Shown here: positions 1 through 34,631 of the stretch, piece by piece
How positions within the stretch are numbered: the first letter of the stretch is position 1
Layout of the letters: every line of letters begins with the position of its first letter
Assembly: GCA_937924475.1 (NCBI GenBank)
Contig: CALDSV010000062.1
Location: forward strand, 1-34,631
Direction of reading: 5' to 3'
Source: an uncultured bacterium
GTDB taxonomy: Bacteria; Nitrospirota; Thermodesulfovibrionia; Thermodesulfovibrionales; Thermodesulfovibrionaceae
DNA length: 34,631 nucleotides
Program-made: the position numbers and the translations under genes
The notes under the pieces: model-generated
Database searches by the model: none
Told to the model about the DNA's origin: nothing
Seen by the model: the letters and a program-made list of their open reading frames with translations, nothing else

Positions 1-38
1 CCAGGGTGGGAGGAAGAGATTGACCAAGAAGAGGAGGA

Positions 39-1585
39 GTCGCAATCCCTTTTGAATGAGGCAGGTCTTAGGCTGAAGGCTTAAGGCTGAAGTTTTGTCT
101 TCTGTATGCCCCAAAGAAGTTTACATATATATCTTTTTCTTCAGCCTTCAGCCTATCGCCTTAAGCCTATCTTCGGTCGCAATCCCTTTTGAATGAGGTC
201 TTGTTTCCTACGGGAGTGCAACTGCTGCTGCCCGACGGAACAGAGTCGCAATCCCTTTTGAATGAGGTCTTGTTTCCTACAAACTGATGTTGCTACAGCA
301 ATGCTACAACATGCGTCGCAATCCCTTTTGAATGAGGTCTTGTTTCCTACTCGGATACCTTCCGATTGCCTCTATTTTTGAAGAGTCGCAATCCCTTTTG
401 AATGAGGTCTTGTTTCCTACTTTGATATGAAAGCAGACGTAGAAGAGTGGGTGTCGCAATCCCTTTTGAATGAGGTCTTGTTTCCTACAGAAGGAAAGGT
501 TCTCTCAAAGGAAGAGTTAAAAGCTCTTCCTTTCGAGTCGCAATCCCTTTTGAATGAGGTCTTGTTTCCTACACACTGATAAAAGACAATGATGGCAGGC
601 AACAAACGTCGCAATCCCTTTTGAATGAGGTCTTGTTTCCTACTCGTTACAAATAGCAAACTATTCGTGGACAAGTTTCGCTGAATGGTCGCAATCCCTT
701 TTGAATGAGGTCTTGTTTCCTACTTCTTGCCTGGTATGGGTTAGTGAAAAGCTAATTCGTCGCAATCCCTTTTGAATGAGGTCTTGTTTCCTACAAAATG
801 TAGTCCTATTTTACGGGCAAAGTGGAAGTGGGTCGCAATCCCTTTTGAATGAGGTCTTGTTTCCTACGCACTAACTGGAGTGCTTCTCAACGAGCAGAAA
901 AAGAAGTCGCAATCCCTTATGAATGAGGTCTTGTTTCCTACAGAATTCGAAAATTGGCTAGAGGAAGTTGCAACTACGTCGCAATCCCTTTTGAATGAGG
1001 TCTTGTTTCCTACATAGTGGCAGTTCAAAGATTAGAGTTTCTGTCGAAGTCGCAATCCCTTTTGAATGAGGTCTTGTTTCCTACCAAGGCAGGGTGATGG
1101 GCTATCGCTGGGTATATGTTGAGTCGCAATCCCTTTTGAATGAGGTCTTGTTTCCTACAAAGATGTAAATCCATCATTTATGTATTCAGTCATTGTGTCG
1201 CAATCCCTTTTGAATGAGGTCTTGTTTCCTACAGGAGGTTAGGATGAAACTCAGAATCGCACAAGGTCGCAATCCCTTTTGAATGAGGTCTTGTTTCCTA
1301 CGTACGGATAAGATGGTGGAGGAGCGACGGGGCCAGCGGTCGCAATCCCTTTTGAATGAGGTCTTGTTTCCTACCTCAGGGGAAGAGGTGGACTTAGAAG
1401 GCATCTCTTCCTCGCAATCCCTTTTGAATGAGGTCTTGTTTCCTACGATTTTCCCTTTGAAGGCTCAATAATTGTTGAGCCTGTCGCAATCCCTTTTGAA
1501 TGAGGTCTTGTTTCCTACTTATATTCCTCGACACTGTCAATAAGTACAAGTCGCAATCCCTTTTGAATGAGGTCTTGTTTCCTAC
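39..1585 (-). CRISPR. CRISPR array, type III-A associated, 20 full repeats plus one disrupted
   Basis: Thirty-six-base repeats start GTCGCAATCCC and end CTTGTTTCCTAC on the plus strand. Full copies begin at 176, 245, 315, 385, 453, 537, 608, 688, 759, 832, 906, 978, 1049, 1123, 1197, 1266, 1339, 1411, 1483 and 1550. The copy at 906 has one T-to-A change and the copy at 1411 has a changed first base. Spacers are 31-48 nt and all differ. Bases 1-38 look like another spacer and 39-60 like the start of a repeat that is then interrupted, so the array runs past the left edge. I infer transcription on the minus strand: read that way the repeat ends ATTGCGAC, which resembles the ATTGAAAC-type 8-nt crRNA 5' handle, and the cas operon and the non-repetitive leader are at the high-coordinate end. 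Confidence 0.98.
62..175 (+). repeat. Palindromic element (copy A) inserted in a CRISPR repeat
   Basis: The repeat beginning at 39 is intact for about 22 bases, then breaks into a roughly 114-bp insert before the next full repeat at 176. The insert has complementary arms built from 7-base units (AGGCTGA/AGGCTTA) near 67-92 and 143-170, so it can fold into a long hairpin around an AT-rich middle. A homologous copy lies in inverse orientation at 18028-18149. It has no coding capacity, so it is a MITE-like or structural repeat rather than a spacer. Confidence 0.85.
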
Positions 1586-1812
1586 TGCACCCTCAATTTT
1601 TTATCTTATTTTTCAATGGGTTATAAGCAGGGTTGTGAAAAAATTTTTCATTCTTCATACTTATGGTAAGTCTGTAAATCATTGATATTCCTTGATTTGA
1701 AGCATGTTTTAGATCATTTATTTTCAATGCTTTTAGCCTATCTACCTTATTTTTAAAGCTCTTCTTGTCAAAGAACAAAATTTATTTTCAGATATATAAT
1801 CACAAGAGTTAT
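1586..1812 (-). promoter_or_regulatory. CRISPR leader
   Basis: This is AT-rich non-coding sequence between the last perfect repeat and the cas6 stop codon. It sits on the side where repeats are intact, and it is upstream of the array if crRNA is made from the minus strand. A TTGACA hexamer occurs on the minus strand at 1771-1766, but the hexamer at usual spacing (AAGGTA) is a poor -10, so I do not assign a promoter. Read-through from the co-directional csm operon could also feed the array. The leader call is from position, not from a recognised leader motif. Confidence 0.65.
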
Positions 1813-2814
1813 TCAATTGTCAATCTCTATTTTATACTTGCCAAGTCCAAAGGTTGTGTTTTTGCCAGCATGTAGGATTTCTCCAGTCTTGATGATTGGT
1901 ATGAATGGTTCAATATCTCCTCTATAGATTATCTTTCCAATAAGCCCACCAAGTTTCATTCTGGTATTTTGTCTGCTTGAGTATCTTTCCCAGTCAAACC
2001 ATTTGAGTTTTGAGTCTTTTATTTCTATTCTCTGAGCATGCTCTATTATAGCTCTAAAATCCCAGGTTGGTTTTTTCCCCCCGCAATGAAAGTAATAGAG
2101 TAAGCCAATTCTTCTTACAAGATTCCTTATGAGTATGTGAAATTCGGGATAAACAACAAGGTCACGGTTGTATTTAATTCTAAGGGGAGTCTGAAATTGA
2201 ATTATTAATTCTGAGAGTTTGCCAGTAGCTTTGAAATTATCAGGAATATTAATTTCACTAATTCTTCCATATCTAATAACTTTCTCTACACCATGGTAAA
2301 CTGTAATTTTATCTGAATTTGTCGTATCATCTAAGAGCTTTACTTCATTTAGTTTGTATCTACCTCTTTTTTTACCAATTCCGATTTTCCCAAGTTCTTC
2401 AAAAGTATAAATGAAATATGGTAAATACTCCGTTGCTTTACCAATAAGTATGAGGTTAAATTCTATTTTTCTACCTTGCTGAATTACTCTATCTTGTTTT
2501 TTTTCTATTTCTGAAGATAAGCTAAATTCATTTTCTGTAAGCGGTGGCTCTAATACAAAGGGATGAGGCACTTTTTCGTATTTGTGCATGTTCAATATTT
2601 CTGCATCTTCCTGAGAAGGGGTTTCAAAAATATAGGCATAAATGCACTTTAATCTAAGTAGACAATCAAGGCACTCCATCCTCCTTAAGGGACAAACAAT
2701 TTTTCTAAATACATTTCCGAAGCCACCTCTGAAAGTGGACCCTTTATAGTAAGGAAGATAAAGCGAATCTACTGCTTCAATTATGAAAGTGTATTTTTGA
2801 TAGTATATCTTCAT
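1813..2814 (-). CDS. cas6: Cas6 family CRISPR pre-crRNA endoribonuclease
   Basis: Predicted RAMP endoribonuclease that cuts the array transcript inside each repeat to release crRNAs for the Csm complex. The 333-aa protein ends in the glycine-rich segment typical of Cas6 (LHAGKNTTFGLGKYKI, residues 314-329), and the C-terminal half fits the COG5551/Cas6 fold. The N-terminus holds four cysteines (C41, C48, C51, C57) that could bind a metal; this cluster is seen in some Cas6 proteins of this branch. I cannot point to a confident catalytic histidine. It is the last gene of the csm operon, two bases after csx3, and reads straight into the leader and array, which fits its role. ATG start. Confidence 0.88.
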   Translation of the reverse strand: MKIYYQKYTFIIEAVDSLYLPYYKGSTFRGGFGNVFRKIVCPLRRMECLDCLLRLKCIYAYIFETPSQEDAEILNMHKYEKVPHPFVLEPPLTENEFSLSSEIEKKQDRVIQQGRKIEFNLILIGKATEYLPYFIYTFEELGKIGIGKKRGRYKLNEVKLLDDTTNSDKITVYHGVEKVIRYGRISEINIPDNFKATGKLSELIIQFQTPLRIKYNRDLVVYPEFHILIRNLVRRIGLLYYFHCGGKKPTWDFRAIIEHAQRIEIKDSKLKWFDWERYSSRQNTRMKLGGLIGKIIYRGDIEPFIPIIKTGEILHAGKNTTFGLGKYKIEIDN

Positions 2815-2816
2815 TT

Positions 2817-3071
2817 TTAATCCACTGAGTGATCAAATATTAGTATATCACCTGTTACTGGGCTACGATAAATGAGTTTTCTTGCTTTCCCATGAAGAGC
2901 ATGGGCAACTTTAAGATAAAGCCATATAGGTCCCTGACCCGTTAAAACTATATCATTCCCCAATTCAGCTAAGGATAGTGCTTTGTGAATGTATTCCTTT
3001 AATTTTGATAGCTTAGCAGTTTCAGTATCTTTATAAAGTTCTGATATGTCAATTATTATTTCCTTAGGCAT
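2817..3071 (-). CDS. csx3: Csx3 (Crn3-type ring nuclease)
   Basis: Small (84 aa) CRISPR-associated protein of the Csx3 family. It carries the family signature GPIWLYLKVAHALHG (residues 47-61), followed by YRSPVTGDILIFDHS. Csx3 proteins have been shown to degrade cyclic tetra-adenylate (hence Crn3) and also have reported RNA deadenylase activity. Here it should dampen the second-messenger signal made by Csm1/Cas10 that activates Csx1. H60 is the conserved histidine in the ALHG motif. The ATG overlaps the end of csm5 by 8 bases, so it is translated as part of the interference operon. It is stand-alone, without the kinase-like fusion seen in some Csx3 proteins. Confidence 0.9.
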   Translation of the reverse strand: MPKEIIIDISELYKDTETAKLSKLKEYIHKALSLAELGNDIVLTGQGPIWLYLKVAHALHGKARKLIYRSPVTGDILIFDHSVD

Positions 3072-4203
3072 TTACCACCTCAAGTATTGCCCATCCAAAG
3101 GGCAACAGAGAACTATTGCTTTTAGGCTTTGGCGTATCAGAGGCAAACCAGATTGTTGTGGCATGATCAAGCTCTAAAGGAGGTTTATTTTTGCCCTGCT
3201 TTATTCTAATTTTTCTATTCCCTTCAATAGTAACTGCTTCAGCACCTGAGTGTTTTCCAATTCGGATAACAAAACATGATTTTTTTAGTTTTTCTCTGAA
3301 TTTTGCATTACAAGTTAAAACTGCATGATGTCTTATTCCAAATACCTCAAGTAATATTTTTGTCTCTTCGTTCAAAATCTTAGCATAAAATTTATGAATT
3401 GAAAGAAGAAGGTTTTCAGCAGTTATGGGCTTTAATATATTTGCCCTTTCATCAGGAATATTTATGTCTATTGTTCCTTCAAAGATTGTCTCAGGTTGAA
3501 TAGTTTCAAATATGGTGTAAATGCCAGATTTATCAACTATAGTTGAAGTATTGTTCTTTTCTTTTTTTCTATTTACTGCGTAAACAATCTTTCTTTTTAC
3601 ATTTCCAAGGGGGAACAAATCTGATACTTTGATCATCCTGAAAGGATCTGTTGTCATTTTCTCTCTGCCTTCTGTTCTGTCAAGTAGTTTTGTTTCTAAA
3701 TCATCTGCCTTGCCTGGCCAGTTTGTGATATTTTTAACATTAGCAAGAGCGCTTAGATAAGCTGTTCTTATAGAACCTTTGAGGGATGAACCAGGAATAT
3801 AGGGTAGTTTTGTTAGTGGGTTGTAAGCAGTTTTTTCAATTTTAAACTGATTTATAATCAATTTTCTATCAAAGGATGATAATGTGAGTATTTTTTTGTA
3901 ATGTTCCACTAAATACTGAGGGATATCAATTTCTATACCTTTTTGTTTGAAACTGTTTTTATTGATGAACTTCATTATCATTAAAAGGTTATCTCCAGAG
4001 CAGACTCTTAAGAAATCTTGCCTTTGTCTATCATTCAAAGAATTTACAAAATCAAAAGGATCAAACTCTATTAGTTTATTTTTATTTTCGTCTATAACAA
4101 AACTTGTTGGTTCATAAACATCATCACATCCAATATGAATAGGAGTAAGCACATGTAGCCTAACTTTTAATTTTGTATTATGAGTATCTCTTTGTGAGTT
4201 CAT
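3064..4203 (-). CDS. csm5: Csm5, type III-A RAMP subunit
   Basis: Subunit of the Csm effector complex that caps the backbone at the 3' end of the crRNA. The 379-aa protein starts with a RAMP strand (LKVRLHVLTPIHIGCDD) and has the family motif IPGSSLKGSIRTAYLSAL near residue 136, the glycine-rich loop shared with Csm3. The start ATG overlaps the csm4 stop in an ATGA arrangement, so the two are translationally coupled. Position between csm4 and csx3 and the length fit Csm5. I see no frameshift or missing segment. Confidence 0.93.
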   Translation of the reverse strand: MNSQRDTHNTKLKVRLHVLTPIHIGCDDVYEPTSFVIDENKNKLIEFDPFDFVNSLNDRQRQDFLRVCSGDNLLMIMKFINKNSFKQKGIEIDIPQYLVEHYKKILTLSSFDRKLIINQFKIEKTAYNPLTKLPYIPGSSLKGSIRTAYLSALANVKNITNWPGKADDLETKLLDRTEGREKMTTDPFRMIKVSDLFPLGNVKRKIVYAVNRKKEKNNTSTIVDKSGIYTIFETIQPETIFEGTIDINIPDERANILKPITAENLLLSIHKFYAKILNEETKILLEVFGIRHHAVLTCNAKFREKLKKSCFVIRIGKHSGAEAVTIEGNRKIRIKQGKNKPPLELDHATTIWFASDTPKPKSNSSLLPFGWAILEVVNA

Positions 4204-5234
4204 TCTTCTACCTCCACCTTTACAGGTAAATACAACGAATATCCTTGTGCTAATGCTTTTGGTTCAACTTTTGATATACCTGAGATAGCCATTCCTATAT
4301 AGGGTTTCTCAAATACAGAGCCATCCTTTACAAGAAATACAGCTCCTTCATCAGCCATTATTATTGGATTTTTAAATGGATTACTTGATCTTGCTAATAT
4401 ATCCCCATGTCTGCCAAACCTTATAAAGGGTGAAAAATATGCTTTTCTAAAAAAATCTCTCTCTGGAACGCATGGTGAAAGTGTATAGCAAGCATTTGGG
4501 TTATCAGCTCCGAGAGATTTCAAATTAAGCTGTTTGTATCCCTTTATCTCAAACTTACCAAGCCCTGTTGAAGCATCTTTACCAAATCCTGTCATGCCAA
4601 TTCTTTTTAATGCCTCTGTGACCATTTCAATTGTTATATCATCCCTTACCATAACAAAGACAACCAGTTCAACAATTTCATTGAAAACATTTTGAGAAAC
4701 AGAAAAGGGAGCAAATCTCTCCTCACCTGTTGTTCCAGTTAAGCGGTTGATTGTGTTGTGGGGTTGTTGATAATCTTTTATAAGACAGACAGAGTTGCTC
4801 TTTAGTCCAAATAGCTTATTAGTTTTAATGTGTGCTGTTTTTAGAAGCTCATTTAATAACTCATCTTCAGTGAGGTAAAATTCATCTACCTTCAATGATT
4901 GTATTTTGGTATTGCTTTTTAGTTTCATCCAGATTTTTTTCTTAAGGTCTTTGCGTTTTTTTATAGTTTCCCTATTGCTCAGATCAAGATTAAAAAGCAT
5001 ATCAAGAGGTGTATCTGGCCTCTTCAGAATATAATAATCTTTCATTTTTATAAAAGCGCTTGAAACTACCATAAAGGGGTTTACTGCATAATCTGAAAGA
5101 AGCTCAGTTATACTTTTGTCAAAAAGCCTATCATCGTAGACTGCTTGCCAGCATATGTGTCCAAAGAGTGTATCACCTTTAAGAGGAGTACCAAATCCTG
5201 AAATAGGTTTTATGACAATTTCATATGTTTTCAT
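4200..5234 (-). CDS. csm4: Csm4, type III-A RAMP subunit
   Basis: Subunit that binds the 5' handle of the crRNA and contacts Csm1. The 344-aa protein begins with a RAMP strand and the conserved segment FGTPLKGDTLFGHICWQAV (residues 14-32), and has the glycine-rich loop GFGKDASTGLGKFEI in the middle, both typical of Csm4. The ATG is 11 bases after the csm3 stop, with only a weak Shine-Dalgarno (AGTAGGT). The 3' end overlaps csm5. Confidence 0.94.
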   Translation of the reverse strand: MKTYEIVIKPISGFGTPLKGDTLFGHICWQAVYDDRLFDKSITELLSDYAVNPFMVVSSAFIKMKDYYILKRPDTPLDMLFNLDLSNRETIKKRKDLKKKIWMKLKSNTKIQSLKVDEFYLTEDELLNELLKTAHIKTNKLFGLKSNSVCLIKDYQQPHNTINRLTGTTGEERFAPFSVSQNVFNEIVELVVFVMVRDDITIEMVTEALKRIGMTGFGKDASTGLGKFEIKGYKQLNLKSLGADNPNACYTLSPCVPERDFFRKAYFSPFIRFGRHGDILARSSNPFKNPIIMADEGAVFLVKDGSVFEKPYIGMAISGISKVEPKALAQGYSLYLPVKVEVEE

Positions 5235-5245
5235 TTTTTTACCTA

Positions 5246-5944
5246 CTAAAAAGGATTTAAATTTTCAAACTTCTTTTGAATCTCAGGATCAGAGAAAACA
5301 AATTTAATTCTTCCATATCCTCTACTTCCATTGCCACCAAGAGTATCCATCTCAAGAAGTTTAAGTCCCTGAAGAAGTATATCAAGGAGTTCTTTATCGG
5401 TTTCTTCAAGTATTTTAAAGCTAATGTGAAAGTTAAACTCTGCACCAGCAGGTACTCTCTCAGTATGCCTGGGATTTTCTGCTGTTCCTCTTATTCTGTT
5501 GATACTGTTTTCTACCTTAGTCTCTGTAAAAGACCAGCGATTTTCTATTGCTTTATTTTTCCATTCACTGTCTAAATAACAATCAGAAAAAGACACTCTT
5601 GTGGGACCCAAGCTAAAGCCTTCTTTTGTGTCTGCACCACTTGAGCCGAATATTTTAAGAATTGCCTCTGCCTGCTTTCTTTCATCTTCTTTAAGTTTTG
5701 ATAGAATTTTTGGGGATAAAACATCTCCATTTGTGTCTTTCATTAAACCACTTTTAATTTCCAGTAATGAACGAACTTTACCTTTTAATGACGAGCCAGG
5801 AATATATGGTTCAAGTGTATGAGGATGCTTAATTACAGGATTGTCAGTACCACCTATATGCATTTCCATATTGCCTGAGCCAATATGTAATCCACTTTTA
5901 AGAATTATCTTACCCCTAAGTTCTTTGATTTCCATAAGTTTCAT
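5246..5944 (-). CDS. csm3: Csm3, backbone RAMP subunit and target-RNA nuclease
   Basis: Repeated backbone subunit of the Csm complex that binds crRNA and cuts complementary target RNA every six bases. The 232-aa protein contains SGLHIGSGN and then HIGGTDNPVIKHP. D34 in this motif aligns with the catalytic aspartate of characterised Csm3 proteins, so RNA cleavage should be intact. It also has IPGSSLKGKVRSLLE and a C-terminal glycine-rich GGNGSRGYGRI. AGGAGG precedes the ATG. An internal ATG at codon 4 is an alternative start. Confidence 0.96.
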   Translation of the reverse strand: MKLMEIKELRGKIILKSGLHIGSGNMEMHIGGTDNPVIKHPHTLEPYIPGSSLKGKVRSLLEIKSGLMKDTNGDVLSPKILSKLKEDERKQAEAILKIFGSSGADTKEGFSLGPTRVSFSDCYLDSEWKNKAIENRWSFTETKVENSINRIRGTAENPRHTERVPAGAEFNFHISFKILEETDKELLDILLQGLKLLEMDTLGGNGSRGYGRIKFVFSDPEIQKKFENLNPF

Positions 5945-5960
5945 TGCCTTTTACCTCCTT

Positions 5961-6356
5961 TTATTCAGATGGTCCATAGAGTCTATAATAACCCATGAAA
6001 GCCTCAAAAAAGCTTACAAATACATCAAAATCATCTTTGTCTTTAATTTGATTGAGAGCCTCTGAAATAAAATTCTTGAAGTTCTTTGAAATTAATTCTC
6101 TTCCTTCTGCATAGGCTATTTTAGCATTTAACATTTTAATGTAAGGTAACATCTTTTCAAAATCATCAGGCTTACTTTGCAAACGAGAGGCAAAATTAAG
6201 AACTTCATCATAAAACTTTCTTATCTGACTTCTTTTGTCAAGCCGTCTTACTTTTTTAGCATTATCACCAATTTCTTTAGCTAATTTTTCCGCTACAGAT
6301 GAAAATAGTTCAGGCTCGATAACTTTGTTAGCTTTGTCTTTCCAAAATTTGATCAT
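5961..6356 (-). CDS. csm2: Csm2, small subunit
   Basis: Small, almost all-helical subunit (131 aa) of the Csm complex that lines the crRNA-target duplex. The N-terminus (VAEKLAKEIGD) and the segment VRRLDKRSQIRKFYDEVL followed by LPYIKMLNAKIAYAEGR match the Csm2 pattern of a basic, tyrosine-containing helical bundle. An AGGAGG lies inside the end of csm1 and the ATG is two bases past the csm1 stop. The order csm1-csm2-csm3 supports the call. Confidence 0.93.
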   Translation of the reverse strand: MIKFWKDKANKVIEPELFSSVAEKLAKEIGDNAKKVRRLDKRSQIRKFYDEVLNFASRLQSKPDDFEKMLPYIKMLNAKIAYAEGRELISKNFKNFISEALNQIKDKDDFDVFVSFFEAFMGYYRLYGPSE

Positions 6357-6358
6357 TT

Positions 6359-9001
6359 CTAACCTCCTAATTTTCTATTGTTATAAATTACTTGCCAAAG
6401 AGGTATCCTTAATTTCCCACTGTATGATTGAAGCCATTCACTAAGTTTAATTACCTCATTAATTAAACTTTGCTTTTCCTCTTTTGTTAATTTTGCTCCA
6501 ATGTTTCTAATCACTGTATAGTAAAAAATTGATCTCCATTTTAAACACTCCATCTCCTCAATAAAGAAATCGCCTTTGCTTTTTAATATCATCTCTTCCT
6601 GCTTTCTCATCTCAATGAACTCGTTAAGCCTATAAAGCATGGCAGTATTTATTTTCTCACTGCTAAGCCATCTTTCAAGAGTAATTCTTATCCTTTCAAG
6701 TTCATAAAACTCATGCCATTTAGCAGTTTCGCCAAAAATAGTTATACTGTCTCTGCCGCCAGATTTAGAGGCATCAATTGCTTCTTCTGAAGCTTCAGCA
6801 AATGTTAAAACTGGTGTTGATGGTTTGTGTATAGTAATTCCCGCTGATATTGTTATATCCTCATTTTTACAAACATAATCTTTGAATGATTTATTTAAAA
6901 AACCTGCAAATTCTATAATGCTGTTCCATGGACCTATTAAAAATAAGTCATCACCTCCAGCAAATACTGTATAAATATTCTTAAAACGAGCATCAGTTTT
7001 AAGCTTAAAAGGTAAAAATATGGTGAAATAATTATTAAGCTGTCTGCTAAGTGTTGCAAGTCGGGAAAAAGTGAATCTATCTTGTTTTATTCCAAAACCA
7101 AAAAGTAATCCGAGGTTGTCTACATCAGCTTTTAGAACTCCCAAGGCTTCAACTCCCTTGAATTTTCCATTCTCAGAGCTATTAAGAGACATTTTCGCAA
7201 TATAAGAGAATGTCTTTGGAATATCTTTTTGCAAGCTATCAAATAATTCCTCTTTAATTTTGTCTGATTTTTTACCAGCTAAGATTTTGTTGATGGCATC
7301 TTCTGTAAGATCCTCTTCTTCAAACTTTGGAATATAGCCATTGATAAATTTAGCTGCGATGTCCTTAGCTATTTCCCCATTTTCAGAGATTCCTATATTC
7401 CAAAATTTATAGACTTTAGCCTCTTTAGCAAGTTTTCTTAATTTACCTTCCACAAAAACAATTTGATATTTCCCAAAAATAGGCTCAAGAATCTTCTCTT
7501 CATCGTAAATTTCAGCATCCTTTTGTAGTATTGCAATCTGTTCTTTTTTTACAAGATTTTCTCCAATAAAAATTTGGTCATGACAAATTTTGCACGAATA
7601 TTCATCTTTAACTTTTGCATCCTTTCTTGCTGGTCTCCTACCACAAAAAGGACACACTCCAAGTTCACTATCAAAGGAATCCAAATATGTGCTAACACAA
7701 CCACTATATCTGGATAAATCAAATTTTGAATATTTCCTTTTATTTACCTCCTTCAAAAGGCTTTGATATAAACTTAGGAAATTCCCTTTTACAAAATCAT
7801 CCGGAGAGGCTTCCTTTATTGAAAATCCCATTGATGCTTGTCCAAAGAAATTTCTTATCAGCCAATCGTTAATTTTTTCCTCTATTTCCTTAACTATTCT
7901 TTTTGCCTTATTAGTGTTATAGCCAAGCACTGTAAACTTTCCTGCAGCATTAAGAACAATAGATGTTACTGGTAAATTGAGTTCTCTGCAAAGCATATCA
8001 GCTGCAAGTTCTGTCAAAAGTGATACATAGAAAGAGCGGCCTCTTAAAAGTTTTGCAGATGCTTTGCCAGTACTTCCTCCCTCAGTAAATATAAAATCCT
8101 GAATTCCGTAAAAATCTCCGCTTATAATTAAAAATTTTTTAATTTCATAATCTTGAATTGCTTCCACTGTCAAGGTGTTTGTTTCTTCATGATATTTATA
8201 AAGAGCCGAGGCAATGGCAGATGTTGTTCTACTGTGATCATAAAGAGAGACATCAGGAACAACATTACCAACAGTAGCTGCAGGAATGTGAGAGCAAAAA
8301 ATCATAAATAAACTGTCAAGATGCTCAAACCACAGAGGAATTTGTTCTTTATGACTTAATTTTTCAAGAGCATTTATGAAATTTGAAAAAAGCTGACGAT
8401 ACTCCTCAGAAGCTTTTTCAATGTCAATGTGTTCTGTATTTTCAACAAATTTAGGAAAGATGCTCTCTGGAGATAGTTCCTTGAGAGGATAACGATATTT
8501 ATAATCATCAAGGCTGTCCCTTTTCAATTTACCATCAATGGAAAGCCCTTCAAAAATTGTAAGTAAACGAGTCTTTTTATAGTCTTTCAAAGGGATCCCT
8601 TTATCATCGGACTGAGTATTGTATTTTTCAAATTCTGTCCGATCAAAACCACTACTTATCCTATCGGCAATAGCAATTAACCACTGAAGAGGAGTCTGTG
8701 GTTTATGATGACTTGATGCAAGGTTTACAAAAGAATCGCCAAGCCCCCATCCATCTTTGTTAAACTCCTTAGGTAGAAGCTTTTCAAAACTATCTATAAA
8801 TGCAGCAGTATAAACTGCATGCAGATGAGTGTATCTACCTTTATAAGAAGGCAGGTATAATCCCATGTTATTATTTAAAAATTCTTTATTTGGGAAAAAT
8901 CCTACTGCATCAATTCCTGGAGTTCCAACTGCTCTTTCTGCAAACTTTCCTATATCATGAAAATATGCTGCAAGAGCTATTTTATAGACAGTTTCATCCA
9001 T
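6359..9001 (-). CDS. csm1: Csm1 (Cas10), type III-A signature subunit
   Basis: Large subunit (880 aa) of the Csm complex. On target-RNA binding the family cuts single-stranded DNA with its HD domain and makes cyclic oligoadenylates with its Palm domain. The N-terminal HD motif is present (YFHDIGKF, H15 and D16). A zinc module follows with paired cysteines (C450/C453 and C470/C473). The polymerase/cyclase signature is intact: AGGDDLFLIGPW with G682, G683, D684 and D685. Both activities therefore look functional. It is the first gene of the minus-strand operon, with AGGAGG at 9013-9008 before the ATG. A divergent promoter and a palindromic operator lie upstream. Confidence 0.97.
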   Translation of the reverse strand: MDETVYKIALAAYFHDIGKFAERAVGTPGIDAVGFFPNKEFLNNNMGLYLPSYKGRYTHLHAVYTAAFIDSFEKLLPKEFNKDGWGLGDSFVNLASSHHKPQTPLQWLIAIADRISSGFDRTEFEKYNTQSDDKGIPLKDYKKTRLLTIFEGLSIDGKLKRDSLDDYKYRYPLKELSPESIFPKFVENTEHIDIEKASEEYRQLFSNFINALEKLSHKEQIPLWFEHLDSLFMIFCSHIPAATVGNVVPDVSLYDHSRTTSAIASALYKYHEETNTLTVEAIQDYEIKKFLIISGDFYGIQDFIFTEGGSTGKASAKLLRGRSFYVSLLTELAADMLCRELNLPVTSIVLNAAGKFTVLGYNTNKAKRIVKEIEEKINDWLIRNFFGQASMGFSIKEASPDDFVKGNFLSLYQSLLKEVNKRKYSKFDLSRYSGCVSTYLDSFDSELGVCPFCGRRPARKDAKVKDEYSCKICHDQIFIGENLVKKEQIAILQKDAEIYDEEKILEPIFGKYQIVFVEGKLRKLAKEAKVYKFWNIGISENGEIAKDIAAKFINGYIPKFEEEDLTEDAINKILAGKKSDKIKEELFDSLQKDIPKTFSYIAKMSLNSSENGKFKGVEALGVLKADVDNLGLLFGFGIKQDRFTFSRLATLSRQLNNYFTIFLPFKLKTDARFKNIYTVFAGGDDLFLIGPWNSIIEFAGFLNKSFKDYVCKNEDITISAGITIHKPSTPVLTFAEASEEAIDASKSGGRDSITIFGETAKWHEFYELERIRITLERWLSSEKINTAMLYRLNEFIEMRKQEEMILKSKGDFFIEEMECLKWRSIFYYTVIRNIGAKLTKEEKQSLINEVIKLSEWLQSYSGKLRIPLWQVIYNNRKLGG

Positions 9002-9031
9002 CTTTTGCCTCCTAAGGATTTTTTCTCTTTA

Positions 9032-9060
9032 ATTTTATAGAAACTTATTCTCAAAATCAA
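9032..9060 (-). promoter_or_regulatory. Putative promoter of the csm operon
   Basis: On the minus strand, TTGATT (9060-9055) is followed after exactly 17 bases by TAAAAT (9037-9032). This would start transcription near 9025 and give a 24-base 5' UTR containing the csm1 Shine-Dalgarno. The -35 box lies 4 bases from the palindrome at 9065-9090. Confidence 0.6.
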
Positions 9061-9064
9061 TCAT

Positions 9065-9090
9065 TTTGTAATATTGCAAAATATTGCAAA
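9065..9090. promoter_or_regulatory. 26-bp palindromic operator, site 1 (csm / ring nuclease intergenic)
   Basis: TTTGTAATATT, four bases, then AATATTGCAAA. The two 11-base halves are inverted repeats with one mismatch. The site lies between the divergent csm operon and the ring nuclease gene. It is centred about 52 bp upstream of the predicted csm start and overlaps the predicted core promoter of the plus-strand gene. The same motif recurs at 11542-11567 and, less perfectly, at 14260-14285. Confidence 0.7.
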
Positions 9091-9110
9091 TTATGATAAA
9101 TTTTTACTCA

Positions 9111-10184
9111 ATGAAAAACATCCTACTCTGTGTAATAGGTGTTACGCCACAGATAATTACTGAAACCATTTATGCTCTTCATAAAAAATCGCCTCCCGTT
9201 AATATTGATGAAATATTTGTAATTACCACTTCCAAGGGGGCTCAGACTATAAAGGAAATGATTCTTGAAAAAGGAGTCATTACTCAACTAACTAAGGACT
9301 ATGGCATGCCTCCAATAGCTTTTACTGAGGAGAATATAATCTTGATTAAATCCGAAAAAGAAGCCCTTGCAGATATTCGTTCTACCACTGACAATGAATT
9401 AACAGGTGATCTTATTACTGAAACAGTAAGAAAGTTAGCTCAAGATGAAAATACGACACTTCACTGTTCTATTGCTGGTGGAAGAAAAACAATGGGTTAC
9501 TATCTTGGAAGCGCTCTTCAGCTTTATGGAAGACCGCAAGACAAACTATATCATGTTTTGGTTAGTGAGGAATTTGAAAGTAATCCTTATTTTTTCTATC
9601 CACCTCCAGAACCTAAAACACTACGGTTAAAGAGAAAAGACGGAAGCGTGATAGAGCTTTCAACTGATAAGGCAAAAATAGAACTGGCTGAACTACCTTT
9701 TATAAGATTGAGAGATTTTGTAGACTTCAATAATAGGTCCTTTCGTAGTCTTGTCTCTTTCACACAAAAAGAAATTGACTCCTCTTTAAAGATTCCACCT
9801 CTTGTAATAAATCCAAGGGAAAATAAAATTCTAATTGGTGAGCATAAAATTAGATTAACAGAAAAAATGTTTTCAACATATTGTGTCTTTGCTTACCTGA
9901 AAAAAAATAAGTGCAGAGATACGAAAAAAATTAATTGCAAAAACTGCTATGATTGCTTTTTACCAATGAAAAGCGACAAAGATAAGAATAGTCTTTTAGA
10001 GACTTTCAAAAGGGATGAACAATATCTAAGAAGCCTTATCTCAAAAATAAATTCTACAATAAAAACTCACCTTCGTGATGAAAAATTAATACCTTACTAC
10101 ATCATTCATGGAAAGAGAAAATATGGAGAGACAGCTTATGGTTTAATGATTGACAGAGCAAAGATTATCATAAAAAAGGAGTAG
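9111..10184 (+). CDS. SSO2081-like (NE0113 family) CRISPR ring nuclease with C-terminal winged-helix-like domain
   Basis: The N-terminal half (about residues 1-180) has the NE0113 family signatures: ILLCVIGVTPQIITETIYAL at the start, then DIRSTTDNELTGD, then SIAGGRKTMGYYLGSAL and GRPQDKLYHVLVS. This Rossmann-like domain is the one named after SSO2081 (Crn1), which opens cyclic tetra-adenylate, so a signal-off role is likely. The C-terminal half (EHKIRLTEKMFSTYCVFAYL and following) looks like a winged helix with a cysteine cluster (KCRDTKKINCKNCYDC) that may bind zinc; DNA binding is my inference. I chose ATG 9111 because family homology begins there. TTG 9084 would lie inside the operator. 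There is no Shine-Dalgarno; a TATGAT at 9092-9097 implies a leaderless or nearly leaderless mRNA. Confidence 0.82.
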   Translation: MKNILLCVIGVTPQIITETIYALHKKSPPVNIDEIFVITTSKGAQTIKEMILEKGVITQLTKDYGMPPIAFTEENIILIKSEKEALADIRSTTDNELTGDLITETVRKLAQDENTTLHCSIAGGRKTMGYYLGSALQLYGRPQDKLYHVLVSEEFESNPYFFYPPPEPKTLRLKRKDGSVIELSTDKAKIELAELPFIRLRDFVDFNNRSFRSLVSFTQKEIDSSLKIPPLVINPRENKILIGEHKIRLTEKMFSTYCVFAYLKKNKCRDTKKINCKNCYDCFLPMKSDKDKNSLLETFKRDEQYLRSLISKINSTIKTHLRDEKLIPYYIIHGKRKYGETAYGLMIDRAKIIIKKE

Positions 10185-10187
10185 GTG

Positions 10188-11534
10188 ATGAAATACATTT
10201 ATCAAATAGGAAGACTTGAAAAAAATATGAAACCTTTAAAGTTCCAAATCAACTCAACAGAGGTTGATACTTACCTAAGCTCATTAGCTCTAAAGAGTTC
10301 TCACAGAAATGTAAAAGTAATTTTAATCTATCCTGTAAGTCTTCCTTTTAACAAGGCGCTTATTGCTGAAGATTCAACTATTGAGCAAAAATTTAAAAAA
10401 AAGATAAGGGAGATACTTGAGGGTTCTAAGGAAGATTATTTTAAAAATCCTCTGGAATTTTTCAAGTTGCATCCCCATACTTATTTGGCTGATGACTTTT
10501 TATTAGTGCATTCTTTCGGTGAGTTTTCTGGGCAAAACTTTGAAGGTAACTTTGATGACATAGTTTTAGAAATATTCATAGACATTGTACAGAGGAGTCT
10601 CACTGAATCCTTTACAGAACTTTATATTGACATTTCAAGTGGTCATAACATTTACATTACTGCTATGCTTGAAGCTGTAAGAAACTTTGTAGTATTTCAT
10701 AGTTTATCAAATTGGATAAATCAAGAACTAAAGGTAAAACTTTACTTTAGTGATCCTATAATAGGCTCCACAAAAAATAATTATGCTATCCACAAAGATT
10801 ATGAACTAAAATACAAGATCTTTTTCTCATCACCAATTGATGAAGATGCCGATATAAAAAATTATGCTCTTTCAAGAAAAATTGTTGGAACAGATAAAGG
10901 AATTAGGAAATTAAAAAATAAACTTCAAAAACTTTTTGAAGAGTTTTATTTAGCCTATTCAGCATTAAAAAACAACACACCTCTTGTTATTTATTCTTAT
11001 TCCTTTTCAAAAGAAGAGGAAATTATTGAAATTATTAAAACCCTTATTGATCAGCTAAAAGAGAAACTTTTCCACAATTGGGAAAAAAGCGCTGGTATTA
11101 ATAAAAATGACTATCTTAAAGTATTCTTTGTTTTAGCTCTTTACATAGGTATCTTAAGAGTACTTTCAGCCTATGAGATTAAGTTGAAAGATGAAGTTTC
11201 CCTTGATGAAATTGAACAAAAGTTTACAAAGATTTATGAACATTTCAATCTCTTGTTAAACATTGAGATTTTAAGCCATGAAATCTCTAATCTAAAACGC
11301 ATGATAAATAATGCAGCAAATATTTCAGAGGGAAATTGGAACCTCATATCCCATGTTATTTCTGGTGAAGGTAATTTTCATAGAAGAAATTTTCTTGCCC
11401 ATGCTGGCTTTGAGAGAACTGTAACAGAATTTATGAAAAAACAACACGAAATATATGTAAGATACAAAAAAGAAGAACTTAAAAAAGTCTTTAAAGATGG
11501 TCACATGAAAAACTCTCAAATTATTCTCAGATAA
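10188..11534 (+). CDS. csx1: Csx1, CARF-HEPN ribonuclease activated by cyclic oligoadenylate
   Basis: Stand-alone RNase of the type III antiviral response. The CARF half carries the Csx1 segment ELYIDISSGHNIYITAMLEA (about residues 145-164), and the C-terminal HEPN domain has the catalytic R-x4-H motif RNFLAHAGF (R400, H405). It should bind the cyclic oligoadenylate made by Csm1 and cut RNA non-specifically. It takes the place of Csm6, which I do not find. AGGAG at 10177-10181 favours ATG 10188 over the overlapping GTG at 10185. It starts 3 bases after the ring nuclease gene, so effector and off-switch are co-expressed. Length (448 aa) is normal for the family. Confidence 0.9.
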   Translation: MKYIYQIGRLEKNMKPLKFQINSTEVDTYLSSLALKSSHRNVKVILIYPVSLPFNKALIAEDSTIEQKFKKKIREILEGSKEDYFKNPLEFFKLHPHTYLADDFLLVHSFGEFSGQNFEGNFDDIVLEIFIDIVQRSLTESFTELYIDISSGHNIYITAMLEAVRNFVVFHSLSNWINQELKVKLYFSDPIIGSTKNNYAIHKDYELKYKIFFSSPIDEDADIKNYALSRKIVGTDKGIRKLKNKLQKLFEEFYLAYSALKNNTPLVIYSYSFSKEEEIIEIIKTLIDQLKEKLFHNWEKSAGINKNDYLKVFFVLALYIGILRVLSAYEIKLKDEVSLDEIEQKFTKIYEHFNLLLNIEILSHEISNLKRMINNAANISEGNWNLISHVISGEGNFHRRNFLAHAGFERTVTEFMKKQHEIYVRYKKEELKKVFKDGHMKNSQIILR

Positions 11535-11541
11535 CCCTCAC

Positions 11542-11567
11542 TTTGTAATATTTCGCAACATTACAAA
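11542..11567. promoter_or_regulatory. 26-bp palindromic operator, site 2 (upstream of cas2-cas1)
   Basis: TTTGTAATATT, four bases (TCGC), then AACATTACAAA. The halves are inverted repeats with a single mismatch, and the left half is identical to that of site 1. It ends 4 bases before the putative -35 box of the adaptation operon and is centred about 52 bp before the predicted start, the same geometry as at the csm promoter. Confidence 0.72.
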
Positions 11568-11571
11568 ATAA

Positions 11572-11599
11572 TTTACTCAAAAGAATAATCGAATAAAAT
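11572..11599 (+). promoter_or_regulatory. Putative promoter of the cas2-cas1-cas1-cas2 operon
   Basis: TTTACT at 11572-11577, 16 bases, then TAAAAT at 11594-11599. Transcription would begin at about 11606, which is the A of the cas2 ATG, so the mRNA may be leaderless. That agrees with the lack of a Shine-Dalgarno before cas2. Confidence 0.5.
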
Positions 11600-11605
11600 A
11601 ATCTT

Positions 11606-11884
11606 ATGAGAACTCTTTATATCATAGCCTATGACATAACAGACTTAAGAAGGCTTGCGCAGGTGAGATATTTTCTTAAAGGCTACAGCATCGGGGGACA
11701 AAAGTCAGTTTATGAATGTTTCCTTAAAAAAGAGGAACTCAAGTTCATAATAAGCAAACTTAAAAGGTTAATAAATCCCTTTGAAGACAGAGTTCATATT
11801 TTCTCCATTGATGGCCGAAGTGAAATTATAACCTTAGGCATAGCAGTAAAGCCTCAGTATCCTGATTACTTCTACCTTGGCTAA
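11606..11884 (+). CDS. cas2: Cas2 (first copy)
   Basis: Structural partner of Cas1 in the spacer integrase. The 92-aa ferredoxin-like protein begins RTLYIIAYDITDLRRL, with the conserved metal-ligand aspartate D10, and has the usual length. The next gene starts directly after its stop codon, so Cas2 and Cas1 should be made together. It differs clearly from the second Cas2 at 13610, so the two are not a recent duplication. Confidence 0.95.
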   Translation: MRTLYIIAYDITDLRRLAQVRYFLKGYSIGGQKSVYECFLKKEELKFIISKLKRLINPFEDRVHIFSIDGRSEIITLGIAVKPQYPDYFYLG

Positions 11885-12820
11885 ATGGGCACGGTTTTTA
11901 TCGATAGAAAAGATATAGAGCTAAAAGTTGATGGTAATTCAATAGCTTTTTACAGCAATGGCAAAAGACAAGGGGGAATTCCTCTTACACCATTAAAGAG
12001 AGTTGTAATCGTTGGAAATGTAAAGTTAGATACTTCATTTATTTATAAATTAGTAAGAAATGGTATATCAATTGTTTTTTTCACTGGAAGATTGAAATAC
12101 TGCGGAATAATTAATGGCCCCCTTCATAACAATGGATACTTAAGAGTGAAACAATATGAGAAATCAATTAGAAACTTTGCCCAAGTGATATCAAAAGAAT
12201 TGATTTCGGAAAAAATTCTCTCACAAAAGCAATTTATTATTGAGATGAAACAGATTAATCCAACTCTATCTATGGATATAAACAAAGCTATTGAAACTGT
12301 GGATAAAACTCTAAATACTCTAACAGAAACCTTTCCGTCGATTGAATCTTTAAGAGGCATAGAAGGCTCTATTTCATCAATTTATTTTTCGTTATACTGC
12401 AAACTTTTTCCGCCATCACTTAAATTTTACAAAAGAGTTAAAAGACCACCTACAGATCCAGTTAATGCCATGCTTTCATTTGTTTATACATTAATACATT
12501 ATGAAATAGTAAGAGAGATACAGCTAATAGGTTTAGATCCAACTATAGGTTTTTATCATCAATTTGAATATGGAAGAGAATCCCTCGCCTGTGACTTAGT
12601 AGAAAAATACAGAGTAAGTGTTGATAGATTTGTTTTTGAAATATTCAAAAATAGACACCTAAGTTCGAAAAACTTCACAAAAGACGAACAAACATCGGCA
12701 GTATATCTTGGAAAAGCTGGAAGGAAAAAGTTTTATTCTCTCTATGAAGAATGGGCTCAACAACAAAGAAGTCTCTGGAGAAAGGAGGTTGAAAAACTTG
12801 CCAGAAGAATACTTGAATAA
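11885..12820 (+). CDS. cas1: Cas1 (first copy, catalytic residues present)
   Basis: Integrase subunit that inserts new spacers next to the leader. The 311-aa protein has an N-terminal beta domain (VFIDRKDIELKVDG ... RVVIVGNVKLDT) and the helical catalytic domain. The three metal-binding positions are present: E160 in LRGIEGSISS, H225 in IGFYHQFEYG, and D237/E240 in SLACDLVEKYR. It should be active. The ATG abuts the cas2 stop. The 3' end overlaps the second cas1 by 23 bases. Confidence 0.96.
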   Translation: MGTVFIDRKDIELKVDGNSIAFYSNGKRQGGIPLTPLKRVVIVGNVKLDTSFIYKLVRNGISIVFFTGRLKYCGIINGPLHNNGYLRVKQYEKSIRNFAQVISKELISEKILSQKQFIIEMKQINPTLSMDINKAIETVDKTLNTLTETFPSIESLRGIEGSISSIYFSLYCKLFPPSLKFYKRVKRPPTDPVNAMLSFVYTLIHYEIVREIQLIGLDPTIGFYHQFEYGRESLACDLVEKYRVSVDRFVFEIFKNRHLSSKNFTKDEQTSAVYLGKAGRKKFYSLYEEWAQQQRSLWRKEVEKLARRILE

Positions 12821-13613
12821 AGATAAAAGAACTCTGTATCTCGTTGATAAAGGTAACGGGCTCCTAATGAGAAGGGACGGACCATCTGTATTGATAGAAA
12901 GAAGGAATAAAGCTCCTGTGAGAATTCCTGTAAACTATGTTGATAAAGTAATAATTTTAGGAAACATAGAGTTAGATTCATTCTCTCTTACCCTATTTTC
13001 ATCTCAACGTATTCCTGTATTGATAATTAATAGGGACAGAGAGTTTTCACTTATATTACCACCTAATAAAGACTTCCCAGATCACAGTAGGGAACAGAAG
13101 AGACTTTTAAGTTCATCAGCATTAATTGATAAATACAGATCCATGCTCTTAAGAAAAAGATTTGAGGAAGAAAGAAAGGTCATAAGAATTCTTTTTGATA
13201 AAATTTCAATCAATCTTCAAGATAGGTATCCTACAATCATAAATAAAATTAAACCTTCAGAGTTTCTATGGAATAAAGTCAAGGACATCACATCAAGTCT
13301 CATACAAATAAACATAATCGAGAGAATTATCTCTGCAAAACTCAATCCCCATTTGGGAATAATCAACAAGGCATGTAACTATGGTTTAGTTTATGATATT
13401 TATCATATTTTCGAACCAGAAGCAGACCTCCAAACAGCCAAATTTTTCTGCCTCGCAAAGTTAAAGAACGATTTTGCTGATAATCCGCAGATTTCACATG
13501 ACATCCTTGAAATTATTATAAATAACTTTGAAAAAAGACAAGCTGAGATTTCAAATTCAGTTGATATGGTAATTAATGAAATTCTTGAGATTATGAGGAT
13601 AATTCCGCCATGA
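12798..13613 (+). CDS. Cas1 paralogue, divergent and probably catalytically inactive
   Basis: The N-terminal half is plainly Cas1 (TLYLVDKGNGLLMRRDG ... VIILGNIELDSFSLTLFSSQ). The helical half is recognisable at LNPHLGIINKACNYGLVYDI, the region of the usual LxPxxGxxH and DLxE motifs. The catalytic histidine is replaced by N190, the last acid by H203 (D200 remains), and I see no counterpart of the glutamate in RGxEG. It is therefore probably a structural or regulatory Cas1. TTG 12798 is chosen as start because AAGGAGG lies ten bases before it inside the upstream cas1; a longer frame from 12708 overlaps cas1 by 113 bases and lacks homology. At 271 aa it is shorter than its neighbour. The stop overlaps the next cas2 (ATGA). 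Confidence 0.82.
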   Translation: MPEEYLNKDKRTLYLVDKGNGLLMRRDGPSVLIERRNKAPVRIPVNYVDKVIILGNIELDSFSLTLFSSQRIPVLIINRDREFSLILPPNKDFPDHSREQKRLLSSSALIDKYRSMLLRKRFEEERKVIRILFDKISINLQDRYPTIINKIKPSEFLWNKVKDITSSLIQINIIERIISAKLNPHLGIINKACNYGLVYDIYHIFEPEADLQTAKFFCLAKLKNDFADNPQISHDILEIIINNFEKRQAEISNSVDMVINEILEIMRIIPP

Positions 13614-13888
13614 AATCTCTATACCTTTTTTGTTATGACATATCTGACGAAAATAGATTAAATAAGATCTACAGATATATGAAAGGCAAAGGCATTCATT
13701 TACAATACTCTGTTTTTTATTGTGCATTAGATAAGAATCAACTTCATGAAATGATACAAGATATATCAAAAATAATTCATCCAAGATATGATGATGTTAG
13801 GATTTATTCACTATCAAAAGATAGTCTCGTGGAAGTTTTAGGAGTAGGAGACCGAATCCCTGAAGGTGTTGAGATTTATTTTGATTAG
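13610..13888 (+). CDS. cas2: Cas2 (second copy)
   Basis: Second Cas2, 92 aa, beginning KSLYLFCYDISDENRL with the conserved aspartate D10. Its ATG overlaps the stop of the divergent Cas1, so it is coupled to that gene as the first Cas2 is to the active Cas1. The four genes make a mirror-like cassette (cas2, cas1, cas1, cas2). I see no terminator directly after it. Confidence 0.92.
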   Translation: MKSLYLFCYDISDENRLNKIYRYMKGKGIHLQYSVFYCALDKNQLHEMIQDISKIIHPRYDDVRIYSLSKDSLVEVLGVGDRIPEGVEIYFD

Positions 13889-13968
13889 TAAGATTTCAAT
13901 AATTATTGTCTTTGTAAGAGCTTCCTTACCTTTTTATGTCATTGGTAGTCCTTTCATATCTATTTCTG

Positions 13969-14194
13969 TCATTGCGAGCCCTTCCAAATAATGCCGTCAG
14001 ATTGCTTCGTGCACCTTGCGTTGCCCTCGCAATGACAGAGGGTGGGCGTCATTACGAGGAGCGTAAGCGACGAAGCAATCCCTCCGTCCACGCTTTTACT
14101 GTAAAAGCTTGCAATGAGATTGCTTCGGATGACTTCTTCACCCTCGCAATGACGGAAGGGATTGCCACGCAGTCCTTCGGACTGCTCGCAATGA
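13969..14194. repeat. Cluster of dispersed TCATTGCGAG-type intergenic repeats
   Basis: This stretch contains several direct and inverted copies of GTCATTGCGAG and of GCAATC-type partner arms, for example near 13969, 14031, 14049, 14141 and 14187. Similar repeats are common between genes in several thermophiles and delta-proteobacteria. A 112-codon open frame crosses it but reads only through the repeats and is not a gene. A degraded cluster lies at 16590-16775. Confidence 0.85.
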
Positions 14195-14259
14195 AAGAGA
14201 GGGAATTTGTATGGAGTCCTTATTGTTTAGTCCCTCCAAGGCAATTAAGAATACTGACA

Positions 14260-14285
14260 ATAGAAATATTGTGAAATATTACAAA
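14260..14285. promoter_or_regulatory. Operator-like palindrome, site 3 (upstream of two small ORFs)
   Basis: The right half is AATATTACAAA, a perfect inverse of the left half of sites 1 and 2. The left half (ATAGAAATATT) matches at 8 of 11 positions, with a four-base centre. AT-rich hexamers (AATAAT at 14312-14317) lie where a -10 would be if the geometry of the cas promoters is kept. It is weaker than the other two sites. Confidence 0.45.
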
Positions 14286-14381
14286 TAGTACAAAGAGAGA
14301 GATATTTAGGCAATAATAAAAATATATGCAATTAAAAAGCCTCCATAGGAGGACAAAAAGAGATGAAAGGAGGTGAGGTTA

Positions 14382-14555
14382 ATGCTTCCAGTAATCGCAG
14401 CCATAGCAGGACAAAAAGCAGCAGAGCTTATAGTGGCGTGTATAGTAGGAATAATAATTGGTGCAACAATCAAGGATGAAATTGATGCAAAGAAAGTTGA
14501 GGAGGTAAAAAGAGAGGTTGAGATACTTAGAAGGGAAATCAATAGAAGAAAGTAA
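14382..14555 (+). CDS. Small membrane protein with coiled-coil tail, unknown function
   Basis: I do not recognise the family. The 57-aa product has one hydrophobic segment (residues about 1-29, with VACIVGIIIGATI) followed by a charged, heptad-like helix (KKVEEVKREVEILRREINRRK). It would be a single-pass membrane protein with a cytosolic coiled coil, or an amphipathic oligomer. ATG 14382 is chosen because AAAGGAGGTGA ends about six bases before it; an in-frame GTG at 14373 lies inside that ribosome binding site. A second small gene follows after 45 bases with the same kind of ribosome binding site, and a terminator comes after that, so these form a two-gene operon. The putative cas-type operator lies upstream. 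Confidence 0.65.
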   Translation: MLPVIAAIAGQKAAELIVACIVGIIIGATIKDEIDAKKVEEVKREVEILRREINRRK

Positions 14556-14600
14556 TAAGAATATTTAAAGGAAATTCTTATCAAAAAAGGAGGTGATAAA

Positions 14601-14771
14601 ATGATGAGTATGAATACTAATGTAGAAAGCCGTACTCAAATTGATAAGTTGATTAATATTCAGGAGCTCATAACTATAATGATGGATATACTCCTTAGAG
14701 GTAAAACAGAAAGGAAAATAGAAGAAATAATGCAACTCATAAGGGAGATTAGAGATGAACTGGAAAGGTAA
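14601..14771 (+). CDS. Small helical protein of unknown function
   Basis: A 56-aa frame preceded by AAAAAAGGAGGTGATAAA, one of the best ribosome binding sites in the window. The product is predicted helical and soluble: an acidic N-terminus, then IQELITIMMDILLRGKTERK and a charged C-terminal helix (IEEIMQLIREIRDELER). Heptad spacing of isoleucine/leucine suggests a coiled coil that could pair with the tail of the upstream small membrane protein. No family recognised. It is followed within 8 bases by a strong terminator, which marks the end of a real transcription unit. Confidence 0.65.
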   Translation: MMSMNTNVESRTQIDKLINIQELITIMMDILLRGKTERKIEEIMQLIREIRDELER

Positions 14772-14778
14772 TTACCTA

Positions 14779-14826
14779 AAAAAGCCACCAGTTACAAATA
14801 ATAGTCTTGTAGCTGGTGGCTTTCTA
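14779..14826 (+). terminator. Rho-independent terminator of the two-small-gene operon
   Basis: AAAGCCACCAG at 14781-14791 pairs with CTGGTGGCTTT at 14813-14823 around a 21-base loop, followed by a T-containing tract. It can act in both directions because an A-rich run precedes the stem. Confidence 0.8.
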
Positions 14827-14828
14827 AT

Positions 14829-14965
14829 TTATAAAGGGACTGTTAGCTTTAAATCCTCTAAAGCAAGCTTTAGATAGTAATTAAGATATTTTGCAACATT
14901 TTCCACAAGCTCCTTAATCTTCTATAAACTTCCTTTGTTACTGATTTAAAACCATGGGCAAGAAT
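14829..14965 (-). pseudogene. Possible remnant of a HEPN-like small protein
   Basis: On the minus strand, two frames joined by one frameshift read LAHGFKSVTKEVYR and then KIKELVENVAKYLNYYLK followed by LALEDLKLTVPL and a stop. The tail resembles the C-terminal end of HEPN/DUF86-type partners of minimal nucleotidyltransferases, but the match is weak and the upstream sequence (to about 15200) is full of stops. I would treat it as decayed sequence. The rest of 14966-15338 holds no gene that I can support. Confidence 0.25.
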
Positions 14966-15338
14966 TAATTCTTATAAAGTTCTCTTCTATCAAAAGAGAC
15001 TATTTAGCTTTTCAGCGGTTCTGTTAAAATTAAAATTTTATCTTCTAATCTGAAATTCAGTGAGTAAAAACAATTCTTCAAAAATCCTTTTTATGCCTAA
15101 TTTTTAAATCAGCAAATCTCTATTTTAGATGAGTTTGTCTTTACAAGAAGTGAAGTTAGATTTACAAAAAAATTAAAACAGAAAAAGAAGAAGTCAATAT
15201 GCCTTATGTGCTTTACATTTCCTTCAAAAATCTATAGATATTTTTTTATTTGCAGTTTTTTTAAAAAATTATTTCAATTATATTTTCCTGACTTTGCAAT
15301 TTAGCTTAAGAGTGAAGAAAAATTTTTTAATAATCTTT

Positions 15339-15344
15339 TATAAT
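15339..15344 (+). promoter_or_regulatory. Putative -10 box (TATAAT) giving a leaderless mRNA
   Basis: A perfect TATAAT ends 6 bases before the ATG at 15351, so transcription would start at or next to the start codon. The -35 region is not convincing, and only a weak TAGG could act as a ribosome binding site. Confidence 0.45.
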
Positions 15345-15350
15345 ATAGGT

Positions 15351-16388
15351 ATGCTTGACACCTTAGAACTTTTATATGAGTTAAGGGAAACCTTTGATGC
15401 TCGGCAGGCTGAAAGTCTTGCTCGGGTAATGGGGAAGATTTATAAAGAATTAGCAAATACTGTAACAAAGGTAGAATTTGAGGAATTAAGAAAAACAGTA
15501 GCTCAATTAGCTGATAATGTTAAAGAACTTGCTGAAGCACAAAAAAGGACAGAGAAAAGAATAAACGAGCTCGCTGAAGCTCAAAAAAGAACCGAGGAAA
15601 GACTAAACGAGCTTGCTGAAGCTCAAAAAAGAACAGAGGAGAGGCTTAATAGGCTTGAAGAAGTTGTAGAAAAGCTCGCTGAAGCACAAAAAAGAACCGA
15701 AGAAAGACTAAACGAGCTTGCTGAAGCTCAAAAAAGAACAGAGGAGAGGCTTAATAGGCTTGAAGAAGTTGTAGAAAAGCTCGCTGAAGCTCAAAAAAGA
15801 ACCGAGGAAAGAGTAAACGAGCTTGCTGAAGCTCAAAAAAGGACAGAGGAGAGGCTTAATAGGCTTGAAGAAGTTGTAGAAAAGCTCGCTGAAGCTCAAA
15901 AAAGAACCGAGGAAAGAGTAAACGAGCTTGCTGAAGCTCAAAAGAAGACAGAAGATGCTATCAAGAGACTGGTTGGTGAACTTGAGGAAGTCAAAGAACA
16001 AGTGGGAGGGCTATCACATACAGTGGGTTACACTCTTGAAAACGAAGCCTATAAGGCTTTGCCAGCTCTGCTTAAGAGAGATTACAATCTTGAAGTATTA
16101 GGAAAACTAAAGCGTGGTTATATAAAAGACAGCAAGGGCCAAGCAATAGAAGTAAACATAATAGGAGAGGCCAAAAGAAACGGAAAGAAAGTATTTATAG
16201 TTGGTGAAAGCAAGGTAAAGCTCTCTAAGAATGATGTAAGGCGATTCATAGAGAGAAGGATAAAGAGGCTTGAGCCAGTTTTAGGAGAACTTTTTCCTTT
16301 GATAGTCACTCATATGATATCAGAACCTGATGTAGAGGAGTTTGCAAAAGAAAAGGGTGTTGTGGTTTACTACTCCTACGATTTTTAA
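15351..16388 (+). CDS. Coiled-coil repeat protein with C-terminal PD-(D/E)XK-like (DUF3782-type) domain
   Basis: A 345-aa protein in three parts. The first 45 residues (LDTLELLYELRETFDARQAESLARVMGKIY) are like the start of other bacterial coiled-coil proteins of this type. Residues about 50-225 are a long coiled coil made of a 14-residue unit (LAEAQKRTEERLNE) alternating with RLEEVVEK. The last 120 residues contain AIEVNIIGEAKRNGKKVFIVGESKVK, which fits the acid ... ExK pattern of the PD-(D/E)XK nuclease fold, and then a segment ending in YYSYDF. Such proteins are common next to mobile and defence genes, but their substrates are unknown. ATG 15351 fits family starts better than TTG 15294. Confidence 0.75.
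   Translation: MLDTLELLYELRETFDARQAESLARVMGKIYKELANTVTKVEFEELRKTVAQLADNVKELAEAQKRTEKRINELAEAQKRTEERLNELAEAQKRTEERLNRLEEVVEKLAEAQKRTEERLNELAEAQKRTEERLNRLEEVVEKLAEAQKRTEERVNELAEAQKRTEERLNRLEEVVEKLAEAQKRTEERVNELAEAQKKTEDAIKRLVGELEEVKEQVGGLSHTVGYTLENEAYKALPALLKRDYNLEVLGKLKRGYIKDSKGQAIEVNIIGEAKRNGKKVFIVGESKVKLSKNDVRRFIERRIKRLEPVLGELFPLIVTHMISEPDVEEFAKEKGVVVYYSYDF
15641..15955 (+). repeat. Three 105-bp in-frame tandem repeats inside the coiled-coil gene
   Basis: The sequence starting GAGGCTTAATAGGCTTGAAG recurs at 15641, 15746 and 15851, exactly 105 bases (35 codons) apart, with only a few third-base changes. Shorter 42-base units lie upstream. The near identity at the DNA level indicates recent expansion or gene conversion, and copy number probably varies between strains. 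Confidence 0.9.
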
Positions 16389-16837
16389 ATTTTCAATCTC
16401 TTAAAATAACCAAAGACAGAACTCCCCACTCCCACGATAGTTTAGTTCTTCTACTTTTAAGGTAAGCATTGAAGGATATATTACAAATTACCCTTCCCTA
16501 AGGATGCTCTACAGAGCTAATTAAAAAATTTATATAATTTTGACTGGCTTTTTTGATAATTTTTTTATCATTGTAACGGCATCCTTTCCCTCTGCCATTG
16601 CGAAGGTATAAAAGTCACACGAAACAATTCCTTATTGTTTTTCTGAATATTGTTAAAACAAGATTTCTTCGTCATCCTCTCGTTTTTGCTCGGCAAGTCT
16701 TAGCAATGAGGAAAGGTGTCATTGCAAGCCCTCTATTTTTTGTTATTGCGGGGAGCATAAACGAAGGGGCAATCTAAATTTATTGAAGTTGTTCTAAATT
16801 TTTATTTAAAATTATAAAAAATTTTTGAGGATTTAAT
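16389..16837. other. Intergenic stretch with degraded TCATTGCGAG-type repeats
   Basis: No coding frame is supported here. Fragments of the dispersed repeat occur at about 16593 (CCATTGCGAAGG), 16718 (GTCATTGCAAGCCC) and 16740-16775 (TTATTGCGGGGAGCATAA and following). They are more diverged than the copies at 13969-14194. A half-site of the cas operator (ATATTACAAA) occurs near 16478-16487, without a partner half. Confidence 0.6.
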
Positions 16838-17251
16838 GTGTCTTCTCATATTGAGAGATTTTACCAAGAAAAATTAAACATTGCCTCTCCATTCAGATAT
16901 CAGATAGAAACATGGTCCATCTTTGAAGAGATAAAATTTCCCTTATTGTTAAGAGCTCCCACTGGCTCTGGAAAAACCGAAGCTGTGGTTGCTCCTTTTT
17001 TGTATCAGTTTACAATAAAGAAATTCCAAATAGCACCAAGAATGATTTATGTTTTACCAATGAGAGTTTTGGTTAATAGCATTGCCGAGCGAATTAAATC
17101 TTATGCTCAAAAAATATCACCCATTATTTCAGTTTTAGCTCATCACGGAGAACGGCCTGATGCTATAGAAAAGAAACAGGAACAGAATTTCCCTTTGATC
17201 CTTGTTGCAGAGACGCTTCCATTAAAACAAGGATTGAAAAGGTATGGGTAA
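16838..17251 (+). pseudogene. Truncated Cas3-type CRISPR helicase fragment
   Basis: The frame begins with GTG after GAGGA and encodes the first part of a superfamily 2 helicase. Walker A is intact (RAPTGSGKTEAVVAPFL, about residues 39-55), followed by motif Ia-like IYVLPMRVLVNSIAERI and VLAHHGERPDA, the pattern of Cas3 proteins. A normal Cas3 helicase is several hundred residues longer, with DEAH and C-terminal helicase motifs. Here homology stops after residue 123 (LILVA), where the sequence becomes a CRISPR-like repeat whose translation (ETLPLKQGLKRYG) fills the last codons. No other type I genes are present, so this is a dead remnant of a lost type I system. Confidence 0.72.
17204..17240 (+). 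CRISPR. Single CRISPR repeat remnant of a second family, fused to the cas3 fragment
   Basis: A 37-base segment starting GTTGCAGAGACGCTTCC and ending AAGGATTGAAAA has the length, the starting GTTGC and the terminal ATTGAAA(C) tag of type I/III repeats. Its last base is A rather than the usual C. It is unrelated to the main array's repeat. A partial copy (CTTCCATTGAAACAAGGA, 17 of 18 identical) is at 17998-18015. There is no second full copy in the window, so the call rests on repeat style. Confidence 0.55.
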
Positions 17252-17365
17252 AATGAATTATAAGCCTCTCTGACACGGTGAATCCACCAGCCGTACCGCC
17301 TGTCTTAAGACAGGTTGGAGTTGAGGGGAAATGGAGGTCCCTCCATAGAGGCTTATAATTCATTT
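17251..17365. mobile_element. MITE-like element with 19-bp perfect terminal inverted repeats
   Basis: AAATGAATTATAAGCCTCT at 17251-17269 is the exact reverse complement of 17347-17365. The 115-bp unit contains an internal palindrome (CCTGTCTTAAGACAGG, 17298-17313) and another (GGAGGTCCCTCC, 17333-17344). It has no coding capacity. It lies at the junction between the cas3/CRISPR remnant and the phage-derived pseudogene, where it supplies the stop codons of both frames. Confidence 0.8.
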
Positions 17366-18004
17366 CTAATCACCTTGCCTTTTTTCATTTCACTCTTTAT
17401 GTCATTTAAGTTTGTATATCTGAATGAAGTTATATAGAGTTCGCTTCTGTCTTTTGTTGTTTTTACAACAGCAAAATAATACTTACCGTCTTGTTTAATG
17501 AAGACAAGAAACTGATCGTTTTTTCACAATGACTTTCGCTTCAGAGACAATCCAAGGGGGCTTAATATATTCCTCTAAGGTTATCTCTGGATGGTTTGTC
17601 TTGTTTTTTGCCAGTGTCTCATCAGACAGATATATAACCTGAGATTTTGCCTTAATCGCTTTTCTTTATTCCTCATCCAGAACAGCCACCGGGAAGTTAC
17701 CTTTGAGTTTTCCCTCCAAGAATGCCTTAAAGTCAGGGCCAGTAAGCCCACCTTCTATCCATTTTTTGGCTATTTCATAAGGGTATTTGTCAAGGTCAGG
17801 AAACCATGCAGCCTTGCCAGGGTTATAGCTAAAGCCTACATCAGTGGGTATATCCATGCCTGTAAGCGGGTCATGATAGACTGCCACGGGCTTAAGTTCT
17901 CCTGTGTTTTTGGATACAAGCTCATCACGCCAGGAGATTTTGCCTTTTGATGATTCAACGGTAAGTCCTCTGTCTTTGAGGTTTTGTTTTATACATACTT
18001 CCAT
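17366..18004 (-). pseudogene. Decayed phage Mu F-like head protein with PBECR2-type nuclease domain
   Basis: Read on the minus strand, 18004-17669 encodes LKDRGLTVE ... GELKPVAVYHDPLTGMDIP, then VGFSYNPGKAAWFPDLDKY and FLEGKLKGNFPVAVLDEE, the C-terminal part of Mu F-type minor head proteins. After an in-frame stop at 17668-17666 the same frame continues as a PBECR2-like nuclease fold (VIYLSDETLAKNKTNHPEIT, then LEEYIKPPWIVSEAKVIV). One frameshift in an A-run near 17525 then leads to KQDGKYYFAVVKTTKDRSEL and TSFRYTNL. The N-terminal head domain is missing beyond 18004, where the sequence turns into CRISPR-like and palindromic elements. It is prophage debris. Confidence 0.75.
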
Positions 18005-18005
18005 T

Positions 18006-18149
18006 GAAACAAGGAAGGTATTGCGACCATAATTAGGCTTAAGGCGATAGGCTAAAGGCTTAAGAAAAAGATATACGGGTAAATTTCTTCGGTGTATACA
18101 TAAGTCAAAACTTCAGCCTTAAGCCTAAGACCTCCCTCATTCAGAGGGA
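18006..18149 (-). repeat. Palindromic element (copy B) with CRISPR-repeat-like flanks
   Basis: On the minus strand this reads TTCCCTCTGAATGAGGGAGG, then TCTTAGGCTTAAGGCTGAAG, an AT-rich middle, CCTATCGCCTTAAGCC, and then GGTCGCAAT followed by ACCTTCCTTGTTTC. The core is homologous to the insert at 62-175. Both flanks also match the main array's repeat: the left flank resembles CCCTTTTGAATGAGG and the right flank begins GTCGCAAT and ends CTTGTTTC. Both copies share a 4-base insertion between GAATGAG and GTCTT. It is therefore a relocated piece of array or a mobile unit carrying repeat ends. Confidence 0.7.
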
Positions 18150-18188
18150 ATTTTTCTTGATGACTTCAATATCCGTGCAAATACGAAA

Positions 18189-18217
18189 TGGAAAAATTTT
18201 CCCAAATTATGTATAAT
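18189..18217 (+). promoter_or_regulatory. Putative promoter of the pyr operon
   Basis: TGGAAA (18189-18194), 17 bases, then a perfect TATAAT (18212-18217). Transcription would start about 18224, leaving only about 22 bases before the pyrR ATG. There is no room for the usual PyrR-controlled attenuator hairpins in front of pyrR. Confidence 0.6.
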
Positions 18218-18245
18218 TTATTGATTTAAGGTTTAGTCCACTGCC

Positions 18246-18776
18246 ATGGAAAAAGAACTTCTAAATGAACAGGAGATAGAAAGAATCCTTACAAGGATAA
18301 CATACGAAATATTAGAAAAGAACAAAGGCGCTGAAAATATATGTCTCATTGGAATTGTTACAGGTGGAGTTTATCTTGCTGAGAGAATCAAAGGAAAAAT
18401 AAAAGAAACAGAAAACATAGATGTACCCATTGGCATTCTTGATATTTCATTCTATAGAGATGACATTAATCTGGCAAAAACACGCAAAAAAATAAAACCT
18501 ACTAACATTCCCTTTAGCCTTGATGACAAAAAAGTTGTTCTTGTTGATGATGTTCTCTACACAGGTAGGTCAACCCGGGCTGCCATGGATGCCTTAATGG
18601 ATTTTGGTAGACCTGCAGAGATTCAGCTTGCTGTTTTAATTGATAGAGGTCATAGAGAACTTCCCATAATGGCAAACTACACTGGCAAGTACATACCAAC
18701 TTCAAGGAGTGAAAAGATAAAAGTTTATCTTAAAGAATTTTCAGGAAAGGATTCTGTTGTTTTAATTACACAATGA
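18246..18776 (+). CDS. pyrR: PyrR, pyrimidine operon regulator / uracil phosphoribosyltransferase-like
   Basis: PyrR binds pyr mRNA in response to UMP and often has uracil phosphoribosyltransferase activity. The 176-aa protein has the PRPP-binding loop VVLVDDVLYTGRST (residues 97-110) and the family segment DISFYRDDINLAKTR with the basic C-terminal half. It leads the pyrimidine operon and overlaps pyrB (ATGA). No attenuator is visible in the short leader before it, so if it regulates this operon the binding site must be elsewhere, for example within the coding mRNA. The Shine-Dalgarno is weak. Confidence 0.95.
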   Translation: MEKELLNEQEIERILTRITYEILEKNKGAENICLIGIVTGGVYLAERIKGKIKETENIDVPIGILDISFYRDDINLAKTRKKIKPTNIPFSLDDKKVVLVDDVLYTGRSTRAAMDALMDFGRPAEIQLAVLIDRGHRELPIMANYTGKYIPTSRSEKIKVYLKEFSGKDSVVLITQ

Positions 18777-19681
18777 AAGATCTAATAGGCATTAAAGAGC
18801 TTTCAAAACAAGATATTGAGGAAATCCTCAATACCGCCAAAGCTTTTAAGGAAGTTCTTCAAAGAGACATAAAAAAAGTTCCTACTCTAAGGGGTAGGAC
18901 AGCAATAAATCTTTTTTTTGAGCCTTCCACCAGAACTCGCACATCCTTTGAGCTTGCTGAAAAACGTCTTAGCCTTGATGTGCTTAATTTCTCTGTAAGC
19001 ACCAGTAGTGTTGTAAAAGGTGAAACCCTTTATGATACTTTGAAAACCATAGAATCTTACAATGTAGACTATATTGTACTTCGGCACTCCTCCTCTGGTA
19101 CAGCAAAATTTGTTGCTGAAAACACATCAGCCTCTGTAATAAATGCTGGAGATGGCACAAATGAACATCCTACCCAGGCATTGCTTGATGCCTTTAGCAT
19201 TCTTGAAATTAAAGGAAGGCTTGATGGACTTAAAATTGCTATTGTAGGAGACATAATTCACAGCAGAGTTGCTCGCTCCAATCTATATCTTCTGAGTAAA
19301 TTTGACACAGAAATAAGATTTGTTGGGCCCCCTACTCTTCTTCCACAGGAAATCCCTGATAATGTAAAAATTTTTTTTAATCTTAAAGAAGGAATAGAAG
19401 ATGTTGATGTAGTTATGATTCTAAGAATTCAACTGGAAAGGCAGAAAGGTGCTTTCATCCCCTCATTAAAAGAGTATTCCCATTTCTGGGGACTAAAGAA
19501 AGATTTACTCAATTACATAAAAAAAGACGCTGTTGTGATGCATCCTGGACCTATGAATAGAGGAGTTGAAATCTCTACAGAAGTAGCAGACAGTAGTCAG
19601 TCTCTTATCCTTAGACAAGTAACAAATGGAATTGCTACAAGAATGGCTGTAATTTATATGCTCAAACCCAAGGAGGTTTAA
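18773..19681 (+). CDS. pyrB: Aspartate carbamoyltransferase catalytic chain
   Basis: Joins carbamoyl phosphate and aspartate to make carbamoyl aspartate, the second step of UMP synthesis. The 302-aa protein has the carbamoyl-phosphate loop FFEPSTRTRTSFELA (S52-T-R-T-R-T), the segment GDGTNEHPTQALLD, and the C-terminal HPGPMNRGVEIS of the aspartate site. Length is normal for a catalytic chain. No pyrI regulatory chain gene is present. It overlaps pyrR by four bases. Confidence 0.97.
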   Translation: MKDLIGIKELSKQDIEEILNTAKAFKEVLQRDIKKVPTLRGRTAINLFFEPSTRTRTSFELAEKRLSLDVLNFSVSTSSVVKGETLYDTLKTIESYNVDYIVLRHSSSGTAKFVAENTSASVINAGDGTNEHPTQALLDAFSILEIKGRLDGLKIAIVGDIIHSRVARSNLYLLSKFDTEIRFVGPPTLLPQEIPDNVKIFFNLKEGIEDVDVVMILRIQLERQKGAFIPSLKEYSHFWGLKKDLLNYIKKDAVVMHPGPMNRGVEISTEVADSSQSLILRQVTNGIATRMAVIYMLKPKEV

Positions 19682-20989
19682 TTGTTAATCAAATTTTACA
19701 ATGCAAACCTACTTGACCCTATTACTAAAACTAAAGGCTTAGCTGACTTAATTATTGAAGATGGAGTTATATCAAAAATTAAGCTGAAAAGAAAAAGCAC
19801 ACCAATCCAGATAAAGGGAAAAAAGTCAAAAAATATTCTTGAAATAAATGCTGAAGGTCTCTACCTATTCCCTGGGCTTATAGATATGCATACCCATTTA
19901 AGAGAACCAGGTTATGAATACAAAGAAACAATACGCACTGGAACTCTTGCTGCTCTAAGAGGAGGCTTTACTTCAGTATGCTGTATGGCAAATACCTTTC
20001 CAGTTAATGATAATCCTGAAGTCACTTATTACATTCTTGCAAAAGCAAAAGAAGAGGGAAGTTGCCATGTCTTCCCCATAGGAGCGATAACAAAAGGACT
20101 TAAGGGTGAAGAACTCTCCGAAATGGCAATGCTTAGAGAGGCTGGCTGCGTAGCCTTTTCTGATGATGGCATGCCTGTGATGAATTCAATAATTATGAAA
20201 AGAGCTCTTGAATACTCAAAGGCAATAGGCTCACCTTTAATTTCCCATTGTGAAGACATCAATCTTAGTGAAGATGGAGTAATGAACGAGGGAAAACTCT
20301 CTTTTTATCTTGGACTGAAAGGGATTCCCAAGGCTTCAGAGGAAGTGATGGTAGCAAGGGATATACTTCTAAGCAAATACACAAAGGCACCTATACATAT
20401 TGCCCATGTCTCTACAAAAGGTTCGGTAGAGCTTATAAAATTCGCAAAAGAACAAGGCATAGCTGTTACAGCTGAAACCTGTCCCCATTACTTTACTTTG
20501 ACAGAAGAAGCTGTAAAAGACTACAACACAAATGCGAAAGTAAATCCTCCCTTAAGAACTGAAGAAGACTTAGAGGCAATAAAAGCTGCTCTTAAAGAAG
20601 GGATAATTGATGTAATTGCTACTGACCACGCACCTCATCACATTGATGAGAAAAAAGTACCTTTTCAAGAAGCCTTAAATGGAATTTCAGGACTTGAAAC
20701 AGCCTTTTCCTTAAGCCTAAGACTCTTTCATGAGGGCACTTTAAGTTTAGAAGAACTTATAGAAAAATTTACAGTTTCACCTACAAAAATTTTAAAAATA
20801 CGCAAAGAAGGCATAAAAGAAGGTGCTCAGGCTGATTTAATACTTGTTGACATTAACAAAGAATGGACAGTTGATAAAAATAAATTTTTATCTCTTGGCA
20901 AAAATACTCCCTTTGACCTTTGGACCCTTAAGGGAAAAGTTTTATTTACAGTAAAAGGAAAAAAATTTTTAGATATGAGGACTGAGTAA
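19682..20989 (+). CDS. pyrC: Dihydroorotase (class I)
   Basis: Closes carbamoyl aspartate to dihydroorotate. The 435-aa protein carries the metal-binding DMHTHLREPG (H70, H72), SDDGMPV (D161/D162), ISHCED (H189), IAHVST and ATDHAPHH, the pattern of class I zinc dihydroorotases. The start is TTG, directly after the pyrB stop, with AAGGAGG inside the pyrB end. The next gene overlaps in a TAATG arrangement. No missing motifs seen. Confidence 0.96.
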   Translation: MLIKFYNANLLDPITKTKGLADLIIEDGVISKIKLKRKSTPIQIKGKKSKNILEINAEGLYLFPGLIDMHTHLREPGYEYKETIRTGTLAALRGGFTSVCCMANTFPVNDNPEVTYYILAKAKEEGSCHVFPIGAITKGLKGEELSEMAMLREAGCVAFSDDGMPVMNSIIMKRALEYSKAIGSPLISHCEDINLSEDGVMNEGKLSFYLGLKGIPKASEEVMVARDILLSKYTKAPIHIAHVSTKGSVELIKFAKEQGIAVTAETCPHYFTLTEEAVKDYNTNAKVNPPLRTEEDLEAIKAALKEGIIDVIATDHAPHHIDEKKVPFQEALNGISGLETAFSLSLRLFHEGTLSLEELIEKFTVSPTKILKIRKEGIKEGAQADLILVDINKEWTVDKNKFLSLGKNTPFDLWTLKGKVLFTVKGKKFLDMRTE

Positions 20990-22080
20990 TGAAAAAAGCT
21001 CTTTTGGTTTTAAAAGATGGAACATTTTTTGAAGGTTTTTCTTTCGGCGCCCAGGGAGAATCTGTTGGAGAAGTAGTTTTTAACACATCTATGACAGGTT
21101 ATCAGGAAATACTTACAGATCCATCCTATAAAGGACAAATTGTTGTAATGACCTATACTCAGATTGGAAACTACGGAGTAAATGAAGAAGATATAGAATC
21201 TATTGGAGGACCAAAGGTAGAAGGTTTTGTCCTAAGAGAATACAAAGACTATCCAAGTAATTGGAGAGCTACAGAAAGTCTACATAATTACTTAAAAAAA
21301 TATGGGATAGTAGGAATTCAGGGCATTGATACTCGTGCTTTAACAAAGCACTTAAGAGACAAAGGCTCTCAGATGGGAATTATCTCCACTTTAGATTTAG
21401 ATCCCCTAAGCCTTTACAAAAAGGTAAATGACCATCCTGATATTTCTGAAATTGATCATGTTAGCACTGTAATGTGTAAGGAGCCCTATTGGTTCTATAG
21501 AGATGAAAAGTTACCGTTGTGCCTTGTTTATGATTTTGGAGTGAAGCTAAGCATTCTGAGAAATTTAAAAAGAGTAGGTTTTTCCGTCTATGTAGTTCCA
21601 GGAAAATCTCCTGCTGAGGAGGTTCTCTCTTTGGACCCTCACTGCATAATGTTAAGTAATGGTCCAGGAGACCCGAGGATTCTTAATTATGCAGTGGATA
21701 ATGTAAAGAAACTTATTGGGGAAAAACCTCTTTTTGGAATTTGTCTTGGTCATCAATTAATTGGGCTTGCCTTAGGTGGAAGAATATATAAACTAAAATT
21801 TGGTCATCATGGAGGAAATCATCCTGTAAAAGACCTCATTAGCGGAAAAATTTCTATTACAGCTCAAAATCATAATTACTGCGTTGATATAGAGAATCTT
21901 AAAGATCAAGTTAGACTAACTCATAGAAACCTCTACGATGGAACAGAAGAAGGCATGGAACATGTAGAATATCCAATTTTTTCAGTACAACATCATCCTG
22001 AAGCTGGACCTGGTCCTAATGATGCATTAGATGTTTTTGAAAGGTTTAGAGAAATTGTAAGAAAGTATGAAAGAGTTTAA
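20989..22080 (+). CDS. carA: Carbamoyl phosphate synthase small (glutaminase) subunit
   Basis: Class I glutamine amidotransferase that feeds ammonia to CarB. The 363-aa protein has the N-terminal CarA domain (SFGAQGESVGEVVFNTSMTG) and the triad: C252 in FGICLGHQLIG, H336 and E338 in QHHPEAGPGPND. It overlaps pyrC by one base. carA and carB are separated here by a small gene instead of being adjacent. Confidence 0.97.
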   Translation: MKKALLVLKDGTFFEGFSFGAQGESVGEVVFNTSMTGYQEILTDPSYKGQIVVMTYTQIGNYGVNEEDIESIGGPKVEGFVLREYKDYPSNWRATESLHNYLKKYGIVGIQGIDTRALTKHLRDKGSQMGIISTLDLDPLSLYKKVNDHPDISEIDHVSTVMCKEPYWFYRDEKLPLCLVYDFGVKLSILRNLKRVGFSVYVVPGKSPAEEVLSLDPHCIMLSNGPGDPRILNYAVDNVKKLIGEKPLFGICLGHQLIGLALGGRIYKLKFGHHGGNHPVKDLISGKISITAQNHNYCVDIENLKDQVRLTHRNLYDGTEEGMEHVEYPIFSVQHHPEAGPGPNDALDVFERFREIVRKYERV

Positions 22081-22096
22081 GAAAGGGAGATCTTAA

Positions 22097-22336
22097 ATGG
22101 GAATTACATATGATGAAGTATACATATCTACCATGAGAGAGATCAAAATTTGTCAGGACTATATAAAAGATTACGAAACAAAAGTAAAGGAATTGGAGGA
22201 ATTTCTCCAAATAAAGGCCTCTGAGATAACAGAAGATATGTTAAACAACAAAATGATAAAAAAACTTTATGAAACAAAGCTTGCCCTTGAAAGACAAAAG
22301 GAAAGATTAAAAGGATTGGAGGAACTCTTAAAATAG
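22097..22336 (+). CDS. Small coiled-coil protein between carA and carB, unknown function
   Basis: A 79-aa, highly charged helical protein ([20 protein letters not shown], later [20 protein letters not shown]) with AAGGGAG before its ATG and only one base between its stop and the carB ATG. It is therefore clearly co-translated with the carbamoyl phosphate synthase genes. I do not recognise the family. A structural or assembly role with CarAB is only a guess from position. Confidence 0.8.
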
Positions 22337-22337
22337 T

Positions 22338-25300
22338 ATGCCAAAAAGAACAGACATAAGGAAGATATTAATCATAGGTTCAGGTCCCATTATAATTGGA
22401 CAAGCCTGTGAGTTTGACTACTCTGGTGCTCAGGCTTGTAAAGCCCTAAAGCAAGAGGGTTATGAGGTAGTTCTTGTAAACTCAAATCCAGCTACCATCA
22501 TGACAGACCCATCTATGGCACATGCTACTTACATTGAACCTCTAACAGCTGATATATTAGAACTCATAATAAAGAAAGAAAGACCTGATGCTTTACTTCC
22601 TACTCTTGGAGGCCAAACAGCTCTTAATCTTGCTGTTGAATTAGGTGAGGCTGGAGTACTTGAAAAATACTCTGTAGAACTCATAGGAGCAAATTTGCAG
22701 GCTATTAAAAAAGCTGAGGACAGAGAACTTTTCAAAAAAGCTATGATAAAGATAGGACTTGATCTACCTCGTTCAGCTGCTGTTAATAGCTTTAAACAAG
22801 GTCTTGAAGTAATTGACTGGATTGGTTTTCCTGCTATACTAAGACCTGCCTTTACCTTAGGAGGGACAGGAGGCGGAGTCGCATACAACATTGAAGAGTA
22901 CAAAGAACTTCTTGACAGAGCATTGAAACTAAGTCCTGTAAGCCAAGTGCTTGTAGAGGAAAGCCTTCTTGGATGGAAAGAGTATGAACTGGAAGTAATG
23001 AGAGACAAAGCAGACAATGTGGTAATCATTTGCTCAATTGAAAACTTTGATCCTATGGGAGTCCATACAGGAGACTCAATCACAGTAGCTCCTGCTCAAA
23101 CTCTTACAGACAGAGAGTATCAAATAATGCGTGATGCTGCTATAAAAGCAATAAGAGAGATAGGAGTTGACACCGGAGGAAGCAATATTCAGTTTGCTGT
23201 GAATCCCCAAAATGGTAGAATGGTTATAATTGAGATGAATCCAAGGGTTTCCCGTAGTTCTGCTTTAGCAAGTAAGGCAACAGGTTTTCCAATAGCAAAA
23301 ATTGCAGCAAAACTTGCCATTGGATACACTCTTGAGGAAATCCCCAATGACATAACAAAAGTGACACCAGCCAGTTTTGAGCCCACTTTGGATTATGTTG
23401 TAGTAAAAGTGCCAAGATTTACCTTTGAAAAATTCCCTGAAGCTAATCCAACTCTTACAACTCAGATGAAATCAGTTGGTGAAGTAATGGCTATAGGTAG
23501 AACCTTTAAAGAAGCCTTAGGAAAAGCTATCCGTTCCTTAGAGATTGGCTCTTATGGTTTTGAAGAGATTAATGCCTTAGTGGAGGAGATTAGATGGAGG
23601 CTTAAAAATCCCAATGCAGAGAGACTTTGGTATATAGCTGAGGCAATAAGAAGGGGTTTCACTATTCAAGAAATATATGAATTAACAGGAATAGATCCAT
23701 GGTTTTTAAATAACATAAAAGAAATCGTAGAGTTTGAAGAAAGCCTAAAAGAGATTAAATTAAACACCTTAAGGGATAAAGAATTACAAGAACTGATCTT
23801 TACTGCTAAACAAAATGGTATTTCAGATAGAAGATTAGCTACTCTTCTTAAAGCATCAGAAGAACAAATAAGAAAAATAAGAGAAAGACTAAATATAAAG
23901 CCTACTTACAAACTTGTTGATACCTGCGCTGCTGAATTTGTTGCCTATACTCCTTATATGTATTCTTCTTATGAAAGAGGATTCTGCCATATTAATTCCT
24001 CAGAGTTAACCTATGATTCCGATGCTCCTCCCACAGATAATAAGAATAAAGTTATCATTCTCGGCTCCGGACCAAATAGAATAGGACAAGGAATAGAGTT
24101 TGACTACTGCTGTGTTCATTCTGTTTTTGGTTTAAGAGAGCTTGGCTATGAAACAATAATGATAAACTGTAACCCAGAAACAGTAAGCACTGATTATGAT
24201 ACATCTGACAGACTCTATTTTGAACCTCTTACTCTTGAGGATGTTTTGCATATTATTGAGAGAGAAAAACCTCTTGGAGTAATTCTCCAATTTGGTGGAC
24301 AAACACCCCTTAAACTGGCAAAGGCTTTGGAATCCCATGGAGTAAACATACTGGGAACAAAAGCTGATGCCATAGATAGAGCTGAGGATAGAAAAAGATT
24401 TAAAGAGCTTGTGGATAAATTAAAACTAAAACAACCCCCAAGTGGCACAGCTACGTCTTTAGAAGAAGCCTTAAAAATAGCAGATGAGCTTGGTTATCCC
24501 ATTCTTGTTAGACCTTCCTATGTACTTGGTGGAAGAGCTATGGAAATTGTTTATGATGAAGAATCTTTGAGAAAATATATGCGTCAGGCAGTAAAAGCTT
24601 CTGAGGACCATCCAGTTCTTATTGATAGATATTTAGAAGATGCTATTGAAATTGATGTGGATGCAATTTCTGATGGAGTAGATGTTGTTGTAGCAGGCAT
24701 AATGCAACATATTGAGGAAGCTGGAATTCATTCTGGTGATTCTGCCTGTTCCTTACCTCCCTATGGTCTTTCAGAGGATATAATTGAAAAAATTAAAGAA
24801 GAAACCATAGCTATTGCAAAAGAGCTTGAAGTTAAAGGACTTATGAACGTTCAATATGCTATTAAAGACTCTGAAATTTATGTGCTTGAGGTTAATCCTC
24901 GGGCATCAAGAACAATTCCCTATGTAAGTAAAAGTATAGGATTTCCCTTGGCTGCAATAGCAGCCAAAATAATGGTAGGTAAAACTTTAAGGGAACTGGG
25001 ACTTTCTAATAATATAAAACTTCCCTATGTTACAGTAAAAGAGGCTATTTTCCCCTTCGATAAATTCCCTGAGGTAGATGTAATTTTAGGTCCAGAGATG
25101 AAATCAACAGGAGAAGTTATGGGGATTGATGAGGACTTTGGCCTTGCCTATGCCAAGGCACAAATGAGTGCCATGGGTAAAATTCCACTAAATGGTAAAG
25201 TATTTATTAGTGTTAAAGATAATGACAAAGCACAGGTTTTACCTATTGCAAAAGAGTTTATAGAACTTGGTTTTACAGTTATAGCTACAAGAGGCACTGC

Positions 25301-25598
25301 AAAGTTTTTACAGGATCAGGGCTTGAAAGTTGAGTTAATAAACAAACTTCAGGAGGGAAGACCTAATGTTCTTGACTTAATTAAAAATAAGCAAATTAGT
25401 TTTATAATAAATACAGTTTTTGGAAAACAGGCTCAGAAAGATTCTATGTACATAAGACGAGGAGCTCTTCAATATAAAATTCCTTATACTACAACTATTT
25501 CAGGAGCAAAAGCAATTGTCAAAGCCATTCGTAGACTTAAAGAACATCCTATTAGTATTAAGTCAATCCAGGAATATCATAAGGAGGTGCTTCAGTGA
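22338..25598 (+). CDS. carB: Carbamoyl phosphate synthase large subunit
   Basis: Makes carbamoyl phosphate from bicarbonate, ammonia and two ATP for the pyrimidine and arginine pathways. The 1086-aa protein has the two homologous halves expected: the first starts [20 protein letters not shown] and the second [19 protein letters not shown], each with an ATP-grasp domain ([14 protein letters not shown] and [15 protein letters not shown]). The C-terminal MGS-like regulatory domain follows ([15 protein letters not shown]). Length is normal. The end overlaps purH by four bases (GTGA). Confidence 0.98.
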
Positions 25599-27130
25599 TA
25601 AAGAGAGCATTAATTAGCGTGTGGGATAAAAGAGGAATTTCAGAATTTGCAAAAGGCTTAAGCATGCTTGGGGTAGAAATTCTTTCAACAGGTGGAACAG
25701 CAAAATTATTGAGAGAATCTGGAATACCTGTAATAGATGTTTCTCAGTATACAGGTTTTCCAGAAATAATGGATGGTAGGGTAAAAACTCTTCATCCCCT
25801 AATACATGGAGGGATACTGGCAAGAAGAGACAAAAAAGAAGACGCGCAAGCCATGGATAACCTCGGTATTAAACCAATTGACATGGTAGTGGTAAATCTT
25901 TATCCCTTTGAGGCAACAATAAAAAAAGAAGGAGTAACTCTTGAGGAAGCCATTGAAAATATTGATATTGGTGGACCTACAATGCTTAGAGCTGCTGCTA
26001 AAAACTATAAAGATGTATTAGTAATTGTGGATCCTGATGATTACTCTTCCATATTAGAAGACATTAAAAAGGGAGATGTTTCACTGGAAAAAAGATTTGA
26101 ACTTGCAAAAAAAGTTTTCTCTCACACAGCAAGATATGATGGGATGGTAGCAGATTATTTTGCAAAATTAACTGAAACCTTAGAATTTAAAAAAGACTGG
26201 ACCATACCCCTAAAAATGGTGACAACTCTTAGATATGGTGAAAATCCTCATCAAAAGGCAGCTCTTTATGCATTGGATGAAAAACCCTCCTTAATAGAAG
26301 CGGAAGTTTTACAAGGAAAAGAAATGTCTTTTAATAACTATCTTGATACTCATTCAGCAGTACTTTTAGCAGCAGAGTTTAATGAGCCTGTATGCGTAAT
26401 AGTAAAACATAACAACCCTTGCGGTGTCGCTATTGCTGACAGCCTTTATGATGCTTATAAAAAAGCCTTTGAGTGTGATCCAGTAAGTGCTTTTGGAGGA
26501 ATAGTTGCCTTTAATAGAGCTTTAGATGAAAAAACAGCAGAAGAGATAATTTCAACTTTTTATGAAGTAATAATTGCACCAGATTTTGAAAAGTCAGCTT
26601 TAGATGTTTTTTCTCCAAAGAAAAATCTAAGAATAATCAAATTTCCAGCATTAAAAGAAAAAATAATACCTTCTGGCTTTGACCTAAAAAGAATACTTGG
26701 TGGGTTTATAGTTCAAAACTGGGATGTGGTGGATGATGAGTTTGCTCAAGCTAAGATAGTAACTAAAAGAAAGCCAACAGAGGAAGAATGGAAAGCTCTG
26801 AGATTTGCTTGGAAAGTTTGCAAACATGTGAAATCAAATGCTATAGTTTATGCCAAAGAAGATCGTACTTTAGGACTTGGTATAGGACAAACAAGCCGAG
26901 TATTTTCATCTAAAATTGGAGCAATGCATGCTTTAAGCCCTCTTAAAGGTTGTGTTGTGGCCTCTGATGGATTCTTCCCTTTCAGAGACAACATTGATGT
27001 CATTGCCCAAAAGGGAGTTACTGCTATAATTCAACCCGGTGGCTCTATTCGTGATCAAGAAGTAATTGATGCTGCAAATCAGTATAATATAGCAATGGTA
27101 TTAACAGGAATAAGGCATTTTAGGCACTAA
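25595..27130 (+). CDS. purH: Bifunctional AICAR formyltransferase / IMP cyclohydrolase
   Basis: Catalyses the last two steps of IMP synthesis. The 511-aa protein has the N-terminal cyclohydrolase (MGS-like) domain ([38 protein letters not shown]) and the C-terminal formyltransferase domain ([37 protein letters not shown]). It starts with GTG overlapping the carB stop after an AAGGAGG, so pyrimidine and purine synthesis are transcriptionally joined here. Confidence 0.97.
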
Positions 27131-27131
27131 G

Positions 27132-28028
27132 ATGAGACCATTTAAAGAAATTAAAGCTCACTATTATTTTACGAAAGAAGATGAAAAAAGACTCCTTGCT
27201 CTTAAACAAGTGATGGAAAAAAGGGCTGATAGAGTTATAGATGCTATTTTTCAATGGATTAATGCCACAGAGTCTGCTAAAAAGGTCTTTAGAAGTGAGT
27301 CTTTAATGAAGCATGTAAAAAATGTTATTAAAGTTTGGTTTATTAATCTCTTCTCCGGTAAATATGATAATTTCTACTATGATAATCTTATCCGAATAGG
27401 GCAAAAACATGAAAAAATTGGTGTTGAGCCTCATTTTTTGATTAGAGCTATAAATATTGTTAGAAATACAACAGCTGGTTTAGTGTGCGAAGAACCAGAT
27501 CTGGAGGAAGAAAAAGACAATTACTTAATATCTATCAATAAAATACTCGATATAAATCTCGATATTATTTTATCTGCCTATGTGGAGGAAGAAGTAAGAG
27601 GATATTCACCAGTATATAAAGTTAAAGGTAAAATAGTTAGATTTGGTGAAGTATTCTCTCAGATTACCAGTGTTTTTCTAATTTCAGGATTGATATTACT
27701 AACAGGAGCAGTAATTTTTCTATGCGGAAGAGATATATACGAAATATTTACTGGCAAATTAGAACATACAATAATCACTGCTTTAGGTTCAGTTCTAATT
27801 CTATGGGTAATGCTTGAATTAATAAACACAGAAATAGCCCATTTAAGAGGTGGTAAATTTAAAATAAGTGTTTTTGTAGGAGTTGCTCTTGTAACCACAA
27901 TAAGAGAAGTTATGATTGCTACTTTGAAACACGATAGCCTTGAATTTATAGGAGCTTTAGTGATTTCAGTCCTTGTAATAGGTATCATTTATTGGTTAGT
28001 TAAAAAGACAGAGGAGGACAGAAGATGA
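27132..28028 (+). CDS. Protoglobin-type heme sensor fused to a PsiE-like membrane domain
   Basis: Residues about 1-155 match the protoglobin / globin-coupled sensor fold: DEKRLLALKQVMEKRADRVIDAIF, then NLIRIGQKHEKIGVEPHFLI, where H93 is the likely proximal heme ligand. Residues about 175-290 hold four hydrophobic segments and match the PsiE (phosphate-starvation-inducible E) membrane family, including LINTEIAHLRGGKFKISVFV and TTIREVMIATLK. The protein may link oxygen or another heme ligand to a membrane function that is still unknown. It sits inside the purine operon, one base after purH and overlapping purD by four bases. Confidence 0.75.
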   Translation: MRPFKEIKAHYYFTKEDEKRLLALKQVMEKRADRVIDAIFQWINATESAKKVFRSESLMKHVKNVIKVWFINLFSGKYDNFYYDNLIRIGQKHEKIGVEPHFLIRAINIVRNTTAGLVCEEPDLEEEKDNYLISINKILDINLDIILSAYVEEEVRGYSPVYKVKGKIVRFGEVFSQITSVFLISGLILLTGAVIFLCGRDIYEIFTGKLEHTIITALGSVLILWVMLELINTEIAHLRGGKFKISVFVGVALVTTIREVMIATLKHDSLEFIGALVISVLVIGIIYWLVKKTEEDRR

Positions 28029-29290
28029 AAATACTTGTAATTGGCTCTGGCGGAAGAGAACACGCAATAGTGTGGAAACTTGCTCAATCAAGGGTGGTGG
28101 ATAAAATTTATTGTGTTCCAGGGAATGCTGGCATTGCACAAATTGCTGAATGTTTAGAGGTGGAAAGTAGAGACTTCTCAAGTCTTTTAGATTTTGTAAA
28201 GTATGAATGGATAGATTTAACAGTTGTAGGTCCAGAAGACCCTCTTGCAAAAGGAATAGTTGATATTTTTCAAAAAGAAGGAAGAAAGATTATAGGACCA
28301 ACAAAAGCTGCGGCTCAGCTTGAAAGTAGTAAGGTATTTGCAAAAGAATTTATGAAAAGGCATAAAATTCCCACTGCAGAATACAAAGTTTTTACATCCT
28401 ACACACATGCAGAAGACTACATTAGACTTAAAGGTACACCAATAGTGGTCAAAGCTGATGGACTTGCAGCTGGCAAGGGTGTTTTTGTATGCAAAAGTTA
28501 TGAGGAAGCCTTAGATGCTTTAAAGCTAATAATGAAAGATAAAATTTTCGGTCCTTCTGGTGACAGAGTTATTATTGAAGAATATTTAGAAGGTATTGAA
28601 GCCTCATATTTAGTCTTTACAGATGGTAAGAATATATTACCTATGGTAACATCAAAGGATCACAAAAGACTTCTTGACAATGATGAAGGCCCTAATACAG
28701 GAGGAATGGGGACATACAGTCCGAATCCCATAATAACTCCTGAACTTGAATCAAATATAATGGAAACTATTATAAAACCTACAATTAAAGGATTAAAACA
28801 AGAAGGAATTGTTTATCAAGGAATTCTCTATGCTGGATTAATGATTGTGGATAATAAACCTTATGTATTAGAGTTTAATTGTCGTTTCGGAGATCCTGAA
28901 ACTCAGGTTATTTTACCGAGACTGGAAACCGATTTGGTTGATGTATTTATGGGTATTGCTAATGGAAAGCTAAATAGAATAGATATTAAATGGAGAGCTG
29001 ATGCTTCTTTATGCGTTATTTTAGCTTCTCAGGGATATCCTGGTAAATATAAAAAAGGCTTTCCTATAGAAGGACTCGAATTTTTAAAAAATTTAAAAGA
29101 TGTTACAATTTTTCATGCTGGAACGAAGTTTGACGATAAAGGTAAAATTGTAACAAATGGAGGAAGAGTCTTAGGAGTAACAGCCTTAGGTAAAGATCTA
29201 AATGAGGCGAGACAGAAAGCCTATGCTGCTATTGAATTCATAAAATTTGAAGGAATGCACTACAGAAAGGATATTGGACTAAAGGTTTAA
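28025..29290 (+). CDS. purD: Phosphoribosylamine-glycine ligase (GAR synthetase)
   Basis: ATP-grasp enzyme for the second step of purine synthesis. The 421-aa protein begins [17 protein letters not shown] and has [14 protein letters not shown] in the ATP-grasp domain, [11 protein letters not shown], and [15 protein letters not shown]-like metal-binding residues (seen as [19 protein letters not shown]). Length is normal. It overlaps the globin/PsiE gene (ATGA) and is the last protein gene of the operon, 22 bases before tRNA-Leu. Confidence 0.97.
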
Positions 29291-29312
29291 TGTTCAATTA
29301 AAATAAAACTTA

Positions 29313-29393
29313 GCGAGAGTGGCGGAAAGGCAGACGCGCTGGACTTAGAATCCAGTGGGGAAACCCGTGAGGGTTCAAATCCCTCCTCTCGCA
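29313..29393 (+). tRNA. tRNA-Leu (anticodon UAG)
   Basis: The 7-bp acceptor stem GCGAGAG pairs with CTCTCGC, with discriminator A at 29393. The anticodon stem-loop is CTGGA-CTTAGAA-TCCAG, giving anticodon TAG. A long variable arm (TGGGGAAACCCGT) marks a class II tRNA, followed by the T-arm GAGGGTTCAAATCCCTC. The CCA end is not encoded. It may be cotranscribed with purD. Confidence 0.97.
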
Positions 29394-29581
29394 TTTATAA
29401 ATTATCAACTCTTTAAAAAAGCCCTCCTTAGTATGACCTATAACTAATTTTTTAAAATACTATTTGAAAACTCTGTATAAATTCACCTTATGTTACATTT
29501 TTTCCAAATCTTTACCTTAAGTAACGAGCTAAGGATCAATACCTTTTAAAAAATCTATATTTTTCAATTATTTTTTATGGC
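29394..29581. other. AT-rich intergenic spacer
   Basis: No gene is seen. An extended -10-like TGTATAAAT near 29475 and a short inverted repeat (CCTTA ... TAAGG, about 29514-29533) could belong to the promoter of the downstream exonuclease operon, but no -35 is clear. Confidence 0.4.
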
Positions 29582-30283
29582 ATGAGATTTGTTTATTTAT
29601 TCTCCATGTTTAATTTCTTGAGGAAAAAAAGAATAGAATCAACAATTTTTCAGAAAAGAGAATTCGTTGTTCTTGATACTGAACTTACAGGATTGAATAA
29701 AAAAGAAGACCACATTGTCTCCATTGGTGCAATACTTATGAAAGAAAGAAGAATATCCTTAGGAGATATCTTCTATAGAGTTCTGAATCCTCAATGCAAA
29801 CTAAAGAGAGAAAGTGTACTAATTCATGAATTAACCTCCTCTGAATTGGAGAAATGTCCCAAAATAAAGCCTATTCTTATGGAATTCCTTAATTTTATTA
29901 AGGATAGACCTGTTGTAGGTCATTTCATAGAGATTGATCTTAAATTCCTAAGGAGAGAGATGAAAAACAACTTAAAGATTAAATTCGAACCAGTGGCTAT
30001 TGATACCTATATTGTTTTTAATTGGTTGATTGAGAGAGGTTTAATTTCTAATAAATTCAGAGGAGCAACATCTCTAACTCAAATAGCAGAAGCTTTTGAC
30101 ATCAGAGTTGAAAACCTTCATGATGCTCTTTATGATGCTTTTATTACTGCACAGATTTTTCAGAGGGAGATAGCACTTATTCAAAGTGTTCAGCTTTCAT
30201 GGTTTGATTTTATGAAAAAAATTGGCAGACCAAATATATCAGGATATATGTTTGGTCAATATGAAAAAAACTATCAATTCTAA
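29582..30283 (+). CDS. DEDDh 3'-5' exonuclease, DnaQ/PolC epsilon-like
   Basis: A 233-aa exonuclease with all five DEDDh residues: D32 and E34 in VVLDTELTGL, D119 in VGHFIEIDLKFL, and H180 and D185 in LHDALYDAFITAQIF. It is a stand-alone proofreading-type domain, not a polymerase. It precedes the DUF4212/symporter/DUF294 genes, a grouping seen in many bacteria, so a role linked to the nucleotide-binding regulator is possible but unproven. Neither ATG 29582 nor the in-frame ATG 29606 has a clear Shine-Dalgarno. Confidence 0.9.
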   Translation: MRFVYLFSMFNFLRKKRIESTIFQKREFVVLDTELTGLNKKEDHIVSIGAILMKERRISLGDIFYRVLNPQCKLKRESVLIHELTSSELEKCPKIKPILMEFLNFIKDRPVVGHFIEIDLKFLRREMKNNLKIKFEPVAIDTYIVFNWLIERGLISNKFRGATSLTQIAEAFDIRVENLHDALYDAFITAQIFQREIALIQSVQLSWFDFMKKIGRPNISGYMFGQYEKNYQF

Positions 30284-30295
30284 AGGAGGTGTTTT

Positions 30296-30556
30296 ATGAT
30301 TAAAAGTGATGTCCTAAGTAATTATTGGAAGGAAAACAAAACTCTCATGCTAATGATTTTACTAATTTGGTTCGTAATTTCTTATGGCTCTGCAATTGTG
30401 GCTTCATATCTCAACAAAATTACAATTTTTGGGTTTCCCCTGGGCTATTATATGGGAGCACAAGGTTCTCTAATAGTTTTTGTGATTCTTAATGTTCTCT
30501 ATTCTAAAAAAACAAATGAATTAGACAAAAAATATGGATTACAGGAGGAGGAATAA
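30296..30556 (+). CDS. DUF4212 small subunit of a sodium:solute symporter
   Basis: An 86-aa protein with two hydrophobic segments (LMLMILLIWFVISYGSAIV and FPLGYYMGAQGSLIVFVILN) matching the DUF4212 family, always found just upstream of VC_2705-type symporters. It probably stabilises or regulates the transporter. AAAGGAGGTG precedes the ATG, and the stop overlaps the symporter start. Confidence 0.9.
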   Translation: MIKSDVLSNYWKENKTLMLMILLIWFVISYGSAIVASYLNKITIFGFPLGYYMGAQGSLIVFVILNVLYSKKTNELDKKYGLQEEE

Positions 30557-32565
30557 TGGCACAAGAGGCAATGATAGCATGGAAAAAAAAGTTAAGACTT
30601 ATTTATGGAGTATATACTGGTGTTTTTGCTCTTTTTATTATTTCACTCTGGATTGCTGAAAATATGGGACTTCCACAAAAGTATATTGGATATGCCTTCT
30701 TATTCGGAACAATTGGGGTATATGCGGCAATTGGTATTTTATCAAGAACTTCAGTTGTAGCTGAATATTATGTTGCCGGCAGAAAAGTGCCTGCTGTATT
30801 TAATGGTATGGCAACTGCTTCAGACTGGATGAGCGCTGCTTCTTTTATCGGCATGGCTGGTGCTTTGTATTTACAGGGATACGATGGTTTAGCCTTCATA
30901 ATGGGATGGACAGGCGGTTATGTTTTACTTGCTGTTTTAGTGGCACCCTATATAAGAAAATTTGGACAATTTACTATTCCTGATTTTCTTGAGGCAAGAT
31001 ACGGAGGAAAACTTCCAAGATTTATAGGAATAATTGCCGCCATAATAGTCTCTTTTGCCTATCTGGTAGCTCAAATTACAGGTGTGGGAATAATTACAAG
31101 TAGATTTGTTGGAATTCCCTTTGAAGCTGGGGTTTTCCTTGGTTTATCAGGTATATTAGTATGCTCCTTTCTTGGAGGCATGAGAGCAGTAACTTGGACA
31201 CAAGTTGCTCAATATATAATACTCATAGTAGCCTATATGATACCAGTTATTGCCATATCCTATAAGCAAACAGGAGTTCCAATTCCTCAGATTATGTATG
31301 GACAGGCATTACAAGTCATTGAATCAAAACAAAAAGAACTCCTTAATAATGCAAAGGAGATAGAAGTAAGAGGAGAATGGAAAAAGAAAGCAGAAGAACT
31401 TAGTATAAAGATCAAAAATCTCCCTGAAAGTTGGCAAAAGGGAAAATCTGAACTGGAAGAGAAATTAAGCCAACTTAGAGAAAATGATCCTGAGAGAACT
31501 AAAACACAAAAGGCTCTGAAGGATTATCCAAAAACACCCCAAGAGGCAAAGGAAAAATGGACTAATCAAATGAAACAAGCTCAAGCTATGTCAAAAACAC
31601 CAAAATCATATATTGCACCCCCTGCCGACTCAAAGGGAATTATAAATTTCCTTGCCCTTACCTTCTGCCTAATGGTGGGAACAGCAGGACTTCCCCATGT
31701 ATTGATGAGATTTTACACTACTCCAACTGTAAAAGAAGCAAGAAGCTCTGCTGCCTGGGCTTTATTTTTTATATTTCTTCTGTATTTCACAGCACCTGCT
31801 TATGCTGCCTTTGCAAGAAGTGAAATCCTTACAAATATTGTTGGTCAAGCTTTCAGTGCTCTTCCTCAATGGGTTGCAAAATGGTCATCTGTTGGATTAA
31901 TATCCATTAGAGATATGAATGGTGATGGGATAATACAGTTCTCCGAAATAATAATTCAAGCCGACGCTGTGGTGCTCGCAACACCTGAAATAGCTGGACT
32001 GCCTTATGTTGTGGCTGGTTTAATTGCAGCTGGAGGACTTGCAGCTGCTCTTTCCACAGCTGATGGACTTTTAATTACAATTTCTAATGCCATTTCTCAT
32101 GATCTTTATTATAAAATTATCAATCCTAATATCTCTCCCTCCAGTAGAGTGAAAATTGGAAAGGCTTTACTTTTAGTAGTAGCTGCAATTGGTGCTTATG
32201 TAGCAAGCTTTAAACTGGCAATCATTGTAGAACTTGTTGCTTGGGCATTCTCCTTAGCTGCAGCCACTTTCTTCCCTGCTGTAGTCTTTGGCATTTGGGA
32301 CAAAAGAATGAATAAAACAGGAGCAGTAACGGGAATGATAGTTGGACTACTTGTAACCGGATACTATATAATTGGAAGTAGATTTTATGGGGTAGACTGG
32401 TTCGGAATAAAGACTATAGCTGCAGGGATATTTGGATTGCCAGCAAATATAATTGTGGCCTTAATTATATCAAGAATAACTGCTGCACCTCCTAAAGAAT
32501 TACAGGACTTTGTTGATAATATCAGATATCCTAAGGGTGCTGTAAAGGGTGGAGTTGAAGAATGA
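30556..32565 (+). CDS. Sodium:solute symporter, VC_2705 family (acetate/monocarboxylate type)
   Basis: A 669-aa inner-membrane transporter of the SSS superfamily. It shows conserved segments near the N-terminus (YYVAGRKVPAVFNGMATASDWMS, here split across SSS helices 1-2) and AAALSTADGLLITISNAISH in the later helices. Between about residues 255 and 355 is a long charged, helical insertion typical of the VC_2705 subfamily. ActP-like acetate or other carboxylate uptake is likely; the substrate cannot be told from sequence. It is coupled to the DUF4212 gene (TAATG) and overlaps the next gene. Confidence 0.92.
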   Translation: MAQEAMIAWKKKLRLIYGVYTGVFALFIISLWIAENMGLPQKYIGYAFLFGTIGVYAAIGILSRTSVVAEYYVAGRKVPAVFNGMATASDWMSAASFIGMAGALYLQGYDGLAFIMGWTGGYVLLAVLVAPYIRKFGQFTIPDFLEARYGGKLPRFIGIIAAIIVSFAYLVAQITGVGIITSRFVGIPFEAGVFLGLSGILVCSFLGGMRAVTWTQVAQYIILIVAYMIPVIAISYKQTGVPIPQIMYGQALQVIESKQKELLNNAKEIEVRGEWKKKAEELSIKIKNLPESWQKGKSELEEKLSQLRENDPERTKTQKALKDYPKTPQEAKEKWTNQMKQAQAMSKTPKSYIAPPADSKGIINFLALTFCLMVGTAGLPHVLMRFYTTPTVKEARSSAAWALFFIFLLYFTAPAYAAFARSEILTNIVGQAFSALPQWVAKWSSVGLISIRDMNGDGIIQFSEIIIQADAVVLATPEIAGLPYVVAGLIAAGGLAAALSTADGLLITISNAISHDLYYKIINPNISPSSRVKIGKALLLVVAAIGAYVASFKLAIIVELVAWAFSLAAATFFPAVVFGIWDKRMNKTGAVTGMIVGLLVTGYYIIGSRFYGVDWFGIKTIAAGIFGLPANIIVALIISRITAAPPKELQDFVDNIRYPKGAVKGGVEE

Positions 32566-32795
32566 CCTTAAAGCTTTTCCTTAATTATACCCTTTCCTTC
32601 CTCATGTGGCTCGTCATAGGACGAGCCATTCTTTCTATTTTTGTAAAAGACCCCAAAAATCCAATTTTTGGAATTTTTTTTATTGCAACAGAACCTATTT
32701 ACAAATTAGGTAGAAAAATTTTCCCGATAGCACCTACAATTTTTATTATCATTTTCATACTTATTCTTAGAATCCTAATAGTAAAATATTTGTGA
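32562..32795 (+). CDS. YggT-like small membrane protein
   Basis: A 77-aa protein with two hydrophobic stretches (LSFLMWLVIGRAILSIFV and TIFIIIFILILRILI) and between them DPKNPIFGIFFIATEPIYKL, which resembles the short YggT repeat. Function unknown. The ATGA overlap with the symporter shows co-translation, so an accessory role in transport is possible. Confidence 0.7.
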   Translation: MTLKLFLNYTLSFLMWLVIGRAILSIFVKDPKNPIFGIFFIATEPIYKLGRKIFPIAPTIFIIIFILILRILIVKYL

Positions 32796-32799
32796 GGCA

Positions 32800-34631
32800 A
32801 TGGAATTAAGAGACACATTAAAAAACATCTATCCTTTCAATACACTCTCCTTAGAGGAAATAGAGGATATTGCCTCATCTTCAGAAATAAAAATTTATAA
32901 AAAAAATGAAATCCTATTCAAAGAAGGCAGTGCTCCTTTAGACTTCCTATATCTAATTTTGGAAGGTGAAGTAATACTTGAAAGGGATTTTCATCCTTTG
33001 GATCATCTTAAAAAAGGAGATATTTTTGGGTATGTTTCCTTGGTTAGCGAAATGTCGCCTGCCTCTACTGCTATAATTGGTGATAATGAGACAAAAATTT
33101 TACTCATAAAAAAGGAAAAGTTCAACTCTTTAATAACTAAGAATGAAATTTTCTATAAATACTTTACTAAAGAACTTGCTAAAAGAGTTCATCAAGTTGC
33201 TTCTGTAAAAAGTTATTTCCAAATGGAAAGACTTCTTAATTTAAGAATAAAAGACATTAAGATCAAAGAGCCTCTGTTAATTAAAGGTGATGCTAATATA
33301 ATAGAAATTGCAAAAACTATGGCAAACCACGACACTACCTACTGTCTTGTAGAAAAAGATGGTGATATTGGAATAATAACCGAAAGAGATATAATAAAAA
33401 AAATTTTAGCGCAACAGTTAAATCCCTATGAAGTGAAAGCTCAAGATATTGCTACTTTTCCCATCATCTATATGGATGCCTCTGAACCTCTTTTCAATGC
33501 ATTACTTACAATGGCTAAATATGGAATAAGAAAATTAGTTATTAAAGATGCAGGAGCTATTTGGGGTATACTTGATGACAGAACGGTTATCTCTCACGAG
33601 AGCAAAAATATAGTTTTTCTCATTAAAGAAATTGATAGAGCTAAAAACTCTGAAGAACTCTCCTATTTATATTCACTTGTAAAAGAAAGTATAGTGGAAG
33701 GTGTAATGTCTGGGTTAGATCCTGAATATGTAGGCAAATACATAGCTGAATTAAATGATCATTTCATGAAAAGGGTTGCTAATATTGTTGAAAATGAATT
33801 GGGTGCACCTCCTTGTAAATACTCCATTATGGTAATAGGTTCAGAAGGCAGAAGAGAACAAAGTCTTACCACTGACCAAGATAATGCTTTGATATTCGAA
33901 GTTAATTCAGAGCAAAGGGAGTATTTTGAGAGATTTTCTGAAAAATATATAAATTATCTTACAGAAGTAGGATTTCCTCCCTGTCCAGGCAATGTGATGG
34001 TGAATAATCCTTATTGGAGGAGAGCAAAATTGGAATGGTTTAATGAAATAACAAAATGGATGGAAAATCCCAAACCTGAAAATATTCTTAATATTAGTAT
34101 ATTTTTTGATTTTAGGAATGTCTATGGAGAAGAACAATTAATAAACGAACTGTGGGATTTCATCTTCAAGAGAATTAAAACATCAAAGCACTTTTTACCT
34201 TTTTTAGCTTCCGAGGCAATAAAATTCAAACCTCCCATAGGTTTTTTAGGCTCTATAAAGACTGAAAAATTTGGAAAACACAAGGGAGAAATTGACATTA
34301 AAAAATACGGCATTTTCCCAATTACTCAAGGTGTAAGAGTTTTATCACTCCATAATGAGATTAGGAATTCTAATACTTTCGAAAGAATCAGAAAATTAAG
34401 AGAACTCTCTATTTTCACTAATGACTTTGGGCGAGACTTAGAGGAAGGATATCGATTCTTAATGTATTTGAGACTTAAATCTCAAGCAAAAAAAATTAGA
34501 AACAGAATTCCTCCAGACAATTACATAAATTTATCAGAATTATCAAAGACAGAAAGAGATATTCTTAAAGATGTTTTTAAAAAAATAGAGGAATTTCAAA
34601 AAATACTTTTTGATAAATATAACCTTCGCTA
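32800..34631 (+). CDS. cNMP-binding / CBS / DUF294 nucleotidyltransferase-like regulator (3' end outside window)
   Basis: Open for 610 codons to the window edge without a stop. The N-terminus (ELRDTLKNIYPFNTLSLEEI, then LYLILEGEVILERDF) is a cyclic-nucleotide-binding domain. A CBS pair follows at roughly residues 145-265 (MANHDTTYCLVEKDGDIGII). Next comes a DUF294 putative nucleotidyltransferase domain with GSEGRREQSLTTDQDNALIF (S348, D359, D361), and then the DUF294 C-terminal domain. Proteins of this architecture accompany VC_2705 symporters and are thought to control carboxylate uptake or metabolism. The ATG follows GTGAGG inside the previous stop. Confidence 0.92.
   Translation, partial: MELRDTLKNIYPFNTLSLEEIEDIASSSEIKIYKKNEILFKEGSAPLDFLYLILEGEVILERDFHPLDHLKKGDIFGYVSLVSEMSPASTAIIGDNETKILLIKKEKFNSLITKNEIFYKYFTKELAKRVHQVASVKSYFQMERLLNLRIKDIKIKEPLLIKGDANIIEIAKTMANHDTTYCLVEKDGDIGIITERDIIKKILAQQLNPYEVKAQDIATFPIIYMDASEPLFNALLTMAKYGIRKLVIKDAGAIWGILDDRTVISHESKNIVFLIKEIDRAKNSEELSYLYSLVKESIVEGVMSGLDPEYVGKYIAELNDHFMKRVANIVENELGAPPCKYSIMVIGSEGRREQSLTTDQDNALIFEVNSEQREYFERFSEKYINYLTEVGFPPCPGNVMVNNPYWRRAKLEWFNEITKWMENPKPENILNISIFFDFRNVYGEEQLINELWDFIFKRIKTSKHFLPFLASEAIKFKPPIGFLGSIKTEKFGKHKGEIDIKKYGIFPITQGVRVLSLHNEIRNSNTFERIRKLRELSIFTNDFGRDLEEGYRFLMYLRLKSQAKKIRNRIPPDNYINLSELSKTERDILKDVFKKIEEFQKILFDKYNLR

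Follow-up and report, generated by a model that had tools for sequence, protein, structure and literature searches.

A palindromic operator shared by three promoters of a type III-A CRISPR locus, and a neighbouring CARF protein as its candidate regulator

The window analysed here, a stretch of 34,631 nucleotides from an uncultured bacterium of the Thermodesulfovibrionaceae (contig CALDSV010000062.1), carries a CRISPR locus that profile matches place in type III-A. The csm operon occupies the minus strand: its first gene, cas10 (csm1; 6359-9001), was recognised by family match, with the GGDD motif seen by eye, and csm2, csm3, csm4, csm5, csx3 and cas6 make up the remainder (1813-6356). Of these, cas6, csx3, csm5 and csm4 were assigned by family scan; csm2 and csm3 owe their names to gene order, sequence and tblastn of relatives. 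The plus strand carries the gene of a candidate regulator (9111-10184) with a CARF domain and a putative C-terminal winged-helix domain containing four cysteines (the CARF gene and CARF-wHTH protein below), then csx1, encoding a CARF-HEPN ribonuclease (10185-11534), and the adaptation operon cas2-cas1-cas1b-cas2b (11606-13888), both identified by family matches. Last come sp1 and sp2 (14382-14771), encoding small proteins of 57 aa, hydrophobic in its N-terminal half, and 56 aa.

A palindrome of the pattern TTTGTAATATT-N4-AATATTACAAA recurs at three places, with no strand assigned: operator 1 (9065-9090, one mismatch) between the divergent csm operon and CARF gene; operator 2 (11542-11567, one mismatch) upstream of the adaptation operon; and a weaker operator 3 (14260-14285, three mismatches) upstream of sp1-sp2. 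The sequence-only reading that first drew attention to the palindrome had put it at these three places and had seen no copy in the housekeeping half of the window, and both observations are borne out: no further match with three or fewer mismatches lies anywhere in the window, dinucleotide-preserving shuffles of the window gave none in 100, and pattern and matrix scans alike leave the housekeeping half empty. With a matrix built from six window-type sites, the three window operators among them, operators 1, 2 and 3 score 33.4, 33.3 and 27.4; the runner-up on the plus strand, inside csx1, scores 14.7. Nor is the motif scattered at random: the 1.87 Mb genome holds one additional match with three or fewer mismatches, within an open frame. 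That search, with the 10-bp-type pattern, included C9 and C23, stretches on two other contigs of the genome that match the Cas10 palm family, in which the 11-bp-type matrix found nothing scoring 13 or more. No operator was seen in the leader of the window's own array (1587-1812). Within the genus, operators 1 and 2 each have a counterpart in G013 (one mismatch); a site related to operator 1 occurs in G015, and a diverged form of operator 2 precedes cas2 in five more genomes. The half-site centres of operator 1 are 10 bp apart, the spacing of the window form, versus 11 bp in the wider family.

Promoters were read by eye. The csm operon has a candidate on the minus strand at 9032-9060 (TTGATT-17-TAAAAT, boxes at 9060-9055 and 9037-9032), and the adaptation operon one on the plus strand at 11572-11606 (TTTACT-16-TAAAAT, boxes at 11572-11577 and 11594-11599); the -35 and -10 boxes of the small-protein promoter are poor. 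The distance of about 52 bp proposed earlier, taken from the middle of the operator, holds at all three promoters when measured to the predicted transcription start. To the start codon it holds only at cas2, where the predicted start is the ATG itself (11606) and the adaptation transcript is therefore a candidate leaderless message; the cas10 start codon is 76 bp from the centre of operator 1, and the ATG of sp1 (14382) lies about 110 bp from that of operator 3. Operator 1 also overlaps, as had been noticed, the presumed promoter of the CARF gene, so that in the window the CARF-wHTH protein probably represses the gene that encodes it; in many relatives this gene has an operator at the activator position instead.

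The gene at 9111-10184 had been taken for a ring nuclease gene. Its product does carry a CARF domain of that kind: the N-terminal 205 residues are, by sequence, full members of the NE0113 family (TIGR02584, 255.9 bits against a cut-off of 80.65; PF09623, 170.8 against 23), and the GGRKTM motif is invariant in 68 of 68 aligned sequences. The protein has 357 aa, and its counterpart in G013 is 79% identical to it. The name falls short in that the protein is modelled with a DNA-binding domain as well. The C-terminal part, with its own invariant four-cysteine motif and a predicted structure of pLDDT 89, resembles an OmpR/PhoB-like winged helix in the model: Foldseek ranks 1-31 in the PDB are all OmpR/PhoB-type domains, with a best TM-score by target of 0.70 and probabilities up to 0.99, at weak E-values of 0.03-0.4, none of them at or below 0.001. 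DNA-bound RpaA is among the matches to the full model; Pfam gives no family for residues 227-357 up to E 0.5. The order of CARF and winged helix thus comes from sequence for the first and from a model and a weak fold match for the second. Alignment A2 leaves out 10 of the 77 tabled relatives, whose sequences contain stops, unread bases or breaks in the frame; the table itself does not include L066, L139 and L143, and A3 does not include L136.

Conservation outside the genus was scored with a matrix built from 11 same-genus sites picked by eye, the G011 site being set by hand, and without L065, L066, L073, L076 and L139 (training-genus records or repeat genomes). Of 75 loci with a relative of the CARF gene, 64 have operators, 92 sites against 1.7 simulated (63 of 74 on a stricter count, the L125 test site being identical to a training site), and 11 have no site at threshold; 22 type III loci that lack the gene gave one borderline match. 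The sites lie upstream of the CARF gene, cas10 and cas2, and also near CRISPR arrays, none of the 92 falling inside a labelled cas coding stretch; together with the genus sites they bear out the expectation that the motif is kept in the cas promoters of relatives. The distance from operator centre to start codon is exactly 51 bp at 21 of the 38 CARF-gene promoters and at 9 of the 22 cas2 promoters, and at many of both the operator stops short of the core promoter, immediately before the -35 box; the promoters used for the -35/-10 consensus were selected because their start codon stands at this distance, and this consensus is therefore no test of the spacing. At CRISPR arrays the operator is 91-95 bp from the repeat in 8 of 29 stretches, not counting L149 (87 bp), the other side of L128 (88), L083 (26), L051 (336) or the additional site of L157 (345).

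Across 395 genomes of the phylum, the CARF gene was found in 57, and in 22 of the 30 with the motif (Fisher p 1.5e-14). In two of the eight motif genomes scored as lacking it, a contig end truncates the gene; six show no trace, of which one (G348) has cas genes adjoining the motif and five have no cas matches nearby. Near-exact motifs occur in only 15 of 40 strong-Cas10 genomes that have the gene. The presence of operator and gene therefore track one another, with six of 30 motif genomes unexplained by the gene. Divergence of the operator is no guide here: its Mantel correlation is 0.150 with the winged helix and 0.151 with the CARF domain (54 loci), and co-divergence with the winged helix was dropped as support.

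Locus L067 has, among the queries tested, only the CARF gene, the small-protein pair and the operator in common with the window. Its sp1-sp2 pair, homologous to that of the window (identities 40% and 32%), is preceded by an operator, and in L067 and others operator and CARF gene are kept in the absence of cas10, cas1, cas2 and cas6 matches nearby. Strong sp1 matches among 176 genomes of the order are confined to the window's genome and G022, with two weaker ones (E ~0.008) in frames of 268 and 686 aa. G022 is apparently the genome of L067, the contig coordinates being the same. Operators of relatives also precede TraT-like lipoproteins, DUF2130 proteins, an SbcD-like nuclease and Cmr1-like proteins; the operator may thus serve as a tag for finding new defence genes. 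Viral contigs yielded no relative of the CARF gene and no exact match to the operator plus TTTT. Plasmid relatives in A. vinosum, V. gigantis and R. marinus, the three examined among 10 listed plasmid records, have no operator, and by eye the C-termini of these proteins have no four-cysteine motif.

The three window palindromes are thus real, conserved, fixed in spacing and associated with the CARF gene family. They are probably operators of the CARF-wHTH protein, which would activate its own type III system under the control of cyclic oligoadenylate. The dedicated regulator foreseen in the sequence-only reading then has a candidate in the neighbouring CARF protein, for which we infer binding, activation and the nature of the ligand. 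That is, Cas10 would make cyclic oligoadenylate on phage RNA; the ligand would bind the CARF dimer; the winged helices would occupy a pair of half-sites spaced by roughly a helical turn, immediately before the -35 box; the csm, cas2-cas1-cas1b-cas2b and sp1-sp2 operons would be activated together; finally, the CARF domain itself, which may cleave cyclic oligoadenylate, and Csx3 would end the response by destroying the ligand. In favour of this reading are the empty shuffles and the rarity of the motif in the genome, the tracking of operator and gene, the narrow overlap between L067 and the window, the plasmid relatives, which lack both the four cysteines and the operator, the fixed 51-bp spacing, with -35 and -10 boxes directly downstream, and the OmpR/PhoB-type fold matches. 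Half-sites 11 bp apart suit OmpR/PhoB-type domains, and the 10 bp of the window counts against the reading, as do the 11 loci with no site at threshold, the six motif genomes with no trace of the gene, the 15 of 40 figure for strong-Cas10 genomes, the equal correlations of operator divergence with winged helix and CARF domain, the weak E-values of the fold match and the lack of a Pfam family, the operator-free leader of the window's array and a Csa3 that, in the part of PMC8844856 dealing with it, bound its own promoter independently of cA4.

A different perspective would turn the sign around: the same protein would sit on the csm, adaptation and small-protein promoters as a resting-state repressor, to be released by cyclic oligoadenylate. 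This is unlikely, though it deserves a hearing. At many promoters of the CARF gene and of cas2 the operator leaves the core promoter free and stops right before the -35 box, a position more usual for activators. In favour of repression are the overlap of operator 1 with the regulator gene's presumed promoter and the precedent of Sulfolobus Csa3b, which is described in PMC7480081 as a repressor of adaptation genes, whose repression tightens when a ligand analogue is present, and as an activator of cmr genes.

The protein, again, might not be the binder at all, since association is not binding: some other DNA-binding protein, encoded elsewhere, could recognise the operator, with the CARF gene a frequent passenger of the regulon. 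G348, where the motif lies beside cas genes and no CARF gene was found, would suit such an arrangement, as would the weak correlation between operator and winged-helix divergence. So would G012 and G009, where an extra CARF-type gene lies upstream of the CARF gene and encodes a tail that, judged by eye from the sequence, resembles a helix-turn-helix; its product was considered as the binder and set aside, and no such gene was found in the window. The single borderline match among 22 gene-less type III loci speaks against an unrelated binder, as does the retention of operator and CARF gene at L067 and elsewhere where the cas matches are missing; on balance we consider it improbable. Hardest to credit is that the palindromes are no operators, being chance AT-rich repeats or remnants of mobile elements. 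Repetitive DNA seen by eye at about 13930-14210, some 50 bp from operator 3, is what would favour it; the empty shuffles, the fixed spacing to start codons and to array repeats, the absence of sites from labelled cas coding stretches and the lack of an exact operator plus TTTT match in viral contigs all tell against it.

If the CARF-wHTH protein is indeed the activator, a gene that is widespread in type III systems and carries a ring-nuclease annotation now comes with a readable operator and regulon, and it becomes directly testable whether the sensing of target RNA in these systems triggers the acquisition of spacers and the transcription of arrays. Distant bacteria have the same kind of operator next to this one alarm-sensing gene, and since its product seems to end in a DNA-binding domain, the sensor of the alarm may itself raise the immune response. 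A bolder possibility, to which we give somewhat less than even credence, is that one polypeptide combines sensor, output and timer: switched on by cyclic oligoadenylate, it would induce interference and spacer acquisition, and in some relatives the CRISPR array and SbcCD too, and would then turn itself off by destroying its ligand, giving type III systems of several phyla an RNA-triggered form of induced memory formation.

A literature search found no report of this operator, and the comparisons that follow are with its nearest counterparts. Csa3a and Csa3b of Sulfolobus type I-A systems join CARF to a winged helix, the arrangement modelled for the present protein; two reports describe them as controlling arrays as well as genes for adaptation and for DNA repair, and connect them with cyclic oligoadenylate (PMC7480081, PMC9704534), and S. 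solfataricus Csa3 figures in the relevant part of a third as having no ring nuclease activity (PMC8844856). Csa3 belongs to type I-A loci, whereas the targets here are type III loci, and the present protein has an NE0113 CARF domain, the invariant four-cysteine motif and the modelled OmpR/PhoB-like fold; assignment to the Csa3 family was rejected because the locus is type III-A. RtcR also uses a CARF domain to govern transcription, activating RNA repair (PMC7790460, PMC9650030); it differs as a Sigma54-dependent AAA+ activator of rtc genes with a divergent CARF domain, as one section of PMC4012209 has it. The best structural neighbours of the CARF domain are Cad1 (CARF-adenosine deaminase), with distant sequence similarity too, and Crn1 ring nucleases, which in contrast are effectors or stand-alone enzymes with no DNA-binding domain. 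OmpR/PhoB-type regulators (PhoB, RpaA, CosR) are likened to the protein by the modelled fold of its C-terminal domain and by a pair of half-sites that precede the -35 box at a mutual distance of about 11 bp, as in the PhoB box; they are set apart by its CARF sensor, its four-cysteine insertion, the absence of a receiver domain and the absence of a C-terminal Pfam match. For the NE0113 family itself (PF09623/TIGR02584), which bears the annotation 'CRISPR-associated ring nuclease Csm6', a role in the regulation of transcription was already predicted in 2014 (PMC4012209); a 2025 census of ring nucleases capped its candidates at 250 aa, by the portion describing its selection (PMC12409355), so that proteins of 357 aa would fall outside it. 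What is new for the family is the modelled C-terminal domain, together with an operator and a regulon.

A pattern search of the window recovers the three palindromes described in the sequence-only reading: site 1 (9065-9090) between cas10 and the first CARF gene, site 2 (11542-11567) before cas2 and the weaker site 3 (14260-14285) before two small genes. The CRISPR array (about 22-1590) has no operator of its own; the csm operon, which includes csx3 and cas6, runs leftward, and two CARF genes run rightward, followed by cas2-cas1-cas1b-cas2b and then the small genes, sp1 and sp2. The array edge carries one arm of a 112-nt inverted repeat, 86% complementary (77-188 with 18015-18126, 18 kb off); the far arm adjoins a Cas3-like fragment (16838-17251) that by eye resembles L164 8319.

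That reading named a scattered motif, and one not kept in the cas promoters of relatives, as outcomes that would refute it; neither occurred. With up to three mismatches allowed, the assembly (1.87 Mb in 80 contigs, 95% complete) contains one further match, C28:14663-14688, which falls inside an open frame of that contig (12941-14707), at its 3' end. Among the 41 genomes searched first, G013 has two one-mismatch sites at the corresponding promoters; the remaining matches have three mismatches and lie in seven genomes, away from the loci studied here. Comparison of upstream regions revealed a diverged form elsewhere in the genus, GAAAYRTTTC-N-GAAAYRTTTC, in which two 10-mers, each self-complementary, are spaced 11 bp apart; the spacing is 10 bp in the window, G013 and G015. 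Read by eye, the diverged form lies before cas2 in five genomes (G014, G012, G008, G011 and G009), before cas10 in five (G014, G002, G010, G012 and G009) and before a second copy of the CARF gene in G013. That copy (C46:7300-8445, L062) has an internal TGA, and the 11-bp-type operators are still beside it; the intact copy, on C10, has a 10-bp-type operator. Directly upstream of cas2 in G002 and G010 there is no operator; it stands instead ahead of an SbcD-like gene farther upstream.

The candidate regulator is the product of the first CARF gene (9111-10184, forward strand). Residues 1-205 exceed the cut-offs of Cas_NE0113 and TIGR02584 by a wide margin. Residues 227-357 matched no Pfam family, yet the region is conserved; Cys 268, 276, 279 and 282 and Lys 312 are invariant there in 68 of 68 aligned sequences. 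AlphaFold2 gave confident models (pLDDT 90.6 for the full protein, 89.2 for the C-terminal part). A fold search with the full model found the CARF domain of Cad1, ring nucleases of Crn1 type and, at rank 21, DNA-bound RpaA; with the C-terminal part alone, ranks 1-31 were DNA-binding domains of OmpR/PhoB type, at weak E-values (0.03-0.4). The other CRISPR proteins of the window that were scanned had no DNA-binding regulator domain above cut-off. None of three plasmid relatives lacking the four cysteines has an operator.

Association of motif and gene extends well beyond the genus. Relatives of the CARF gene are encoded by 500 stretches of the genome collection; the best 80 loci were fetched and come, by record title, from Nitrospirae, anammox bacteria, Deltaproteobacteria, Aminicenantes, Nitrospinota, Deferribacteres and others, with one, possibly mis-binned, Archaeoglobi bin. 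A weight matrix built from 11 operator sites of the genus found a site scoring at least 15 in 64 of the 75 out-of-genus loci with the gene, and at least 20 in 49 (one of these loci, L125, duplicates a training site, flank included); the total was 92 sites, against 1.7 per simulated set (three first-order Markov replicates). Type III loci in which the CARF gene was not found (282 kb, comprising 22 loci of 21 genomes in the phylum) gave one match, exactly at threshold. Across 395 genomes of the phylum, the near-exact motif (at most one mismatch) occurs in 30 (reversed control, 2) and the gene (E 1e-30 or better) in 57; they occur together in 22 (Fisher p 1.5e-14). Two of the eight motif-only genomes, G064 and G172, have the CARF gene cut at contig ends; in G348 cas genes adjoin the motif and the CARF gene was not found; in the other five, nothing in the fetched stretches of 4-19 kb matched a cas gene of the window. 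A strong Cas10 (E 1e-15 or better) is present in 63 genomes; the near-exact motif occurs in 15 of the 40 that also have the gene and in 2 of the other 23 (p 0.018), namely G064 and G172.

The sites also keep their position. Within 15-300 bp downstream of the 92 sites lies a CARF-gene match (35), cas2 (13), cas10 (10) or sp1 (1); the remaining 33 stand before other features or before none that was recognised. No site reaches more than 60 bp into sequence that matches a cas gene of the window. In 21 of 38 CARF-gene promoters that carry the motif, and in 9 of 22 such cas2 promoters, the distance between the operator centre and an in-frame start codon is exactly 51 bp; in three and four more it is 52 bp. 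The count covers 88 CARF-gene and 45 cas2 tblastn starts, among them genes inside operons, loci of the genus and matches that recur. Thirty-one promoters with 51-bp spacing yield the layout operator-TTTTTCTTGA-spacer-TATAAT-like box-ATG, which predicts leaderless mRNAs and an operator end just ahead of the -35 box. Start codons of cas10 are more distant, mostly 65-90 bp (16 promoters with the motif, of 42 starts). Some sites adjoin CRISPR arrays: in 8 of 29 stretches with repeats (L078, L105, L110, L124, L127, L128, L145 and L157) the closest repeat is 91-95 bp away from the operator centre, although the detector also marks repeats other than CRISPR; in L061 the distance is, by eye, 94 bp. Six further sites that have repeats nearby, at different distances, were left uncounted.

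Site 3 moves from suggestive to probable as an operator of the small-protein genes, on the evidence of L067, a locus from another family of the order. There sp1 and sp2, 40% and 32% identical to their counterparts in the window, have an operator centred 98 bp upstream of sp1. Beside the pair are the CARF gene and what by eye looks like a second gene of CARF type; the 21 kb of the locus have no match to cas10, cas6, cas1 or cas2. Other genes of relatives also lie behind operators: the SbcD-like genes that precede the adaptation genes of G002 and G010 (L053 6416-7579 and L055 5672-6835; operator 93-95 bp upstream), Cmr1-like RAMP genes (L129, L147, L148), TraT-like genes (L051, L077, L080), DUF2130 genes (L088, L104, L140), a Cas3-like helicase gene (L164) and, in distant relatives, genes for small or secreted proteins (L074 1586-2119, L069 2065-2664, L107 9206-9577, L132 7298-7705). 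Pfam scans underlie the assignments in L053, L147, L077, L088, L140 and L164, the rest being named by similarity seen by eye; 'SbcD' and 'Cmr1' are the names used here for the metallophosphatase and RAMP matches. Scans of the L074 and L107 products gave nothing useful.

In the adaptation operon, cas1b (12792-13613) is a shortened Cas1 paralogue, and the block with the catalytic glutamate (RG-E-G) is missing from all six cas1b aligned against five cas1. The order cas2-cas1-cas1b-cas2b recurs in other phyla; this suggests an adaptation complex that would contain an inactive Cas1 subunit. A gene at 15354-16388 has tandem 21/42-bp repeats and encodes repeated AEAQKRTEER coiled-coil units; G013 has a similar repeat downstream of cas2b.

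Cas10 with a GGDD motif produces cyclic oligoadenylate, the ligand of CARF domains, and Csx1 is a CARF-HEPN ribonuclease. The sites, their spacing and the gene association, with a domain architecture taken from a structural model, are the basis for a scheme in which the CARF protein would bind the operator under control of this ligand, and binding would activate transcription. Cleavage of the ligand would end the response; Csx3 (Crn3) is described as a ring nuclease (PMC12409355). The site between the divergent csm operon and regulator gene, placed alike in the window, G013 and G015, fits self-limitation of the regulator; regulator genes whose operator stands at 51 bp would more likely amplify their own expression.

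The shared palindromes stand as observed, and their interpretation as the operators of a dedicated regulator of the csm, adaptation and small-protein operons is largely right. The literature searched, mainly open papers, showed no report of this operator or regulon. Makarova et al. 2014 predicted Csa3 and NE0113 proteins to be transcription regulators (PMC4012209), and a 2025 classification counts transcriptional regulators among cOA-activated effectors (PMC12669027). Csa3 is the case known by experiment: in Sulfolobus it controls adaptation, arrays and DNA repair (PMC7480081, PMC9704534); DNA binding of one Csa3 was unaltered by cA4 (PMC8844856). The SbcD-like gene behind the operator in G002 and G010 parallels Sulfolobus Csa3a, which links adaptation with DNA repair genes (PMC7480081).
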